Shown one piece after another: positions 1 through 64,000 of a stretch of DNA of 64,000 nucleotides. The position numbers were made by a program, and so were the translations under genes. The notes below the pieces were generated by a model that saw nothing but the letters and a program-made list of their open reading frames with translations, made no database searches and was not told where the DNA came from. Numbering within the stretch: position 1 is the stretch's first letter; every line of letters starts with the position of its first letter. Origin of the DNA: an uncultured Clostridia bacterium (GTDB lineage: Bacteria > Bacillota > Clostridia > Christensenellales > Borkfalkiaceae); the NCBI GenBank assembly GCA_947589385.1, contig CANPZW010000005.1, positions 51,099 to 115,098 on the forward strand. Reading direction: 5' to 3'.

Positions 1-199
1 CTGTTTCCACAAGGTTTGGGATAAGGTCGTATCTCTTTTTAAGATATACGTCCATGGTGGAGAACGCCTCTTCGACCGCCACCTTCGAGCTGGTGAAAAA
101 ATTATATGTGGCTATAAACCAGATGATTATCGCCAGAACGGCGACTGCGGCGACGGCAATCCCGATTATCCCGCCCGTCGTAAGTGCAAGAAAATTCAT
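1..199 (-). CDS. LemA family protein (partial, 3' end outside window)
   Basis: Minus-strand translation from ATG at 199: MNFLALTTGGIIGIAVAAVAVLAIIIWFIATYNFFTSSKVAVEEAFSTMDVYLKKRYDLIPNLVET; N-terminal TM plus the LemA-type VEEAFS-MDV-LKKRYDLIPNLV motif. Missing from the ORF track because it is truncated. Confidence 0.85.
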   Translation of the reverse strand, partial: MNFLALTTGGIIGIAVAAVAVLAIIIWFIATYNFFTSSKVAVEEAFSTMDVYLKKRYDLIPNLVET

Positions 200-211
200 A
201 ATATTTCTCCT

Positions 212-706
212 TTAATTGAATTTTTTTATTTCGGGCAGAGCCGCTTTTAAAAGCGCTTCCGCCAAAGAACCTTTTTTAATGTTTTCAAGCGCCTCTTCGA
301 AAGTAAACCATTTTACCTCGTCGATTTCGTTTTTATCGGGCTCGGGCTCGCCGTCCTCGGCAATCATTATAAAGCTGAGCATAAGCACGTTGTTCGGCTC
401 GAAGTACCGCGAACCCATGTATTTGGCTTTTACGGTATTGAGCTTCGTCTCTTCCCTGAATTCCCGCGCCACGGCTTTTTCCGCCGTTTCGCCCTTTTTT
501 ATATATCCCGCGAACAGTGCGAACTCCGTCTGCCCCTTGTGCTTTGCAAGCAGAATTTTATCCCTCGACCTGTTGGTAACCGTCATAATGACGGCGGAGG
601 AATACTGCGGGAAGCGGAATTTCCCGCACTTTTTGCAGTAGGGCACAAGCCCCTCGCCCGCCGCGTACATAAGGGTAAGTTCTTCCCCGCATTCCGTACA
701 GAACAT
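212..706 (-). CDS. NUDIX hydrolase with N-terminal zinc ribbon (NADH pyrophosphatase-like)
   Basis: CxxC..CxxC N-terminus; NUDIX box GYIKKGETAEKAVAREFREETKL. Confidence 0.85.
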   Translation of the reverse strand: MFCTECGEELTLMYAAGEGLVPYCKKCGKFRFPQYSSAVIMTVTNRSRDKILLAKHKGQTEFALFAGYIKKGETAEKAVAREFREETKLNTVKAKYMGSRYFEPNNVLMLSFIMIAEDGEPEPDKNEIDEVKWFTFEEALENIKKGSLAEALLKAALPEIKKFN

Positions 707-799
707 AGTCTATCTCCTTTAAATTTCGTTTTCTTCACTACTTATTATATAACACATTCACCCGATTTTCAATAGGTTTGACGGATTTTGGCATATTTG

Positions 800-828
800 T
801 TGACATATTTTTCACATTATAGTATTAT
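800..828 (+). promoter_or_regulatory. Sigma-A-type promoter upstream of the 892 gene
   Basis: TTGACA (800-805), 17-bp spacer, TATTAT (823-828). Confidence 0.6.
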
Positions 829-891
829 ATTGATACAAAATTCAACGAAAACTTTGATTTGTATTAAAATATAACCGAAAGGGAAATATTT

Positions 892-2109
892 ATGACGTAT
901 GCAAGGGCAAAATATCTGCTGAAATTGAAAGGACAGGAACAGCTCCTCGATTACTACGACGAACTTTCCGAAAGCGAACGCGCGGAACTTTTAAACGATA
1001 TCGAAAACACCAATTTCAATATCCTGAAAAATATCGAAAAAAGACCCGCGAAAAAATTAGGTAAAATTTCCCCGATAGGCGCGGTGACCTTGCAGGAGAT
1101 TGCCCGCCGCAGACAACAGTTCGAAACCGTGGGTATAAACCTTCTTAAAGAGGGCAAAGTCGGCGCGGTGCTTCTTGCGGGCGGGCAGGGCTCGCGGCTG
1201 GGCTTCGATAAGCCCAAGGGCATGTTCGACATAGGCGAAACGCATAAGCTTTCCATTTTCGAACAGCAGATGAACAATATCTTCGACGTGACCCGCCTTA
1301 CGGGCAGGCATTTCCCGCTGTTTATTATGACCAGCGACGTGACCCACGCCGATACGGTAAAATTTTTCGAAGAGAACAACTATTTCGGCTATCCGAAAGA
1401 CAGGGTGCACTTTTTCGAACAGAGCGTAGCTCCCGCGTGCGATTTCGAAGGCAAAATCTTCCTCGATAAAAAATACCGCGTATCCCATGCGCCCAACGGC
1501 AACGGCGGCTGGTATTCTTCGCTTATAAACAGCGGTCTGAACAAGGTGGTTGAAAGGGAGAATATAGAGTGGCTGAACGTATATGGTGTTGACAACGTGC
1601 TTCAACGCATATGTGACCCCGTGTTCATAGGAGCAACCGTTTTAAAGCGCTGCCGCTGCGGCGCGAAGGTCGTTAAAAAGGTCTGCGCCGAGGAAAAGGT
1701 GGGCGTTCTGTGTACTGAAAACGGCAAGCCCTCCATAGTCGAGTATTACGAAATGCCCGAAAAGTTGAAAAACAAAAAGAAGAAGGGGGAGCTTGTATAT
1801 TGTTACGGCGTAACGCTTAATTATCTTTTCAACGTTCACGACCTAAACGCAACCCTTTCGGGGAAGCTGCCCTATCACCTTGCCGAAAAGGCGATAGCAC
1901 ATATCGAAAACGGCGAGCGCGTAGTTCCGGACAAGCCGTGCGGCTTTAAATTCGAAACGCTTGTCGTGGATATGGTAAAGATGATGGGAAGCTGCCTCGC
2001 TTTCGAGGTTGATAGAAGCAGGGAATTTGCTCCCGTAAAAAATCCTACGGGCACGGACAGCGTAGAATCCGCCCGCGCCCTGTTAAAACAAAACGGTGTT
2101 ATATTATGA
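892..2109 (+). CDS. UDPGP-family UDP-sugar / UDP-N-acetylglucosamine pyrophosphorylase
   Basis: LLAGGQGSRLGFDKPKGMFDIG nucleotidyltransferase signature, eukaryotic-like UDPGP family. Confidence 0.85.
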   Translation: MTYARAKYLLKLKGQEQLLDYYDELSESERAELLNDIENTNFNILKNIEKRPAKKLGKISPIGAVTLQEIARRRQQFETVGINLLKEGKVGAVLLAGGQGSRLGFDKPKGMFDIGETHKLSIFEQQMNNIFDVTRLTGRHFPLFIMTSDVTHADTVKFFEENNYFGYPKDRVHFFEQSVAPACDFEGKIFLDKKYRVSHAPNGNGGWYSSLINSGLNKVVERENIEWLNVYGVDNVLQRICDPVFIGATVLKRCRCGAKVVKKVCAEEKVGVLCTENGKPSIVEYYEMPEKLKNKKKKGELVYCYGVTLNYLFNVHDLNATLSGKLPYHLAEKAIAHIENGERVVPDKPCGFKFETLVVDMVKMMGSCLAFEVDRSREFAPVKNPTGTDSVESARALLKQNGVIL

Positions 2110-3413
2110 AAAAAGCTGTATTTGCGTTTGTTGCGGCGGTTGCGCTTTTGCTTTCCGCGCTGTGTGGTTGCGGAGCTGCAAGCGGCGCCGACGGCCGCAA
2201 CGGACAGGATTTGAACATCTATGAAATCTATGAAGAAGCAAATTCCGCCCGCAGGGAACAAGGGCTGGAAGAAATAGGTTTTCTGGATTTTCTGAATGAA
2301 TACCTGCATTACGACTATTCTTATTCCTCGGCGGAAAGCGCGCAGGCTTTAATGAACCGTTCGCTTATGTCCTGCGTGTCCATATTGACGGGCTTCGGAA
2401 AGTCCTACGGCTCGGAATACTATGCAGGCGCGGGCGTAATAGTAGAGCTTGACAAGGAAGCGGGGGACGCGTACGTCCTCACAAACTGCCACGTCGTTTA
2501 CGACGATTCTTATTCCAATATTTACGCCGACGAGATAAGGGTATATCTTTACGGCAGCGACGACATAACGACTTCCGCTGACTATATAACCGCGGAGCTG
2601 GTAGGCGCGACCGTAACTTACGATTTGGCGTTGTTGCGGATTACGGGCAGCGAAATCCTGAAAAACAGCGACGCGAAAGCGGCGGAATTTTCCTCCGACG
2701 AGGAGGTATATGTGGGCGAGCCCGTCTATGCCATAGGAAATCCCGAAGGAATGGGTATGACTTTGACGGAAGGCATAGTAAGCAAGGAAAGCGCCGTGAT
2801 ACCCATAAATCTTTCTTCCAGATATCCGAACAATCCGCTGTATAATAAAAACTACCGAGTTCTGATGACGGACGCGGCGGTGAACGGCGGAAATTCGGGC
2901 GGCGGACTTTTCAACAGTAACGGATACCTTGTGGGCTTAATCAACTCAAAGGCGGTAAGTTCGTTAGACGGCGAAGATATCAACGACGTGGAAAACATGG
3001 GCTTTGCCCTGCCCGCTTCATATGTTAAAAGAATTTGGAAGCTTATGCGCGACGGCTATTCCGCCAACAATTCGCATTACGGGCTGAGGCGCTCTGTTTT
3101 CCCCGCGGAATATTCCTATACGTCGTCTTCCTATTTCGACAGCGAAAAAAGCAGGGCGGTAATAACCGATAAAGTGGTCGTTTCGGGAATGGGCGCGCCC
3201 ATAGCCGTTTTGCGGGGCGGCGATTTGATAAAGAATGTGAAAGTGCTCGACGGTGACGGAAACGTGGTTGAAAATATGCCCGTAACGCGTTATTTTAACA
3301 TAGACGACGCCCTTCTTTCCGCGCGGGCGGGATATAATATAGTCTATACGGTCGTAAGGAACGGAAACGAGATGGAAATTACGACTTCGCCGCGGTTTGA
3401 ATCATGCGAGTGA
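2106..3413 (+). CDS. S1C trypsin-like serine protease (HtrA/DegP-like), likely lipoprotein
   Basis: Lipobox LLSALCGCG; catalytic motifs TNCHVVYDD, DLALL, GGNSGGGL. Confidence 0.85.
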   Translation: MKKAVFAFVAAVALLLSALCGCGAASGADGRNGQDLNIYEIYEEANSARREQGLEEIGFLDFLNEYLHYDYSYSSAESAQALMNRSLMSCVSILTGFGKSYGSEYYAGAGVIVELDKEAGDAYVLTNCHVVYDDSYSNIYADEIRVYLYGSDDITTSADYITAELVGATVTYDLALLRITGSEILKNSDAKAAEFSSDEEVYVGEPVYAIGNPEGMGMTLTEGIVSKESAVIPINLSSRYPNNPLYNKNYRVLMTDAAVNGGNSGGGLFNSNGYLVGLINSKAVSSLDGEDINDVENMGFALPASYVKRIWKLMRDGYSANNSHYGLRRSVFPAEYSYTSSSYFDSEKSRAVITDKVVVSGMGAPIAVLRGGDLIKNVKVLDGDGNVVENMPVTRYFNIDDALLSARAGYNIVYTVVRNGNEMEITTSPRFESCE

Positions 3414-3460
3414 GTGCGGACGATTGATAGCGGCAAAGCAAATTTAATTTAAAATTAGCT

Positions 3461-3490
3461 GCGGCGGGCGCGAAATTTCGCGCCCGCCGC
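3461..3490. terminator. 30-bp perfect GC-rich palindrome, probable bidirectional terminator
   Basis: GCGGCGGGCGCGAAATTTCGCGCCCGCCGC between convergent genes. Confidence 0.6.
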
Positions 3491-3547
3491 TTATAACGTT
3501 ATTTATAACGTTTAATAACTATTAAATTCGATAAAGGCGGTTTTAAT

Positions 3548-4462
3548 TTACGCCTCTTTTGCAAGAACGTCCGCGCCGATATTGTAAACGCAATAATTAA
3601 GCCAATTTTGGTAGAACAAAGCCGCCGAAGAGGACCAGCTCATATTAACTTCGTCCATGTCGGGACCGGTAAAGTAGTTTGCCGGCGGTTTGACGTCAGC
3701 GTCCGCTTTTAAGTCCCGCTCGTATTCCTCCTTCAAGGTATAACGGTCGTATTCCATATGCCCAAGAACGAAAACTCTGCGGCTGTCCGAATTTTTTATT
3801 ACCGAAGCCCCCGTCCTTTTGGAATAGGCTAAAATTTTCAAATCCATGACGTTCATTACGTCTTTCGCATAGATTGCGGAGTGGCGGGAGTGCGGCATGG
3901 TAAATTCGTCAGAAATCCCGCGCATAAGCGGCTCGGAAAGTCCGTCCGCTATGCGGCGGTGGCTGTAAACGCCGTAGCATTTGTCTTTAAGCGGGTGCTT
4001 TTTTATTTTGTAAAAGCGGTATAAAGCCGCCTGAGCCGCCCAGCATACGAACAGGGCGCAGCCGACGTTGCTGTTTGTCCAATCGAGAATATCTTCGTAT
4101 TCTTTCCAAAAGGGAGCCCTGTTAAACGCGGCGTTATCGGAAAGCGCGCCCGTCACAATCATTCCGTCGAAGAATTGCTTTTCCGCCTCCGCAAAGGACT
4201 TATACAGCCCGCCGTAAGGGCTTTCGTTGCATTTGCCGCCGCGCGTAAGCTCTATGACCGTTATACGCACGGGCAGGGGAGAGCCCGAAAGAAGGCGCAT
4301 AAACTGAATTTCCGTCCTCTCTTTTTCGGGGGTAAGATTCAAAATCGCTATCTCCAAGGGTTTTGTCCGACGGCGCAGCGCCGTATCTCCGTCTATTACG
4401 GAAACGCGCCCGCCTGTAAAAATACCGTAAGCTGAATATTCCTTATCAACGACTATCGGCAT
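3548..4462 (-). CDS. metA: Homoserine O-acyltransferase (MetA family)
   Basis: ILNLTPEKERTEIQFMRLL, FVCWAAQAALY nucleophile-Cys region, MPHSRHS. Confidence 0.85.
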   Translation of the reverse strand: MPIVVDKEYSAYGIFTGGRVSVIDGDTALRRRTKPLEIAILNLTPEKERTEIQFMRLLSGSPLPVRITVIELTRGGKCNESPYGGLYKSFAEAEKQFFDGMIVTGALSDNAAFNRAPFWKEYEDILDWTNSNVGCALFVCWAAQAALYRFYKIKKHPLKDKCYGVYSHRRIADGLSEPLMRGISDEFTMPHSRHSAIYAKDVMNVMDLKILAYSKRTGASVIKNSDSRRVFVLGHMEYDRYTLKEEYERDLKADADVKPPANYFTGPDMDEVNMSWSSSAALFYQNWLNYCVYNIGADVLAKEA

Positions 4463-4485
4463 TTTTATCTCCTTAAAATTTGAAT

Positions 4486-4959
4486 TTACTTTATACCGTA
4501 CTCCTTAATCTGTCTGTCCATCGCGCGTTTTTGGTCGCGTTCGGCTATCGTCCCTTTTTTATCGTAGTTCTGTTTTCCTCTGCACAGCGCGATTTCAACC
4601 TTTACAAGGCTTCCCGAAAAATACATCGAAATCGGCACCAAAGTATATCCCTTTTCGTTGATTTTTCCCGCAAGCTTTGCAATTTCAGCCTTGTGCATAA
4701 GCAGTTTTCTGTCCCTTTTGGAATCTTTTGCGTTAAAAGCTCCCGCCTTGTCATAGACGGCTATATGTAAATTTTTTATGGTCAGTTCTCCGCCGCGCAG
4801 AAAGCAGAAACTATCCTTTAAATTGCAGTTTCCCGCCCGTAAAGACTTCACTTCCGCACCTTCGAGGACTATGCCCGCTTCGTATTTTTCGAGGATGAAA
4901 TATTCGAACGAGGCGTACTTGTTGTAAGCAATCTGTTTCATAAAGCAATTATACCACAA
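4486..4959 (-). CDS. smpB: SsrA-binding protein SmpB
   Basis: NKYASFEYFILEKYEAGIVLEGAEVKSLRAGNCNLKDSF; C-terminal DKKGTIAERDQKRAMDRQ. Confidence 0.95.
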   Translation of the reverse strand: MWYNCFMKQIAYNKYASFEYFILEKYEAGIVLEGAEVKSLRAGNCNLKDSFCFLRGGELTIKNLHIAVYDKAGAFNAKDSKRDRKLLMHKAEIAKLAGKINEKGYTLVPISMYFSGSLVKVEIALCRGKQNYDKKGTIAERDQKRAMDRQIKEYGIK

Positions 4960-4981
4960 AATAGTTGTCTGTAAATATTTT

Positions 4982-6973
4982 TTACAATAAAACCCGCATT
5001 ATCACTTTCATTCGCCCTAAGTCGCAGGCGGCAATCAATACTTTCAGTTTGCCGCCTATGCGGAATTTATGCTTTTTCCCTTTTAAAAGCAGTTTTTCAC
5101 CTACAAATTCATAATCGTCCGCGGGCAAATCTTCCAAAGGTATAATTCCCTCTACTGTGTTTTCCAGCTCGCAGTAAACAGCGTCGGGCGCTACGCCCGA
5201 AATTATCCCTTCGTATTCCTCGCCAACATGCTCGGTCATAAATGCCAGCTTGTATAAATCGTCAACGTCGCGCTCGGCGTCGTCGGCTGTCCGTTCCTTT
5301 TCGGAAGTATCGCTTCCCGCGGCTTCGAGGAGAGGGAATAAAGCTTTCGCGCTTCCATATCCGCCGTGCAGAAATTCTTTTAAACTTCTGTGCACAAACA
5401 GGTCGGGATAACGGCGTATGGGTGAAGTAAAATGGCAGTAACATTCCGAAGCCAGCCCGAAGTGCCCTTTGTTTTCGCCGCAATAGCGCGCTTTCTGCAT
5501 GCTTCTCAGCATTACCTTGTTTATTACCGAAAAGAACGGCTTGTCCGCGCTTTCCGCAAGAATTTTTTTGTAGTCTTGCGGCTTAATTTCCTCTGTATTT
5601 CCCGTTGCGTTCACGCCGAGATATTTTAAAAATGTAAAGAATTCAGCCGCTTTTTCGGGCGAGGGACGCTCGTGAATACGGTAGAGGCAGGGGATATTCC
5701 GCTTTGCCGTAAAATCCGCCACGGCTTCGTTCGCGGCTATCATAAATTGCTCTATTATCCGTTCGGAAATAGTCCTTTCGGCTTTGGAAATACAAATTTT
5801 TCCCTTTTCGTCAAGATATATATGCGCTTCTTTTACGTCGAGATTTACGCCGCCCGCTTCGCCGCGCTTTTTTTCGAGGATGAGGCACAGCTCTTTCATA
5901 AGTTTTACCTGTTCGGCAATGTCGGGATATTTATCCGACGCGCCTTCGCATATTGCTGTGATTTCGGGGTAGGAGGTCTTATGGCGGCTGCGAATCACGC
6001 TTTCGTAAATTTCGTAACCCAGCCTTTCGCCCTCCTTTGAAAATATCATTTCGCAGGTAAGGGCGTATCTGTCCTCGCCTTCGTTAATGGAACATATACC
6101 GTTTGAAAGCTCTTTGGGTAGCATTGGCAATACTCGGTCGGGGAAATAGACAGAAGTGCCGCGCAGGTATGCCTCGCGGTCTAATGCCGAGCCGTATTTC
6201 ACGTATCGGCTTACGTCGGCAATGTGAACGCCGAGGACGTAATTTCCGTCCTTTATTTCAAGGCTTACGGCGTCGTCTATATCCCGCGTATCCTCGCCGT
6301 CTATGGTAAAAATGATTTTATCCCGCAGGTCCCGCTCATTTCCGGGCAGAGGAACGTCCTTTGCGGCTTCGCGGGCGGCTTGTGCGGCTTCCTCGGGAAA
6401 TTCCTCCCTCAGCCCGTGCGCACGGATTATGGATAGTTCTTCGGCAAACAGTTCGCCTTCGTCGCCGAGGATTTCCGTAACCTTTCCGAACGGCGGCAAG
6501 CCGTTTTGATATTTTGTTATTACGCAAACCACTTTTTGTCCGCTTGCCGCGCCGTTTTCAAAGCCGCGGGGAATAATTAGAAGGGGACGGCGGACGTCGT
6601 CGGGATACGCCCTCGCCTGCCGCCTGTCGCGTACGAAAGTGCCGACGACGGGGGAAGGGTTGCGCCTTGTGATTTTAAGAACTTCTGCCTCGTCGTCCGT
6701 TCCGCGTACATGCGCAAACAGCACCCTGTCGCCGTCGAAAGCGCCGTTCACCGCCTTTTTCGGCACGAAGAAGTCTTTACCGCCTCCGTCGGGAGTGATA
6801 AAAGCGTAACCTCGCGCCGTTGCGTGCAGAACGCCCCCGGCGGTATGTCCTATAACTTTTGTTTTACGCGCGGGATTTTTGTTTTCCGTTTTTTTATGGG
6901 CGGGCGCGCCTTTTGCGCCCTTTGATTTCCTTTCGTTCATAAATTCCGTAAATAATTTTTGCTGTTTCCGCAA
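4982..6973 (-). CDS. rnr: Ribonuclease R
   Basis: RNB domain DGEDTRDIDDAVSLE, VHIADVSRYV, FTSPIRRYPDL; adjacent to smpB and secG. Confidence 0.95.
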   Translation of the reverse strand: MRKQQKLFTEFMNERKSKGAKGAPAHKKTENKNPARKTKVIGHTAGGVLHATARGYAFITPDGGGKDFFVPKKAVNGAFDGDRVLFAHVRGTDDEAEVLKITRRNPSPVVGTFVRDRRQARAYPDDVRRPLLIIPRGFENGAASGQKVVCVITKYQNGLPPFGKVTEILGDEGELFAEELSIIRAHGLREEFPEEAAQAAREAAKDVPLPGNERDLRDKIIFTIDGEDTRDIDDAVSLEIKDGNYVLGVHIADVSRYVKYGSALDREAYLRGTSVYFPDRVLPMLPKELSNGICSINEGEDRYALTCEMIFSKEGERLGYEIYESVIRSRHKTSYPEITAICEGASDKYPDIAEQVKLMKELCLILEKKRGEAGGVNLDVKEAHIYLDEKGKICISKAERTISERIIEQFMIAANEAVADFTAKRNIPCLYRIHERPSPEKAAEFFTFLKYLGVNATGNTEEIKPQDYKKILAESADKPFFSVINKVMLRSMQKARYCGENKGHFGLASECYCHFTSPIRRYPDLFVHRSLKEFLHGGYGSAKALFPLLEAAGSDTSEKERTADDAERDVDDLYKLAFMTEHVGEEYEGIISGVAPDAVYCELENTVEGIIPLEDLPADDYEFVGEKLLLKGKKHKFRIGGKLKVLIAACDLGRMKVIMRVLL

Positions 6974-6977
6974 AATT

Positions 6978-7002
6978 AAAGGCGGCTTTTAAAGCCGCCT
7001 TT
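6978..7002 (-). terminator. Hairpin between secG and rnr
   Basis: AAAGGCGGCTTT-T-AAAGCCGCCTTT followed on the minus strand by AATTTT. Confidence 0.6.
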
Positions 7003-7020
7003 GTAAAAATTCAAGTCAAA

Positions 7021-7317
7021 TCAACCGAAAATGAGGGGTGCGATAATTTGAACCACATATACCGCCAAAGCAAGCACGCCCATCACCGCAAGACAAATCC
7101 ACGTCCATTTTTTCAGCTTGGCTTCCATACTGTTGCCTTTATGCTTGCCGAAGAACGTTTCGCTTGAAGAAGTAATACCCTGAATACCTTCCGAATTGCT
7201 CTTCTGTGCGAGAACTATAAAAACAGTCAAAAGCGCGGTAATGAAAATCAATATCAGGCAGACAGAACATACGGAAATGTATAAATAAAATAATGTTGAG
7301 TTATCCATAAATTTCAC
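7021..7317 (-). CDS. secG: Preprotein translocase subunit SecG
   Basis: Two TM segments, VLAQKSNSEGIQGITSSSETFFGKHKGNSMEAKLKK. Confidence 0.9.
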   Translation of the reverse strand: MKFMDNSTLFYLYISVCSVCLILIFITALLTVFIVLAQKSNSEGIQGITSSSETFFGKHKGNSMEAKLKKWTWICLAVMGVLALAVYVVQIIAPLIFG

Positions 7318-7396
7318 CTTATTACGTTTGTAGCTTTAAAATTATAACACAGGCAAAATCATTTTACAATCAAAAACGGCTTGAATTACAAAAAAT

Positions 7397-8395
7397 TTAT
7401 TCCGATTTTTTATTTTTCGGCTTTTTTTCACCGAATTTATTGATTACGAATATCCCCGTGCATACCAAAAGCAGGGCGAGCAGGGTATAAAGACTTAAAA
7501 GCTGTTCACTTTCGCCGAGAATCAAAGCGGAGAAAACCGCGCCGAAAATGGGGTTTGCGCTTTTGAAAACGGCGACTTTGGATACGGGGTTGTACCTTAA
7601 AAGGAAACTTTGCAGTGTGAAAGCGCACGCCGACAGAAAGGCAAGATATAACAGCATGAACGCCGCGCCGACGTCGATATGGGTTATTCTGCCGCCTGCG
7701 GCAAGCCCCGTCACGGTAAGCAAAATTCCGCCCGAAAAGAACTGCCAGCCGCAAATGGCGGTCGTGTCCTCGCTTTTCGAGAAAATTTTTACAAATCCCG
7801 CGGCAAATGCCGCCGACAGCCCCGAAAAAATTATAAATCCCTCGCCTTGCAGTGAAAAATCGAAACTGAATCCGCCGCCGAGGTTTATCAGGACAACTCC
7901 GCCGAAGCCGAGTACGCAGCCCGCAAATTTGATAAGATTGAATTTTTCCGTGCGAAAAACGAAGCAGGCGGCGATAATGGTGAAAAACACTCCCAGCCCG
8001 TTCAAAACGGAAGCTTTTACGCCTGACGTGCTTGCAAGACCTATGTAGTAAAAGGTGTATTGAAGGACGGTCTGGAATATTGCAATTATGCAAACCCGCC
8101 ACCAATTTTTCGCCTTCGGCAGCAGAAATTTTCTTCTCGTCGCGCTTCCGAAAATTATTACAAACGCTCCCGCAAGCGTAAACCTTATCCCCGCAAAAAG
8201 TATAACGGAGGGCACGAAAGCTGTGTCGATATGAAAAAGCTTATAGCCCGTTTTTACGCATGGAAAGGCGCTTCCCCAAAGCACGCAGCAAAAAAGCGCG
8301 CAGGCGCAGACCGCCCAGGTTTTCGAAAATGTTTTCTCGGGTTCTTTGAATATCACACTCACATTATATTTATTTGGGCAAAAATTAGCAAACAA
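7397..8395 (-). CDS. EamA/DMT-family permease
   Basis: About 10 TM segments, WGSAFPCVKTGY, terminal LLLVCTGIFVINK. Confidence 0.85.
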   Translation of the reverse strand: MFANFCPNKYNVSVIFKEPEKTFSKTWAVCACALFCCVLWGSAFPCVKTGYKLFHIDTAFVPSVILFAGIRFTLAGAFVIIFGSATRRKFLLPKAKNWWRVCIIAIFQTVLQYTFYYIGLASTSGVKASVLNGLGVFFTIIAACFVFRTEKFNLIKFAGCVLGFGGVVLINLGGGFSFDFSLQGEGFIIFSGLSAAFAAGFVKIFSKSEDTTAICGWQFFSGGILLTVTGLAAGGRITHIDVGAAFMLLYLAFLSACAFTLQSFLLRYNPVSKVAVFKSANPIFGAVFSALILGESEQLLSLYTLLALLLVCTGIFVINKFGEKKPKNKKSE

Positions 8396-8569
8396 AACTT
8401 AAAAAAATGCAAAATTCACGAAAAAACAATTTTACATATGCCGCCAAATATAGTACAATTATATTTGAAAAACTATATAATTTGTTTATATTTGTTTATA
8501 CGGTTGTAATTCAACCGGTTATCGCGCGGGTCGGAATCCGCGGGCGTTTTATGAACAAAAAGGAGTTTT

Positions 8570-11500
8570 ATGGGTTTAATAAAATACATTCTCGGGTCGG
8601 ACAGCCGCGGCGCGCTGAAAAAGCTTGATAAAATGGCTAAAAAAGTGGAGGAGCTTGAACCGAAATATCAGGCTATGTCGGACGCGGAGCTTAAAGGTCA
8701 GACGAAAATTTTCAAGGACAGGCTTGCCGCGGGAGAAACGACGGACGATATCCTGTACGACGCGTTCGCAGCCTTGCGCGAGGCAAGCTGGCGCGTCCTT
8801 AAAATGAAACACTTCCACGTGCAGATAATGGGCGGTATCTGTCTGCACCAGGGGCGTATCGCCGAAATGAAAACGGGCGAAGGCAAAACGCTTGTATCTA
8901 CGTTGCCCGCGTATCTCAACGCGCTTACGGGCAAGGGCGTGCATATCGTCACGGTCAACGACTATCTTGCCAAGCGCGACGCCGAGTGGATGGGCAAGGT
9001 TCATAAATTCATGGGGCTTACCGTGGGCGTGGTCGTGCCCGGCATGGACGACGCCGACAAGAAAAAGGCTTACGAGTGCGACATAATCTACGCCACCAAT
9101 AACGAGCTTGGCTTCGATTACCTGCGCGACAATCTTAAAAAATCAATATCCGCCATGGTTCAGCGGGAGCTTAACTTCTGCATAATCGACGAGGTGGACT
9201 CGATTTTGATAGATGAAGCCAGAACGCCTCTCATAATTTCGGGGCGCGGCGACAAGAGTTCCGAACTCTATGACAGGGTTGACAGATTCGTCCGCACGCT
9301 CGAAGGCGGGTTCGACGACGACAAGGAGGACGCGCTTAAAAGGGCGCCCGCAAGAATCGTCAAGCAGTATCAGGCGGACGAACGTCTCCGCAGCGCGGTA
9401 AAGCACATTAATTGCTGGGATTACGAAATCGACCGCGCAGAACGCAAAATAACCATTTTCGAAACGGAAAACGACGGTTTGAGCGAGATGGAACTTGAAC
9501 GCGCCGCAGACGAGAAGATAGGCTTGCTTGTCGGAGAAATCGAAAGCTGGGACTATGTTTTCACCGCAAAGGGCGGCAGAATAACCATAACCGACAAGGA
9601 TACGAAGAAGAAAGACGAAAAGGTCAGGGAGATGACCGACGAGGAAAAGGCAGCCACCGAAACCCTGCAAAATATTCTGAAAGCGAGCCGCGACTGGGAC
9701 TATATCGTTGACAGAAAGGACAAATCGGTAACGCTCACCGAAAAAGGTTCCAAAAAGGCGGAAAGATTTTTCGGAATCAACAACATAGGCGATATAGAAA
9801 ACGCCGACCTTCACCACCATATCCAGCAGGCGCTGAAAGCGCACGAACTGTTCCATAACGGCGAGGAATATATCATCTCCGAGGACGGAGAAGTTCAAAT
9901 CGTCGATGAATTTACGGGACGTATTCTCCACGGCAGGCGTTATTCCGACGGGCTTCACCAGGCGATAGAAGCGAAGGAACACGTAAAGGTCAAGGAAGAA
10001 AACAAGACCCACGCCACCGTAACTTTCCAGAACTATTTCAGGCTTTACGCCAAGCTTTCGGGCATGACGGGTACGGCGCTGACCGAGGAGGACGAATTCA
10101 GGACCATTTACTCTCTCGACGTCGTTCCCATTCCCACAAACCGCCCCGTAAAGCGCGTTGATTACGCCGATATGATTTACTCCACGGTGGAGGGAAAGAA
10201 AAAAGCTATCGTAAACGAAGTCGTGCAGCGGCACGAAAAAGGTCAGCCTATACTAATAGGTACGGTTACGGTAGATAAGTCGGAGGAAATTTCAAGGCTT
10301 CTGCGCCGCAACGGCATAAAGCACAATATTCTTAACGCAAAGAACCACGAACGCGAGGCGGAAATCGTCGCGCAGGCGGGCAGGCTCAATTCCGTTACAA
10401 TCGCAACCAACATGGCGGGGCGCGGAACCGATATTTTGCTCGGCGGCAACCCCGAATATCTCGCCAAAAAGCGTATGCGCGAAGAGGGCTTCGACCACGA
10501 TATGGTGGAAGTAGCCATTTCCTATGCCGACCGCGAATTTACCGAGGAAGAGCAGAAAGCGCGCGACAGGTACGCCGAACTTTACGAAATGTACAAAAAG
10601 GAAACGGATGAGGAAAAGCAGCAGGTAATAGCCGCGGGCGGTCTTTGCATAATAGGCACGGAACGCCATGAATCACGCCGTATAGATAACCAGCTCCGCG
10701 GACGAAGCGGCCGTCAGGGCGACCCGGGCGATTCGGTATTCTTCATTTCGCTTGAAGACGACCTTGCAATACGTTTCGGCGGCGAGAGACTGAAAAAGCT
10801 GTATTCGGTATTCAAAATCGACGACGACCAATGCCTGCAATCCAAAATGCTTACCCATTCCATAGAAAACGCTCAGCGCGCAATCGAGGGCAGGAACTTC
10901 GCCATCCGCAAAAGCACCCTTCAATACGACGAGGTGATGAACGAACAGCGTAAAACAATCTACGGCGAACGTATGAAGGTCCTCAAAGGCGAGGATGTGC
11001 ACGAACAGATGCTGAAATATATTCCCGATTACGTCGCAAAGATTGTCGGTGAAACGGTAAATACTGACGATATGCCGGAAAAATGGGATGAACTTGCCTT
11101 GAACGAAGCGTTGAAGCAGAAAGTCTATCCCGACGAGTGCACATTCGAAATAACCCGCGAAATGCTTGAAAAATGGGATTACGAGCGTGCGATATCCAAA
11201 ATAAGCAAGGAAGTCGAAAAGGCTTATGAAGCTAAGATTGAGAATATCAACAAGATTTTAACGGAAGTAAAGGAAAACGGCGTGGTGACGTCGGGCAGGC
11301 TTCCCGACAGTTTCGCGCAGGTAGAGCGCGATGTGCTTTTGAGTATGGTTGACAATAACTGGATTGACCATATCGACGCAATGGACCAGCTCCGCAAGGG
11401 CATAGGTCTCCGCGGCTACGCACAGCAAGACCCCATAATCGCCTATAAGGCTGAGGGTCACGAGATGTTCGAGGAGATGATTGAAAGAGTCCAGAACGCC

Positions 11501-11890
11501 ACCATTTCAATGCTGTTGAAGAGGATAAGGCTGGAACGCAAACCCGCGCCTCCCGTCCGCAAGGTTATGGTAGAACCTGCCCGTCCCGCTCAGACCGCGC
11601 AAGGAATAAGCCCCATGAACAACGGAGTTGCCGAACACGCGCGGGAGATTGCGGAGCAGAACGCAAAACGTGAGGAAGGACAGTCTGCGCCCGAGGCGAA
11701 CGAGAGCGGGTTAAGGAACGTTTTAATAGGCGGCACGCCCGAAAAATCGGCGTCTAACCTTGTTCCCAACATTGACTCTAAACAGCTTCCGAAAGTGAAC
11801 AAGGCGGTTAAGGTCGGCAGAAACGACCCCTGTCCTTGCGGCAGCGGCAAGAAATATAAGGACTGCTGCTATTGGAAAGACCATAAATAA
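8570..11890 (+). CDS. secA: Preprotein translocase ATPase SecA (enlarged, 1106 aa)
   Basis: MKTGEGKTLVSTLPAYLNAL, NNELGFDYLRDN, DEVDSILIDEARTPLIISG, GRSGRQGDPG; C-terminal SEC-C GRNDPCPCGSGKKYKDCC. Confidence 0.97.
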   Translation: MGLIKYILGSDSRGALKKLDKMAKKVEELEPKYQAMSDAELKGQTKIFKDRLAAGETTDDILYDAFAALREASWRVLKMKHFHVQIMGGICLHQGRIAEMKTGEGKTLVSTLPAYLNALTGKGVHIVTVNDYLAKRDAEWMGKVHKFMGLTVGVVVPGMDDADKKKAYECDIIYATNNELGFDYLRDNLKKSISAMVQRELNFCIIDEVDSILIDEARTPLIISGRGDKSSELYDRVDRFVRTLEGGFDDDKEDALKRAPARIVKQYQADERLRSAVKHINCWDYEIDRAERKITIFETENDGLSEMELERAADEKIGLLVGEIESWDYVFTAKGGRITITDKDTKKKDEKVREMTDEEKAATETLQNILKASRDWDYIVDRKDKSVTLTEKGSKKAERFFGINNIGDIENADLHHHIQQALKAHELFHNGEEYIISEDGEVQIVDEFTGRILHGRRYSDGLHQAIEAKEHVKVKEENKTHATVTFQNYFRLYAKLSGMTGTALTEEDEFRTIYSLDVVPIPTNRPVKRVDYADMIYSTVEGKKKAIVNEVVQRHEKGQPILIGTVTVDKSEEISRLLRRNGIKHNILNAKNHEREAEIVAQAGRLNSVTIATNMAGRGTDILLGGNPEYLAKKRMREEGFDHDMVEVAISYADREFTEEEQKARDRYAELYEMYKKETDEEKQQVIAAGGLCIIGTERHESRRIDNQLRGRSGRQGDPGDSVFFISLEDDLAIRFGGERLKKLYSVFKIDDDQCLQSKMLTHSIENAQRAIEGRNFAIRKSTLQYDEVMNEQRKTIYGERMKVLKGEDVHEQMLKYIPDYVAKIVGETVNTDDMPEKWDELALNEALKQKVYPDECTFEITREMLEKWDYERAISKISKEVEKAYEAKIENINKILTEVKENGVVTSGRLPDSFAQVERDVLLSMVDNNWIDHIDAMDQLRKGIGLRGYAQQDPIIAYKAEGHEMFEEMIERVQNATISMLLKRIRLERKPAPPVRKVMVEPARPAQTAQGISPMNNGVAEHAREIAEQNAKREEGQSAPEANESGLRNVLIGGTPEKSASNLVPNIDSKQLPKVNKAVKVGRNDPCPCGSGKKYKDCCYWKDHK

Positions 11891-11905
11891 TAAAGACGGA
11901 AATAT

Positions 11906-13006
11906 ATGTTCAAAGCAGACGATTACAGATTAAAGCTAAAAGCCCTCGCCGATAATCTGGCGGAGGCAAAATACGCGCTGGACATAGACAATCTCGGCGC
12001 TCGCCTCGGCGACCTCAAAAAAGAGCAGGAAAGCCCCGAAGTATGGCAGGATTTGGAAAAATCCGCCAAAATCGGCAGGGAAATTTCCGCAGTCGAGGGC
12101 AAAATTTCAAGCTATAAAAAGGGCGAAGCAGCTCTCGCGGACGCCAACGCATACGTTGATTTGATTGAGGAAGCGGACGACGAAAGTCTTATCCCCGAAC
12201 TCGAACAGATGATATCCGCCGCCGAAACGGACATAGAGGAAATGCGCATACGCGCGCTTCTCCGCGGTAAGTACGACGGCAACAACGCCATTTTAAACCT
12301 TCATTCGGGCGCAGGCGGCACGGAAGCCTGCGACTGGACCCAGATGTTATACAGAATGTATTGCCGCTATTGCGAAAAGCAGGGATTTAAGGTTACGGAG
12401 CTGGATTCGGAGGACGGCGACGAGGCGGGGCTTAAAAGCGTAAGTTTTAAAGTTGACGGCGAAAACGCCTACGGTTTTTTAAAGGCGGAAAAGGGAGTGC
12501 ACAGGCTTGTGCGTATTTCGCCTTTCGATTCCAATAAACGCCGCCATACGTCTTTCGCTTCGCTTGAAGTAATGCCCGAGATAGACGACGAAAACGAAGT
12601 CGAAATCCGCGACGAGGACATAAGAATAGACGTATATCGTTCTTCCGGCGCTGGCGGGCAAAAAGTAAACAAGACGGAAACGGCGATACGTATCACGCAT
12701 TTCCCTACGGGAATAGTGGTAACATGCCAGAACGAGCGCAGCCAGCTTCAAAATAAGGCGATGGCTTTCGAATATCTGCGCGCCAAGCTTGTTGAACGCC
12801 AGATTGCCGAGCGCGAGGCGGCGGACGCGGAAATCAAGGGCGAAATAAAAAAGATAGAGTGGGGCAGCCAGATACGCAGCTATGTATTCTGCCCTTACAC
12901 CCTTGTCAAAGACCACCGCACGGGCTATGAAAACACCAATATCCAGGCGGTTATGGACGGGGATTTGCAAGGTTTTATAATAGACTATCTCAAAAAAACA
13001 GTTTAG
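11906..13006 (+). CDS. prfB: Peptide chain release factor 2
   Basis: RSSGAGGQKVNKTETAIRITH (GGQ), HSGAGGTEACDW; single uninterrupted frame, no programmed frameshift needed. Confidence 0.93.
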   Translation: MFKADDYRLKLKALADNLAEAKYALDIDNLGARLGDLKKEQESPEVWQDLEKSAKIGREISAVEGKISSYKKGEAALADANAYVDLIEEADDESLIPELEQMISAAETDIEEMRIRALLRGKYDGNNAILNLHSGAGGTEACDWTQMLYRMYCRYCEKQGFKVTELDSEDGDEAGLKSVSFKVDGENAYGFLKAEKGVHRLVRISPFDSNKRRHTSFASLEVMPEIDDENEVEIRDEDIRIDVYRSSGAGGQKVNKTETAIRITHFPTGIVVTCQNERSQLQNKAMAFEYLRAKLVERQIAEREAADAEIKGEIKKIEWGSQIRSYVFCPYTLVKDHRTGYENTNIQAVMDGDLQGFIIDYLKKTV

Positions 13007-13264
13007 CTCCCGCAAACCGTGGATAAGCTTTGTTCTGCTTTGTAAAGCTTCGCTCCGCCTTGTTCGCGTACTTCTTTGTACACTCGCTGCGGACGTCGCT
13101 CGCTTTCCTTGCATAACTCGCTTCTCCGCGGTTTATAACTTCGTTGGGGGATTTCACTTCGTTCTCGCATTTGGCGAGAGCGTCGGGCAAAGCCCTCGCG
13201 TAGAATGACAAGGGGCAGACTGACGGGATTGTCAAAGCACGATTATTGCGGGCGGTTTTTCGCA

Positions 13265-14305
13265 ATGTATAACATAAATTCCTTTAAAATCAAATCTTCA
13301 CCGATAATACTCGGCATAGAATCCAGCTGCGACGAAACCGCCGCGGCTGTAATTTCGGGCAGGAAACTTTTGTCGTCCGAAATCATTTCGTCTGCGACCG
13401 AACAGGCAAAATACGGCGGCGTCGTGCCTGAAATCGCTTCCCGCGCGCATACGGAAGCGGTGGATGAAGTCGTGCGCAGGGCTTTAAAAAATGCAGAAGT
13501 ACCCGCAGAAAAGTTGGACGGAGTGGCGGTAACGTTCGGCGCAGGGCTTTTGGGGGCTCTGCTTGTTGGGTTGTCCTTTGCTAAGGGGCTGGCGTATTCT
13601 TTGAACATTCCGCTTATAGCCGTAAACCATATCCGCGGACATCTTGCCGCGGCGTATCTGGTTGCGGAGGATTTGAAACCGCCCTTTATTACCTTGCTTG
13701 CAAGCGGCGGGCATACGGCTGTGCTTCATACAAGAACCTATACCGAATTTGAAGTTCTCGGCGCTACCTGCGACGACGCCGCAGGCGAGGCGTTTGATAA
13801 GGTCGCCCGCGTTTTGGGACTTGAATATCCGGGCGGCGTCAATGTGGAACGGCTTGCGCGCGAGGGCGAAAACAGCGTCAAGTTACCGTCCGCGCTTGTA
13901 AAAAACGCAACACGTATGCAGTTTTCTTACAGCGGACTTAAAACGGCGGTGATAAACGCCGTGCATAATGCGGAGCAGCGGGGCGAAGAACTCAAACGCG
14001 CGGATATAGCAAATTCATTTCAGCGCGCGGCGATAGACCCTCTCGTGAAAAAAACAGTGGAATGTGCTTTAAAGCGCGGAATTTCCACGGTTACGGCAGG
14101 CGGCGGGGTAGTTGCCAACGGATATTTGCGCGATACTCTTACGAAAGCCTGCCAAAAAGCGGGGTTAAGGTGCGTTTTGCCCGAAAAGCGGTTTTGCACC
14201 GACAACGCGGCGATGATAGCGGCGGAAGGTCTTACCCAATACCTTGCGGGAAATTTTGCCGATTTAAGCATTAACGCTTGCGCACAGATTCCGCTGAACA
14301 GTTAA
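13265..14305 (+). CDS. tsaD: tRNA N6-adenosine threonylcarbamoyltransferase TsaD
   Basis: ILGIESSCDETAAAV, HIRGHLAAAYL, ASGGHTAVL; ATG at 13265 preferred over the ORF-track start 13205. Confidence 0.95.
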   Translation: MYNINSFKIKSSPIILGIESSCDETAAAVISGRKLLSSEIISSATEQAKYGGVVPEIASRAHTEAVDEVVRRALKNAEVPAEKLDGVAVTFGAGLLGALLVGLSFAKGLAYSLNIPLIAVNHIRGHLAAAYLVAEDLKPPFITLLASGGHTAVLHTRTYTEFEVLGATCDDAAGEAFDKVARVLGLEYPGGVNVERLAREGENSVKLPSALVKNATRMQFSYSGLKTAVINAVHNAEQRGEELKRADIANSFQRAAIDPLVKKTVECALKRGISTVTAGGGVVANGYLRDTLTKACQKAGLRCVLPEKRFCTDNAAMIAAEGLTQYLAGNFADLSINACAQIPLNS

Positions 14306-14357
14306 AATTTGTTTCATAAAATAATGCGCTTTATAGCGTGTTTTAGCGTGTTCGATA

Positions 14358-14397
14358 ATGCTGCGGCGGGCGCGAAATTTCGCGCCCGCCGCAGCAT
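14358..14397. terminator. 40-bp perfect palindrome, second copy of the 3461 palindrome
   Basis: ATGCTGCGGCGGGCGCGAAATTTCGCGCCCGCCGCAGCAT. Confidence 0.6.
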
Positions 14398-14503
14398 ATT
14401 TGGTATTCGGATTTTATCAAATCAAATTCCCGATTGACCGCTTTCCTATAAAAATCGTTATTTGCTTTAATATTTTATAAATATGGCAGATGTTTAATTT
14501 GTT

Positions 14504-15184
14504 TTAAAATTTTTTAAATTCGTAGCCCTTGTTTTTGAAGTGTTTTATTACCTTTGAAAGCGCGGCTACGGTTTCGGTTTTATCGGTAGAATCGTGGGCG
14601 AGCATGACTATCTTTTTCGGGTTGGCGACCGTAGCAACCGCGGCACAGTATAATTCTCGCGCGGAGGCGTTTTTGATTTCGCTGTCGCGGAACGAAGCGT
14701 TCCAATCCACGGTATTATAGCCCTTTTCCTCAACCGCCTTTACAAGCTTCTGAGGGACGGAAAAACTGCCCCCCGGGAAACGGTAGATATGCGAAAATTC
14801 CCCCGTAATGCTGCAAATCAGTTCGTTGCATTTCTCTATATCCTTTAAAAGCGCCTCCGTCGATGAATATATTTCCTTATATTTATGGGAGTAGGAATGC
14901 ACGGCAAGAGTATGCCCCTCGTCAAACGCCCTTTTCAAAATGTTTTTTCTGTTTTTCGCCTGCGTGCCCACGATAAAAAATGTCGCGGGGACGTTTTCTG
15001 TTTTCAATACGTCGAGAATTTTGGGGGTAACCCTGTCGCTCGGACCGTCGTCGAATGTAAGATAGATAACTTTGTCGCTCTCTGCAAACGAAAGCAGCGG
15101 CTCTCCGAAAAAATTGCCGAACAGAGTCACGAAAAGCGCTACGGTCAGAAGAATTGCGGCGAGCGCGGAAATGCGTTTGTTCAT
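14504..15184 (-). CDS. Polysaccharide deacetylase (NodB domain)
   Basis: YLTFDDGPSDRVTPKILDVL, HSYSHK, RFPGGS. Confidence 0.9.
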   Translation of the reverse strand: MNKRISALAAILLTVALFVTLFGNFFGEPLLSFAESDKVIYLTFDDGPSDRVTPKILDVLKTENVPATFFIVGTQAKNRKNILKRAFDEGHTLAVHSYSHKYKEIYSSTEALLKDIEKCNELICSITGEFSHIYRFPGGSFSVPQKLVKAVEEKGYNTVDWNASFRDSEIKNASARELYCAAVATVANPKKIVMLAHDSTDKTETVAALSKVIKHFKNKGYEFKKF

Positions 15185-15246
15185 ATTCTTAATATGCGCA
15201 GCCGCCGCGGATTTAAGCTTTTTTATTCGTTTTTGTTCAATTTATT

Positions 15247-15927
15247 TCAATACAGCTCAATATTTATCAGCGTATCGGCAATGGCAATTTGCAGCTTCCG
15301 CAGATTTCTGGAATACACAAACCCCTCGCCCGCCGCCGAACATTCGGCGGAAAGCCTTCTCAATTCTTCTGAAAAGCAGTTTGCGGAATTTGCAAGTTTA
15401 AGCCCGTTAAGGCTTTTTTTGACGTCCGCAAGAACGGATTTTGCCGCGTCTTGACCGTATTCCCCCGTGTCCAGCTTGTTGGCACATTCGTAGCATACTT
15501 TCGAAAGTGAAAAAAGGGTATTCAGATTACCTGCATAAACGGCTTCTTTGTTTTTTGAAAGCCGCGATTTCGGCGCATATTCCTTTCTTTCCGCAGTCAG
15601 CACAAAGCATTGAAGTCCACGCCGCATAAGACTTTTTTGCACTCGTTCGGCGTCGTTTTCCTTGTAATAACACGCCACCGTCACATAAAATCCGTCGCCG
15701 TATTCGAATACGTAGCCCGCGCCGCCGAACCCCTCCACGCCGTCCGAAATAGCGTCTGCGGAAAGCGAGTTGTCCTCGACCGAATAGCATACAAGATAAA
15801 ACGCGGACTTAAATTCGATTTTTTCGCCGTTGCAGGAGGCGGCGCAGATAATTACGGCGACTGTTAAGGTGACCGCCGCCGCGACCGATATAAAAAAGGG
15901 TAAATTTTTGTCTGCGCGCCTTTCCAT
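15247..15927 (-). CDS. Membrane-anchored hypothetical protein, possibly SPOR-like
   Basis: N-terminal TM, then an YLVCYS..GGAGYVFEYGDGFYVTVACYYKENDAERVQKSL segment. Confidence 0.45.
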   Translation of the reverse strand: MERRADKNLPFFISVAAAVTLTVAVIICAASCNGEKIEFKSAFYLVCYSVEDNSLSADAISDGVEGFGGAGYVFEYGDGFYVTVACYYKENDAERVQKSLMRRGLQCFVLTAERKEYAPKSRLSKNKEAVYAGNLNTLFSLSKVCYECANKLDTGEYGQDAAKSVLADVKKSLNGLKLANSANCFSEELRRLSAECSAAGEGFVYSRNLRKLQIAIADTLINIELY

Positions 15928-16005
15928 AGATTATATATATGCCTGTTTTGGCAGCGATATGGCATTATTTAAGGTTGACTAAATTCTTTCCGCAGTTTAT
16001 AATAT

Positions 16006-16890
16006 TTGCGAGGTATAGGAATGCGTAAGAGCGGAACCGATGGGATTTCGGACCTTGAAGAGAATGTAACGGCTTCCCAGATAGAGGAAGGTCTGCGCAA
16101 AAAATTCTCGAAAAAGCTGTTTTCAAAGTTTGCCAAGGCGATAGTGGAGTACAGGTTGATAGAGCCGAACGACAAAATTGCCGTCTGCATGTCGGGCGGC
16201 AAGGATTCAATGCTTATGGCAAAGCTGTTTCAGGAATTGAAGCGGCATAACAAGTTTCCGTTCGAGCTTGTTTTTCTCGTAATGAACCCCGGTTACAGCG
16301 ATGAAAACAGGGAAAATATAGAGCGCAACGCAAAACTTCTGGGCATCCCCATAACGGTTTTTGAAACGAACATATTCGAAAATGTGTTCAATATAGAAAA
16401 ATCGCCCTGTTATATATGCGCGCGCATGCGCCGCGGACATCTTTACGCCAAGGCGAAGGAGTTGGGCTGTAACAAAATAGCCCTCGGACATCATTACGAC
16501 GACGTTATCGAAACAATTTTAATGGGTATGCTTTACGGCGGACAGATGCAGACCATGATGCCCCGCATAGACAGCGCAAATTTCGAAGGAATGAAGCTTA
16601 TCCGCCCCATGTATCTTATCCGCGAGTCCGATATTAAGGCGTGGCGCGATTATTACGGTCTGCATTTTTTACAGTGTGCGTGCAAATTCACAGAGGCTTG
16701 CGCCTCGGGAGCTGACGGGAATACGGCTTCTAAACGCCAAAAGGTGAAAGAACTTATAGCCCGCCTCGAAAAAGAAGACCCGGGAATAGAGCAAAATATA
16801 TTTAAAAGCGCCGAAAACGTCAATCTTTCCACAATCATATCCTATAAGGACAAGAAAGGCGAAAGACACTATTATTACGACGTCGATTGA
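16006..16890 (+). CDS. TtcA-family PP-loop ATPase (tRNA thiolation-like)
   Basis: CMSGGKDSMLMAKL PP-loop, CYICARMRRG, GHHYDDVIETILM; real start may be ATG 16021. Confidence 0.85.
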   Translation: MRGIGMRKSGTDGISDLEENVTASQIEEGLRKKFSKKLFSKFAKAIVEYRLIEPNDKIAVCMSGGKDSMLMAKLFQELKRHNKFPFELVFLVMNPGYSDENRENIERNAKLLGIPITVFETNIFENVFNIEKSPCYICARMRRGHLYAKAKELGCNKIALGHHYDDVIETILMGMLYGGQMQTMMPRIDSANFEGMKLIRPMYLIRESDIKAWRDYYGLHFLQCACKFTEACASGADGNTASKRQKVKELIARLEKEDPGIEQNIFKSAENVNLSTIISYKDKKGERHYYYDVD

Positions 16891-16927
16891 TTTTAAGTTT
16901 AAAGAAGTCCCGTAAGGAGAAAAATCT

Positions 16928-17758
16928 ATGAGTAAGGCAGACGATATCTTTATATCCAACATGCGCGAGATACTTGAAAAGGGCGTATGGGATACGGACA
17001 GGGAAGTCCGTCCGCGCTGGTCGGACGGCACGCCCGCGCATACCGTTAAAAAATTCGGCATTGTCAACCGCTATGATTTGAGAGAGGAATTTCCGCTTCT
17101 TACTATCCGCCGAACGGCGTTCAGGTCCTGCGTGGATGAAATATTGTGGATATGGCAGAAAAAAAGCAACAACGTCCGCGATTTACATTCGAGAATCTGG
17201 GACCAATGGACGGACGAAAACGGCAGTATAGGCAAGGCGTACGGCTACCAGCTCGGAGTGAAGCATAAGTACAAGGAGGGGGAATTTGACCAGGTTGACC
17301 GCGTGCTGTACGATTTAAAGCATAACCCCGCAAGCCGCAGGATAATGACAAATATTTACACTTTTGCGGACTTGCACGAAATGAACTTGTATCCATGCGC
17401 TTATTCCATGACGTTTAACGTTTCGGGTAAAACCCTGAACGCTATTTTAAACCAGCGCTCTGCGGATATGCTTACGGCAAATAATTGGAATGTGGCACAG
17501 TATGCGGCGCTTCTGATGATGATAGCGCAGGTTTCCGGACTGGAAGCGGGGGAGCTTGTGCACGTTATAGCCGACGCGCACATCTACGACCGACATATAG
17601 ATATGGTTAAAGAAATTATCGGGATGCCGCGCTATCCCGCGCCGAGGGTGGAGTTGGATAAAAGCATAACGGATTTTTACGCATTTACGGTTGACAGCTT
17701 TAAAGTCGTCGATTATAAATGCAATCAAAAGAAATATGAAATACCCGTCGCGGAGTGA
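16928..17758 (+). CDS. thyA: Thymidylate synthase
   Basis: LYPCAYSMTFNV, NQRSADM..NNWNVAQYA, HIYDRH. Confidence 0.95.
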   Translation: MSKADDIFISNMREILEKGVWDTDREVRPRWSDGTPAHTVKKFGIVNRYDLREEFPLLTIRRTAFRSCVDEILWIWQKKSNNVRDLHSRIWDQWTDENGSIGKAYGYQLGVKHKYKEGEFDQVDRVLYDLKHNPASRRIMTNIYTFADLHEMNLYPCAYSMTFNVSGKTLNAILNQRSADMLTANNWNVAQYAALLMMIAQVSGLEAGELVHVIADAHIYDRHIDMVKEIIGMPRYPAPRVELDKSITDFYAFTVDSFKVVDYKCNQKKYEIPVAE

Positions 17759-17761
17759 TTT

Positions 17762-18262
17762 ATGAGAGCTATTTTACATGCCGATAAAGAGTGGGGGATA
17801 GGCAAAAACAACGGGCTTATGTTTAAGATTCCCGCCGATATGAAATTTTTCAAGGAGACTACTACGGGGAACGTCGTGGTAATGGGTTCGAACACGCTTA
17901 AATCCTTCCCCGGCGGAAAACCTTTGAAAGACAGGCTGAATATCGTGCTTTGGCCTGACGGCGAGGACAGGGATGATTGCCTTATCGTGCGTTCGCTGGA
18001 AGAACTGTTTGCGGAAATAGGAAAATACGACCCCGAAAGGGTCTTCGTCGTGGGCGGCAGGATGATGTATAAAACGCTTCTTCCGTACTGCACCGAGGTC
18101 CTTTTGACAAAGGTTGACGCCGTCGGCGGGGCGGACGCGTATTTCGAAAATCTCGACGAAAACGAAAATTTTTATCTTTTCAGCGAAAGCGAGCCCGAAG
18201 TTACAAACGGATATACAATCAGATTCTGCGTATATAAGAATAAAAATCCGCTGAAATATTGA
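17762..18262 (+). CDS. folA: Dihydrofolate reductase
   Basis: ILHADKEWGIGKNNGLMFKIPADMKFFKETT; immediately follows thyA. Confidence 0.95.
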   Translation: MRAILHADKEWGIGKNNGLMFKIPADMKFFKETTTGNVVVMGSNTLKSFPGGKPLKDRLNIVLWPDGEDRDDCLIVRSLEELFAEIGKYDPERVFVVGGRMMYKTLLPYCTEVLLTKVDAVGGADAYFENLDENENFYLFSESEPEVTNGYTIRFCVYKNKNPLKY

Positions 18263-18286
18263 TACGTATCGGCTTTAACGTTAAAA

Positions 18287-19180
18287 ATGAAAATCCGCTC
18301 GAAAATTTTAATCTTTTCTATCATTACCGCGCTGTGCCTTTATATAGGTTTGGGGTCGGTATGGCTTATGGAGGGCTGGGGCGTTTGGATACGCGCCGCG
18401 CTTCATGTTGCGGGCGCCGCGGGGTTTGTCGCGGGAATCGTCTTTTTGATAATCAAAAAGGACGCGCTGTTAAAAACAGACCTCGTCCTTATTTCCTGCT
18501 TTGCCCTCGTTTATACGGCGGTGGTAATACTGAATTTTACGGCTAATCTCAGCGAACTCGAAACCGACGGCGAAAAAATCAACCGCTTAACCGAGCTTTT
18601 GAGGAGCGCGGGCGGCTGGTCTATGGCTGTATTCGTTCTTGTTCAGATTTTGCAGGTGGTGGTTCTGCCGTTGCCCGCCGTGGTGTGCTATCTCCCGGGG
18701 GTGGCGATATGGGGACCGCTTACCGCTACTTTGCTCGCTTCGGTGGGCGTTCTTTTGGGCGCGGCGATTTGTTATCTTTTGGGCAGGCTTTTCGGCAGGC
18801 GTGTCGTGGAATGGATTGCGGGCAGGGAAGCGACCGAAAAGTATGCCGATTATTTGGGCAGAAAGGGCAAAACGCTGTTTGTTATTATGCAGATACTGCC
18901 CTTTTTCCCCGACGATATCCTCTGCCTTGTCGCGGGGCTTACGAAAATGAATTTTCCATTTTTTATCGCTACGATGATTATCGTACGTCCTGCGATAGTC
19001 GCTATGTATTGCTATCTCGGCAGCGGTTCGGTTATACCGTTTTCGGGCTGGGGAATACCCGTATGGATTGCGATTTTTGCGGTTTGCGTCGTGCTTGCCG
19101 TGCTTTCTTTTAAATATCAGGATAAGTTGGAAAGCCGCCTTAAAGGGCTTTTCAAAAATAAAAAAGATAAAAATCAATAA
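18287..19180 (+). CDS. TVP38/TMEM64 (VTT domain) membrane protein
   Basis: LPLPAVVCYLPGVAIWGPLTATLLASVGVLLGAAICYLLGRLFGRR. Confidence 0.85.
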   Translation: MKIRSKILIFSIITALCLYIGLGSVWLMEGWGVWIRAALHVAGAAGFVAGIVFLIIKKDALLKTDLVLISCFALVYTAVVILNFTANLSELETDGEKINRLTELLRSAGGWSMAVFVLVQILQVVVLPLPAVVCYLPGVAIWGPLTATLLASVGVLLGAAICYLLGRLFGRRVVEWIAGREATEKYADYLGRKGKTLFVIMQILPFFPDDILCLVAGLTKMNFPFFIATMIIVRPAIVAMYCYLGSGSVIPFSGWGIPVWIAIFAVCVVLAVLSFKYQDKLESRLKGLFKNKKDKNQ

Positions 19181-19221
19181 CCGCAAATAACCGCATTTAT
19201 AATTCCGTATTTATATTCCGC

Positions 19222-19258
19222 AAACGGGCGGGGCGTGTACTTCACGCCCCGCCCGTTT
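19222..19258. terminator. GC-rich hairpin
   Basis: AAACGGGCGGGGCGTG-TACTT-CACGCCCCGCCCGTTT. Confidence 0.6.
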
Positions 19259-19302
19259 AAACTCATACAATGTAGTATAAGTTTTAACCGGAGAAAAACA
19301 AA

Positions 19303-20076
19303 GTGCACTTTTTAACTTCGCTTTCTGGCGTCACGCTTGCTTTCATCGCCACCGCATTCACTTATTTAATGACGGCGGCGGGCGCGGCGCTTGTTTTTAT
19401 ATGCAAAAACGTAAACAAATCGGCATTTTCGCTTATGATGTCCAGCGCCGCGGGAATAATGCTGGCTTCGACCTTTTTTTCGTTGCTTTTGCCTGCAATG
19501 GAAAGCGCCCCCGAACCCACATGGCTCGTTCTTACGGCGGGCTTCGCGGCGGGCGGACTTCTGATAATCTTTACCGATATTCTTATAGGTAAGTTACATT
19601 TCTTTTCGGACAACAGGGAAAAGCGTTCGTCCGCGGTTATGTGCATCGCGGTGACTATGCATAACATCCCCGAAGGTCTTGCCGTGGGAGTAGCCTGCGG
19701 CGCGGTGATAGCAGGCGACGCGGCGACTTTGGTCGCGGCTGTAATGCTTGCTGTGGGAATAGGCATACAGAACTTCCCCGAAGGAATGTGCGTCTCTTTT
19801 CCGCTGCGCGCGAACGGCATGGGCAGAGGAAAATCCTTTTTCATAGGCCAGCTTTCGGGCGCGGTTGAAATCGTTGCGGGCGTTGCGGGCGCGGCGGCGG
19901 TTTCCGTTGCAAGCGGCATACTTCCGTGGGCTCTCGCGTTTTCAGCCGGCGCTATGCTTGCCGTAGTTTGCTCGGAACTCATTCCCGAAAGCTTTTCAAA
20001 CGGCAAAATTCAGGCGACAATCGGCATTATCGCCGGTTTTGCGCTTATGATGATTCTCGATATAGCGTTCGGTTGA
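19303..20076 (+). CDS. ZIP-family metal transporter
   Basis: TMHNIPEGLAVGVACG and GIQNFPEGMCVSFPL; likely GTG start. Confidence 0.9.
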   Translation: MHFLTSLSGVTLAFIATAFTYLMTAAGAALVFICKNVNKSAFSLMMSSAAGIMLASTFFSLLLPAMESAPEPTWLVLTAGFAAGGLLIIFTDILIGKLHFFSDNREKRSSAVMCIAVTMHNIPEGLAVGVACGAVIAGDAATLVAAVMLAVGIGIQNFPEGMCVSFPLRANGMGRGKSFFIGQLSGAVEIVAGVAGAAAVSVASGILPWALAFSAGAMLAVVCSELIPESFSNGKIQATIGIIAGFALMMILDIAFG

Positions 20077-20108
20077 ATAATTTACAAAAATTTCCGCAAC
20101 ATAGGAGT

Positions 20109-20912
20109 ATGGAAAAGAAATCAGACAAAAAAACCGCGGTTGTGGTGGGCGGAAGCTCGGGTATAGGTTATGAAACCTGCGTTCTTCTCGCCGACCGCGG
20201 CTGGAACGTGGTAAACATATCCCGTAGTCCCTGCAAAAACGGCAAAGTGGTCAATTTACAGGCGGACGTCGCCGACGGCGCAGCCCTGAACTCGGCGATT
20301 AAAAAAGCCGCCGTCAAAAACGGCGTATCCCTCCTTATTTACAGCGCGGGTTTTTCGATGGCGGCGCCCATCGAGTACGCCAAAGAAGAGGACTATAAGT
20401 ATCTCTTCGAGGTCAACTTTTTCGGCGCGCTGCGCGCCATACAGGCGGTGATTCCGTATATGAAAAAGAAGGGCGGCAGAATAATTTTAATAGGCTCTCT
20501 CGGCGGTAATCTGCCTATCAGCTTCGACAGTTTTTATTCCGCTTCCAAGGCGGCGCTGGAAATGCTCTGCCGAAACGCATACAGCGAATTGAAGCCTTAC
20601 AACATCAAGGTTACGGGCGTTTTGCCCGGCGGCACTTGTACGGGCTTTACGTTCAAACGCAAGGTGTATAACGAAAGCGAAACGGGCATATATTCGGGCA
20701 GCGTAAATAAGGCAGTCGCCGCGCTTGCGCATATGGAGCAGAGCGGAATGTCGCCCGCGGAAGTCGCGCGCATTATATGCAGCCTCATAACGATGGACAA
20801 CCCCCCCGTCATCAAAAGTTGCGGCGCAAAGAATACGGTTTACAGACTTTTCTCCCGCATTATGCCCGAAAAGGTCACGCTTAATTTAAACGATAGGATG
20901 TACAACCAGTGA
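20109..20912 (+). CDS. SDR-family NAD(P)-dependent oxidoreductase
   Basis: VVVGGSSGIGYET, YSAGF, SFYSASKAALEML; internal ATG 20109 chosen over the ORF-track start 19926. Confidence 0.88.
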   Translation: MEKKSDKKTAVVVGGSSGIGYETCVLLADRGWNVVNISRSPCKNGKVVNLQADVADGAALNSAIKKAAVKNGVSLLIYSAGFSMAAPIEYAKEEDYKYLFEVNFFGALRAIQAVIPYMKKKGGRIILIGSLGGNLPISFDSFYSASKAALEMLCRNAYSELKPYNIKVTGVLPGGTCTGFTFKRKVYNESETGIYSGSVNKAVAALAHMEQSGMSPAEVARIICSLITMDNPPVIKSCGAKNTVYRLFSRIMPEKVTLNLNDRMYNQ

Positions 20913-20987
20913 GGAAGGAATATGACCTTTCCCGCCGCGACGAAAGGGAAAGTTTGGTAAAAGCGCCTAAGGGCGGGGGTATGAAGA

Positions 20988-21437
20988 ATGACAGGAAGAA
21001 CCCGTGAAAATTACAACAAGAACTATCTCGAATACGTAAAAACGCAGGACCCGCCCACAAAGCATTTTAAAAACTGTGCTGCGGCGTTCGGCGTAGGCGG
21101 GCTTATATGCTGCATAGGGCAGTTCATCCGCTATATGCTGTCCTATATAGGGCTTACGGGCGACGAGCTTGCCGGGGCGACTTCGGTCGTGCTTATTTTT
21201 CTCGGCTGTCTTTTGACGGGATTGGGCGTCTATGACAGAATAGGCAGATACGCGGGCGCGGGTTCTATCGTGCCTATCACGGGGTTTGCCAACAGCGTTA
21301 CGTCCCCCGCAATCGAGTTCAAAACGGAGGGCTGGATATACGGCATGGCTGCCAAAATGTTCACCGTCGCCGGCGCGATAATAGTATTCGGCGTGTGTTC
21401 GGGCGTTATTGTCGGTCTGATTTATTTGTTTGTATGA
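20988..21437 (+). CDS. spoVAC: Stage V sporulation protein AC
   Basis: NYLEYVKTQDPPTKHFKNCAAAFGVGGLICCIGQ; TM protein followed by spoVAD. Confidence 0.9.
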   Translation: MTGRTRENYNKNYLEYVKTQDPPTKHFKNCAAAFGVGGLICCIGQFIRYMLSYIGLTGDELAGATSVVLIFLGCLLTGLGVYDRIGRYAGAGSIVPITGFANSVTSPAIEFKTEGWIYGMAAKMFTVAGAIIVFGVCSGVIVGLIYLFV

Positions 21438-22072
21438 AAAAGGGCAATACGTTATTTTTTAAAAACGCCCCCGCAATTCTCTCATTTGCCGCCGTGTGCG
21501 GCTCTAAGGAGAAGGAGGGAATAGTCGGTACGTACGCCGATATAACGCTTGAAGACGATATGTACGGCGAAAGCACGTACGAAAAAGCGGAGTGCAAAAT
21601 GCTCTCCACCGCCATATCGCTTGCCATAAAAAAGAGCGGGCTTGAAGAGAATAAGATAGACGTTCTTCTTTCGGGCGATTTGTTGAACCAGATTATTTCG
21701 GCAAGTTTCGCCGCGCGCGACTTCGAATTTCCGTTTTTGGGGCTTTATTCGGCGTGTTCGACGATGAGCGAAAGTATTCTTCTCGGCGCGTCTTTGGTGG
21801 ACGGAGGATATGTAAATACGGCTGTTTGCGCCACGGGCAGCCATTTTGCCTCGGCGGAAAGGCAGTACCGATATCCTTTGGAGCTGGGCTGTACCCGTCC
21901 GCCGCAATCCCAGTGGACTGTTACGGGCGCGGGCGGACTTGTGCTCGGCAAGTCGGATAAAGGAGTTAAAGTCACCTGCGGCACAATGGGCAGAGTCCGC
22001 GACTACGGCGTGACAGACGTAAACAACATGGGCGCCGCAATGGCGCCTGTTAATGCTATTATAGCACCATAA
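21434..22072 (+). pseudogene. spoVAD: 5' fragment of spoVAD, truncated at the left end of the element
   Basis: Strong SpoVAD-like N-terminal part ending ..YGVTDVNNMGAAMAP then unrelated VNAIIAP-stop; full-length SpoVAD is about 340 aa. Confidence 0.85.
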
Positions 22073-22081
22073 CATATGGTG
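22054..22081. repeat. Two adjacent short inverted repeats at the element/spoVAD junction
   Basis: TGCTAT-T-ATAGCA (22054-22066) and CACCAT-AACAT-ATGGTG (22065-22081). Confidence 0.6.
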
Positions 22082-22134
22082 ATAATGATACTTAACACAA
22101 AAATAAAATAAGGAGGTACATAGCCAATGTTATG

Positions 22135-22163
22135 AAAAAACGGCGGATTTCCGCCGTTTTTTT
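22135..22163. terminator. Bidirectional terminator
   Basis: AAAAAACGGCGGA-TT-TCCGCCGTTTTTTT. Confidence 0.75.
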
Positions 22164-22197
22164 CTATAAATTACCTAACCGTATTATATTTGCAAAA

Positions 22198-22887
22198 TCA
22201 AATAAACGTTTCTTGTATCACGTCAACAATCGAGCGGCTGCTGTCGGTTACGTACTCTTGATATTCTGTAATATAAATAATTTCTTTGTCTTTTTGGATT
22301 TTTGCTTTACTGTTTAATATGATTATCCCGCCGGTTGCTGTTTTGGTATCCGAGTAGGATATGAAATATTGAGGTAAGGTGATGTCTGTAAATTTATCCG
22401 TAATTTCAAAACTCGGATATGTGTAGTTAGGATTGCAGACCGCAACAAAATCAAATTTGATTGTTGTGTTTATGTGCATCATATGAATGGAATAAAGAAT
22501 GGTATCGCCGCTGACTTTATCTATTGTCTTATCAACGGAGATGTCATATAACGATTTATCTATATTAAAATCGTATTCTTTCATATCGGCGTCCATTTCA
22601 TCGAATGTGGAGTTTGATATTTCAAAGTTTTCTTCCAAATATATTGGAAGTGTATCGGTTGATGCAAATGGATAAAACACGAGAACACATACAAGAATAA
22701 CGGCAGAAACCGCAACGCTTGCCGCGCCTGCAATCCATTTTAAATTACGCTTCCAAAAATTTTGTTTGGGTTTTGGTGCGTTTTCGATTTGTTCTAACAT
22801 TGAATAGTATTTTTGGTTTTTTCCGGCTTCCAAAATTTGTTGCTTATCAATATCAGATTGTTGTTTTAAGAAGTTTTTGCCTTTCAT
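22198..22887 (-). CDS. Single-TM protein, possible anti-sigma/regulator-like
   Basis: Cytoplasmic N-terminus of about 50 aa, then WIAGAASVAVSAVILVCVLVFYPF TM and extracytoplasmic domain; same strand as and downstream of an ECF sigma gene. Confidence 0.45.
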   Translation of the reverse strand: MKGKNFLKQQSDIDKQQILEAGKNQKYYSMLEQIENAPKPKQNFWKRNLKWIAGAASVAVSAVILVCVLVFYPFASTDTLPIYLEENFEISNSTFDEMDADMKEYDFNIDKSLYDISVDKTIDKVSGDTILYSIHMMHINTTIKFDFVAVCNPNYTYPSFEITDKFTDITLPQYFISYSDTKTATGGIIILNSKAKIQKDKEIIYITEYQEYVTDSSRSIVDVIQETFI

Positions 22888-22888
22888 A

Positions 22889-23728
22889 TCAATAAATATT
22901 TACCGCCAAAACGTCGTTGATGGTTGTATTGTAATGTATATTGAATAATCCGCTTGAATTATAAAATGTTCCCGAAGCGACATAAATGTAGTCGTAATTT
23001 TCTGTGCCGTTGTTTGTCACATAGGTATAGGTTTCATAGCCGAAGCCTACCATAATGTGATTAGCGGTGGAAGTAAGGCAGTCAACGCTATCTTCATTGT
23101 CATATGGAAAGATGTCGCAAACATTATATCCGCCCAAAAACAATACTACCGGATATCCGGCTTCTATGTAGTCCTGTGCTTTACCAAAATCAAACGAGCC
23201 GTTTGACATGCAAGAATAGAATTGTATGTGTTTTCCCTTTTCGATGCAGAACCGCGTTACGCCTAGCTTAAAATCGTTCTCGGTTGCGCCGTAGCCGTCG
23301 CCCGTTATGTATTGGTATAATGTTTCGATAGTTTGTTTAACATTTGAATCTTCGATATGGTAAATAAAAAGGTCAGTATCTTCTATTTTCCTTCCCGAAA
23401 CATGGTCTGGAATGAGATTTTCGTCAAACCTATCGTAGTAGCCTATAAGATTCCCCGCCGCAACTGCCGCGCACGAACCGACAGCCGGGGCATAGGTGTA
23501 TGACGGGCACATGGCGGCTTGATAGTAAGAAGAAGTTAAAGTTTTGCTGATATAGGGAATATCAAACCAAAATTGCGAGGAATCTGAATTTTCCCCTGTG
23601 TAAAAAGTGTCGTAGTAATACACTTTTTCGTTTGTATGCACATCTGCCGTATTGACCGTAGGAACAGACCACGTGCAGAGGAACATAACAGTACCTAATA
23701 AAATCGAGCTTAAATGTAACATTTTCAA
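22889..23728 (-). CDS. Secreted cysteine-peptidase-like protein (C39/C10-like fold)
   Basis: Signal peptide; SCAAVAAGNLIGYYDRF (Cys) and ANHIMVGFGYETY (His). Confidence 0.6.
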   Translation of the reverse strand: MKMLHLSSILLGTVMFLCTWSVPTVNTADVHTNEKVYYYDTFYTGENSDSSQFWFDIPYISKTLTSSYYQAAMCPSYTYAPAVGSCAAVAAGNLIGYYDRFDENLIPDHVSGRKIEDTDLFIYHIEDSNVKQTIETLYQYITGDGYGATENDFKLGVTRFCIEKGKHIQFYSCMSNGSFDFGKAQDYIEAGYPVVLFLGGYNVCDIFPYDNEDSVDCLTSTANHIMVGFGYETYTYVTNNGTENYDYIYVASGTFYNSSGLFNIHYNTTINDVLAVNIY

Positions 23729-23745
23729 TCTCCTTTTAAGTGTTC

Positions 23746-23761
23746 TACTGTTCTGACAGTA
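23746..23761. promoter_or_regulatory. Short inverted repeat in the leader of the peptidase-like gene
   Basis: TACTGT-TCTG-ACAGTA, just upstream of the Shine-Dalgarno. Confidence 0.35.
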
Positions 23762-23788
23762 ATTTGATTAAAAATGTGACATATTTTT

Positions 23789-24298
23789 TTAATTTTTAGA
23801 AAAAAATTTTTTCAGCTCTGCGTAAGCCCTGCTCACGCGCTTCCGCAAGTTAACATATTCAATGCCGAGAACATCTGAAATTTCTTTGAAAGAGTAACCC
23901 TCCCAAAAGTGCATATAGAGTATAGTCTGAGAGGTTTTGTCCAAAGCCGATAAATATTTTTTCATATCCTCGCTTAAAATAAGGCTATCAATATCGAACG
24001 GAGCGGGGAACGTAGGGTGCAGAGGTAAATCGAAGTATATTTTATCGAGCGTGTTTTTAGCTAAATTTTCCGCAAGCGTGAAAAGCCACGCGGTGGGATT
24101 GTTTATTGTTTCTTTCTGTTCTAATTTTAAAAGTTTTAAAAAAAGTTCTTGTGCAATTTCCTCCGCCGAGATTTGATTCCCGAAGCAACGCCTTAAATGG
24201 AAAACGATTTTGGGATAAAATTCGTTATAGAGCTGTTCAAATGCTTTTACGTCGGTATTAAGTTTGCGAAACAGTTTGTTAAATTTATTAGCGTTCAT
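23789..24298 (-). CDS. ECF-type RNA polymerase sigma factor
   Basis: ISAEEIAQELFLKLLK (region 2) and LDKTSQTILYMHFWEGYSFKEISDVLGIEYVNLRKRVSRAYAELKK (region 4). Confidence 0.85.
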   Translation of the reverse strand: MNANKFNKLFRKLNTDVKAFEQLYNEFYPKIVFHLRRCFGNQISAEEIAQELFLKLLKLEQKETINNPTAWLFTLAENLAKNTLDKIYFDLPLHPTFPAPFDIDSLILSEDMKKYLSALDKTSQTILYMHFWEGYSFKEISDVLGIEYVNLRKRVSRAYAELKKFFSKN

Positions 24299-24578
24299 TG
24301 GTCTTTGGTGTTTGCTTTATATACTTTATATAATTATATAAATAAAATTTTTATCTGAATTTCTTATAATTTTTAAAATTTATGGTCACATTTTAATAAA
24401 ATAAGTTGTCAAAAAGATAAATAAAAATTATAACAAAAAATTGTAAGAAAAACGGAAATAATAAATTCGGGTTAGGGATTATGGATGGGCAGTTCTAAAA
24501 GTATAGTTCTGCCCTTAAATTTTGCCGTTTTGAATATCGGGAGCATAAAGAAAGATACTTAAATTCGGAGGAAGTTTT

Positions 24579-25484
24579 ATGAAATATCGCGAATGGTTGG
24601 AGCAATGGCTGTTTTTGGTGAAGCCGTCAATCAAGCAATGCACATATGAACGCTATACGTCGGTTGTAAAAATCCACTTGAAACCGAATTTAGGCGAATA
24701 CGACATAGACGACCTTACCGCGCGGCACCTCCAAACGCTGATTGCAAATTTGTCGGGAGCTTATTCGCCCGGCACGATAAACTGCATAGCGTTTGTGGCG
24801 AAGCGTTCGCTGTTGTGCGCGGAAGAATTGGAAGTAAGGCAAACCCGCTTGAATTGCAAAATGCGTTACAGACTGCGCTATAAACGCGATATTAAATGCC
24901 TTACGGTGGCAAACCAAATGAAATTGGAAAAATATGTGAGCAATTCGGAGATTCCCAAACTGTTCGGGATAACCATTTGCTTATACACGGGTTTACGCGT
25001 GGGCGAGCTTTTGGCGTTGAAGTGGAGCGACATAGATTTCAAAAATTCGATAATTTATGTGAACAGCACCTGTCACGACATTTATACCAACGCGGGCTAC
25101 GAAAAGCTTATCGTTGCGCCAAAGACCTTTACTTCCAAACGCGAAATACCGTTGCCGAAACGGATAACCCCCGGCTTGAAAGATTTAAGCAAAGCAAGCA
25201 AAAGCGATTTCGTTATTTCGGGCAAAGATGGACAGGTAGTATCGAAGCGTTCCTATGAAAGCACGTTCGGCAGCGTACTTAAAAAACTGGGATTGCCGCA
25301 TATGGGCTTGCACAGCCTGCGGCATACTTTTGCCACGCGCGCGCTTGAAAGCGGAATGGACGTAAAAACGCTTTCGGAGATTTTGGGACACAAAAACGCG
25401 GCGATTACATTGAATTGCTATGTTCACAGTTTGTCCGAACACAAGCGGGCGATGATGAACAAAGTTGGCAAAAATTTACAGTAA
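24579..25484 (+). CDS. Tyrosine recombinase (phage-integrase family), candidate DNA invertase
   Basis: TGLRVGELLALKWSDID, HSLRHTFATRALESGMDVKTLSEILGHKN, CYVHS (R..HxxR..H..Y); SAM-like N-terminus. Confidence 0.93.
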   Translation: MKYREWLEQWLFLVKPSIKQCTYERYTSVVKIHLKPNLGEYDIDDLTARHLQTLIANLSGAYSPGTINCIAFVAKRSLLCAEELEVRQTRLNCKMRYRLRYKRDIKCLTVANQMKLEKYVSNSEIPKLFGITICLYTGLRVGELLALKWSDIDFKNSIIYVNSTCHDIYTNAGYEKLIVAPKTFTSKREIPLPKRITPGLKDLSKASKSDFVISGKDGQVVSKRSYESTFGSVLKKLGLPHMGLHSLRHTFATRALESGMDVKTLSEILGHKNAAITLNCYVHSLSEHKRAMMNKVGKNLQ

Positions 25485-25493
25485 AAACGCTAT

Positions 25494-25516
25494 AAAAAAA
25501 GGCGTTCAACAACGCC
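25494..25516 (-). terminator. Leftward-acting intrinsic terminator beside the invertible segment
   Basis: Minus strand reads GGCGTT-GTTG-AACGCC-TTTTTTT. Confidence 0.7.
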
Positions 25517-25523
25517 GTAAAAT

Positions 25524-25548
25524 TTCAAAGTAAACCCTATACTTTGAA
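25524..25548 (+). repeat. Inverted site IR-left of promoter switch
   Basis: TTCAAAGTA-AACCCTA-TACTTTGAA. Confidence 0.9.
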
Positions 25549-25627
25549 AAAATTAAGGATAAAAGCCGCGTTTTTGTAAAGTTATGTATCTTCTGTAAAT
25601 TTTTTACAAAAAATTTTTATTATTTCC

Positions 25628-25656
25628 TTGACAAAATTAAACCTAAGTGATATTTT
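25628..25656 (+). promoter_or_regulatory. Invertible sigma-A-type promoter (reads toward 25764 in this orientation)
   Basis: TTGACA (25628-25633), 17 bp, TATTTT (25651-25656), between two inverted sites. Confidence 0.8.
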
Positions 25657-25670
25657 AATAGTGAATAAAA

Positions 25671-25695
25671 TTCAAAGTATAGGGTTTACTTTGAA
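25671..25695 (-). repeat. Inverted site IR-right of promoter switch
   Basis: TTCAAAGTA-TAGGGTT-TACTTTGAA, exact reverse complement of 25524-25548. Confidence 0.9.
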
Positions 25696-25763
25696 AAAAT
25701 TTTAACATTATTTGGCAAAGCTAATACATTTATTCATAAATATAAAGCGTATAGGAGGTTAAG

Positions 25764-28526
25764 ATGAATTCGATAAAGAAATTGTCAATCTCGCTAATGG
25801 TTGCGGCTTGTACAGCTTGCTTTATATTCGGAATTGCAGGCTGTGAACCCGACAACGGAAAAGATACTATCGAACATGTACATAGCTTTTCCGAAGAATG
25901 GATGTCCGATACAACCGAGCATTGGCACGAGGCGACGTGCGAGCATACCGACGAAAAGGGCAGTGTGGGAACGCATATCGATGAGGACAACAACGGCAAA
26001 TGCGACGTTTGCGATTACACAATGCAAACCGGGGAAGCGCATACCCATACGTTTGACAGAAGCCATTGGGAACACGACGCGAACACCCATTGGCATGCGG
26101 CAACCTGCAGCGATACTACCGAAAGACAAGACGAAGCCCCCCATATTGACGAAGACGATAATCAAGCGTGCGACGTTTGCGAAGAATACGTGCCCCATAC
26201 CCATAAATTCAGCGAGACGGAATGGGAATTTGACCTCGATAACCACTGGCGGCCCGCAACTTGCACTGATACAAACGAAAAAGGTAGCGAAGCCGAACAC
26301 AATTTTGACAACGGCGGCGTATGCGAGTGCGGATTAAAGGAAGTAGAAAAGCAGGCTTATAACTCTTTAATAGACTACAAAATCCTTGATGGGGAAGAAA
26401 ACGATTTTTACACCTGGCTTACGGGTTTAAAAGCGGACGGGAAAGCGGTGCGGGTAACCGAAAAAAGCGACATAGTTTATGACCATAACGGGAATGTTGA
26501 GGTCGTATATGTAGCCGAAAGAACGATAAAAGTAAAAGCGACGATAGACGGCGGCAATGGTTTGGAGCACGTTTGGTTTAAAGTTGCAAATACTTCCGCT
26601 TCCGAAACCGACGAACATAACACCAACGCTTTGGGTGTAGGAGAGACGGGCGCGGACGGCGTTGCCACAATAACTTTCAAACCCGCCGGCTACACTACAT
26701 ATAAAATAATGCTTGCCGAAGCAAAAGACGTTGCCGCACTTGTAGGCGGCGAAGAAGCCGACATAAAGGTTATGCCCAACAGATATTCCGTTAAAAATTC
26801 CTCGGCGGGCAAAGGCGAAGTTGGTGATATTGCGGTAGGAGAAACGGACGAAACAGGCACCGACGATATTACGGGAACGCTTGACTTTAAATACGACGTA
26901 AGTTGGGCGGCTTCCGACAAACAGATGTTGCCTTACGAGCGGCGTTATGATGATGAAGTAGCCGGCACCGGTGGACCGAAAGAATACGGAAAAGAATACA
27001 ATTTCACTGCAACGGGCGGCAAAATTTTCGATTATCTGCTGTTTTCACCCGCGCATAAGTACGATTGGAATGCGGGTAGCACTTCGGAAGATTTCGATAA
27101 AATAACCGAAAATTTCAAAAACGCGGCTTCGGGCGAATACGAAATTTCGTTCACCGCAGAGGGCGACGATAGCGCGCGCTTGTACTATTGGGGCGAAATC
27201 GACGATTTATCCCTGGGGCAAAAAGAATCAGACGATTCGCCTTCCAACTCATATGTCACGTCTGTTTCGGGTACAAAACCCGCCGGCTCGACTATTGCCG
27301 ACAAGGCGTTCACTGGCGAAAACAAAGTTTTAGTCACAATAAAGCCCGAAAGAGGTTTGGTGGATTTCCAACTCGGCATAATATGCGAAAACGCTTGTCT
27401 AGTTAAGATAACCGTTAAAAGACTGGGTGATTATGTGGCATTGGAAACGGGTGGTGTCCTTACAGTCGGCGAAAATACCAACGGCGGGAAAGGATATACT
27501 CTTAACGGCAGTGAGGATAACAATGGCGTAACTGCGTTTACGCTTCAAGATGTAGAGCCGGGTTTATATTATCTTACCGTAGGTACGGGCAAAACTATCG
27601 GTGCCTACAAGGCTTATTGTAGGTCGAGCGAAAAAACTATCCTTTATGAAGACGGGAAGTATAAGGGCGTAGTTCGCGTAAATGAGGGCGACACTACCTT
27701 ATATTTGCAGTACGGTTTACGAGGCACTGGTAAGAGAGACTCAATATCATTAGAGAAGTATGTAGCTCCCACTGTGGGATTAGAAACTTCTTGGATTCCC
27801 GCTTCGGGAAAGGATTGTGAAGACATCGAAATAGGCTTTGACGGTGCGGTAAGTCCCGGGCAGTACAGAATGGAAATATCTACTTTCGGATATGAGACCG
27901 GATATTCGGGCGGGGGAACATCCGATGGCTTTTATGCAATTGTTAAAGTGGGAAGCAGAAGTTATCAGACGTCTCTACGGGCTAAATATTTTGCTGACCA
28001 GTCATCCGGTGCCTTGGCTAACGAATGTGAGTATAATCCGGCGGTAATAGAGATAAAAGCGGGCGAAACACTTAACCTTCATGTCACTACGCCGCAGATA
28101 CAAGGTTTCTCCGCAAAAGTAAAACTTGTGGCTTATGGCGGCGTTGCTGTTGGCGATGTGATAACAATTGACCGACCTGAGAAAAGTTCGAAAGTTGAAA
28201 GATACACTTTTACCGCGTCATCTGCCGGAACATATAAGATTACTTTGAATTTGATTGAACAGTATTTCCATGGCAACACCTCTAAACCCGAAAAGTTTAC
28301 CGATGGCGACCTTTCTACACTGGACGTAAAGGACGAAACACATAACAGCATGATTATCACGCACACAAGAGCGCAAGGTTATACTGGTGCTCCGATTGAA
28401 GACCCTGTGCGGACCCTTTCGGGAACATTCACAATGGAGGAAGGCGGAAGTATCATACTTGCGATTAGTACGACTTTATCAAGTGAGCTAATGAAATTCA
28501 GTTTTACGATAGAATTTGTTGAATAA
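25764..28526 (+). CDS. Large surface lipoprotein with three His/Cys/Asp-rich N-terminal repeats
   Basis: Lipobox FGIAGCEP; repeats W..D...HWH.ATC...HIDEDNNGKCDVC. Confidence 0.75.
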   Translation: MNSIKKLSISLMVAACTACFIFGIAGCEPDNGKDTIEHVHSFSEEWMSDTTEHWHEATCEHTDEKGSVGTHIDEDNNGKCDVCDYTMQTGEAHTHTFDRSHWEHDANTHWHAATCSDTTERQDEAPHIDEDDNQACDVCEEYVPHTHKFSETEWEFDLDNHWRPATCTDTNEKGSEAEHNFDNGGVCECGLKEVEKQAYNSLIDYKILDGEENDFYTWLTGLKADGKAVRVTEKSDIVYDHNGNVEVVYVAERTIKVKATIDGGNGLEHVWFKVANTSASETDEHNTNALGVGETGADGVATITFKPAGYTTYKIMLAEAKDVAALVGGEEADIKVMPNRYSVKNSSAGKGEVGDIAVGETDETGTDDITGTLDFKYDVSWAASDKQMLPYERRYDDEVAGTGGPKEYGKEYNFTATGGKIFDYLLFSPAHKYDWNAGSTSEDFDKITENFKNAASGEYEISFTAEGDDSARLYYWGEIDDLSLGQKESDDSPSNSYVTSVSGTKPAGSTIADKAFTGENKVLVTIKPERGLVDFQLGIICENACLVKITVKRLGDYVALETGGVLTVGENTNGGKGYTLNGSEDNNGVTAFTLQDVEPGLYYLTVGTGKTIGAYKAYCRSSEKTILYEDGKYKGVVRVNEGDTTLYLQYGLRGTGKRDSISLEKYVAPTVGLETSWIPASGKDCEDIEIGFDGAVSPGQYRMEISTFGYETGYSGGGTSDGFYAIVKVGSRSYQTSLRAKYFADQSSGALANECEYNPAVIEIKAGETLNLHVTTPQIQGFSAKVKLVAYGGVAVGDVITIDRPEKSSKVERYTFTASSAGTYKITLNLIEQYFHGNTSKPEKFTDGDLSTLDVKDETHNSMIITHTRAQGYTGAPIEDPVRTLSGTFTMEEGGSIILAISTTLSSELMKFSFTIEFVE

Positions 28527-28583
28527 GTTTTTATTTGAAGGCGGCGCCATATATGGCGACTAAAATATTAGGAGGAGTTTTTT

Positions 28584-31500
28584 ATGAAAAAAACTCGAAC
28601 AAAAACCCTGGCTGTCGTAGCCCTCACATCGGCTATGACCGCCTGCGTAGCCGGAGGAATTGGTTACGCGAAGTTAAACCACGCAGTATTTGCATCTGCG
28701 GATACTGCAAATTACTATGCGGAAAGGAGTAACGTCTTTTCCGGGACAGGTACGCTGACGCAGACGGAGTCGGCAACCTTTGCGCTCACGGGCGTAAAGG
28801 CGGGACAGTATTCGGTGACGGTGGAAATCACACACACCGAGGGCACTTCCCAAGACTGGTTCTATCTGTCGGCAACGGGAAACGGTGAAGCGGTGTTCCT
28901 TAACGAAGGTACCGAAACCGAAGGCAATCCCAAATATTATGGGGTTGTAAACGTTGACGAGAACGGCACTCTTACAATTTCCTCCACCTCGCCGAACACA
29001 TTGTCCGTAAGCGTAACGCTCGAGAATCTCTTTATGAGCGAGGGGAACGGATATAGTCTCGGCAATGTATTGATTCCGACGGACGGAATGAATGCTCTTG
29101 ATGTAGAGATTCGTGACACTACTGCAAAGACCTTTACCGTTCAGATTGACCTTGGCGACCGTATTTTAACAGACGAAGAAACGTTAACGGCAGAAATAAA
29201 TGATGCAAGCGCAGAATTGGTTGCTCAAACCGCAGACCTTGCAATCTACTCGGCAACGATAACACTTCCTACAACGGTTGAAACTGCAACGAGCTTGACT
29301 ATCGAATCGACAATAGTAGCGTCCGAGGGTGAAAGCGTAGTAGGTTCAATTACCTTATTCCCTCTCGGCACGGCTACACCCATAACTGATAAAACCGCAA
29401 CGGCTACAAATGTGCCCGTTTGGGAAACTGCAATATTCTCATATACGCCTTCCGAAACGTCTTATCAGACGGTTGCAATAACCTCGACGGCAAGTCCTTT
29501 ATATACCTCAACGACCGTAAGCACAGTCGCGGGTACTTTTAGCGGCTCGCCCGTTGCCGGCGAAGATTATCCCGTATATCTCGAAGCGAATACTACATAT
29601 TACTTTGAAGTAACGCTTTTGGGAACGGATGAACAGGGCGAAGACGTAGGATATACGAGCGCAGACCTTACCATAACTCTTAAAGACTGGGAACGTCCCA
29701 CAATAGAAGTAGGCGGTTCGTACGCTTTACCTGTAACCACCGCGGACGAAACTCCCGAGATGTTTACTTTGACAGCGGCAGAGGGTACCTATGACCTTAC
29801 CATTACCGAAGTTCCTTTCGACTATTATATTTACGGCATTACAGTCACAGCGCATATAACTTATGCCGCTGGAACCCCTGCGGTTCAAGAGGTAGTTTTG
29901 GATTCGGATCATAACTATTCCGCGTCGGTTGAAATTGCCGCTAATGCAGAGAGTATTTATTTTACAACTTCTCAAAATAGCCGTTCGGTAATCCGTGTAA
30001 GTTTGACCGTACCCGAAGTTCTACATTACATAGTACCGGGTGAGTCCACCGATATCACCGTTCCCGCTAACGGCTCGATAACATACTTTATCGAAGCCGC
30101 GCCGTCAGGCGTTTATTCGCTCAATTTGACGAAAACTTCGTCGAGCGTTTCCGTTATGGTCGGTGACGTTACCATAATCCCCGCTGGCAAGACCATGGGC
30201 GGTTTTGTAGTGCAGTACGCAGGAAACGATTTCGGCATAACTTTTGTGAACAGCAGCGATGCGGAAGTTGAAATTACCGCGATGGTTGCGGCCGAAGCCC
30301 AAGACACAACCATACAGCTTAATGAAGGTAAAACCATTACGTTGGCCGCAAATCAGAGACAGGCGTTCTTTATGTATAGCCTTGCGGCAGGTGATTTTAC
30401 GTTGAGCATTACTCCTGCAACAACAACCGGAATTGCGCTTGAAGTTGACGGCGTACCTGTAACCTTAACCGACGGAGAGGCTATAATAACCATTTCGGAG
30501 GTACAGGATGCAAATGGGCTTGTAAACTTCACGTTTGAAAATACCGGAGATGAGTCCGTTACTTTCACCGTTACGGTTACGCCCGAACACATGGTAAATG
30601 TAGGCGAGGAATTTGAAATTACGGTTGCCGGATACTACAATTATGTTGCATATTATGTAGGAGGATTTAAAGCCAACACCGAATACTACATGGTACTCGA
30701 CCTTCCCGAAGGCGTTTCCGCTACCGTATCTCAGAACGGCGAAGAATTCGTTTACTACGGAAATGCCATTGGTGTGTTCACCGCGGATAGCAACGGTTAT
30801 ATAACGATGAGATTCAGTATATATGCCTATGGCGATTTTACTACGGTTAGGGCGTATATTGATGAATATGAAGCAAGTACGGAAAAAACTATGACTTTGA
30901 ATACCGCTACTAACATAACGGTAGAGAAATACTATACAACTTACACTCTTAACCTTACACAAGGTGTGTATTATATCAGCGTTTTGGGCGATGTGGAAGC
31001 GACCATTAACGGAACGCTTGTTTCGAATTCCATTTCGTATTATGTTGACGCCGCCGAAGGTCAAGTGGTAACGGTAAGAGTTACGTTTATCAACTTCACC
31101 GGCACTATCGCTACGGCTACCGCCACGGTTGTAACCGACGTAATGAACGTCGGCGAAGAAAAGACCGTAACTCTCGCGGCAGATTCTTCCAATGTTTACG
31201 GCATAGACCTTGAAAGGGGTGTGTTCACTTTATCTCTTTCCGAGAATGAGAACGTTGAAGTACGGTTTGACGGCGTGGTAGTTGCACCCGAAAACGGTAC
31301 TTACAGGTTGGATGTTACTATGAGCGGCGGTCATACCTTGACTTTCGTGAACACGGGTGCTTCCGAAGTTTCTTTCACGGCGACAGTTACTCCCAACAAT
31401 CTCTTAACGCTTGGTGAGGAAGAAGAAATTACGCTCGGAGCCGGAAGTAGTGAAAATTACTACATTGACCTTGAAGCGGGTTCGTACACTGTAACTCTTA

Positions 31501-31667
31501 CCTTTGCTGACGGTTCTGAGATTGAAGTTTACTTTGAGGATGAGCAGATTGTTTATTCAGGTGAAAACTTCGGTACTCTTACTATAGTGAATAGTGGCTA
31601 TAATGTTTTGACTTTCGTTAATTTGGCTGATACAGAAGTTACTTTCACTGTTATAGTAACTAGATAA
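28584..31667 (+). CDS. Large secreted protein with tandem beta-sandwich-like repeats
   Basis: N-terminal signal; recurring NVGEEKTVTLAADSSNVYGIDLERGVFTLSLS..FVNTGASEVSFTATVTP modules. Confidence 0.7.
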   Translation: MKKTRTKTLAVVALTSAMTACVAGGIGYAKLNHAVFASADTANYYAERSNVFSGTGTLTQTESATFALTGVKAGQYSVTVEITHTEGTSQDWFYLSATGNGEAVFLNEGTETEGNPKYYGVVNVDENGTLTISSTSPNTLSVSVTLENLFMSEGNGYSLGNVLIPTDGMNALDVEIRDTTAKTFTVQIDLGDRILTDEETLTAEINDASAELVAQTADLAIYSATITLPTTVETATSLTIESTIVASEGESVVGSITLFPLGTATPITDKTATATNVPVWETAIFSYTPSETSYQTVAITSTASPLYTSTTVSTVAGTFSGSPVAGEDYPVYLEANTTYYFEVTLLGTDEQGEDVGYTSADLTITLKDWERPTIEVGGSYALPVTTADETPEMFTLTAAEGTYDLTITEVPFDYYIYGITVTAHITYAAGTPAVQEVVLDSDHNYSASVEIAANAESIYFTTSQNSRSVIRVSLTVPEVLHYIVPGESTDITVPANGSITYFIEAAPSGVYSLNLTKTSSSVSVMVGDVTIIPAGKTMGGFVVQYAGNDFGITFVNSSDAEVEITAMVAAEAQDTTIQLNEGKTITLAANQRQAFFMYSLAAGDFTLSITPATTTGIALEVDGVPVTLTDGEAIITISEVQDANGLVNFTFENTGDESVTFTVTVTPEHMVNVGEEFEITVAGYYNYVAYYVGGFKANTEYYMVLDLPEGVSATVSQNGEEFVYYGNAIGVFTADSNGYITMRFSIYAYGDFTTVRAYIDEYEASTEKTMTLNTATNITVEKYYTTYTLNLTQGVYYISVLGDVEATINGTLVSNSISYYVDAAEGQVVTVRVTFINFTGTIATATATVVTDVMNVGEEKTVTLAADSSNVYGIDLERGVFTLSLSENENVEVRFDGVVVAPENGTYRLDVTMSGGHTLTFVNTGASEVSFTATVTPNNLLTLGEEEEITLGAGSSENYYIDLEAGSYTVTLTFADGSEIEVYFEDEQIVYSGENFGTLTIVNSGYNVLTFVNLADTEVTFTVIVTR

Positions 31668-31684
31668 AGAATTAAACCAAACCT

Positions 31685-31710
31685 CGGTTTACCGCTTCGG
31701 CGGTAAACCG
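31685..31710 (+). terminator. UUCG-capped hairpin between operon genes (possible attenuator)
   Basis: CGGTTTACCGC-TTCG-GCGGTAAACCG followed by TTGGTTTTCTTTT. Confidence 0.55.
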
Positions 31711-31765
31711 TGCGCTTGGTTTTCTTTTAATACCCCAAAAAATAAAAAAGTGGAGGTTAAAAATA

Positions 31766-32986
31766 GTGGGTAAAAAAAGTAAACTTGCCGCATTGGTAGC
31801 GGGCGCAAGTCTGCTGCTTGGTACTTTCGGTTTGACCGCATGCGCTCCCGAAAACGATGATAAAACGGGCAACAGAGTTCCCGAAGATATATATGCAATC
31901 TATATCGCTTATGCAGAGACCGCGGGAGAGGATGCTATGACCTATGACGAATGGTATGCACATCTTCTTGAAACCGCCAAAGGCGATAAGGGTGATGACG
32001 GTAAAAGTGCCTATGACATATGGAAAGAAAACGGTCATAGCGGAACGGAAGCCGAATTCCTTGAATGGCTGAAAGGCGGCAAGGGCGATGACGGCAAGAG
32101 CGCGTATGACATATGGAAAGAGCAAGACGGCAACGCCGAAAAAACAGAAGCTGAGTTCGTTGAATGGCTGAAAGGAGATAAAGGCGACGACGGCGACGAA
32201 GGTCCGAAAGGTGAAGCGGGAACAAAGTGGTTCACGGGTGAAGATGATGAGCCTTCCGCAGACCTCGGCGCGGAAGGCGATTTTTATTTAAATACCAAAA
32301 CGTTCGACCTTTGGACTAAAATTAAGGATTCCGGTTGGACTAAACTTGGTTGCATAAAAGGCGCGGACGCTGGTAGTGAAGCATCTCCTCAATATAAAGT
32401 GGTTAAAGATTTCGGACCAAAGACTATAAGTACAGAAGAAGTGCCGCTTGACTTGAATGAGGTTGATAACGGCACTTATTTTTTAGTCGTTGAAAGTGAT
32501 AGTGCGGCAGTAGCCAACAATTTAATGTGTAATCTTGATGCTAAACGTGACTATGATATGTACTGTCCTTTATCCCAAAGCTATAAAAGTGTTGTATTAA
32601 AAGGCGATGGTTCAGCGTTAAAACTTAAAGCCACTCAAAGTGTAACAGGAAATGTAAAACTTGTTGAATATTCGGCACCTACGATTAAAGCAGGCGAAAC
32701 TTGTGAAATTCCTTTACTGAATAGAAACTATGGTTATTTGCCAATTAATGTTGAGTCGTCTTTAATCGGGAAAAAAGTAAAAGTTACAATTCGTAGCTCG
32801 CTTGCCGTTGTAATTTGTCAATCTAATGATAAGCATACAAGTTTTGGTTCAATTACTGCTGATGCGGAAGATAAAACATTATATGTTAAAGAAATAACAA
32901 TTCCTGATGGAATGGATGCATTGTGCTTTGCAACATCAGCAACTAATTGTGCTAATGTGACTGTAAAAATTGAGATAGTCGATTAA
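31766..32986 (+). CDS. Lipoprotein with short collagen-like segments and AYDIWKE..GTEAEFLEWLKG repeats
   Basis: GTG start; lipobox FGLTACAP; GDKGDDGKSAYDIWKENGHSGTEAEFLEWLKGGKGDDGKSAYDIWKE. Confidence 0.75.
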   Translation: MGKKSKLAALVAGASLLLGTFGLTACAPENDDKTGNRVPEDIYAIYIAYAETAGEDAMTYDEWYAHLLETAKGDKGDDGKSAYDIWKENGHSGTEAEFLEWLKGGKGDDGKSAYDIWKEQDGNAEKTEAEFVEWLKGDKGDDGDEGPKGEAGTKWFTGEDDEPSADLGAEGDFYLNTKTFDLWTKIKDSGWTKLGCIKGADAGSEASPQYKVVKDFGPKTISTEEVPLDLNEVDNGTYFLVVESDSAAVANNLMCNLDAKRDYDMYCPLSQSYKSVVLKGDGSALKLKATQSVTGNVKLVEYSAPTIKAGETCEIPLLNRNYGYLPINVESSLIGKKVKVTIRSSLAVVICQSNDKHTSFGSITADAEDKTLYVKEITIPDGMDALCFATSATNCANVTVKIEIVD

Positions 32987-33017
32987 GTTTTCATAGCTTT
33001 ATTCCTTTTTAAACTTT

Positions 33018-33051
33018 CCCGTTTGCCGAAAACGGCAAACGGGAATTTTTT
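33018..33051 (+). terminator. Intrinsic terminator
   Basis: CCCGTTTGCCG-AAAA-CGGCAAACGGG-AATTTTTT. Confidence 0.75.
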
Positions 33052-33081
33052 AGGAAGCATATTAATAATTAAGGAGTTAAA

Positions 33082-35460
33082 ATGCGATTATTATGCAAAA
33101 AATTTATACTGTTGCTTTTTCCGTTGGTTTTAATTTTTGCCGCAATGGGGCTTGTCGCATGTAACGGCGGCGGCGAAACGCACAATGTTACGGTTAATTC
33201 AAATTTGCCGTTGACTGCGCCGCAAATTGAGCTTGCGGAAAACGTAATCAGTTGGACTGCCGTTGAAAATGCGGGTAAGTACGAAGTTTATGAAAACAAT
33301 TCGAGAATCAATGTGCAAACCGAAACTTCGTTCACAATCTCCCAAACGGCAGTTGGAACATACAAATACAGAATCAGAGCGTTGAGCGCGGACAAAAATC
33401 ACAGTTCGAGCAAATTATCGAACGAAGTGGTTTACACCGTTAAAGGCAAGATACAGCTTGCCGCGCCGCAGGTTTCAATAGACGAAGCCGCCAAAACGGT
33501 AAGTTGGGCCGCCGTTGAAAAAGCGGACGGCTACAAGGTTCTTGAAAACGGCGAAATCGTATCTTCGCAGACTGAAACTTCTTATACGATTACCCATACC
33601 GAAACGGGAAAGTATAAGTACACGGTTATAGCCACGAGCGCGAGCGAGGATTACAGCGAAAGCAGATCCTCTAACGAAGTGACCTATATAATAAGCGAAC
33701 AGCTTGCCACGCCGCACATAGAGCTTGACGAGGCGACCAAAACGATAAGTTGGACGGCTGTGGAACACGCCAATACTTATTTCATTTACGAAGACGGATA
33801 TGTTATCGAAGCTTCGTGGGACAGCACTTCGTATGTAATTGAACAGACAATAGTGGGAGAGCATACCTATTGCATTACTGCGTTGGGAGATGATTCCTCT
33901 GTTTACAAAATGTCCGAAAAATCCAATACCGTTACCTATGTCATTGAACCCACCGTGCTTGCAACGCCGGACGGTCTGAAAGAGGAAAGGGATTTACAAG
34001 GTCATGTTACGCTTGTATGGAACGAAGTAGAGGGTGCGGGCGGTTATGTCATTTATGAGAATAACCGAAAAATTGAAAAGAGGTGGACAGATTCCGCTTA
34101 TCCCATAACCCATGTGGAAGCCGACACCTATGAATATAAGGTGCAGGCAATTCCCGCCCGCGACGACAAGCAATATCTCGAAAGCGGTATATCCGAGCCT
34201 ATCGAAATAACGATAGAGGACAACAGAACCCAACTTTCCGAGCCGAAGAATTTTAGAATCGAAACCCGCGAATTTTATTATAAAGACTCGCAAGGAAACA
34301 TTATTCCCGGTACTGTGCCTGTATCTTATGAATGTCTTGTTTGGGATGAGGTTGCAAACGCGGAGAATTATCTTGTATATGAAAGCGGTAAGCGCGTGTA
34401 CAGCACAACCGAGACATATATTGAGATTGGAAAGCAATTTAGCGAGCCTAGAAAATATAAATTCCAAGTAAAGGCGGTTGCACATGGTACGCTATATAAA
34501 TCGAGCGAATTGAGTGAAGTCTTTGATGATTTTAAAATCGATGTTGAAAATATAAAATATACGGTTAGGCTTAATGTTGACGCGGCTTCCCGCTTTTCGC
34601 AGTCCGTGCAAGTGGGCTTGTTCCCGCAAGATAATAACGGATTGCCCGCGCAAACTGTTCCGATTGGCGGTACAACAAGAAATTTAACTACAACCGAGCC
34701 TGCGGAGATAGAATATAACAACGCCATAAGCTATGTAGCGAAAATCATCAACTTGCCTGCGGGTTACTATGCTACAGAGGTAAGGCTTTCAGCTATGAAT
34801 CCCGAGGGAACAATATATGTTTATAATTCTACTTCGGATGTATTCAGTGTCTCGAATAGTAATTCTGTAAATATAAAGATAGCAAATGAGCCGCAGAGCA
34901 AGTTATTTATACCAAACGAAGCAGGGCAATACACAATAAGCACTACCGAAACCAAAGAAATGACAATCGGCGTAGGCGCAAGCGCAAGGACGGCGATAGA
35001 TACTGGAAACGGGCTTACAATGTTTACGTTTTCGGCAGACGCCAATGAAGCTGTATTGATTTCGGTTAATAGCCCTGAAATCGGTGCATACAGATTCACT
35101 ATTGAAAGAGGTGCAAAAACGCCTTCGTTAAAAATAGGCACGGAACGCGGAGATAATGCAAACGTCATATCGGGTGATATGCAATCGGTGGAATATTCGC
35201 TTAATTTATCGACAGATACGGAATATATTTTCAATTTCTCACCAATGTATTTGGGCCCCGACCGCTTTGCGACGGTGACTATCAACCCCGACACAGTCAA
35301 TGAAGAAGTCTATGAATTTGACGGCGGATATGAATATGAAAAGCACATATTCATAAAAGCGGGTCAAAATATCAAGATTCGGGTTGATATAATTGGTACG
35401 ACGACGGACGAAACGATGTCCAACGTTTATTTCAGCGTATTTCCGTTGACAGAAGACTAG
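33082..35460 (+). CDS. Surface lipoprotein with tandem Fn3-like repeats
   Basis: Lipobox MGLVACNG; LAAPQVSIDEAAKTVSWAAVEKADGYKVLENGEIVSSQTETSYTITHTETGKYKYTV repeated about 5 times. Confidence 0.8.
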   Translation: MRLLCKKFILLLFPLVLIFAAMGLVACNGGGETHNVTVNSNLPLTAPQIELAENVISWTAVENAGKYEVYENNSRINVQTETSFTISQTAVGTYKYRIRALSADKNHSSSKLSNEVVYTVKGKIQLAAPQVSIDEAAKTVSWAAVEKADGYKVLENGEIVSSQTETSYTITHTETGKYKYTVIATSASEDYSESRSSNEVTYIISEQLATPHIELDEATKTISWTAVEHANTYFIYEDGYVIEASWDSTSYVIEQTIVGEHTYCITALGDDSSVYKMSEKSNTVTYVIEPTVLATPDGLKEERDLQGHVTLVWNEVEGAGGYVIYENNRKIEKRWTDSAYPITHVEADTYEYKVQAIPARDDKQYLESGISEPIEITIEDNRTQLSEPKNFRIETREFYYKDSQGNIIPGTVPVSYECLVWDEVANAENYLVYESGKRVYSTTETYIEIGKQFSEPRKYKFQVKAVAHGTLYKSSELSEVFDDFKIDVENIKYTVRLNVDAASRFSQSVQVGLFPQDNNGLPAQTVPIGGTTRNLTTTEPAEIEYNNAISYVAKIINLPAGYYATEVRLSAMNPEGTIYVYNSTSDVFSVSNSNSVNIKIANEPQSKLFIPNEAGQYTISTTETKEMTIGVGASARTAIDTGNGLTMFTFSADANEAVLISVNSPEIGAYRFTIERGAKTPSLKIGTERGDNANVISGDMQSVEYSLNLSTDTEYIFNFSPMYLGPDRFATVTINPDTVNEEVYEFDGGYEYEKHIFIKAGQNIKIRVDIIGTTTDETMSNVYFSVFPLTED

Positions 35461-35547
35461 ATATTTCTTACCTCCTTTTTTTCGGCGGTATTTGTACATG
35501 TGCCGCCGACGGCACTATGTGGATTTACGAATTTCCATACATAAAAA

Positions 35548-35857
35548 GGCGGCGGAACCCCATTCCGCCGCCCGTGCCGCAGAGTTTATCGCAATAAACG
35601 TCATGTTGTTCCCATTCACGACGTTTATTTCGGACGTTTAGAGAATCTAACACTTATAACCATATAAAGCGTCGCCAACGCATATAAACGTCCGACCCGC
35701 CGCGCAAAAGCGCGGCGGGGAATTTTTATACTGCAAAACAGCCAAAATCCAAAAGAAAAGGCAACAAATAAGTTCCTTTAACGGGCTTATTTGTTTATAT
35801 AAATCAAAATAACAGCCCGATTGTAAGGAATCAAAACTTGCAATCGGGCTTTTTTTA
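35548..35857. ncRNA. Hairpin-dense intergenic region (candidate structured leader, oriT-like region or attenuator)
   Basis: Hairpins 35548-35572, 35593-35629, 35630-35695, 35696-35719, 35763-35795 and 35814-35850 (the last followed by a T7 run). Confidence 0.4.
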
Positions 35858-35921
35858 TTTTCTGCAAACACTTCAAAGTCCGGTTGCGATTTTCAAAAAA
35901 TCAAGAATCGGAGGAATTTTA

Positions 35922-36411
35922 TATGAAGTGGAACAATGCAGCCGAACGAGCAAATTTTGAAAGAGAGCAAGCCCGAAAACGAGAGGAATATCTTGCGGCG
36001 GGAATGACGGAGGAACAGATACAGCTTATGCGAAGTTATGACATAGAGTGGTACAGAAACCGCAGACGGGAAACAATGCATACGCAAGGTCTGAACAATA
36101 CTGCGTTTGGCGGCGAATCCGAAGACGAAACGCAAAATCCGCTGTTACAGAAATTTATACATAGTCTTTCCGTTGAGGACAAGCACTTTGAAAATGAACG
36201 CTTCGGTTGGATAGAAGAAATAGAAAATAAAAAATTGTATTCGGCAATGAAATCGCTTTCAAACGCGGATAAAGAGCTGCTAACGCAATACATATTAGAC
36301 GGGCTAACACAAACGGAAATTGCCGAAATAGAGGGCGTTACGAATGTGGTTATTTGCAAGAAAATCAAGCGTATAAAAAAATTCTTAAAAAAATTTTTAG
36401 AGGATGGCTAA
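35922..36411 (+). CDS. Sigma-70 region 4-like HTH protein
   Basis: LSNADKELLTQYILDGLTQTEIAEIEGVTNVVICKKIKRIKKFLKK; ATG 35922 with GGAGG upstream. Confidence 0.7.
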
Positions 36412-36477
36412 TTTTTGGGCTTCTAATTTGGCTACCACTTGAAGAAGAACAAAATCCACAAAAAAGGAACAGGAATA

Positions 36478-36737
36478 TGAAGCTGAACATTGATGGATGC
36501 CGAAGCTATTGTAAACAATGCGGCATAAAAAACTATGTAGAACTTGCAGAGGTTTTGGAATTGAACGTGACGGTTTTAAAATTACTCGAACAAGGAATAG
36601 AAATCGGTTACGACGCGGTAAAGGAAATATACAACAAGCTCGGTGAGGAAGTGGTTTTGCAAATCATAGACTTTGGGGAGGAAACGCCGAATGGCTTTAA
36701 AAGCAAGTACTTTCAAATCGGTAATAAACTTTACTGA
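36478..36737 (+). CDS. Small conserved-type ICE protein, unknown function
   Basis: Internal ATG 36478; short helical ORF between HTH genes. Confidence 0.5.
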
Positions 36738-37164
36738 GAAACACAGGCAAGGAATAACATTAAAAAGCCGTACATTAAAGATTTGTCTGAAAAGAAAAGG
36801 CTATGGACAGACGTATTTTGCGGCACGGCTCGGTATGAGCAGGCGGAATTTAATGCGCAAGCTGTATATGCGGCAAACGTTTAATCAGAGGGAAATAACC
36901 GAATTGGTACGGCTATTGGGCGCGCGTATGGCAATCAAAGTAATATGGTTTCCGAGTTTGCGGGAAAAAAGGAAAATACAAAGATATGTGTGGTGGAAAC
37001 AAATGTCTGAAAAGAAAAATTTTAAGGATTTGCAGCAGGACGATTATGTCGGGAACAATAACAAATTGTTTGCGGAGCAAGAACAAGGCGACGAAATTGA
37101 AAAGTTGATATTTACTTGTAAAAAGCTACCGAGCCGTAAATTTATGAGGAGAAGAAATGTATAA
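36691..37164 (+). CDS. Putative HTH DNA-binding protein
   Basis: GYGQTYFAARLGMSRRNLMRKLYMRQTFNQREITELVRLLG. Confidence 0.5.
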   Translation: MALKASTFKSVINFTEKHRQGITLKSRTLKICLKRKGYGQTYFAARLGMSRRNLMRKLYMRQTFNQREITELVRLLGARMAIKVIWFPSLREKRKIQRYVWWKQMSEKKNFKDLQQDDYVGNNNKLFAEQEQGDEIEKLIFTCKKLPSRKFMRRRNV

Positions 37165-40100
37165 CGGTAGATTGACTGAACGCAATGCGGCGATAGCCGA
37201 GATGTTAGCGGACGGGGAAAGACTGAAAAACCTTTATCGATTTACGGCGCAAAATCCTCATATAAATCTTCACGACGCATGTCAGATAGTAATCGAGCGA
37301 CCGAATGTGACGGTATGTTATTCGTTTAACGAATGGTCAGCAATGGAACGGCGTATAACGAAAGGCAGGAAAGGGATTGAATATTACGACAGTGACGGTT
37401 ATAAGCAGTTTGTATTCGACGCCAATGATACGCACGGCGAAAACCGTTATATGCGCCCGATAATAACAATGAGAAGTTTGCTCGGCGGCTTGTCGGAGTT
37501 GAATGGCGTTCCGGATTCAGACTCGGAGCAGAGCGATTACATAAAAATCCGAAACGGCGTTCAAGACTACCTGCGCGAACAAGGTGAGCTAAACGGCGAC
37601 GAAGAACGCGATAAATTGCTTGTCGAGGGTGTGGCATATTCGCTGTACTCAAAAACAGGCTTCCCGAAAAGTGCGGGAATAAAATTGGGCGGGCTACCCT
37701 ATGGCTACCGTGAAAACGCCGATTTTGTAAAAAACGTGTATGTGTGGGCTAATAATCTTGAACAAGACATAGAAGAAGCAAACCGCGAAAAGCAAACCGA
37801 AATAAAAATCATAGACGACACGGACGAAGAAAACGTTTCGGACGAGCCATTATTGCCGACGAAGCAAGTGCGCAAGAAAGTGTTTTCGAGCGCGGTAAAA
37901 ATGTACGCGCAAAACTATGTTATTTTAACAGATAATCAAGCGGATAACGGCGTGGAAACGCATATATACATAGGCAAGCCCGAAAATCTTGACGAAGAGA
38001 CAAACGCTTATGACAATTCGGACGATAGCTTAATTTATGCAACGGACAGACCGCAGATGGCGTATTTATTATACGGTAAGGCATATGCGCAGACACAGCA
38101 AGAACTAATAGATAACGGCACATTTACGAAAGAAGATTATGCGGAATACAACAGATTAAAAGAGGGTGAATTAAAAGAAATCCTCGAAAAGGCAGATTTA
38201 AGATTCGGAATAAAAACGGGCGTTGCGGACAGCGGGTTGCCGTTTAAATATCCCGAATGGGAAATCAGCGAAAAACCTAATGTTGAAGAAGCACCGACAG
38301 TAATACCGCTATATCAGAAATATATCGATTCGCAAAAATTAGAACCTGCGGCGGTAGTTTTAATGCGGCTCGGTGATTTTTACGAGATTATGGGCGAGAA
38401 CGCCGTAAAGGTTTCGGAAGAACTTGACATTACATTGACGGGCAGGGACGTCGGGCTTAAAGAGCGGGTGCCGATGTGCGGTATGCCTTATCATGCAATG
38501 GATAAGTGTTTGGACAAAATACTTGAAAGACACAGCGTATTAATTGTGGACGGTGATGAAGAACCAAAATATATACTATCGCATACGGAAGCGCGCGCAA
38601 AACACGTTGAAAAAGAAGAAAAGAAAAAGCCGGAGCTTGTGGAAATTACGCGTGATGAACCAACGCCGTTTGATAATGAACAGCCTGAAACGGACGAAGA
38701 TTGGCGAACCGAACTTGCCGAGGAGCTTGCCGAGGAGAACGGGCAGCCCGAAGAAGAAATTGCCGAACCCGAAGAAGATGAATCGGAGGAATTGGAGGAG
38801 CCGCCCGGAAGCATAAGCGAACAGCCGAAAGACAAGGTTAAATCCACACCGAAGAAAGAAGAAAAGGGTATAAAAGACCGCAAGCGCAAACCGAAGCCGC
38901 AACTGTCAATGTTCGATATGCTTAAACCGCAAGAAAAATCGGCAGAGGAAGCACTCATTGAACGAGAGTTGAAGCGCGGCGGTAGTCTCAAATTTCGTAT
39001 TTTCGATAAGTACAATAAAAACCCCACGCAAAAAGCGTTTGCCGATTTTATAAAAAACGAATACGGAATAGGCGGATATAGCAGCTGGGAGGGCGATAGT
39101 GCAACGCATGACGCAAAAGGTATTACAATGTCCGTTCGCGGTAAGAACGGTGAATGTCTTGTTACAGCTTCTTTGAAATGGCCCGAAGTTGCAGTGCGAA
39201 TTGCAGACCTTATAGACGACGACAACTATTTTACCGAACAGGAAAAACAAGAATATGTCGAATACAAGATAGAGCAAGACCGCCAAAAAGCTATACAGGC
39301 AGAAAAAGAACGTCAAAAGACCGAACTTATAAACAAAGTAATTTTTTTTGCGCCGCCCGACCGCAAACAGCGTATTTTGGACGAATACGCAACCACAACG
39401 GTGCTTACCGATTTTGCCGAATTTCTTAAAAACGAATACGGAACATTTGAGGAACACGGGGAAGGCTATTCCGCAATATATAACCAACAGGGTATATGGA
39501 TTTACAAAGGTGAAACCTATGACTACCAAAAGGATTTTTATCTCAACTGGACAGAATTTGCGGATAAGACTTGCACACTCATAGAAAACGACAGATATAT
39601 CGAACAGTCAGAGCCGGAAGAACAGCCGCGTGATTTGGATGCAGAGGAAGATGAAGATTGGGATAACCTGATAAGTGCCCATGTATTAAAACCCATAGAG
39701 CCAACGACTGAAAAAGATAAAATCAAGAGTATTGTTGACCGCATTGTAAAAGAGGGAACGGAAAACACAAGCGGCGGAAATTGGATAATTTACCTTGACG
39801 AGTTTGGCGATGACGAAAATTTTGTCAGGGAACACAAAGGGGAAATCGGTGAGATTCTTGCTTTGCGTGAAGAAGTTGCGCGAGTTGCAATGGATGACGA
39901 AAGCATAGACACAAAGTTTCACTTGGAATTTTGCCCGAATATCGAAGAAGAACAGTCAGTTGAGAATACAAATCTGAACGGCGTATTAAACCAAAACGAG
40001 CTTGGCGGAGCAAAGACGAGATTCCGCAATAACGTTGCGGCAATCAAACTTGTAAATAAGCTGTATTCGGAAAACCGTAATCCCACGGATGCAGAGAAGA

Positions 40101-43100
40101 AAGTACTTTCACAGTTTGTGGGTTGGGGCGGATTATCAGCGGCGTTTGACGAAAATAACCCGCAATGGAAAAAGGAATACGCCGAACTGAAAGGAATACT
40201 CTCGCAAGAGGACTATGAACAAGCGCGTTCGAGTACGCTCAACGCATATTACACGCCAAAAGAAGTAATAGACGGCATATATACTGCGCTCGGTCGGTTA
40301 GGCGTAAAAGGCAATAACAGAATTTTAGAGCCGTCAATGGGCACGGGCAATTTCTTTGGATATATGCCGCAAGAGATAGCAGATGGAAGCAGGCTTTACG
40401 GCGTGGAATTGGATAATCTTACGGGCAGGATAGCGGCAAAGTTATATCCGCAAGCGAACGTACAGATAAAAGGTTTCGAGGACACGAGTTTTCCGAACGA
40501 TAAATTTGATATTGTGGTAGGCAACGTGCCGTTTGGCGGTTACGGAATCGCGGACAGCGATTATAACCGTTACAACTTCCGTGTTCACGATTACTTTCTT
40601 GCGAAGTCCATTGACAAGGTAAAGCCTGAGGGAATAGTGGCGATTGTGACGAGCAAAGGCACAATGGACAAGCTCAATCCGAACGCAAGAAAATATGTAG
40701 CGGAACGCGCCGAGCTTTTGGGGGCAATACGGCTTCCGAACACGGCATTTAAGCAAACGGCGGGAACGGAAGCCGTGGCAGATATATTGTTTTTTCGCAA
40801 GCGTAAAGAGAAAATAACGGATTTATCGGGCATAGAATGGCTCGGCACAGGTAAAACGACCGAGGGATTCGAGATAAACAACTATTTTGTGCAACACCCC
40901 GAAATGGTACTCGGCACACTTGCGGAAGAACACGGATTATACGGCGGAATAGACATAACGGTGAAGCCCGACGAACGTGATTTGTCGGAAGCATTAGCCG
41001 AAGCGGTTAAAAATTTACCGCAAGCCATATTTACCGTTCCCGAAAAATCTCCCGAAGCGGAGTCCGCAACGGAAGTGGACTATAACGTAAAACCCATGTG
41101 TTACAAAGCCGAAAACGGCAGACTGTATATGCGCGTGGGTGACGAAATGCAGGAGCAGGCTATCCCGAAATTTCCGAAAGACGCATATCAACGCATAAGA
41201 GGAATGATAGCGTTGCGGGATGAGCTTCATCATATCCTCGATATACAGATACAAGGCTGTTCTGACGAAGTGCTGAATGCTGAACAGCGGAAGCTCAATA
41301 CGCAGTACGATTTATTTGTAAAAAAATACGGCGAGTTAAACAGTCAGACAAATACAAGGCTGTTTGCGGACGACGGTGACAGCGCATTATTATTCGCCTG
41401 CGAAGATATAGATAAGGAAACGCAAAAAATAAGCAAGTCGGATATTTTTTATGAGCGCACAATCCGTCCGTATGCAGTGCCGACAAGTACAGACGATTGC
41501 TTTGAAGCATTGCAGATTTCAAAGAACGAGCGCGGCAAAGTGGATATAGAGTATATCGAGGAGCTTACGGGAAAATCTTATGACGACGTGCTTTCGGAGC
41601 TTGACGGCGCGGTATTCAGAAACCCCGAAAAGGTTTACAGGTCTGATAAGTATTCGGGCTTTGAAACGAGCGAAGAATATCTGTCGGGGAAAGTGGTTGA
41701 AAAACTACGTATAGCGCGAATGTTCGCGGAGGAATTTCCCGAATATGAAAAAAATGTTACGGCATTGGAACGCATGCAACCCACGCCGATAAAGGCGAGC
41801 GATATTTCAGTAAGGCTCGGACAGACCTGGATAGGCAAAGAAATATACAAGCAATTCTATATGGAGCTTGTGGGAGTACGTTGGTGGCAACGTGATGGCG
41901 TTCAACTGTTCTATAATCCGTACGATTCAAGTTGGCGGTTAGACCAAAAGGACAGCGTTCGTTACGATACGGAAATGAAACAAAAAGAGGTTTACGGTAC
42001 GAAACGCGCACCTGCATACAGACTATTTATAGACTGTATGAACTTAAAGGCGACGACGATTTACGATACCGTAATAGACCCGGACGGAACGGAAAGGCGG
42101 GTACTTAACCAAGCAGAAACAATAGCGGCGCGTGAAAAACAAAACCAAATCAAGGAAGCGTTTGCAAACTGGATATTTGCAAAGCCCGAACGCCGTGAAG
42201 AGTTGGAAGCAAAGTATAACCGTCTTTTCAACCAAATAAGATTGCCGAGCTATGACGGAAGTTATTTAAAATTTCCCGAAATGAATCCCGCGATAGAATT
42301 GCGCCCACATCAGAAAGACGCGATTCATCGCATAATAACAAACGGACAAAGCACATTATTGCATCATGTAGTAGGGAGCGGCAAGACATATACAGTGGCG
42401 GCTTCAATAATGAAAATGCGGCAGCTTGGGTTATGCAAGAAAGCAATGGTAGCAGTGCCAAACCATCTTGTACAGCAGTGGGCGGGGGAATGGCGCAAGT
42501 TATATCCCAACGCAAAAATTCTTGTTGCCACAAAAGAGGATTTGGAAAAGAGCAACCGGCGTAAATTCGTATCAAAGGTTGCGCTTGGCGATTGGGACGG
42601 AATAATAATCGCACAATCGAGTTTTGCGAAAATCCCCATATCGGCGGAGCGGCAAATAAGAAAACTGAACGAAGAAATAAATACCGTAGAGCAAACAATT
42701 AAAGCGACGTGGGAAAGAAACGGTATGCCGCGCGGAGCGGTCAAAAGTTTGGAAAAAATCAAAAAGACCAAACAAGCCCAACTTAAAAAGCTGATGGACA
42801 ATAATACCAAAGACAGCGTATTGACCTTTGAAAACCTCGGCGTGGATTATCTATACATAGACGAAGCTCATTATTATAAAAATTTGTTCTTATTCACAAA
42901 AATGAACAACGTAGCGGGCATATCGAACGCAGCAAGCCAAAGAGCAAGCGATTTGAAATTGAAATGTGAATACATGCAAGGATTGCACCAGAGCGACAGA
43001 GGCGTTGTGTTTGCAACGGGAACGCCTATAAGCAATTCAATGACAGAAATGTACACTATGCAATCTTACTTACAGCCGAGTATGTTAAAGGACATAGGCA

Positions 43101-46100
43101 TAGAGTTTTTCGATGGTTGGGCAGCGGATTTCGGTGAAACAGTAACGAGTATGGAGCTTGCGCCGAGCGGTCAGGGATATAAGGCGCGGACGAGGTTTTC
43201 CAAGTTCGCGAATTTACCCGAATTACAGATATTATACCGTTCTTTTGCGGACGTAATCACTTCGGATATGGTACAGCTTGACGTTCCCAAAGCGGAAAAA
43301 CATGTAATAAATCTTAAACCGTCTGATACGGTAGTTGCGCTTGCGGAGCAAATTGCCGAGCGCGCGGAAAGGATACATGCCGGCGGAGTTCCGCCCGAAG
43401 AAGATAATATGCTGAAAGTAACTTCGGACGGTAAGAAACTTGCGCTCGACCCGCGCTGTTTTGTTCCCGAATCGGCTGACGAGGAGGGCAGTAAACTTAA
43501 TGAGGCGGCAAAACGCATTTATGAGATTTGGGAAAACACGGCAGACAAAAAAGGTACGCAGATAGTATTCTGCGATTTATCCACGCCGAAAGTCAAATCA
43601 GACGAGTATATTTACGGATTACATTTCGACGCATATAACGACCTTAAATACAAACTTGTGCAAAAGGGTATTCCGGCAGAAGAAATAGCGTTTATACATG
43701 ACGCTAATACCGACGAGCAGAAGCAAACGCTGTTCGACAGGGTAAATGCCGGGGCAATCAGAGTACTTATCGGCAGCACGGAAAAGTGCGGCGCGGGAAC
43801 TAACGTGCAAAAACGTCTTGTGGCGTTACACCATTTGGATACGCCTTACAGACCAAGCGATATGGAACAGCGCGAGGGCAGAATAATAAGACAAGGCAAT
43901 ACCAATGAAAAGGTTGATATTTACACCTATGTTACCGAGCGCACATTTGACAGTTATTCCTATCAGATACTTGAAAACAAGAGCCGTTTTATACAGCAAA
44001 TAGCAAGGGGCGATTTTACGGCGCGGGAATATGAGGATATGGACGAAACGACTTTAAGCTATGCCGAAATAAAGGCGATTACAGCGGCAAATCCGAAAAT
44101 CAAGCGCAAAATGGAAGTGGATACCGAAATAGCAAGATTGCGCGTGTTGGAAGGGCAGTTTAAAAAGAACCTTTATGAGTTACAGGATAAGATACGCAAA
44201 TATTTACCCGAAGATATACGCAAGCAAGAATTATTGCTCGAAAGAATAACGGCGGATATGGTAAATTTACAAGCAAATAAACCCGCCGACCCCGAAGCGT
44301 TTGAAATAAGTGTAAACGGAAAAGTTTACACAGATAAAAAAGAGGGCGGAAAAGCTCTCACGGAAGCACTGTATGCCGGTAAACCCGAAACGGTAATTGC
44401 CGAATATCTCGGTTTTAAAATCAGTTTGAATCATATAATTTTTCTTAAAAGCGAAAGAGAAATAACGCTTACCGCTAACGGACAATATACGTTAGACATA
44501 GGCGAAAGCGCAAGCGGTAATCTTACGAGGTTGGATAACTTTATCGAAGATTTCCCGAAGCGACAAGAGCGTGTCGCAAATAGGTTGGAGCAATTAAAAT
44601 CCGATTTGGAAGTAGCGAAAGAACAAGCAGAAAAAAAGTTTGAATACAATGACCGGCTTGCCGAGCTTTTAAAAGAGCAGTCGGAATTGAACACTGAACT
44701 TAATCTTGATAAGCGTGAAGAAAGCGTAGTGATTGACGACGGGGAAGGGTCAGACGAGGGTAATTACAGAATGTTGCCCACACAAAGACAAAACATGGAG
44801 GAAAAGATTATAGACGAAACAGATAAGGTAGCTGAAATGCAGGTTGATATTTTGCCGGACTACACGGTAACGCAAGAACAGATGCGCAGGTACGGATATT
44901 TATGGAACGGAATGCTGCCCATGCGCAAAGACGCGGCAAGCCGTGCATTTAGCAGAGGAGTACAGATATATAGGCTTTCCGACGACGATAAGGAACGTGA
45001 AGTAGAGTCGGCGGACGATTTCGAGGACGGAGCGTTATACGGCGTTGAAAAACCCGTATGGAAAATATATTTGGAATCGGAACACGGCAAAGCGTATATG
45101 GCGGCGCGTTCACAGATTGCAGAAGCGTCGGGCGTGGTTACTTCGGGTGAAATGGATATAGTTGCCGAACAGCTAACGGGTGATTTCATACAAAAAAATT
45201 ACGAAGAACGCACCGATTTGGACGATTATCTTTCGGACAAGCCAACGCCGAGCGCAGAAGCAATGAAAGAATACGCCGAAGAATTGTTGTCGGAATACAC
45301 CGAGCGGATTTGGAGCGACGGGCTTAAAGAGTATGGTTGGGACAAAAACGCCGTAAGGCGTTCAATTATAGACCATATCGAAAACGCAGATTTAAAAGCG
45401 GCGGTGCAGGAAATACCCGAAACGGATAACGTCAATTATGAAGTTGAGGTTATAAACAGCGTTGTGGCTGAGTTTGACGAGTTTAAAACCAAAATGCTTC
45501 AAAGCTCTACCGAAGAAGTATTCTTGAACAACTATAAAATTCACCTGTTTAACGAGTTTTCGGAAGTTATACAGTACGGCAAGGAATATTTGACGGATAA
45601 AGAATTTAAAGCGTTATACGAGGATAGAGGACATATTCTTAACAGCCTTTACGACGATTACTGTGGTTCGGAAAATTACAGCGTGGAAACATATGTTGAT
45701 ACTGCGGCATTTATCAAGGACTACTGCGAGGCGTACCATAACGAGATTTACTACCCAATAACCTACTACGGCAAGGATACCGAGGGCAGGGCATATTACA
45801 GTATGACGAGAGGAATATCATTTGAAAATCTTAAATGGTTTGATGAAAATGCAGATACCGATATGATAACCGTTGCCGCGCCGGAGTGTTATGTAAGTCA
45901 GGAGGAGCTTGAAAAGCACCATATTTTCTACTTGCAAATAGGTAAGGATATACAAGAGAAAGAAACAGTAGGCGAGAAAGCAATAAGCAACATGATGGCG
46001 GCTATGGACAGATTTAAACGCATAGAGCCTGTGTACTTGCAGACTGCTACATATGCAAACGAACATGCCGAAATGATTGCATACCGTGAATCGCACAAAT

Positions 46101-48805
46101 TAAACGAGGAGTGCAGACAAGCGATAGATGAGGCAATCCAAAAGAATTTTAATGATAATCACCTTGATATGGGCTTCGTGGACGGCGTTATAGAAAAATA
46201 CGGTATGGAGCGTGTGACGTTGGTGTTTGCAACCACAATCAACGAACATGAATGGGACGGAAGATATAAAAGCGAAAACAAAGATTGGGCAAAAACCATA
46301 CCTATGTCCGAGAGCGATAAAGAACGCAATAACTGTTGTTTGAACGCGCACCCCGCGCTAATTGACGGAGTAGCGGACAAAATCAGGGAACGGCAGGTAA
46401 TTTTATACACAATAGTAACCGAGAAAAACGCTGACGGATTACCTTGTTTTAACGCGTATTATTTGGACAGGCAAAATGGTGAAGTTAAGTATTTAGACGG
46501 GAATTTCAGTTCAAATATCGCCTTACAGGCGGTTATAGACCAAAATGCAGACATCGGTCATAAAGGCTATGAGTATAAGCTAATTGATTCGCAGGAATTT
46601 TACGCTATGAGTGAAAAACTTAAAGCGGCTTTTGCGGCAAAAAACAAAACAATAGAAGAAAATCAAAATAAGGAGGAAAATTCAGAAGTGGCACAGGACA
46701 AATTTAAACACTTTACCGCAAGGGGCGATAAAGTGTTAAGCATAATAAAAGACCGCGACGACAGAAATATAGCCATTATTCAAAGAGAGAAAATAGGCGA
46801 TTATGTGGTTGCGGCGGGATATACCACGACGGACGGAAAGTGGGCGCAGGGAAAATACGATTTCAAAACGCTCGAAGCCGCCGAAAAGTACAGGGAAGAA
46901 AAATACGGCTATGAGAACACGACGGACACAATCCAAAAGGAATGGCTTACTTTTAAAGTCAGCCCCGAAGCACTCATCAAAAAGTATTCCGTCAATTCAC
47001 GGTTTATGATGCCGAAAGGTAGCGGCTACGAGGGATATGCTTACAGCATTTTCAATGACCGCATTAAAGAGGGAACAATTACCACGGATTTAAAAAGCGA
47101 CACCCGTGAGCGGGCGTTGGTAATTCAAATTCCCAATAATAAGAATATCGAGATAAGCGGTAAAGGTGAAACAATAGAGATAGAGCCGCACGAGTTTATC
47201 AGCTTAGTAAACAAAACAAGGGCGGACAAATACGAGCGTGAGCTGAGATATGTGGTAAACTTCCCGCCCGAAGCATTTGTCAAAGAATACGAAACATCTA
47301 TGCTTTTGGCAATGCCCAACGATACTAAATACAAAGGGTATGTGTATTATCTTCCCACGTCGGTTATTACGGAGGACATAGCCAAGGATGACGGAACGTT
47401 AAATGCCCATATTGGCGAGAGTTTCAAAGTAACCTTACGCAAAGGCGAGGAGCGCGTGGAGCTTACTGCAAAAGAGTATGTTGACCTTGTGGGCGGTAAA
47501 AAAGCGGACAAGTATGTTAAGGATATGTCCGAGATGGACGAGTACCGCGAACAGCAAGGCGAAAACGATAAAAAATGGAGTACGGTTGCGGTAAACGAAA
47601 ACGCCGTAATTGCCAACTATAAGGAAAGCACGCTATTAAAAATGCCGAAAGGAGAGTATGCGGGATTTGTATATTACATACCGAGCGGTATGGTCAACAA
47701 AACCGCCGAGGAACTTTATCTGCGTATTCCCGAAGATTTCACCGCACATCTCAAAAACGGCGACGAACAAAAAGACCTTACAGCGCAGGAGCTTATAGCG
47801 GCGATAGGTGGTAAAACGTCGGAGGACTATGAAGGCATTTACCGTAAGCCGAGCGAAGAAGCTATTAAACAGTTTGAAAAAACCGAGGAGCAGCTTCGCA
47901 AAAACGTTCCGCCCGAAATGCTCAATAAACCCAACTGGGTGGTCGTCAGAACGCGCGAGAATAACGAAACGGGCAGATTAGATAAATTCCTTATCAGTCC
48001 GCATACGGGGAAGTTTGCCGAAAGCGATAATCCCGAAACATGGTCGGATTTCGATACGGCTTGTAAATATGCCAAAGAAAACGGCGGAGTTTGCCTTGCT
48101 TATGCCCTTGATGGAAAAGACGGGATAGCCTGCATTGACCTTGACGGTTGCATAAACGAGAACGGCGAATTTTCGGAGATTGCGCAAAAAACGGTGGAAG
48201 CCGCCAATGGCAGTTACACGGAAAAATCGGTAAGCGGGAAAGGTCTGCATATTTTCGGGAAAACGAAAGGCGCAAACCTCCGCTCATTCAGTAAAGATAA
48301 GTCAATGGAATACTATCAGTCCACGCACTTTATCGCGATGACGGGCAACAACAACGAAAGCTCGGAGTTAAAGAGCTTCGATACGCCCGAAATGAGAGCA
48401 GTGCTTGAAAGCAAGCTTGAAAAGCGCACCGAATGGAAGAATACCGGCAAAGGCATTGAGGGATTATCTTCAATGGACGACAGGGAAGTACTTGATAAGG
48501 CGTTCGGCGCAAAAAACGGCGATACCGTAAAAAGGCTTTATAAAGGCGAGGATTTGCGCGGCAACCACAGCAATTCGGATATGTTGCTTATGAATTACCT
48601 TGCATTTTGGAGTAACCACGACATTGACCAAATGTTGCGGATATTTTCTTCGAGTGGATTATACCGCCCCGATAAACCGCAAAGCTATTACGAATACACG
48701 GCAATAAAAGCCATAAAGGGAACGCCTTGTTACACGCCGAACCAAAAAAGCAGTAGCAAGTCGAGTAGCGGTAGCGGAAACGATAGCGGCAAGGGCGGCA
48801 AGTGA
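37157..48805 (+). CDS. 3882-aa ICE megaprotein: MutS domain I-like + N6-adenine methylase-like + SNF2/DEAH helicase + tandem repeats + AEP primase-like C-terminus
   Basis: FYEIMGENAVKVSEELDITLTGR..PMCGMPYHAM; ILEPSMGTGNFFG..VVGNVPFGGYG; HHVVGSGKTYT; YIDEAHYYKN; EQREGRIIRQGN; CIDLDGCI..SGKGLHIFG. Confidence 0.85.
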   Translation: MYNGRLTERNAAIAEMLADGERLKNLYRFTAQNPHINLHDACQIVIERPNVTVCYSFNEWSAMERRITKGRKGIEYYDSDGYKQFVFDANDTHGENRYMRPIITMRSLLGGLSELNGVPDSDSEQSDYIKIRNGVQDYLREQGELNGDEERDKLLVEGVAYSLYSKTGFPKSAGIKLGGLPYGYRENADFVKNVYVWANNLEQDIEEANREKQTEIKIIDDTDEENVSDEPLLPTKQVRKKVFSSAVKMYAQNYVILTDNQADNGVETHIYIGKPENLDEETNAYDNSDDSLIYATDRPQMAYLLYGKAYAQTQQELIDNGTFTKEDYAEYNRLKEGELKEILEKADLRFGIKTGVADSGLPFKYPEWEISEKPNVEEAPTVIPLYQKYIDSQKLEPAAVVLMRLGDFYEIMGENAVKVSEELDITLTGRDVGLKERVPMCGMPYHAMDKCLDKILERHSVLIVDGDEEPKYILSHTEARAKHVEKEEKKKPELVEITRDEPTPFDNEQPETDEDWRTELAEELAEENGQPEEEIAEPEEDESEELEEPPGSISEQPKDKVKSTPKKEEKGIKDRKRKPKPQLSMFDMLKPQEKSAEEALIERELKRGGSLKFRIFDKYNKNPTQKAFADFIKNEYGIGGYSSWEGDSATHDAKGITMSVRGKNGECLVTASLKWPEVAVRIADLIDDDNYFTEQEKQEYVEYKIEQDRQKAIQAEKERQKTELINKVIFFAPPDRKQRILDEYATTTVLTDFAEFLKNEYGTFEEHGEGYSAIYNQQGIWIYKGETYDYQKDFYLNWTEFADKTCTLIENDRYIEQSEPEEQPRDLDAEEDEDWDNLISAHVLKPIEPTTEKDKIKSIVDRIVKEGTENTSGGNWIIYLDEFGDDENFVREHKGEIGEILALREEVARVAMDDESIDTKFHLEFCPNIEEEQSVENTNLNGVLNQNELGGAKTRFRNNVAAIKLVNKLYSENRNPTDAEKKVLSQFVGWGGLSAAFDENNPQWKKEYAELKGILSQEDYEQARSSTLNAYYTPKEVIDGIYTALGRLGVKGNNRILEPSMGTGNFFGYMPQEIADGSRLYGVELDNLTGRIAAKLYPQANVQIKGFEDTSFPNDKFDIVVGNVPFGGYGIADSDYNRYNFRVHDYFLAKSIDKVKPEGIVAIVTSKGTMDKLNPNARKYVAERAELLGAIRLPNTAFKQTAGTEAVADILFFRKRKEKITDLSGIEWLGTGKTTEGFEINNYFVQHPEMVLGTLAEEHGLYGGIDITVKPDERDLSEALAEAVKNLPQAIFTVPEKSPEAESATEVDYNVKPMCYKAENGRLYMRVGDEMQEQAIPKFPKDAYQRIRGMIALRDELHHILDIQIQGCSDEVLNAEQRKLNTQYDLFVKKYGELNSQTNTRLFADDGDSALLFACEDIDKETQKISKSDIFYERTIRPYAVPTSTDDCFEALQISKNERGKVDIEYIEELTGKSYDDVLSELDGAVFRNPEKVYRSDKYSGFETSEEYLSGKVVEKLRIARMFAEEFPEYEKNVTALERMQPTPIKASDISVRLGQTWIGKEIYKQFYMELVGVRWWQRDGVQLFYNPYDSSWRLDQKDSVRYDTEMKQKEVYGTKRAPAYRLFIDCMNLKATTIYDTVIDPDGTERRVLNQAETIAAREKQNQIKEAFANWIFAKPERREELEAKYNRLFNQIRLPSYDGSYLKFPEMNPAIELRPHQKDAIHRIITNGQSTLLHHVVGSGKTYTVAASIMKMRQLGLCKKAMVAVPNHLVQQWAGEWRKLYPNAKILVATKEDLEKSNRRKFVSKVALGDWDGIIIAQSSFAKIPISAERQIRKLNEEINTVEQTIKATWERNGMPRGAVKSLEKIKKTKQAQLKKLMDNNTKDSVLTFENLGVDYLYIDEAHYYKNLFLFTKMNNVAGISNAASQRASDLKLKCEYMQGLHQSDRGVVFATGTPISNSMTEMYTMQSYLQPSMLKDIGIEFFDGWAADFGETVTSMELAPSGQGYKARTRFSKFANLPELQILYRSFADVITSDMVQLDVPKAEKHVINLKPSDTVVALAEQIAERAERIHAGGVPPEEDNMLKVTSDGKKLALDPRCFVPESADEEGSKLNEAAKRIYEIWENTADKKGTQIVFCDLSTPKVKSDEYIYGLHFDAYNDLKYKLVQKGIPAEEIAFIHDANTDEQKQTLFDRVNAGAIRVLIGSTEKCGAGTNVQKRLVALHHLDTPYRPSDMEQREGRIIRQGNTNEKVDIYTYVTERTFDSYSYQILENKSRFIQQIARGDFTAREYEDMDETTLSYAEIKAITAANPKIKRKMEVDTEIARLRVLEGQFKKNLYELQDKIRKYLPEDIRKQELLLERITADMVNLQANKPADPEAFEISVNGKVYTDKKEGGKALTEALYAGKPETVIAEYLGFKISLNHIIFLKSEREITLTANGQYTLDIGESASGNLTRLDNFIEDFPKRQERVANRLEQLKSDLEVAKEQAEKKFEYNDRLAELLKEQSELNTELNLDKREESVVIDDGEGSDEGNYRMLPTQRQNMEEKIIDETDKVAEMQVDILPDYTVTQEQMRRYGYLWNGMLPMRKDAASRAFSRGVQIYRLSDDDKEREVESADDFEDGALYGVEKPVWKIYLESEHGKAYMAARSQIAEASGVVTSGEMDIVAEQLTGDFIQKNYEERTDLDDYLSDKPTPSAEAMKEYAEELLSEYTERIWSDGLKEYGWDKNAVRRSIIDHIENADLKAAVQEIPETDNVNYEVEVINSVVAEFDEFKTKMLQSSTEEVFLNNYKIHLFNEFSEVIQYGKEYLTDKEFKALYEDRGHILNSLYDDYCGSENYSVETYVDTAAFIKDYCEAYHNEIYYPITYYGKDTEGRAYYSMTRGISFENLKWFDENADTDMITVAAPECYVSQEELEKHHIFYLQIGKDIQEKETVGEKAISNMMAAMDRFKRIEPVYLQTATYANEHAEMIAYRESHKLNEECRQAIDEAIQKNFNDNHLDMGFVDGVIEKYGMERVTLVFATTINEHEWDGRYKSENKDWAKTIPMSESDKERNNCCLNAHPALIDGVADKIRERQVILYTIVTEKNADGLPCFNAYYLDRQNGEVKYLDGNFSSNIALQAVIDQNADIGHKGYEYKLIDSQEFYAMSEKLKAAFAAKNKTIEENQNKEENSEVAQDKFKHFTARGDKVLSIIKDRDDRNIAIIQREKIGDYVVAAGYTTTDGKWAQGKYDFKTLEAAEKYREEKYGYENTTDTIQKEWLTFKVSPEALIKKYSVNSRFMMPKGSGYEGYAYSIFNDRIKEGTITTDLKSDTRERALVIQIPNNKNIEISGKGETIEIEPHEFISLVNKTRADKYERELRYVVNFPPEAFVKEYETSMLLAMPNDTKYKGYVYYLPTSVITEDIAKDDGTLNAHIGESFKVTLRKGEERVELTAKEYVDLVGGKKADKYVKDMSEMDEYREQQGENDKKWSTVAVNENAVIANYKESTLLKMPKGEYAGFVYYIPSGMVNKTAEELYLRIPEDFTAHLKNGDEQKDLTAQELIAAIGGKTSEDYEGIYRKPSEEAIKQFEKTEEQLRKNVPPEMLNKPNWVVVRTRENNETGRLDKFLISPHTGKFAESDNPETWSDFDTACKYAKENGGVCLAYALDGKDGIACIDLDGCINENGEFSEIAQKTVEAANGSYTEKSVSGKGLHIFGKTKGANLRSFSKDKSMEYYQSTHFIAMTGNNNESSELKSFDTPEMRAVLESKLEKRTEWKNTGKGIEGLSSMDDREVLDKAFGAKNGDTVKRLYKGEDLRGNHSNSDMLLMNYLAFWSNHDIDQMLRIFSSSGLYRPDKPQSYYEYTAIKAIKGTPCYTPNQKSSSKSSSGSGNDSGKGGK

Positions 48806-48821
48806 CGAACAAAAAAAGTGC

Positions 48822-48845
48822 TGTCCGCGTTCAGCGGACAGCCTG
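48822..48845 (-). terminator. Terminator between convergent genes
   Basis: GCTGTCCGC-GTTCA-GCGGACAGC flanked by A7 (T7 on minus strand). Confidence 0.65.
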
Positions 48846-48849
48846 TGAA

Positions 48850-49317
48850 TCAAATGTCGGTTATGGATAACGTTAAACCAAGCGGTTCAAGCAATCTCAA
48901 AAGAGTGGTAAGTTGAGGGTCGGTAATGCCTTTTTCCGTGCGCGCAATGCAGGCTTGCGGAACGCCCGAAAGAATTTCAAGTTGTTTTTGTGAAAGCCCC
49001 ATTGATTTACGCGCTTTAACAAATTCTTCAACAAGTTTTTGCTTATAGGCGTCCATGTTGCGTGGCGGTTCGCTCGTAACGCCTTTTTCATAAATCCCGT
49101 CGGCGGAAATATCAAGGTCGTCATTCCATACAAGCCCATAGCCGCCTACATCGATTTTGACTTGCCCATAAAGTCCTTCGACCTCGACAAGAGATTTAAA
49201 AGGCGGGTATTTATTGATAAGAGGTTTTAAATCGAATTGTTTAAATTCACCTGTTGAAAATCCCACTAAAAGCACATAGTCGGGTAACGCGGTGACGGAA
49301 GTGATTTTTACAAACAT
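48850..49317 (-). CDS. DUF2442 + XRE-type HTH fusion protein (antitoxin-like)
   Basis: N-terminal VTALPDYVLLVGFSTGEFKQFDL..; C-terminal MGLSQKQLEILSGVPQACIARTEKG. Confidence 0.7.
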   Translation of the reverse strand: MFVKITSVTALPDYVLLVGFSTGEFKQFDLKPLINKYPPFKSLVEVEGLYGQVKIDVGGYGLVWNDDLDISADGIYEKGVTSEPPRNMDAYKQKLVEEFVKARKSMGLSQKQLEILSGVPQACIARTEKGITDPQLTTLLRLLEPLGLTLSITDI

Positions 49318-49423
49318 AAATATTACTCCTTAAACATCAATCAATAGGCGGAAGCGGGTGAATGTTTTGCGAGTTCCACATTTCAAGCAGCGCGCTTTGG
49401 CGGACAGCCGTGAGGAATAGAAT

Positions 49424-49828
49424 TTATTTAATTTCCAAGAATTGCGCAGGGGTAAGTATTTTTGGATAGGATAATCCGGCTTCGAGCAAGTCGAAGTCGC
49501 CTGTAACTAATATGTCGGCTTTTGCTGCAATGGCTGCGCGGAGGATAGGTCGGTCATCAATATCACGAACCTGCTCCTCGGATTTATGTGCTTCATCGGG
49601 TATGGGAATAACTGTCAAAGTCAGCATTGACAACGCTAAAAATGATTCAAGTGCTCCGATTTTATCGGGGAATTTGCGATTGAACACACGGCGCATTTCG
49701 TCTATGTTTTGCTCGCAAATCACAGCTTGATTTGGCGAAGTAACAGCTTTCAGAAAGGCTTTAAAAGGCGTTCCGTTCCTGTTTAAAGCCGAAGAAACAA
49801 GCACGTTCGTATCAATCATTATTTTCAT
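49424..49828 (-). CDS. PIN-domain toxin
   Basis: MKIMIDTNVLVSSALNRNGTP.., DDRPILRAAIAAKADILVTGDFDLL. Confidence 0.8.
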   Translation of the reverse strand: MKIMIDTNVLVSSALNRNGTPFKAFLKAVTSPNQAVICEQNIDEMRRVFNRKFPDKIGALESFLALSMLTLTVIPIPDEAHKSEEQVRDIDDRPILRAAIAAKADILVTGDFDLLEAGLSYPKILTPAQFLEIK

Positions 49829-50102
49829 CGGGCGTACCTTCACGGCGAATTTCTTTTACAAGTTTCATAACTTTATCGTCAGAGTCAAGCCCAAGCCGTT
49901 CTGCTTCGCCGTCAAGCTCGTTTTGAAGCATTTGCATAGCAAAAACGGCGGCGTTCATAATGCGGACGGAATTGCCGTCAACGACGAAAGAAATGCGGTC
50001 TCCGATAGAAATACCGAGTGCTTTGCGCACGTCGATGGGAATTGTGACCTGCCCTTTTGCCATAACTTTTGCGCTATCTATAAAAGCATTTGAATTTTGC
50101 AT
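49812..50102 (-). CDS. AbrB/SpoVT-type antitoxin
   Basis: VMAKGQVTIPIDVRKALGISIGDRISFVV; overlaps the PIN gene. Confidence 0.85.
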   Translation of the reverse strand: MQNSNAFIDSAKVMAKGQVTIPIDVRKALGISIGDRISFVVDGNSVRIMNAAVFAMQMLQNELDGEAERLGLDSDDKVMKLVKEIRREGTPDENND

Positions 50103-50212
50103 AATAACCTCCCTATTTTTATGGAAAAGTAGGGAAAACCCTACTTATGATTATTATACGCAATTTTAACTAAAATGTCAATAGTAAATTAAGAAATTTA
50201 GGAGGATAAAAA

Positions 50213-50353
50213 TTGAATAAGAAAGATAAAGAAATTCCCGAAATCGAGATACCGAGAGGATACGAAATAGACGAAATTCTTGATATGGGCGTGGGCGGTT
50301 TGGGGGATGAAAAACCTATTTTGCAGGAGGAGGTGAAAATACGTTTTGAGTGA
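50213..50353 (+). CDS. Small acidic protein (46 aa), unknown
   Basis: TTG start after AGGAGGAT: (M)NKKDKEIPEIEIPRGYEIDEILDMGVGGLGDEKPILQEEVKIRFE; overlaps the next start; not in ORF track. Confidence 0.5.
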   Translation: MNKKDKEIPEIEIPRGYEIDEILDMGVGGLGDEKPILQEEVKIRFE

Positions 50354-52037
50354 CGGCGATAAAAAGAGCGTTTATGACAAGCTCACCCCGCAGCGGAAAC
50401 AGCTTTTTGATAAGGTTATGGCTAACCTTGAAAATGATAAAAGTATTTGGAAACAAGGTTGGGCGGTAACGGGCGCACCCATATCGGCAATATCGGGCAA
50501 AAAATACAACGGCATAAACAGAATGTCGCTTGCGGTTGCGACAATGGAACGCGGTTATTCGGATAATCGTTGGCTGACATACAATCAGATGAAAGAAAAC
50601 GGTTGGGAGTTCAAACGCGACGAAGAAGGTAACAGCCGCGGCAAAAACGCAGGAGTACCAATAGAATACTTTTCGCTTTACGATAAAGAAACAAAGCAAA
50701 AGTTTGACAGAAGTGTGCTTGACGGAATAACCGAAGCCGAGCGCAACGAGTATATGGACGACAACGTAATCGCGCTACGGAAATATTATTGTGTATTCAA
50801 CGGCGATATAATAGACGGAATCCCCGAACGCGAAAAGCATGAGCTTGACCCTGCGCAAAGGAACAGCCGTGCGGAAAATTTATTGCAGTATTGGAGCGAC
50901 AACGAAGCAAAGATTATATACGGCGGCGACGACGCGGTTTACCGTTCAACGACGGACGAAATACATTTGCCCGAACGGGACAGGTTTGTGGACTTCCACG
51001 AATTTTATTCAACGGCTTTACATGAAGTCGGACACAGCACGGGATACAAAACAAGGCTTAACCGCGATATGAGCGGCGAATTCGGGTCTGAAAAATACGC
51101 CGAAGAAGAGCTGCGCGCGGAAATAGCTTCTATGTTTATTGAGCAGGATTTGGAAATCGGCGCGGGTGACAAGCATATCCAAAACAACAGCGCGTACATA
51201 AAGCATTGGCACGATAAGATAAAAGAAGACCCCAACGTACTGTTCAAAGCGATAGCCGACGCGGAAAAAATCACCCAATTTGTAATGGGCAAGGAAAAGC
51301 AGATACAGCGTGAAACCGAGCCTTATGCAATAGTTGAGGAAACGGACGAGTACGGCGGCACGGTATATAAGGTAAAAATGGCGGACGAAATCGGGGGAAC
51401 GCGGGATATAATCGGCTATCCGTTCAGGAGCAAAGACGCGCTAATGACCGAGTTTGGCAAACTGCAAGAGCTTCCGTTTTGGGCGGATAAGGAATTTAAA
51501 GAAGTGACGGTTGACGAGTTGGAAGCCGAAAGCCGTAAACGTTTCGGAGAGCAAAACGCAAAAACAGAGCGGTTACGGGAAATTGAAGAAGAAAAATCGG
51601 AAGTGTTCATACCGCCCGCCGAAATTGCCGCCGAGATTGCGGCAGAAACGGCGGTGGCGGAAACGGTTGTTGCCGTGGATATGACGGGCAGGGGAATCGA
51701 AAGCCTTACGCGGATGGACGACAGGGAAGTTGTTGACAAGGCAAGCAAGGCAAAACACGGTGAAAAATTCCTTGCACTGTTTAACGGCGAAAAAGTGCTT
51801 GGAACGGAGGAACAAAACGAGCGGTCTTTAATGGCAAGGCTCGCGGTATTTACGGGCGAAAATTCCGAACAACTTTTGCGGATTTTCCGCGCTTCGGGAC
51901 AATACCGCGAGGATAAGCCTAACAGCTATTACGAAAAAATGGCAAGAGAGGAAGTACAGTTTGTAGCCGGATTGAAAAAACCTGTTCCCGCCGCCGCAAA
52001 ATCTTCGGGCAGTAAATTTATCAATACTAAAACTTAA
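50346..52037 (+). CDS. ArdC-like antirestriction / zincin-domain protein with a C-terminal module shared with the megaprotein
   Basis: N-terminal ssDNA-binding-like region; ALHEVGHSTG metallopeptidase motif; C-terminal GRGIESLTRMDDREVVDKASKAKHG. Confidence 0.75.
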   Translation: MSDGDKKSVYDKLTPQRKQLFDKVMANLENDKSIWKQGWAVTGAPISAISGKKYNGINRMSLAVATMERGYSDNRWLTYNQMKENGWEFKRDEEGNSRGKNAGVPIEYFSLYDKETKQKFDRSVLDGITEAERNEYMDDNVIALRKYYCVFNGDIIDGIPEREKHELDPAQRNSRAENLLQYWSDNEAKIIYGGDDAVYRSTTDEIHLPERDRFVDFHEFYSTALHEVGHSTGYKTRLNRDMSGEFGSEKYAEEELRAEIASMFIEQDLEIGAGDKHIQNNSAYIKHWHDKIKEDPNVLFKAIADAEKITQFVMGKEKQIQRETEPYAIVEETDEYGGTVYKVKMADEIGGTRDIIGYPFRSKDALMTEFGKLQELPFWADKEFKEVTVDELEAESRKRFGEQNAKTERLREIEEEKSEVFIPPAEIAAEIAAETAVAETVVAVDMTGRGIESLTRMDDREVVDKASKAKHGEKFLALFNGEKVLGTEEQNERSLMARLAVFTGENSEQLLRIFRASGQYREDKPNSYYEKMAREEVQFVAGLKKPVPAAAKSSGSKFINTKT

Positions 52038-52080
52038 TATAACGGGAAATCAAATTATAGAAAATCGGAGGAAAAAATAA

Positions 52081-52397
52081 TGGAAAACAAATTAATAATC
52101 AAGAAGAACATATGCAACTTGCTGTCGGACTTGACGGACAAGCAGGCGGGCGAGCTTATAAAAGGTGCTGCCGCGTATGTGTTTGAGGACAAGCCGTTCC
52201 AGACAAAGGACGAATTTCTCAAAGGAGCATTTCTGTATATCAAAAGAGAAATCGACGTATCGAAGCAGAACAGTGCCAACGGCAAAAAAGGCGCGGAAAA
52301 ACGCCTTGAAAATTTGCGCAAGAAAGCGGCCGTCGGAGTAATTGTCGGCAGTGTTATGATGGCAAATACGCAAAGGAAAAACAGTTCAGAGAAGTGA
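52081..52397 (+). CDS. Small conserved ICE protein, unknown
   Basis: ICNLLSDLTDKQAGELIKGAAAYVFEDKPFQTKDEFLKGAFLYIKREIDVSKQ. Confidence 0.5.
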
Positions 52398-53332
52398 GTA
52401 AAATTTTATGCGGCGACGCAGCGGAAACGCTTAAAACTTTGCCGCAGTGCAGCGTGAATATGTGCGTGACGAGTCCGCCGTATTACGGGCTTCGGGATTA
52501 CGGCGAACAGGAACAAATCGGGATAGAAAAAACGCCCGATGACTACATAGCAAGGCTTGTGGAAGTATTTGACGAGGTTTACCGGGTTACGGCAAACGAC
52601 GGAACGCTGTGGTTGAATATCGGGGATTGTTATGCGGGTAGCGGCAAAGGTCCTATGACCATATCCCAAAACGGCAAGAATAAGGACGTGTTCAATCTGC
52701 AAAACCGCATATACGAAGTGCCGAAGAAGTGGAGCGGAATAAAGCCGAAAGATTTAATAGGGATTCCGTGGATGATTGCATTTGCGCTTCGTGGGCGCGG
52801 TTGGTATTTGCGTTCGGATATTATTTGGCATAAGAAAAACTGCTTGCCGGAAAGCACGAAAGACAGACCGACAAAATGCTATGAGCATATATTTTTGCTT
52901 TCGAAATCGCGGCAATATTACTATGACTACAAGGCTATTCAGGAACCTATAAAAGAGGTGAGCCGCGAGCGTTACAAGCGCGGAAGAAGTGCGAACAGTA
53001 AGTATGCGGGACAGCAAGGAATAACGCAAGTAAGAGAAAATTTTTTGGATTTCGACCAACAATACCGCCGCAAACGCGACGTATGGGAAGTAAGTACGAA
53101 CACCTATAAAATGGACGAACACTTTGCAATGTTCCCCGAAAAGCTCATAGAGCCTTGTATCCTTGCGGGGAGCAGAGTCGGCGGAATTGTGTTAGACCCG
53201 TTCTTCGGCAGCGGCACGACGGGCGCGGTGGCAAAGCGGTTAGGCAGGGATTTTATAGGAATAGACTTGAACGCGCGGTATCTTGAAAAAGCGAAAGAGC
53301 GCATCGAAAAAGTTATCCCCGAAAAAGCATAA
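52394..53332 (+). CDS. Site-specific DNA methyltransferase (amino-MTase, TSPPYY type)
   Basis: VTSPPYYGLRDYG and DPFFGSGTTGAVAKRLGRDFIGIDLN. Confidence 0.9.
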   Translation: MSKILCGDAAETLKTLPQCSVNMCVTSPPYYGLRDYGEQEQIGIEKTPDDYIARLVEVFDEVYRVTANDGTLWLNIGDCYAGSGKGPMTISQNGKNKDVFNLQNRIYEVPKKWSGIKPKDLIGIPWMIAFALRGRGWYLRSDIIWHKKNCLPESTKDRPTKCYEHIFLLSKSRQYYYDYKAIQEPIKEVSRERYKRGRSANSKYAGQQGITQVRENFLDFDQQYRRKRDVWEVSTNTYKMDEHFAMFPEKLIEPCILAGSRVGGIVLDPFFGSGTTGAVAKRLGRDFIGIDLNARYLEKAKERIEKVIPEKA

Positions 53333-53488
53333 AACACCGTAAATTTTTCAAAGGGAAAGAGCGGTGGAAGTGGTATTTTTTCGAGGAAAAAGCCAAGCAG
53401 GATAAGGAAGGTGGTATTTTTCCACCTTCGGGGGGCAAATGGTGGGAAACCCACATTTGCGTGTCTGCGACACATGGAGGGCAAAATT

Positions 53489-53944
53489 TTGGCAGAGAAG
53501 AAAGAGAAAATAGGCATTCAAAAACATATCCGAATAACGGACAATGAAATAAACAGGCAGATAGAACGGGTTATGGAATTACCCGAATATCAGAGCTATA
53601 ATCAAGTGATAAACGACGCGTTGTTCTACGGTTTGCCCGTCCTTTGCGATAAGCTGTTCGGCAATGCAGAACCATTGGAAGAATTTACGCCGCCGTTACA
53701 AAGCCAAAGTAGTTTCGGCGGTTTGGACGAAAAGAGCTTTGACGTGATAGTAAGGCTTCTGAAAGAAACGGTATTAAACCTTACGATTAACAAATCGATT
53801 TTGTCGTCGCTATTCCACGGGAAATGCCTTGAATATAAAGGTTGCAAGGTAAATGCGGAAAATTTCGAACAAGGGCTTGTGAGCGATACGCCCGATTATT
53901 TGAGCGAGTATGAATTGAGCGGATTAAAGAAAATGCGGAGGTGA
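53489..53944 (+). CDS. Putative relaxosome accessory / DNA-binding protein
   Basis: TTG start after GGAGGG; IGIQKHIRITDNEINRQIERVMELPEYQSYNQVINDALFYG; directly upstream of the relaxase. Confidence 0.5.
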   Translation: MAEKKEKIGIQKHIRITDNEINRQIERVMELPEYQSYNQVINDALFYGLPVLCDKLFGNAEPLEEFTPPLQSQSSFGGLDEKSFDVIVRLLKETVLNLTINKSILSSLFHGKCLEYKGCKVNAENFEQGLVSDTPDYLSEYELSGLKKMRR

Positions 53945-53950
53945 CAAAAG

Positions 53951-55249
53951 ATAAACAATCAACCGGTTGTTTTCAATATTCAATATACGCCTTACAAATT
54001 GCCGAAAGGCGCAAGCGCAGAGGAAATAGCAAAACACGCGGACGAAAGGGCGTTTTTCGATATGACCGGTTCAAAAAATATTTTCGATTATATTACGACG
54101 GAGGGCAAGCGTACGGGCAAGCGCACCGCGCTCGAATACTTGCAGAAAAATACAGGGTTGTTTAATGACAAGGGAATCATCTCCAAACAGCAAGTAAAAG
54201 AAATGCAAGCGCGGGCAAAGGCGAATAAAGGTCATATTTTTCACGGCTTTATATCAATTAACGAGGAACAATCATACAAGATTGATACGCCCGAAAAATG
54301 TATCGAATTATTAAAGCGCACTTTCCCGCAATTTCTCGCGGATGCCAAATTTCATAAGAACAATGTTGATTTAATGTGCGCATTGCATAAGGACAGACCG
54401 CACCATTTACATATTCACTTCGTGTTTTGGGAAAAAGAGCCGAAGTATAAAGGCAAGGATAAAAAACCGCATTACCGTCGTTACGGCAAGATAGACAAAA
54501 AAAGCATAGATAATATGTTTGTACGGCTCGGCTTGTATTTAAGCGAAAAAAAAGACAGAGTATATAAAAGCCGCGATAAAGCGATTTTGGAGTTGCGAGG
54601 GCTGTTGGGCGCGCGCGCAGTAATGTACGGCGACAAACAAATCAAGAAAGAAATTTTATCGCTGACGAAAGATTTGCCGAAAACAGGACGTATTACTTAC
54701 GGCAGCAAAGATATGGAAAGTTTCAGACCTCGGATAGACCGTATTGTACAGTTGTTGCTCGGCTCGGATTCAAAAGCAATGAAAGCAAACAGACGGTTTT
54801 ACGAAGCGGTGGCAGAGCGGGAACGCGATATAAAAAATATTTGCGGTGCGCCGACTGCTTTCTCAAATAAAAATGTTAAACCACAAAAAATGGAAAGCGA
54901 TTTGCCGAAATACCATAACGAAATAGACGAGAACAATATTCACGTTATCGAGGATTTAAAAGCAGACTACCAACGCCGGCAGGGGAATCTTGTATTAAAT
55001 TTATGCAAGTTCATAAAACCCGAATATTTTGAAAGGGAAAGGAAATACAACGCCAACGATATAAGACTGAAACGCTTGCTCGGAATTACCCGCAGGAAAA
55101 TAGACGTCGCGTTTAAAAAGTTTATAAAAACGTTCGGTTCGGATAGCGAATTATTGGAGCGCGACTTTACGCGCCGTTTACAGGAAATCGAAGAAGAAAT
55201 GGCGCAAGAAAATGAGAAAAACAATAAAGGAGGAGACTACAAAAATTGA
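53951..55249 (+). CDS. MobL/MobP-like relaxase
   Basis: DRPHHLHIHFVFW histidine motif, LFNDKGIISKQQVKEMQARAKANKGHIFHGFIS; frame opens before the annotated TTG 53999. Confidence 0.75.
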   Translation: MNNQPVVFNIQYTPYKLPKGASAEEIAKHADERAFFDMTGSKNIFDYITTEGKRTGKRTALEYLQKNTGLFNDKGIISKQQVKEMQARAKANKGHIFHGFISINEEQSYKIDTPEKCIELLKRTFPQFLADAKFHKNNVDLMCALHKDRPHHLHIHFVFWEKEPKYKGKDKKPHYRRYGKIDKKSIDNMFVRLGLYLSEKKDRVYKSRDKAILELRGLLGARAVMYGDKQIKKEILSLTKDLPKTGRITYGSKDMESFRPRIDRIVQLLLGSDSKAMKANRRFYEAVAERERDIKNICGAPTAFSNKNVKPQKMESDLPKYHNEIDENNIHVIEDLKADYQRRQGNLVLNLCKFIKPEYFERERKYNANDIRLKRLLGITRRKIDVAFKKFIKTFGSDSELLERDFTRRLQEIEEEMAQENEKNNKGGDYKN

Positions 55250-57478
55250 ATGGACAGAAAAGAAGCATTCAAACATAAAAAAACCAAAGTCCATAGGGCA
55301 GGAATATATATCGGGCTGTTTGTGTTTGTAACGGTAAGCGTATTGATAGCATTTATTTTCTCGCTGTTCGGCGCGGACTTCGGCGGCATATTCGGCAACA
55401 AGAATTATTGGTTGACGGTAGGCGTAGTAAACGGGCTTATGCTTATAGGCTATCTGCTTATGTATCGCATAGATGCGCAGAACATTGCAATGAAAGAAAA
55501 CGATTTAGAGGACACCGAGTGGATGACTACCAAAAAGCTCAAAAAAATGAAAGAGTTTACGGTAACGACATGGGACAATATGCCAAACCGCGACGACGAA
55601 ATAGTAATCGGCGCGGAAGAAAAGAAGAAAGGCGTGGAAATCATATCCACGAGCCAACTTCACGCGCTTATAGTTGGCACGACGGGCAGCGGCAAGACGA
55701 CGGGATTCGTTGACCAAAATATAGCTATTCTCGGCAGGAGCAAGGGCAAGCCCGCGATAATCGTAGCAGACCCGAAAAAAGAGCTTTACGAAAAACACTC
55801 AAAACAGCTTGAAAACGAGGGCTATAAAATTTCCGTGCTTGATTTGCGTGAGCCGTATTCTTCGGCGCGTTGGAATCCTATGCAAACACTTATACGCAGG
55901 ATACGGCAAGTAAAGGAATTACAGACGAATTTAAAATGTCAAGACGGAAAATATTATGCTTGCGGCGAAACATTTTTATCTTACGACGAAGCGCGGTTGC
56001 GGGTGCAGGAACTGAAAGACGAGATTTTCGAGAACGCAATGGATTTGGTTTATACGCTGTGTCCTATACAGAACAAAGACCAGCCCACATGGGAGGAGGG
56101 CGCAAGGAATCTTATATTCGGGCTTGTGCTTGCATTTTGCGAGGACGTAATAAAAGGGAAAATGGACGAAAAGCAATTACAGCTTTTCAACGTTTACCAC
56201 AATATCACGAAGTACTGTTCCGAGGATACGACGGCACTAAAAAATTATCTTATGGATGGGCGGGACGAGTTTTCCAAAGTGCGCGGGCTTGTAAATACCG
56301 TGCTAATAACTTCGGACAAGACCTTAACGAGCTATCTTTCGGAAGTAAATGCGTATATACAACAGTTGTCGGACGACGGGATATTGTCTATGACGAGCGA
56401 GAACGATATAGATATAGTCAACCTCGACGAACAGCCGAGCGCAATATTTATAATTGTGCCAGACGAACGTGTAACGCGGCATAGGTTTGTGACACTGTTT
56501 ATAACACAGCTTTATAAAGAGCTTGTAGAAAAGGCTAATATCAATCTGCGGCGGAAAGAAACCGAAACCGCGATTCTCAAACGTAGAGCATATTTCGTTC
56601 TCGATGAGTTCGGTAATTTGCCGAAGTTTGAAAATATCGAAGGTATGGTAACGGTAGGGCGTTCAAGAGGAATAAGATACCTATTCGTATTGCAGAGCTT
56701 TTCACAGCTTACGGCAAAGTACGGCAGGGACATAGGCGATATTATCAAGACAAACTGCAATGTCAAGATATTCATAGGCTCGGACGACCCCGAAACGCGC
56801 AAAGAGTTTTCGGAGCTTTGCGGACAGAAAAAAGTAAAAAACTTTTCGGTGAATACCAATGCGGAAAACCCCGCTTCGAGCAATACGGGCGCAAGCAATC
56901 AGCCGCTCATCACGGTGGGAATGCTCGAACGCTTGAACGGCGACGAAAAGGGCGACGCTATTGTTTCGGTGAGAGGATACGAGCCTATTTGGACGAAATT
57001 CACGCCGTCATACGAACTGAAAGACGTGTATTTCGCGGCGGGCAAAGCCGATACAGAAAAGCACAAAGCAAGGCTGTTTGAGAAACGCAATTATGTCTTT
57101 GATATTCTCGGCGGCAGTCAGACCCGTGAAGAAGATAGAAAACTTGACGGGATAGAAAAGCGTGAACAGGAACAAGCCGAAGCCGAAAAGCGGCAAGCTG
57201 TTAATATTGCCGATTTGGATAAGCAATGGAACGCCAAAGTCAAGGAAATCCACGACAAGATATTCCGGGTTGCCGAAACGCTTTCGGAAGAAGACGCGGC
57301 GGCGTTGATTCATGCGAAGCTCGAAGATAAAATCTTGCTTATCAGGTTTTTTATAGACGGCTACGATATTACAATACAACAAAAATTAAGGGCTTTGGTG
57401 AAGTACTTGGAAGAAGAATTGTTAAAGCTCTTGAAATTACAGGAACAAGTAAAAAATAAACAAAAGGAGATAGAATGA
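55250..57478 (+). CDS. VirD4/TraG-type coupling ATPase (T4CP)
   Basis: LIVGTTGSGKTTGFVDQN, AYFVLDEFGNLPKFENIEGMVTVGRSRGIRYLFVLQS. Confidence 0.92.
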   Translation: MDRKEAFKHKKTKVHRAGIYIGLFVFVTVSVLIAFIFSLFGADFGGIFGNKNYWLTVGVVNGLMLIGYLLMYRIDAQNIAMKENDLEDTEWMTTKKLKKMKEFTVTTWDNMPNRDDEIVIGAEEKKKGVEIISTSQLHALIVGTTGSGKTTGFVDQNIAILGRSKGKPAIIVADPKKELYEKHSKQLENEGYKISVLDLREPYSSARWNPMQTLIRRIRQVKELQTNLKCQDGKYYACGETFLSYDEARLRVQELKDEIFENAMDLVYTLCPIQNKDQPTWEEGARNLIFGLVLAFCEDVIKGKMDEKQLQLFNVYHNITKYCSEDTTALKNYLMDGRDEFSKVRGLVNTVLITSDKTLTSYLSEVNAYIQQLSDDGILSMTSENDIDIVNLDEQPSAIFIIVPDERVTRHRFVTLFITQLYKELVEKANINLRRKETETAILKRRAYFVLDEFGNLPKFENIEGMVTVGRSRGIRYLFVLQSFSQLTAKYGRDIGDIIKTNCNVKIFIGSDDPETRKEFSELCGQKKVKNFSVNTNAENPASSNTGASNQPLITVGMLERLNGDEKGDAIVSVRGYEPIWTKFTPSYELKDVYFAAGKADTEKHKARLFEKRNYVFDILGGSQTREEDRKLDGIEKREQEQAEAEKRQAVNIADLDKQWNAKVKEIHDKIFRVAETLSEEDAAALIHAKLEDKILLIRFFIDGYDITIQQKLRALVKYLEEELLKLLKLQEQVKNKQKEIE

Positions 57479-58974
57479 CAAAGCCAATAAAATTAACGGT
57501 TATAACGCTAGCGGCAAGCGTGGCGTTATTTTTAACAATTTTTTTGTGCGCGGGATTTACGACCGCAAGTGCGGAAGCTGTGTGCAATCACGCATACGAA
57601 ATGACAAAAGAAGTAGCCGCAACTTGCACCGAACAGGGCTATACGCTTTATACATGTTCGATATGCGGCGAAACCAAAAAGGATAATTACACAAAAGAAT
57701 CGGGACACGAATATACCGAAACGCAGATAGCGGCTACTTGTACCGCCAAAGGCTATACTATATATACATGTTCGAAGTGCGGCGACAGACGGGAAATTAT
57801 GACTTCGCCGGAACTTGGACACCGTTTCGTTGAAATCGTCGTGCCCGAAAACTGTACGCATAAAGGCTATACAACACATTTCTGCACTACCTGCGGCTAT
57901 GAGTATTCGGATACTTATGTGCCCGAAACGGGGCATAGCTATGAGGATGAAACAATCCCCGCAACCTGTACGGCGCAGGGCTATACGAAGCATACTTGCG
58001 CAAAGTGCGGCTATCACTACAACGACAGCTTTGAGGACGCGCTCGGACACGAGTATGAAAAGGAAGTAACCGAACCTACCTGTACGGAAGGCGGATATAC
58101 TACATATTCTTGCGTGAACTGCGAGCATAGCTATATTGCCGATTATACCGAAAAGAACGGTCATAATTATACCCAAACGATAACTTTGCCTACTTGCGTA
58201 AGTTATGGCTTTACGGAGCATATCTGCACGGAATGTAAGGACAGATTTATAACTGACTACAAGAGCGCGACGGGACATGATTATATGGATATAGTCATAG
58301 AAGCCGCGCCCGGCAAGCTCGGCTATACCCGGCACATCTGTATCAAGTGCAATTACAGCTATCTTTCGGACTTTGTTACAAGCGGCGATAACGGATATAT
58401 TCCCGAACCCGAACCGCCCAAACCCGAACACAAGCACGAGTTTCAGTTATACGTCCAAAACAACGCCGAAGATAAATATTTTATCGTTATGCGCGTATGC
58501 GAGTGCGGCGAAATAGAAGCGGGGAAAATGACCGTGCTTGCAAGGGATAAGGACGGAGTGATAAGCGAACTTCAAATAAACGCATACGGTCAGGTGGATT
58601 ATTCCGCGCTCAACGGCGAATTTACCATAACCGTGCTTGACGGAAACAGCGTTGAATTAAAATCTTTCGGCTTAACCGTGGGCGAACTGCCAAAAGAAGA
58701 CGAGCCGACTGAACCGGACATGCCCGACACGCCCGACGAGCCGCAGGAGCCGGACAACCCCAAAGAGGACGAGCCGACTGAACCGGACACGCCCGACGTT
58801 CCCGACGAACCTGATGTACCCGACGAACCCGTACAGCAAGAGCAGGAAACCGCGCCGAAAAAGAGCAACGGCGGAACAACGATTTTCTTGCTTATATTGC
58901 TGTTGATTCTGATAGGCTGTGTTACGGCAATCGTCATTTTAAAGAAGAAAAACAAAAACAAAAAATCAAATTAA
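57475..58974 (+). CDS. Surface protein with 7 tandem Cys/His repeats, Pro/Glu-rich stalk and C-terminal TM
   Basis: Repeats ATCT.QGYT.YTC..CG......GH.Y; EPTEPDTPDVPDEPD; FLLILLLILIGCVTAIVILKKKNK. Confidence 0.75.
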   Translation: MTKPIKLTVITLAASVALFLTIFLCAGFTTASAEAVCNHAYEMTKEVAATCTEQGYTLYTCSICGETKKDNYTKESGHEYTETQIAATCTAKGYTIYTCSKCGDRREIMTSPELGHRFVEIVVPENCTHKGYTTHFCTTCGYEYSDTYVPETGHSYEDETIPATCTAQGYTKHTCAKCGYHYNDSFEDALGHEYEKEVTEPTCTEGGYTTYSCVNCEHSYIADYTEKNGHNYTQTITLPTCVSYGFTEHICTECKDRFITDYKSATGHDYMDIVIEAAPGKLGYTRHICIKCNYSYLSDFVTSGDNGYIPEPEPPKPEHKHEFQLYVQNNAEDKYFIVMRVCECGEIEAGKMTVLARDKDGVISELQINAYGQVDYSALNGEFTITVLDGNSVELKSFGLTVGELPKEDEPTEPDMPDTPDEPQEPDNPKEDEPTEPDTPDVPDEPDVPDEPVQQEQETAPKKSNGGTTIFLLILLLILIGCVTAIVILKKKNKNKKSN

Positions 58975-58995
58975 AACCTTAAAGGAGGATATTAG

Positions 58996-60054
58996 TTGAA
59001 TAAAGACAAAACGAAACTGATAAAGAAACTTGAATTAGCGGCCATTATAATCGCGGCGATAATAGCGATAACGTGCATATTCGAATTTGCGTTTGCGGGG
59101 AATAAGAACAATAAATCCATCGTGAACCAAAGTGGCGGCGCAATGCTTTCGCTCGATTGTAAAGGCGTAGAACTTATAGCTTCACCCATAGCACTTGCGG
59201 ATTATGAAGCATACGGAATTAGCCCCGCCGCCGAAACCGCTTATACGCTTACGGCAACGGTCAAGCCCGACAGCCTTCGCAATAAGGAGCTTGATTGGGA
59301 AATGAAATTCCAGAACGGCGGAAGCGAATGGGCGCAGGGTAAAACCGAGAGAGAATTTGTAACGCTCAACGTAGAAGAAGATACGCACAGCGCAAAATTG
59401 CAGTGCTTAAAACCTTTCGGGGAAAGGATAGTCGTGACAGTTACTTCGCGGCAGGACAACAGCAAAAAGGCAACTTGCATATTGGACTATAAGCAAAAAA
59501 TAAGTAGCTTTGACGTAAAACTGGACAGAGTTACTTATATACCGCACGAGGGGAGATTTGAGTATTTCAAAGGTCAGAAACTGCGTGAGTGCAGGGTATT
59601 CCCGGATTATGAGCAGGAATATTCGGCAGAGTTTAAAATAATTCTTAACGCTTCGGAAGCCTATACGATTGCGGCAGAGCCTATAAAATACTATTGCGAG
59701 ATGTCCCCGACAGAGGAGTTTATAAACGCGCTGAACGACGCGGGGTTGGACGGCGCGGCGGCTAAAACCTATACGTTTAGCGATTCGGACGGTTATAGCG
59801 GCACAATAAATGATTTCTTTGACAAGGCTTGGTGCGCGGCGATTTGCGACGGCAACGAAAGTGCCGAAACGCGCGATAAATTACTTTACACGATAATCGA
59901 TAACGAATCGATAGAAGCATATACGTTTAAGATTTACGACCGCGCGGGCGGCGAGTTAAAGCACTCCTATGATATTCGGTTCGATACAATGACAGTCATC
60001 GAGCAGATAGTCGTGGAAAGCGTGGAAATGGATAATAACAATTTAATTTTTTAA
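58996..60054 (+). CDS. Membrane-anchored Ig-like protein of the transfer operon
   Basis: TTG start after AAAGGAGG; N-terminal TM; long beta-rich extracytoplasmic region. Confidence 0.5.
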   Translation: MNKDKTKLIKKLELAAIIIAAIIAITCIFEFAFAGNKNNKSIVNQSGGAMLSLDCKGVELIASPIALADYEAYGISPAAETAYTLTATVKPDSLRNKELDWEMKFQNGGSEWAQGKTEREFVTLNVEEDTHSAKLQCLKPFGERIVVTVTSRQDNSKKATCILDYKQKISSFDVKLDRVTYIPHEGRFEYFKGQKLRECRVFPDYEQEYSAEFKIILNASEAYTIAAEPIKYYCEMSPTEEFINALNDAGLDGAAAKTYTFSDSDGYSGTINDFFDKAWCAAICDGNESAETRDKLLYTIIDNESIEAYTFKIYDRAGGELKHSYDIRFDTMTVIEQIVVESVEMDNNNLIF

Positions 60055-60077
60055 CAAAAGGAGATTTAAAAGATAAT

Positions 60078-60371
60078 ATGAGAAATTTATTGGCAGCAGA
60101 GGGCTTGGACGGAAGTTTGGCGCAGATAGTCGAAAAACTTAAAAGCCTTATGGACAGTTTTTGGATATACATAGTACTTGCGCTTGCGGCGGTAGTGGTG
60201 ATTTGGGGCGCGTACATAGGCATAAAAATAGCCATAGCGCACCGCAATGAAGAAAAAATCAATGCGCGCGATATGGTCAAGAATCTGATAATCGGCATAG
60301 TAATAATTTTCGTCGTCGCAATGGGCGCGCCGCTTCTTATAAACGGCTTGTCCGCCTGGGTGGGCGCGTAA
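60078..60371 (+). CDS. Small 2-TM pilin-like T4SS protein (VirB2/TrbC-like)
   Basis: 97 aa, two TM helices FWIYIVLALAAVVVIWGAYIGIK and LIIGIVIIFVVAMGAPLLI; upstream of VirB6-like gene. Confidence 0.6.
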   Translation: MRNLLAAEGLDGSLAQIVEKLKSLMDSFWIYIVLALAAVVVIWGAYIGIKIAIAHRNEEKINARDMVKNLIIGIVIIFVVAMGAPLLINGLSAWVGA

Positions 60372-60384
60372 ATTAAAATGACAG

Positions 60385-60409
60385 CGGCGGCGGCAAATTG
60401 CCGCCGCCG
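60385..60409 (+). terminator. Strong hairpin between pilin-like and VirB6-like genes
   Basis: CGGCGGCGGCAA-A-TTGCCGCCGCCG then TAATTTT. Confidence 0.55.
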
Positions 60410-60430
60410 TAATTTTAAAAGGAGATAGCT

Positions 60431-61633
60431 ATGCTGATATTTTTACAAGAGATTTGCCTGCAATTAGTATTGTGGCTGTTACAAATGATAGACGGGCTAA
60501 TGGAAATATTCTCTGCAATATCGGGCGTGACGAACGTGAATTATTACGGACGGCAAGTGAATATGCTTGAATTTTTGGCGGGCGATTCCACGGTCGGCGC
60601 GGTATTTTGGTGCATATTCATACTTGCGGTTGGCTTGACTTGTATTTTTACGATAGTAGGGCTTGTTAAAAATATGATAGCAAATAACCGCAACGTGTCA
60701 ACGATAGTGGGCAAGTTTTTCCTTGCACTTCTCGGAACGCTTGCTATGCTTGCGGTAGTGTTCCTCGGAATACTAATAGCAAATTCGCTTTTACAGCTTC
60801 TCGCAAAGATATTTCAAGTGCAGAACACAACAAAACTTTCAAACGCCATATTCAACGCTTGCGTTGGGGAATGGATAAACGGATATTCCGCTTCGGGCGT
60901 AAATATAACTTCATATTCGGTAAGAGATATTTTCGGCACATATAAATCTGCGCTGTTCGGAGTGTGGCCCAAAGAGTGGAAGTGCAACGGTATGGTAAAT
61001 CCGAATAGCTTTATGTATTTGCCGTCGTTGATTTCGGGAATAGCCATATTGGTGTCGCTGATTATCGCAACGCTTAATCTTGCAAAGCGGATATACGAAA
61101 TAATATATTTGTATTTCTGTATGCCTGTGTCGATGTCAACAATGCCCATGGACGACGGCGCACGTTTCAAGAATTGGCGTGAGCAGTTTGTAACGAAAAT
61201 CATACTTGCTTACGGTGCGGTATTGTCTGTGAACGTGTTTGTGTTGCTTTTGCCGCTTATACAACATATGCGCATATGGGGCGCAGGCGGATTTGCAAAC
61301 ACCATATTCCTTATCTTTATGATAATCGGCGGAGCTATGGTAATTCCGGCAGGACAAACGCTGTTTGCGAGATTGTTCGGGCAGGCGGACGATATGCATG
61401 CGGGCGGCGGCTTTTTAAGAAGCGCGTTTTACGGCGGAAGAATAATCGGCGGTATGACGGTAGGTTTGGCGGCAAAAGGCATAAAGGGCGTGGCGCATGT
61501 AATTGCCGAAAGAAAAAAAGCCGGAGAAGAAGATAAAAAGAAAGATTCAAACGACGGCAAAACGGATAGCGGAGATAAATATACGGAAAGCGGAAGCACA
61601 AATACATTGACGGGCGTTAGCGGGGATTCATAA
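60431..61633 (+). CDS. VirB6/TrbL-like polytopic membrane protein
   Basis: Multiple TM segments, KRIYEIIYLYFCMPVSMSTMPMDDGARFKNWREQFVTKIILAYGAVLSVNVFVLLLP. Confidence 0.7.
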   Translation: MLIFLQEICLQLVLWLLQMIDGLMEIFSAISGVTNVNYYGRQVNMLEFLAGDSTVGAVFWCIFILAVGLTCIFTIVGLVKNMIANNRNVSTIVGKFFLALLGTLAMLAVVFLGILIANSLLQLLAKIFQVQNTTKLSNAIFNACVGEWINGYSASGVNITSYSVRDIFGTYKSALFGVWPKEWKCNGMVNPNSFMYLPSLISGIAILVSLIIATLNLAKRIYEIIYLYFCMPVSMSTMPMDDGARFKNWREQFVTKIILAYGAVLSVNVFVLLLPLIQHMRIWGAGGFANTIFLIFMIIGGAMVIPAGQTLFARLFGQADDMHAGGGFLRSAFYGGRIIGGMTVGLAAKGIKGVAHVIAERKKAGEEDKKKDSNDGKTDSGDKYTESGSTNTLTGVSGDS

Positions 61634-61647
61634 GAAAGTACATAAAA

Positions 61648-61671
61648 AAGCCTTCCATAGACAGGAAGGCA
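61648..61671 (-). terminator. Terminator
   Basis: AAAAAAGCCTTCC-ATAGACA-GGAAGGC; T6 on the minus strand. Confidence 0.6.
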
Positions 61672-61677
61672 AATGTT

Positions 61678-62097
61678 TTATTCATCAAGAAGTTTATTCA
61701 AGAATTCGTGTGGAGAAAAAACAGGAATGGGAGAGTTTACGAAATCCTTTGTGTTTCGGGTAACGATACAGTCCATTTCGGCTCTTATGGCGGTTTCGAC
61801 CATTACTGCATCCTCAAAATCGGATATTTGTGAGGGTACGGCTTTTCGGCAATCAATGCCCGCAGTATCTAAAACATCAAAGAGCGAAAACAGCTTATTC
61901 AGCGTGTCGCGTGAGTTTTTATCGCTGTGGGTGTAATGGTGCATAAGGTAATAAATATCCGTTGCGGATTTTGCGGAAATATAGCCGAGATATGAGTTGT
62001 TTGCGGCGGAAAGAAAGATTTTTTGGGCATCGTCGCTAAAATCTTTGCGGGATTGGAGAGCGTCGATGATAACGCAAGTGTCAATCAAAGCTCTCAT
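61678..62097 (-). CDS. PIN-domain toxin
   Basis: MRALIDTCVIIDALQSRKDF, FEDAVMVETAIRAEMDCIVTRNTKDF. Confidence 0.85.
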   Translation of the reverse strand: MRALIDTCVIIDALQSRKDFSDDAQKIFLSAANNSYLGYISAKSATDIYYLMHHYTHSDKNSRDTLNKLFSLFDVLDTAGIDCRKAVPSQISDFEDAVMVETAIRAEMDCIVTRNTKDFVNSPIPVFSPHEFLNKLLDE

Positions 62098-62309
62098 ATT
62101 TTATTTAACCTCGCTGCCTTTGCTTCTTCGATAGAAGCATTTTCCGGTAGAATACCGAATAGCGATTTTGCTACATCAACACGCTTTTGGAAAGGATTCG
62201 TGAGTTTGGAGATTACTTTGCCGTTGCGCGTAATGTAAATATCTTCTGTAATAGATAGGAGCAGATATTTGCTTAAATTTTCTTTTAATTCGGTAGCAGT
62301 AATGGACAT
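62094..62309 (-). CDS. Phd/YefM-type antitoxin
   Basis: MSITATELKENLSKYLLLSITEDIYITRNGKVISKLTNP; start at 62309 preferred over ORF-track start 62366. Confidence 0.8.
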   Translation of the reverse strand: MSITATELKENLSKYLLLSITEDIYITRNGKVISKLTNPFQKRVDVAKSLFGILPENASIEEAKAARLNKI

Positions 62310-62396
62310 AAAATCACCTCTCATATTCTGTACTATTATTATATTCAAATTGTACGATTTTGTCAAGTAAAACGTGCAAATTAAAGGAGTGAAATT

Positions 62397-64000
62397 TTGA
62401 GAATAATACCTAAAAAAGTAAAGGTCAAAAATACGGTATGGAAATGCTATTCAATGATAGACGTGATAGTCGCCCTTGTCGTATTCGCAATAATATTCAT
62501 AGCGGTAACGGCGGGCAGTTGGGCTATGGCAATCATTATGGGCTTGATAGCGGTGGTAATGTTTATGCCAACGCCGGACGGAATCTTATATACTTGTATT
62601 TTTGACAACATAAAATTTCTGTTTGCGAAAAAGAAATACGCGGCGCAGGATACAAATCCCAAAAGCAATATAAGCGCGCTGACGGAGTTAAAGGAAATAA
62701 AGGCTAACGGAATACTTGTCTATAACGGCGGAATGTACGGCCGCGTTATAAAGATAGGGCAAAAGAACTTCGGTATAGAAGACGTGGCGGAGCAGAATAC
62801 GGATATAAATTATTTTGCCAACGCATTGAAATGCCTCGACCAAAACCAAAGCGCGGACATAGTAAAAATAGACCGCCCCGTAAATTTGGACGGATATTCG
62901 GAAGAACTGTTCAAAAGGCTGTCCGCAGTCAAGGACGGCGGCGAGGAATCGGCAATAAAGGAAATAAAGACGGGAATATTAAGGGAACGCATAGACCGTA
63001 TAGATAAACTAAACAATATCCGCAAGCAGTACATATCGGACTACTATATAGCGGTTTACGGCAGGAACGAGCTTGACCTCGAAAATACCGCCGTAAATGT
63101 TGCCGCGGAAATATCGAAGTGCGGATTGAGTACGAAGATACTCGGAATGCGTGAATCGGCGGTATTCTTGAAATACAGCTATTCGCGCAACTTCGACGAA
63201 AGAGAGATAAAGGATATTCCCGACGACGGGCTTGTCGAATGGATAAAGCCGAAAGAGGTTGTATTCCACGCCAATAAATATGAGATAGACGGAACGGAAG
63301 CCGCGGTGTTTGCCGTGACGGATTACCCCCTGCGCGTGAAGAACGCGTGGGGAGCGGAGCTTTTCAATATCCCGAACACAAAGGTGGTTATGCACGTCAA
63401 GCCCGTGGATAAATTCAAGGCGATAAAGAGAATAGACAAGTGCATAGGCGAAATGACTACCAAGCAGCTGATGAGCGATAAGCCGAGCGAAGCTAACAGC
63501 GCGGAAACGCACCGCGAAACGATGGACGAGCTTTTAAACGCTTTGCAGACGGAGAACGAAAGCCTTTTGGACGTTACGCTTACGGTTACGGCATATAACT
63601 ACAAAAAGGAAGATACCTATAAAAAGACAGTGCGGCGCGCTATGCTGACGGGGAATTTCAGACCGTCCACGCTGTACGGCTTGCAAATAAACGCTTTCAA
63701 AACTGCGGATATTTGCCCGTCGGATTGCCTTAATAATTTTGTTCACGGCATTAACAGTACTTCGCTTGCGGCGGCGTTCCCGTTTGTAAGAACGTTCGTT
63801 ATGGACGACGGCGGAATACTTCTCGGAGTGAACAAGACAAACGGTTATCCGTTCATTTTCAATCTTTGGAAGCGCGGGAACCTGTATCAGAACAGCAACG
63901 CAATGGTAATAGGCAAATCGGGGAGCGGCAAATCGTTCTTTTTGAAAAACCTTATTCTTAACGAGTGGGCGAACGGCACGAGGATAGTGGTACTCGACCC
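62397..64000 (+). CDS. VirB4/TraE-like T4SS ATPase with N-terminal TM (partial, runs off window)
   Basis: TTG start after AAAGGAGTG; frame open to window end; N-terminal TM pair then Walker A AMVIGKSGSGKSFFLKNLILNEWANGTRIVVLDP. Confidence 0.85.
   Translation, partial: MRIIPKKVKVKNTVWKCYSMIDVIVALVVFAIIFIAVTAGSWAMAIIMGLIAVVMFMPTPDGILYTCIFDNIKFLFAKKKYAAQDTNPKSNISALTELKEIKANGILVYNGGMYGRVIKIGQKNFGIEDVAEQNTDINYFANALKCLDQNQSADIVKIDRPVNLDGYSEELFKRLSAVKDGGEESAIKEIKTGILRERIDRIDKLNNIRKQYISDYYIAVYGRNELDLENTAVNVAAEISKCGLSTKILGMRESAVFLKYSYSRNFDEREIKDIPDDGLVEWIKPKEVVFHANKYEIDGTEAAVFAVTDYPLRVKNAWGAELFNIPNTKVVMHVKPVDKFKAIKRIDKCIGEMTTKQLMSDKPSEANSAETHRETMDELLNALQTENESLLDVTLTVTAYNYKKEDTYKKTVRRAMLTGNFRPSTLYGLQINAFKTADICPSDCLNNFVHGINSTSLAAAFPFVRTFVMDDGGILLGVNKTNGYPFIFNLWKRGNLYQNSNAMVIGKSGSGKSFFLKNLILNEWANGTRIVVLD

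Follow-up and report, generated by a model that had tools for sequence, protein, structure and literature searches.

When a mobile element lies inside a gene for spore maturation, one has to ask whether its host has lost that gene for good or regains it each time the element leaves. The question is raised by the genome of an uncultured Clostridia bacterium (G000), of which a stretch of 64,000 nucleotides, here called the window, was read in a first-pass annotation as holding an ICE within spoVAD, an insertion that might be excised in connection with sporulation or might simply sterilise it. The sections below describe the two halves of the gene and the element between them, then how often and for how long such insertions have occurred, and finally what the ends of the element may do once they are joined in a circle.

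The Two Halves of spoVAD

On the plus strand of the window, the spoVA operon comprises spoVAC (20988-21437; TIGR02838, 172.6 bits, above the cut-off), the upstream gene, followed by the 5' half of spoVAD, which can be read up to the shared core (21434-22049). As the first-pass annotation had it, the ORF at 21434-22072 (plus strand) runs normally from MKKGNTLFF to NMGAAMAP and then turns into VNAIIAP and a stop, everything past 22049 to the stop at 22072 being element sequence; the same ORF (C5:72547-73164 in contig numbering) is matched by positions 3-208 of the NCBIfam SpoVAD profile (TIGR02845). Because the contig stops at 64,000, the right end of the element was invisible at that stage, and it was proposed to look beyond it for the rest of spoVAD and spoVAE next to a short direct repeat. 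Both were found on a second contig of this genome, C15, where the remainder of spoVAD (C15:24724-25107, minus strand; TIGR02845 positions 200-327, beginning AAADTLMRHF) is preceded by element DNA and followed by spoVAE (TIGR02839, 122.5 bits, slightly below the cut-off) and yunB (PF09560 match). The repeat is CCTG (22046-22049, plus strand, at attL), the sole sequence that a comparison of the junctions showed to be common to attL and attR.

The left junction passes from GCAATGGCGCCTG into TTAATGC, and the right junction from CATTTACCCCTG into CGGCTGCGG. Rejoined at CCTG, the halves are in frame and give NMGAAMAP-AAADTLMRHF (ATG GCG CCT GCG GCT GCG GAC, M A P A A A D), the frame that spoVAD would regain if the element were excised precisely. 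An intact copy elsewhere could have undone this reading; a TIGR02845 profile search of the whole genome, which is 97.65% complete, returned these two matches and no third, so no intact spoVAD was found.

The Inserted Element and Its Recombinase

The element measures at least 46.8 kb, of which the left 41.95 kb lie in the window (22046-64000, plus strand) and 4.86 kb on C15, its middle being missing and the contigs C5 and C15 not physically joined. That it is an ICE is supported by a MobL-type relaxase (53999-55249; PF18555), a VirD4/TraG coupling protein (55250-57478; PF02534, PF12696) and a VirB4-like ATPase (62397-63998; PF19044), all on the plus strand, the last assigned by a weak, partial match that is truncated at the contig end. 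Within the ICE, a single ORF of 3882 aa (37157-48805) is without annotation.

At the other end, all on the minus strand of C15, a large serine recombinase (LSR; C15:27169-28902), with Resolvase, Recombinase and zinc-ribbon domains, is accompanied by DUF6870 (C15:28959-29240), which is conserved beside the LSR, and lies about 2 kb from attR (about C15:25103). Its 577 aa fit the domain set and length (about 550-580 aa) of the TndX/TnpX type, and it shares 34% identity with TndX over 88% of the query. Judged by these matches, the element is an ICE with a TndX-like LSR at its attR end. The sequences of its two ends are arranged about the core as an imperfect palindrome, TTATGGTGTAATATTGACATT-TACCCCTGTT-AATGCTATTATAGCACCATAA, as expected for the attP of a serine integrase.

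Between LSR and attR lies a HipBA pair (C15:25198-26576, minus strand; L003:10199-11577), possibly an addiction module that stabilises the element, and the C15 part also holds what is left of a second recombinase, a degenerate C-terminal fragment (L003:11663-12043). In four other loci (L217, L118, L120 and L171), two different LSRs stand in tandem beside attR, an arrangement reminiscent of CcrA/CcrB.

Recurrence at the Same Codon

In a survey of 201 sampled genomes of the family, spoVAD is split at the same codon in at least three genera. The attR pattern matches 14 of 94 congeners (a reversed control pattern matched 0), and all 14 run on from it into an intact 126-codon 3' half of spoVAD. Complete elements with both junctions on a single contig are present in G144 (26.9 kb), G154 (25.2 kb) and G189 (13.4 kb); in these three the cargo includes polysaccharide-biosynthesis operons, the attR end holds an LSR together with either DUF6870 or a small ORF like it, and no transfer genes were found. 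The cargo differs from element to element, ICE genes in one case and polysaccharide operons in another. Outside this set, about 30 of 80 LSR relatives, in named genomes of rabbit, ruminant and other gut Clostridia, adjoin a split spoVAD, and the cut codon is identical wherever these can be aligned; L221, from IMG/VR, is one further LSR beside a split spoVAD. L140 (6.5 kb) and L127 (11.8 kb) are likewise complete elements, and L146 appears decayed. Breaks in spoVAD that coincide with a contig end and lie elsewhere than at this codon (G058, G064, G086, G101 and G198) were left uncounted.

Several loci depart from the simple arrangement. At L115:1697-3942, an intact spoVAD comes immediately after a truncated LSR of 400 aa, an arrangement that looks like a remnant or a rearranged case, and in G239:C7 (L101) and G040:C29 (L071) further genes, rather than attR, come after the LSR, which suggests tandem or composite islands at the site. 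About 230 bp past the LSR match in L109 and L110, where the LSR is not at spoVAD, TTGACA and TAAAAT-like hexamers are separated by a spacer of 9 to 11 G that differs between the loci and could be a slipped-strand variable promoter. The idea that a glmS carried by the elements is an essential single copy was dropped, a second, chromosomal glmS being present in carriers except G246, where only one was found; in those of the three complete elements in which glmS was found, it adds a paralogue to the chromosomal gene.

Selection on the Split Gene

The insertion is found in every member of the clade G208,(G154,(G223,(G189,G246))), and the divergence of the LSR was compared with that of host genes in the four members with a verified LSR near attR (G154, G189, G223 and G246). 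Among these four, dS is 0.62-1.31 for the LSR, 0.40-1.05 for the C-terminal half of spoVAD and 0.45-1.66 for spoVAE, and omega over the same pairs is 0.03-0.056 for the C-terminal half and 0.043 for the N half (G154/G189); NG86 values of dS close to 1 are rough estimates, the contrast being nonetheless large. Since the LSR has a dS near that of spoVAD and spoVAE and diverges in the same order (G189/G246 closest, G154 most distant), the pattern looks like vertical inheritance of the element. Across all carriers, omega for the 3' half has a median of 0.065, as against 0.091 in intact congeners.

A gene broken for so long should decay, yet this one is kept, from which it would follow that spoVAD is regularly functional and that precise excision must, on these substitution patterns, recur in carriers, whatever its timing. 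The strong purifying selection on both halves argues against permanent sterilisation by the insertion, the outcome that the first-pass annotation had left as its other possibility. Independent evidence that loss of SpoVAD costs the host comes from G162, whose element has a complete spoVAD of its own next to attR on the inner side (G162:C14:4840-6348; L217), with the target MAPA recoded to MSPS (NNLGAAMSPS). A related second spoVAD, truncated at its N-terminus, lies at a contig end in G157:C77 (L080).

A Putative Promoter Split between the Element Ends

The arms next to the core contain the two parts of a putative promoter. The attL arm holds a -10 hexamer, TATTAT (22057-22062, plus strand; TAnnnT in 13 of 14 distinct attL), and attR a -35 hexamer, TTGACA (C15:25108-25113, minus strand; TTGACA in 39 of 41 attR), and these are brought together only in the circle, with 17 bp between them once the core is rejoined (18 bp in genus g3). 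The attP reconstructed for G189 and G154 reads TTGACA-17-TATAAT, and among the junctions read, no integrated one has both hexamers. A -35 and a -10 are thus supplied by opposite ends at about 17 bp, the arrangement that defines a circle-junction promoter of the Tn4451 type, and excision appears to build a predicted promoter at attP that integration splits.

The two arms share the dyad TGTyA...ACCATA, at which the LSR probably binds, and differ where the promoter hexamers require it. As TTGACA and TAnnnT overlap these likely binding arms, their conservation may in part serve protein binding. The attP pattern of an assembled circle was matched in none of 399 family genomes and in no viral contigs.

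A Predicted Circle RNA and the Leader of the Recombinase mRNA

Downstream of the -10, sequence comparison and the folds of 13 leaders predict a circle-specific small RNA of about 95 nt (22068-22163, plus strand), made of a stem (CAUAACAU/AUGUUAUG), a loop of about 40 nt and an intrinsic terminator. The same layout is kept elsewhere, with a stem of variable sequence and an A-rich centre in the loop of about 40 nt, followed in most elements by a GC-rich terminator hairpin; fold and terminator are kept despite differing stem sequences, stem pairing having been assessed sequence by sequence in the 13 leaders rather than by a pooled covariation statistic. No Rfam family matched the leader at attL above its gathering score, and sub-threshold matches were weak. 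Beside spoVAD in G157, L054:1347-1420 (minus strand) gave a sub-threshold match to the Rfam Gut-1 RNA (42.4 bits, gathering score 50, E=2e-5).

Two segments of the RNA appear to face the mRNA of the LSR. Segment 1, AUGAUACUUAACACA (22085-22099, plus strand), has a 15-nt complement in the LSR 5'UTR on C15 (shuffle p=0.0025), at or near the predicted start of that UTR (AUGAUACUUAACACA/UGUGUUAAGUGUCAU), and segment 2, AAGGAGGUACAU (22111-22122, plus strand), is in part complementary to the arm masking the Shine-Dalgarno (SD) site of the LSR. Cognate pairs of other sequence are found in G189 (CACUUUAACGCAA/UUGCGUUAAAGUG), G162 (GAAUUUUUUAUAGCA/UGCUAUAGAAAAUUC) and L136 (GGCGGCUGCUU/AGGCAGCCGCC). 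Helices of 11-15 nt, differing in sequence between elements, have p<=0.015 in G000, G189, G154, G223, G040, G162 and L136, a complementarity that was spotted by eye before mononucleotide shuffles were applied and that includes several related elements. It is weak in G144 and L127 and is not seen in either L133 or L140, the former having its LSR genes directly after attL, as in Tn4451. The second loop segment tracks the UTR in several elements (GGACGG/CCGUCC, GGACGA/UCGUCC, GCGGAC/GUCCGC and GGGGGUG/CACCCCC).

The predicted folds of the LSR UTR mostly hide the SD site, and its predicted accessibility rises in 8 of 8 cases when the paired segments are blocked, from 0.00 to 0.42 in G000 and from 0.00 to 0.85 in G162, so that activation of LSR translation is the likelier sign of the effect. 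In G000, the RNA and the UTR lie on different contigs, and their pairing supports the view that C5 and C15 belong to one element.

Proposed Mechanism

The account that we consider probable as a whole is that of a reversible ICE inserted by its LSR, with a promoter split at attP, a circle RNA that raises LSR translation and a spoVAD kept by selection. The TndX-like LSR would insert the element at a fixed spoVAD codon serving as attB, and recombination at the CCTG core would be precisely reversible, bringing spoVAD back in frame. The ends of the element would form attP, with the -35 in the right-end arm and the -10 in the left-end arm, so that integration would part the hexamers and excision would join them at 17 bp. 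We infer that the circle then transcribes the stem-loop and terminator RNA of about 95 nt, which would base-pair with the LSR mRNA at its 5' end and also with the arm masking its ribosome-binding site. The circular state should thereby raise translation of the recombinase and favour re-integration, and selection would keep spoVAD because carriers regularly excise the element.

An extension of this account, which we put forward tentatively and rate at somewhat under an even chance, is a switch that senses the state of the element: integration would silence the RNA, excision would rebuild both spoVAD and the promoter, and the RNA would open the LSR ribosome-binding site, whereupon the element would re-integrate, for instance after germination as sigma-A returns.

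Timing of Excision and Alternative Explanations

When excision takes place is the point on which other explanations have most to say. The skin-like programme that the first-pass annotation raised as a possibility, in which a sporulation signal triggers the LSR and spoVAD is rebuilt in the sporulating cell, agrees with the interruption of a sporulation gene at a precise in-frame site, with the purifying selection on both halves in carriers and with a host that keeps sigE, sigF, sigG, sigK, spoIIGA, spoIIAA/AB, spoIVA and yunB (sigE and sigK match above the NCBIfam cut-offs, and the best matches to sigG and sigF are below theirs). We nevertheless find it rather doubtful, since the LSR promoter looks sigma-A-like by eye (TTGATT or TTGCAA, about 17 bp, TAnAAT), the sequenced part of the element (about half of the interior being missing) yielded no excision factor under a sporulation promoter, and one lineage met the problem with a replacement spoVAD. 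Moreover, Bacillus expresses its spoVA operon in the forespore, whereas skin, SPbeta, gin and yin interrupt mother-cell genes, so a terminal, skin-like excision in the mother cell would restore SpoVAD in the wrong cell, and the spore would inherit an excision made in the forespore. The latter would cost the element its place in the germ line if no re-integration followed, a step that the circle RNA could serve. Neither SASP (PF00269) nor GPR (TIGR01441) was matched in the tested members of the genus (G000, G144, G154, G189, G007 and G116), carriers and non-carriers alike, so this is nothing specific to the insertion. A turnover of populations without any timing, in which carriers fail to finish spores, only chance losers of the element sporulate, which keeps spoVAD intact, and the element re-invades by transfer, has a better claim, although we hold it to be somewhat less probable than not. 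It agrees with the patchy distribution (14 of 94 congeners), the conjugation genes and the replacement spoVAD of G162; the end of G036:C23 and the start of G036:C18 also stop exactly at the att core without element DNA, as would happen in a sample that contains both the integrated and the excised form. Against it stand the co-divergence of LSR and host genes in the G154/G189/G223/G246 clade, which speaks for long residence rather than frequent re-invasion, and the lack of transfer genes in the three complete polysaccharide-carrying elements read.

The remaining alternatives concern the parts of the proposed mechanism rather than its timing. The promoter and the RNA might be by-products of recombinase-binding sites with no regulatory role, as the shared dyad and the probable binding of the LSR there would allow; this is improbable in our view, for the arms differ exactly at the promoter hexamers, with a spacing of 17 (18) bp, and the terminator hairpin lies at a fixed distance, with a loop complementary to the cognate LSR 5'UTR. 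Much less probable still is that the element is moved by the tyrosine recombinase which it also encodes (24579-25484, plus strand; PF00589), 2.5 kb from attL, with the LSR as cargo: the same ends recur in complete elements that have the LSR as the recombinase beside attR, and a 4-bp core with palindromic arms fits serine integrases, so the tyrosine enzyme is not the best candidate for these ends. An assembly chimera, to which the first-pass annotation had pointed as a danger and which the split over two contigs in this MAG might suggest, is excluded in practice, given the same junction in many independent assemblies, three of them congeners with complete elements and both ends on one contig, and the cognate RNA/UTR pairing that ties the two G000 contigs.

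Relation to Known Systems

The reversible, LSR-inserted element proposed here comes closest to the intervening elements of sporulation genes, of which skin in sigK, SPbeta in spsM, gin in gerE and yin in yabG are known (PMC5025042, PMC4191935, PMC5595907, PMC10747680). As in these, a serine-recombinase element lies inside a sporulation gene, both halves of which are present, with a short core, its own recombinase at one end and a frame that precise excision would restore. It differs from them in its spoVAD target, its spread over many genera, a cargo of ICE or polysaccharide genes rather than a prophage-like one, and the predicted split promoter and circle RNA; its excision is, moreover, a prediction from sequence. 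An excision factor under a sporulation sigma factor has been shown for the skin of C. difficile (PMC5025042), with a candidate in yin (PMC10747680).

Its LSR shares a recombinase superfamily with Tn4451/Tn4453 (TnpX) and Tn5397 (TndX). Unlike these three, the spoVAD elements have a single-codon target, and their circle promoter would mostly lead to a terminated RNA, not straight into the recombinase gene (L133 excepted). A promoter for tnpX is reported to arise at the circle junction of Tn4451 (Lyras and Rood 2000, cited in PMC13023037). In ICEclc and ICEKp1, the int promoter precedes new sequence only when the element is excised (PMC13023037); those elements move an intact promoter, whereas in the spoVAD element the cut at attP passes through the promoter itself, which is predicted to drive an RNA that acts on the mRNA of the recombinase. 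Mobile spoVA genes are known as cargo in spoVA2mob (PMC6907783), and the element of G162 likewise carries spoVAD, but there the extra copy adjoins the attR of the very element that broke the host copy and is without the target codons. No report of elements inside spoVAD was found in the literature searched, most subscription papers being outside its scope, so that priority is uncertain.

Significance

The spread of gut Clostridia from host to host depends largely on spores. If mobile elements settle time and again in a spore-maturation gene and must leave it cleanly before it can work, then horizontal transfer, surface polysaccharides and host-to-host transmission would be tied together, and a recombinase under the control of an RNA that only the excised form makes would represent an economical kind of regulation. 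The conserved att sites offer a directly testable integration system for bacteria with few genetic tools. Should the state-sensing switch prove true, a spore-essential gene would be a reversible parking site across gut Clostridia.

Follow-up and report, generated by a model that had tools for sequence, protein, structure and literature searches.

Invertible promoters are already known, and several of them resemble the locus described here. In the fim switch of Escherichia coli (FimB/FimE), with a segment of ~314 bp and the accessory proteins IHF and Lrp, a tyrosine recombinase gene likewise lies beside a promoter that is bounded by inverted repeats and switches a surface operon. The cwpV/RecV system of Clostridium difficile resembles our locus in its tyrosine recombinase, ~21-bp inverted repeats, 195-bp segment, surface protein and class, Clostridia (PMC2784873). 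In cwpV, however, the promoter is outside the segment, the OFF state is achieved by a transcript terminator, and recV is not adjacent (PMC2784873); the promoter found here is inside the segment, and the locus is not a terminator switch of the cwpV/RecV type. The invertible promoters obtained with PhaseFinder (Jiang et al. 2019) are similar in the passages of PMC11868660 and PMC11892184 that cite them: a promoter between inverted repeats, surface genes, and a recombinase close by. The closest published item is inverton group 139, which passages of PMC11892184 link statistically to invertase group 35, a nearby tyrosine-type recombinase of gut Clostridia (32 of the 33 members of this set are from the class Clostridia); it is likened to our locus by this statistical link. 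The passages on group 139 mention neither a quantised spacing nor a terminator facing the recombinase, both features of the family described below. The published motifs of invertible promoters that PMC11892184 names are from Bacteroidota and Akkermansia, in contrast to the lineage-specific 25-bp core that we found in MAGs of Clostridia incertae sedis. The switch itself is of a known type; the family architecture, together with the quantised spacing, is what appears to be new.

In the window (the whole stretch of DNA analysed, 64,000 nucleotides), the region following a tyrosine recombinase gene appears to be a self-contained promoter-inversion (phase-variation) cassette, a reading to which we give a probability of about 0.93 from the sequence. 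Its parts, and the genes that it would switch, are as follows.

24579-25484, + strand: dedicated tyrosine recombinase (301 aa) with SAM-like core-binding and catalytic domains, without a separate arm-binding domain.
25501-25516, - strand: predicted intrinsic terminator, GGCGTT-GTTG-AACGCC then TTTTTTTA, facing the recombinase.
25524-25548, + strand: left recombination site, TTCAAAGTA-AACCCTA-TACTTTGAA; 7-bp crossover at 25533-25539.
25549-25670, no strand: invertible segment of 122 bp, with its promoter towards + (predicted ON); flipped in the closest relative, L122.
25628-25656, + strand: predicted sigma-A type promoter, TTGACA (25628-25633), a spacer of 17 bp, then TATTTT (25651-25656) with an extended -10 TG; transcription is predicted to start near 25663.
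25671-25695, - strand: right recombination site, inverted; crossover at 25680-25686.
25764-28526, + strand: ORF1 (920 aa), first gene of the operon, with a lipoprotein signal (GIAGC) and HxH/CxxC-rich repeats; no Pfam match.
28584-31667, + strand: ORF2 (1027 aa), with a signal-peptide-like N-terminus and a phospholipase C C-terminal-like domain.
31766-32986, + strand: ORF3 (406 aa), with a lipoprotein signal (GLTAC) and a weak match to a collagen-like adhesin.
33082-35460, + strand: ORF4 (792 aa), with a lipoprotein signal (GLVAC).

The original prediction, which had proposed that two 25-bp stretches at the positions of the sites are exact reverse complements, was confirmed in coordinates and identity, and the match extends to 26 bp when one flanking base is included. 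The pair bounds a short intergenic segment, and no further copies of the arm-N7-arm pattern (up to 3 mismatches) were found in the 64-kb window (0.06 expected from dinucleotide shuffles) or elsewhere in the whole 1.53-Mb genome. The recombinase gene, said to end ~40 bp to the left, stops 39 bp before the left site. The consensus promoter TTGACA-N17-TATTTT was also present between the sites on the + strand, and in the assembled orientation it is aimed at the 25764-35460 operon, as expected of a putative ON state.

In the proposed mechanism, the recombinase would bind both inverted 25-bp sites (9-bp arms and 7-bp crossover), which would be brought together by bending the intervening ~147 bp into a tight loop, and strand exchange inside the identical 7-bp spacers would flip the 122-bp segment. 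The promoter would drive the four-gene surface operon (25764-35460) in the assembled orientation (ON), and in the other it would fire at the recombinase gene and be halted by the terminator at 25516-25501 (OFF). What the analysis shows directly is the anatomy of the cassette, the flips between relatives, the identity of the spacers, the geometry of the promoter, and the quantised spacing; we infer from the sequence the recombination chemistry, promoter activity, pairing of recombinase and sites, and ON/OFF phenotype, and also flipping in this strain.

The recombinase matched PF00589 (E 1.6e-29) and PF14659 (E 7.7e-11), the latter from residue 4, which would leave no room for an arm-binding domain of the Tn916 type. 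Its catalytic domain contains the R, K, H, R, H, and Y of a tyrosine recombinase: R140, K182, H245, R248, H271, and Y281, which were invariant in an alignment of 18 homologs and are the established catalytic residues of the family. The closest solved structures (6emy and relatives, E 8e-20) matched the catalytic domain only. Differing from fim, this protein of 301 aa with a core-binding domain scored far below the cut-offs of the NCBI models for tyrosine-type DNA invertases (FimB/FimE type): 30.1 bits against 221 (NF007370) and 21 against 222 (NF007371). A sigma-70-family (ECF-like) factor gene is located at 23789-24298 (- strand); it diverges from the recombinase gene, and a C39-peptidase-like gene comes after it. 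This factor could regulate the cassette or the operon.

Homologs of the recombinase were gathered from the genus, the order, and GTDB representatives, giving 197 distinct genes, and inverted 9-7-9 sites within 400 bp downstream were accepted at a pair score of at least 31, with shuffled sequences and upstream regions as controls; this score replaced a search by exact 10-mers, which had missed diverged pairs. A site pair was detected downstream of 87 of the 177 homologs with enough sequence, compared with 0.7% of dinucleotide shuffles and 3 of 176 upstream regions. The 94 cassettes analysed below include some whose contig ends sooner after the gene. Roughly one homolog in two had no detectable pair nearby: among 88 genes without a close pair, 12 had one within 4 kb downstream at a strict threshold, 9 of them family-like and 3 seemingly unrelated, and some of the other genes were near misses. 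The window's own genome carries further cassettes at C30 and, with a broken recombinase, at C9; no pair was found near its three intact paralogs (two on C8, and one on C6, where the contig end cuts it off). At the threshold used, 96 of the 397 genomes sampled from its order contained the recombinase family, and elsewhere in the class it occurred only as more distant, longer relatives; none of the 22 testable longer recombinases (350-418 aa) from other orders had a site pair beside it (maximum score 29). In several MAGs (L113 (G000:C6:1), L131, L135, L142, and L025), contigs stop within ~120 bp past the recombinase gene, where assemblers might break at mixed orientations. In L326, the region 1-216 after the recombinase stop has ~175 extra bases ahead of the inverton relative to L320 and L323, which may represent a duplication or a second inverton in tandem.

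The shape of the sites, put forward originally as a tyrosine-recombinase core with 9-bp arms and a 7-bp spacer, was borne out by conservation in the 94 cassettes. The half-site consensus was TWCAYNKAW then TA. In 92 of 94 cassettes the left spacer matched the reverse complement of the right one over its full 7 bp, and per-position identity was 98-100% in the spacer versus 53-97% in the arms; since the pair score gave spacer positions no extra weight over arms, this contrast was not built in. Tyrosine recombinases need strict homology of the spacer and tolerate differences in the arms, and partner sites with identical crossover spacers and variable arms are what we found. These results support the assignment, made from sequence comparison, of the sites as tyrosine-recombinase cores with a 7-bp crossover.

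AT-rich DNA readily yields promoter-like matches, and a promoter scan by itself was rejected as evidence because shuffles gave equal numbers (8 promoter-like sites in the region versus 8.5). The significance of the window promoter comes from its position, which is conserved in homologous cassettes: its -10 ends 14 bp from the proximal site, and a distance of 12-15 bp was found in 71 of 92 cassettes, ON and OFF alike (~4% expected by chance). The best promoter scores had a median of 11.0 in cassettes and 6.5 in shuffled segments. The segment thus holds a predicted promoter that would read out to a gene in one orientation. ORF1 starts at 25764, 68 bp past the right site, and is preceded by AGGAGG. 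On the other side, the window terminator (25516-25501) would block transcription that began at the flipped promoter. Between the stop codon of the recombinase and the left site, a terminator of this polarity (hairpin and T-tract) was detected in 38 of the 64 cassettes with room for one (1 of 64 in shuffled sequences; 12 of 64 for the opposite polarity), and in L122 a hairpin of different sequence occupies the same place.

The search for a flipped arrangement in related genomes, recommended with the original prediction, gave a positive result in L122, in pairs with collinear flanks, and in the two promoter orientations of the 94 cassettes. Between the window and L122, the segment was 58% identical when flipped and 39% when unflipped (best shuffle, 47%), and the recombinase flank was 71% identical unflipped; the flank on the operon side was too diverged for alignment. 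A clear promoter orientation was seen in 92 of 94 cassettes: 28 had it pointing away from the recombinase (ON) and 64 had it facing the recombinase (OFF), as they stand in the assemblies, which show one form per genome. An all-against-all comparison of homologous segments gave 49 pairs, of which 26 shared their orientation with respect to the recombinase and 23 were opposed; the promoter call agreed with the alignment strand in 48 of the 49. L265 and L266 are on two contigs of the same genome: between them, the recombinase (75%) and 1.7 kb of sequence downstream (87%) aligned unflipped, and the segment aligned flipped (83%). L320/L326, L323/L326, L325/L177, and L310/L027 similarly had a flipped segment between collinear flanks; several pairs with this arrangement are 81-89% identical. 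Both orientations therefore occur in nature, among relatives and paralogs. When mapped onto a tree built from the 94 recombinases, ON/OFF orientation required 24 changes versus 24.2 for shuffled states and so carries no phylogenetic signal, and the class of site spacing required 33 versus 46.6; orientation is thus forgotten between neighbouring tips and spacing is inherited. The related cassettes of L265 and L266, one ON and one OFF, stand ahead of 87%-identical helicase genes, which resemble defence-system models (the estimated contamination of G128 is 4%).

The genome's own assembly contains the window segment in a single orientation, and one might suppose that the cassette is derived from an inverton but has lost flipping in this strain; the broken sister recombinase on C9, which retains its site pair, is in line with such a locked state. 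We regard this as unlikely, because the window recombinase is intact with all catalytic residues present, and the window sites, unlike those of most cassettes, are perfect in both arms and spacer. Exact-pattern scans of metagenome and viral contigs found no flipped copy from the same species; they returned 71 and 6 stretches, respectively, all with a single site and never paired, which were rejected as relatives and attributed to chance because no pair was present in any.

It may also be asked whether the palindromes are RNA hairpins or operator sites of a regulator, with a merely incidental mirror symmetry. The predicted ON mRNA begins a few bases ahead of the right site, which in this transcript is predicted to fold into a 9-bp stem with a 7-nt loop near the 5' end, and such a stable hairpin would suit this proposal. 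Since neither the identity of the spacers in inverted orientation, nor the flips between collinear flanks, nor promoters pointing both ways would be predicted by it, we give it almost no credence, and a promoter-inversion cassette remains the preferred reading.

The surroundings of the cassette point to a mobile element. To its left are the chromosomal genes for thymidylate synthase and DHFR, followed by spoVAC and by codons 1-206 of spoVAD (21446-22057), beside which lies the left end of the element (region 21395-22072). The remainder of spoVAD is on contig C15 (G000:C15, L359:6719-7153), by a HipA-like gene as read from the sequence, with the gene for a large serine recombinase of 577 aa ~3 kb past it. 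To the right (50346-57478) are genes for an ArdC-like metallopeptidase, an N6/N4 DNA methylase, a MobL-type relaxase, and a T4SS coupling protein, and at 37157-48805 a 3882-aa protein with matches to SNF2/ResIII helicase, Eco57I-like, MutS-I-like, and DUF3849/DUF3848, a combination typical of conjugative elements. A homolog (61-64%) of the 3882-aa protein adjoins another cassette, in L011. The cassette thus probably rides on a conjugative element inserted in spoVAD. We infer that the window contig joins C15 as the other end of the element; no short identical core was detected at the two spoVAD edges.

Many tyrosine recombinases serve as integrases of such elements, and, with genes for a T4SS coupling protein, a MobL-type relaxase, and an ArdC-like protein on the same probable element, the recombinase could be its integrase and the repeats parts of attachment sites or arm sites, without any inversion switch. 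We consider this very improbable and rejected it once spoVAD proved to be split and a large serine recombinase was seen near its C15 half; that enzyme forms a natural integrase and is likely to be that of the element in place of the tyrosine recombinase. An integrase gene of the resident element with an attachment site at the element end was not what we found: the edge is near 22057-22072, three genes away from the cassette. Furthermore, the inverted sites are 147 bp apart, many genomes have the same arrangement next to unrelated genes, and relatives differ in the orientation of the segment, all of which argues against the integrase reading.

The distance between the sites (start to start) was not continuous in the family but clustered at 127-130, 136-141, 146-151, 155-161, and 166-170 bp, with almost none between; two outliers were shorter and two longer than 190 bp. 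The period was ~10.2 bp, close to one turn of the DNA helix, with a mean resultant length of 0.66. After recombinases were thinned to less than 60% identity (n=35), the resultant was 0.62, a value reached by 0 of 5000 smoothed resamples, and at less than 55% identity (n=19) it was 0.58 (p 0.003); the period also held in the ON set, in the OFF set, and at stricter score cut-offs. Differences in spacing between pairs of cassettes with recombinases more than 60% identical had peaks near 0, 10-11, 20-21, 31, and 42 and troughs at 4-6 and 15-17, the pairs being non-independent. For 30 pairs of sister tips, the larger differences, ten in number, were 8, 9, 10, 11, 11, 13, 20, 21, 28, and 52 (p 0.008; one of these ten pairs joins long branches). 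The distance from the promoter to the proximal site was fixed, and changes in length were located in the distal part of the segment.

The simplest reading of this periodicity in sequence is that recombination requires the bound sites to be turned towards each other across a stiff loop of ~14 turns, although the constraint may come from some other looping protein. We lean towards the view that this recombinase family needs no bending or enhancer protein: synapsis would be direct across a stiff loop of ~150 bp, only spacings near whole turns would survive, and length would evolve by about one turn at a time. Quantised spacing between inverton sites is apparently new; a search of open-access literature for helical phasing in tyrosine-recombinase invertons returned only a paper on the serine recombinase Hin, which is weak evidence of novelty.

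All four genes behind the window cassette are predicted to have lipoprotein or signal-peptide N-termini, and the order ORF1-ORF4 is kept behind a homologous cassette of G124 (L249), with 30-36% identity. Of the 81 cases elsewhere in which the first downstream gene could be read, 49 looked secreted or membrane-targeted when judged by a crude test of the N-terminus. These cassettes precede genes for predicted lipoproteins, pilin-like proteins, NusG-like antiterminators, ABC transporters (one ABC ATPase), a DegT-type aminotransferase, EcoRI-type and C5 DNA methyltransferases, and helicases matching defence-system models.

If direct synapsis is true, the recombinase family would be a natural, order-wide record of the constraint that DNA twist places on site-specific inversion, and the device would be a very small switch, ~1.1 kb in all, ahead of surface, pilin, capsule, and DNA-modification genes. 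The quantised spacing provides a simple, testable physical rule for the flipping of short DNA and a sharp filter for finding more switches, and the fixed distance from promoter to site, together with the recurrent terminator, allows the predicted ON/OFF state to be read off an assembly. Variation of surface and DNA-modification systems by one shared device may extend across a large group of gut Clostridia, most of them uncultured.

Follow-up and report, generated by a model that had tools for sequence, protein, structure and literature searches.

An invertible promoter that has its own recombinase, gives ON/OFF control of a lipoprotein operon and lies inside an integrative conjugative element (ICE) inserted in spoVAD is the likely reading of the region analyzed here, a 64,000-nucleotide stretch of a contig from an uncultured Clostridia bacterium (hereafter, the window). 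In the proposed mechanism, a tyrosine recombinase (24579-25484) would flip a segment of 174 bp (25523-25696) through recombination between two 26-nt repeats. In the ON state, which is the orientation of the assembly, the promoter at 25628-25656 would fire into genes 1 and 2 of the operon, and genes 3 and 4 would be transcribed to the extent that RNA polymerase reads through two internal hairpins. In the OFF state, the promoter would fire toward the recombinase gene, and transcription would end at a leftward terminator (25501-25516). The switch and the operon would ride together within the ICE inserted in spoVAD.

Promoter segment, repeats and recombinase

The features of the predicted switch are as follows.

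24579..25484, + strand: tyrosine recombinase, proposed invertase, 301 aa (PF00589, 103 bits; PF14659)
25501..25516, - strand: leftward intrinsic-terminator-like hairpin between the recombinase stop codon and the left repeat
25523..25548, + strand: left inverted repeat, putative recombination site, 26 nt
25549..25670, no strand: proposed invertible segment between the repeats, 122 bp
25628..25656, + strand: sigma-70-like promoter TTGACA-17-TATTTT with TGn, inside the segment
25671..25696, - strand: right inverted repeat, complementary to the left repeat at 26 of 26 positions

Repeats and spacer together make up the 174-bp segment. Each 26-nt repeat is near-palindromic by itself (TTCAAAGTA AACCCTA TACTTTGAA), which fits the expectation for the core site of a tyrosine recombinase. 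A genome-wide search found no further copies of this repeat elsewhere in the same genome, and there were no Rfam matches over 20-38 kb. The perfect inverted repeats enclose the region's strongest sigma-70-like promoter, which faces the operon, the ON orientation in the present assembly; the start predicted by the promoter scan agrees with the transcription start at about 25663 proposed in a preceding, sequence-only reading of this DNA. Four sites of the region match at 10/12 positions, and of these, this promoter alone combines the full TTGACA with TGn; promoter-like sites in the scanned region number 20, compared with a chance expectation of 22.1. Outside the invertible segment, a weak site at 25702-25730 (9/12, no better than chance) could allow orientation-independent expression and is a caveat against the switch.

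Inverted repeats flanking a promoter upstream of the regulated gene, the arrangement of a promoter inverton, are thus what the window locus contains. In a cwpV-type switch, the promoter would instead lie outside the inverted DNA, and the flipped segment would make or break a leader terminator. The cwpV switch of C. difficile has repeats of similar length and spacing (21 nt, 195 bp; PMC2784873), but the only strong promoter is inside the segment, both here and in most related modules, and terminator control of the cwpV type appears scarcely credible.

The recombinase retains all six catalytic residues (R140, K187, H245, R248, H271 and Y281), and its closest solved structures are 6emy and 6en0, annotated as 'Int protein'. 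Homologs (E <= 1e-40) were detected in 41 of the 94 genomes of the genus, and the recombinase family is represented in 105 of the 301 genomes of the bacterial family, across 12 of its 17 genera. No relatives were found in viral contigs; the phage and plasmid relatives among the best matches listed show only about 30-35% identity, and a scan of genome contigs yielded two relatives at 41-45%. The recombinase adjoins the repeats, and this adjacency is conserved across related loci. The possibility that this enzyme is the integrase of the ICE was considered and rejected, because it accompanies promoter repeats in modules outside ICEs, for example, in genome G071.

To compare related modules, inverted repeats with a score of at least 14, a spacing of 90-200 bp and a position within 350 bp of the recombinase were searched for at the 38 recombinase-homolog loci with enough sequence, with dinucleotide shuffles as the control. 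Such repeats were detected 3' of the recombinase at 20 of the 38 loci and 5' of it at a single one, compared with 0.26% of shuffles; about half of the homologs lack a repeat, a point against the proposed mechanism. A promoter matching at least 10/12 positions is present in the segments of 22 of 30 modules versus 10.5% of shuffles, in counts that are not fully independent given that some modules are orthologs. The spacers of related modules span 101-175 bp, and many modules have TTCA-type arms in common and differ in the centers of the repeats.

A leftward intrinsic-terminator-like hairpin between the recombinase stop and the left repeat occurs in 15 of 22 modules (5.3% of shuffles), and a rightward one in the same position in 3 of 22. 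Given its position and direction, the leftward terminator would act in the OFF state, halting transcripts from the inverted promoter ahead of the recombinase gene, which they would otherwise enter in antisense.

Inside the segments, the promoter is found in either orientation: ON in the window and G071, OFF in G070. Genome G069 carries two segments, on contigs C4 and C19, with the same promoter and near-identical repeats in opposite orientation; they match only as reverse complements (71.5 versus 18). Comparison of orthologs and paralogs, two of the latter from a single genome, thus reveals both orientations, and the window locus is read as ON. The G069 pair provides the best evidence for inversion that the sequences offer. 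The C19 segment precedes a second four-gene operon and has no recombinase within the 15 kb examined, a hint that the enzyme might act in trans.

One alternative is a locked relic, with repeats and recombinase intact but inactive and the operon constitutively ON in this lineage. Locking does occur, as illustrated by a module on contig C9 of the same genome (locus L015, 3046-7599), where a frameshifted recombinase lies beside intact 19-nt repeats, upstream of an operon for prepilin-like proteins. In the window, however, the recombinase is full length, with all of its catalytic residues, and the repeats are perfect; drift would erode such perfection, which counts against a relic and makes it, in our judgment, quite unlikely. 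We favor a functional switch, in which the segment would invert in the window strain and transcription would follow its orientation.

Similar modules are not confined to this locus or genus. The same switch architecture was identified in other genera of the bacterial family, and the first cargo gene encodes an exported protein in 12 of the 13 repeat-bearing modules with readable cargo, according to our reading of the gene lists. In the window's own genome, contig C30 carries a second switch (recombinase 52% identical, 122-bp spacer) with a lipoprotein signal sequence directly after it, and contig C16 starts within the end of a gene 1-like gene and continues with genes resembling genes 2 and 3; it is possible that C30 and C16 were formerly joined.

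Several variants were observed in the course of this comparison. Loci L065 and L066 (G073 contig C7 and G072 contig C51) contain more than two alternative repeat pairings, with spacers of 123, 172 and 175 bp, which suggests a three-site switch. At L058 (reverse strand of G026 contig C4, 4236-5885), the recombinase homolog has no repeat and is followed by a reverse-transcriptase-like ORF, a 162-aa ORF and a 2718-aa secreted protein, an arrangement that, judged by eye, is possibly a diversity-generating retroelement. Contig ends appear to be enriched close to switches.

Four probable cargo genes and the reach of the proposed switch

Downstream of the segment, the following genes and hairpins were annotated.

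25764..28526, + strand: gene 1, lipoprotein of 920 aa, three His/Cys units near the N-terminus, ATG start
28584..31667, + strand: gene 2, 1027-aa secreted protein with tandem beta-sandwich domains, ATG start
31685..31710, no strand: strong, conserved hairpin in the gap between genes 2 and 3
31766..32986, + strand: gene 3, lipoprotein of 406 aa, SAYDIW repeats plus a short run of GXY, GTG start
33016..33045, + strand: intrinsic-terminator-like hairpin separating genes 3 and 4, 13-bp stem with a T6 tail
33082..35460, + strand: gene 4, 792-aa lipoprotein with Fn3/Ig-like repeats, ATG start

The four consecutive exported proteins of 920, 1027, 406 and 792 aa described earlier were all recovered as + strand ORFs, separated by 57, 98 and 95 bp, with an AGGAGG ahead of gene 1 at 25753-25758. 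Lipoboxes had been assigned to three of them, and the motif is indeed found in genes 1 (GIAGC, Cys27), 3 (GLTAC, Cys26) and 4 (GLVAC, Cys27); the gene 2 product has a hydrophobic, export-like N-terminus without a convincing lipobox. All four proteins are probably exported, with those of genes 1, 3 and 4 probably anchored in the membrane, and they may coat the cell.

Ectodomains with tandem repeats had also been proposed, and internal repeats are present in all four proteins, with 6, 30, 3 and 65 pairs of repeat windows above the shuffle maximum in genes 1 to 4, respectively (residue-shuffled controls). The collagen-like character ascribed to gene 3 proved modest: the protein contains one run of six GXY triplets in addition to the SAYDIW repeats. 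An Scl-type (Scl/Lcl) collagen-like adhesin was tried as an identity for gene 3 and rejected, with scores of 21.2 bits against a cut-off of 400, 19.9 against 500 and 17.1 against 325. The His/Cys units of gene 1 begin at residues 38, 93 and 145, and the structure model of this protein is poor (pLDDT 53.6). The AlphaFold2 model of gene 2 is all beta, a chain of sandwich domains (pLDDT 74.6); one PLipase_C_C match was above the cut-off, and a fold search against the PDB returned generic multi-domain beta-sandwich matches only, with low TM-scores. In gene 4, all Ig-like matches were sub-threshold.

How much of the operon is switched is a separate issue. The sequence-only reading held that promoter inversion would turn the whole surface coat on or off. 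A promoter inverton with its own recombinase does face the operon, but the hairpins in the second and third intergenic gaps speak against a single four-gene unit. The first of these hairpins is found in all four operons compared (the window, G071, G020 and G069 contig C19), with a folding energy of this gap of about -30 to -35 kcal/mol, and stems similar to the second one are present in G069 C19 and G020. Terminator-like hairpins within the operon argue against one uniform transcript, so that only genes 1 and 2 can be confidently predicted to be phase-variable targets.

It is a serious possibility, to which we give somewhat less than even weight, that the same switch governs genes 1 and 2 only, with genes 3 and 4 insulated by the hairpins and subject to their own control, for example, by the neighboring ECF sigma factor. 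This factor belongs to a gene triple that adjoins the switch on its left side.

22198..22887, - strand: 229-aa membrane protein (ORF) with a cytoplasmic N-terminal part, one TM segment and an exported domain
22889..23728, - strand: secreted C39-peptidase-like protein (PF13529, 20.4 bits, weak, below the 24-bit cut-off)
23789..24298, - strand: ECF-type sigma factor (PF08281, PF04542; TIGR02937, 65.6 bits versus a cut-off of 42.9)

The 229-aa protein had no family match in profile searches and is anti-sigma-like by context. In G021 and G022, a similar triple of ECF sigma factor, C39-like and anti-sigma-like genes immediately precedes the gene 2-like gene of a related operon, which, together with the hairpins, would accord with restriction of the switch to genes 1 and 2. 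Conversely, the promoter scan of the gaps of the operon yielded no sigma-70-like match better than chance, the four-gene order is conserved, genes 3 and 4 of G071 lie only 32 bp apart with no hairpin between them, and such stems may also serve as partial attenuators or RNA stabilizers. Separate strong promoters in front of each gene, previously named, together with a lack of orientation dependence, as what would refute a common switch, are thus not apparent in the gaps, and genes 3 and 4 would have to rely on read-through or on a promoter type outside the scan.

The full four-gene order is also found in G071, G020 and G069 C19. In G020, the operon stands without the recombinase or the repeat, so that cargo and switch are, on this comparison, separable; this locus also counts against the proposed mechanism.

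Probable conjugative element and spoVAD

The switch and the operon are flanked by the following features.

21446..22057, + strand: 5' part of spoVAD, interrupted (PF07451 positions 3-206)
35880..64000, + strand: left part of a conserved ICE backbone (Pfam; homologous DNA in the G072 and G065 ICEs)

The 3' part of spoVAD (PF07451 positions 201-329) was identified on contig C15 (24724-25107), where it adjoins a large serine recombinase. From comparison with the intact spoVAD of relatives, the probable end of the element in spoVAD has the attL core CCTG at 22046-22049; this core is common to both spoVAD junctions and consistent with the intact relatives. On the other side, the backbone encodes a DUF3849/SNF2 giant protein, ArdC, a DNA methylase, a MobL relaxase, a coupling protein and a VirB4-like protein. 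The relaxase, coupling protein and VirB4-type ATPase by which an ICE is recognized are all represented, the first two by Pfam matches (MobL and T4SS-DNA_transf) and the VirB4-like protein, which is cut by the contig end, solely by 78% identity to an 878-aa ICE protein of G040.

The earlier placement of the switch on an ICE holds insofar as the switch lies between the 5' half of spoVAD and the conjugation genes. Contiguity is less direct: the spoVAD halves are on separate contigs (C5, that of the window, and C15) that are unjoined in the assembly, and the homology shared with the G072 and G065 ICEs at the DNA level extends from about 63980 back to 35880 and ends there, to the right of the operon, which places the operon outside the conserved backbone. 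On contig C26 of the same genome, the sigma factor/C39/229-aa triple (95%) is fused to the ICE backbone (99.5%) in a deleted copy of the ICE, which puts both on one element. The switch and the operon are likely ICE cargo, and the region would form one contiguous ICE.

Alternatively, the switch and the operon could represent a separate insertion into spoVAD, with the conjugative element inserted alongside at about 35.5-35.9 kb. The end of the backbone homology at 35880 agrees with this scenario, as does the chromosomal location of the same operon next to polA in G071. So do other ICE right ends in this 1.5-Mb genome, at the end of contig C11 and the start of contig C18 (a tyrosine integrase near a tRNA-like sequence; a large serine recombinase before grpE/dnaK-like genes). 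However, the C26 fusion implies that the triple to the left of the switch also travels with the ICE, and a search for an att-like repeat shared by the C11 ICE end and the window (about 35.4-37.2 kb), a test limited to the C11 end, yielded only short AT-rich chance matches. We consider two separate insertions unlikely and retain the interpretation of switch and operon as cargo of the ICE.

Splitting of spoVAD is not unique to the window's genome: here and in at least 7 of the 61 genus genomes searched (G055, G058, G062, G006, G007, G008 and G070), the break falls close to one common codon (about 201-206). The halves are 13-25 kb apart in G058 and G055, and the intervening DNA contains polysaccharide-type genes and, beside the 3' half, a large serine recombinase. 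spoVAD appears to be a recurrent, skin-like insertion site. It would go much further to propose that one mobile element controls mating contacts or host-cell adhesion through the ON/OFF coat and spore germination through excision that restores spoVAD; we regard this as very doubtful. In the window's genome, a pilin-like switch module occupies a chromosomal neighborhood that extends from an RNA methyltransferase-like to a TrpRS-like gene (L015, L120 and L121); in G021 and G022, this neighborhood contains instead a sigma factor triple and a gene 2-like operon.

Relation to known systems

If the proposed mechanism is correct, a mobile element can hand its recipient a set of surface proteins along with a ready-made random switch that has an insulated OFF state. 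Given the widespread recombinase family and the several modules that can coexist in one 1.5-Mb genome, phase-variable surfaces may be general in these poorly cultured Clostridia. The mechanism lends itself to direct testing, thanks to the opposite orientations within G069 and the conservation of the leftward terminator.

An invertible promoter on an ICE with its own recombinase had been put forward as a distinctive combination, but it has already been published for ICEs of Bacteroidales, which carry an invertase, then an invertible promoter and then cargo, and in which invertases have been repeatedly mobilized by conjugative elements (PMC8748976). The window has the same invertase-promoter-cargo order inside a likely ICE; the Bacteroidales invertons differ in having Bacteroidetes-type promoters and antibiotic-resistance or glycan-synthesis cargo, whereas the window comes from Clostridia, with a sigma-70 consensus and exported proteins. 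In a limited search of the open literature, such a combination in Clostridia with an insulated OFF side was not found described.

Among gut Clostridia, inverton group 139, associated with invertase group 35, has a tyrosine-type recombinase within 5 kb, and its orientation changes were measured in cultures (PMC11892184). By description, in the part of that source available, these invertons resemble the window locus in their short invertible segments, their occurrence in Clostridia and the nearby tyrosine recombinase; the probable location on a mobile element, the conserved leftward terminator and the four-gene lipoprotein cargo are features of the window not described for group 139 in that part. 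In C. difficile, cwpV is a phase-variable, repetitive surface protein of Clostridia under a tyrosine recombinase, with repeats of about 21 nt, but its promoter lies outside the inverted DNA, with control by termination, and not inside the segment as in the window; RecV is a genome-encoded recombinase that was tested in trans (PMC2784873). The fim switch of E. coli, which controls a surface structure, shares with the window a promoter between inverted repeats and the involvement of tyrosine recombinases, with the FimB/FimE pair in place of one adjacent recombinase. The phase-variable fimE terminator of this system is Rho-dependent, as cited in PMC2784873, in contrast to the intrinsic-type hairpin outside the segment in the window.

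With respect to the insertion site, literature searches found no case of an element interrupting spoVAD. The closest parallels are skin, gin and SPbeta (PMC5025042, PMC5595907, PMC4191935), in which, as proposed here, a site-specific element splits a sporulation gene and a serine recombinase is nearby; the present element differs from these in its target, spoVAD, in showing no sign of programmed excision and in having conjugation genes aboard.
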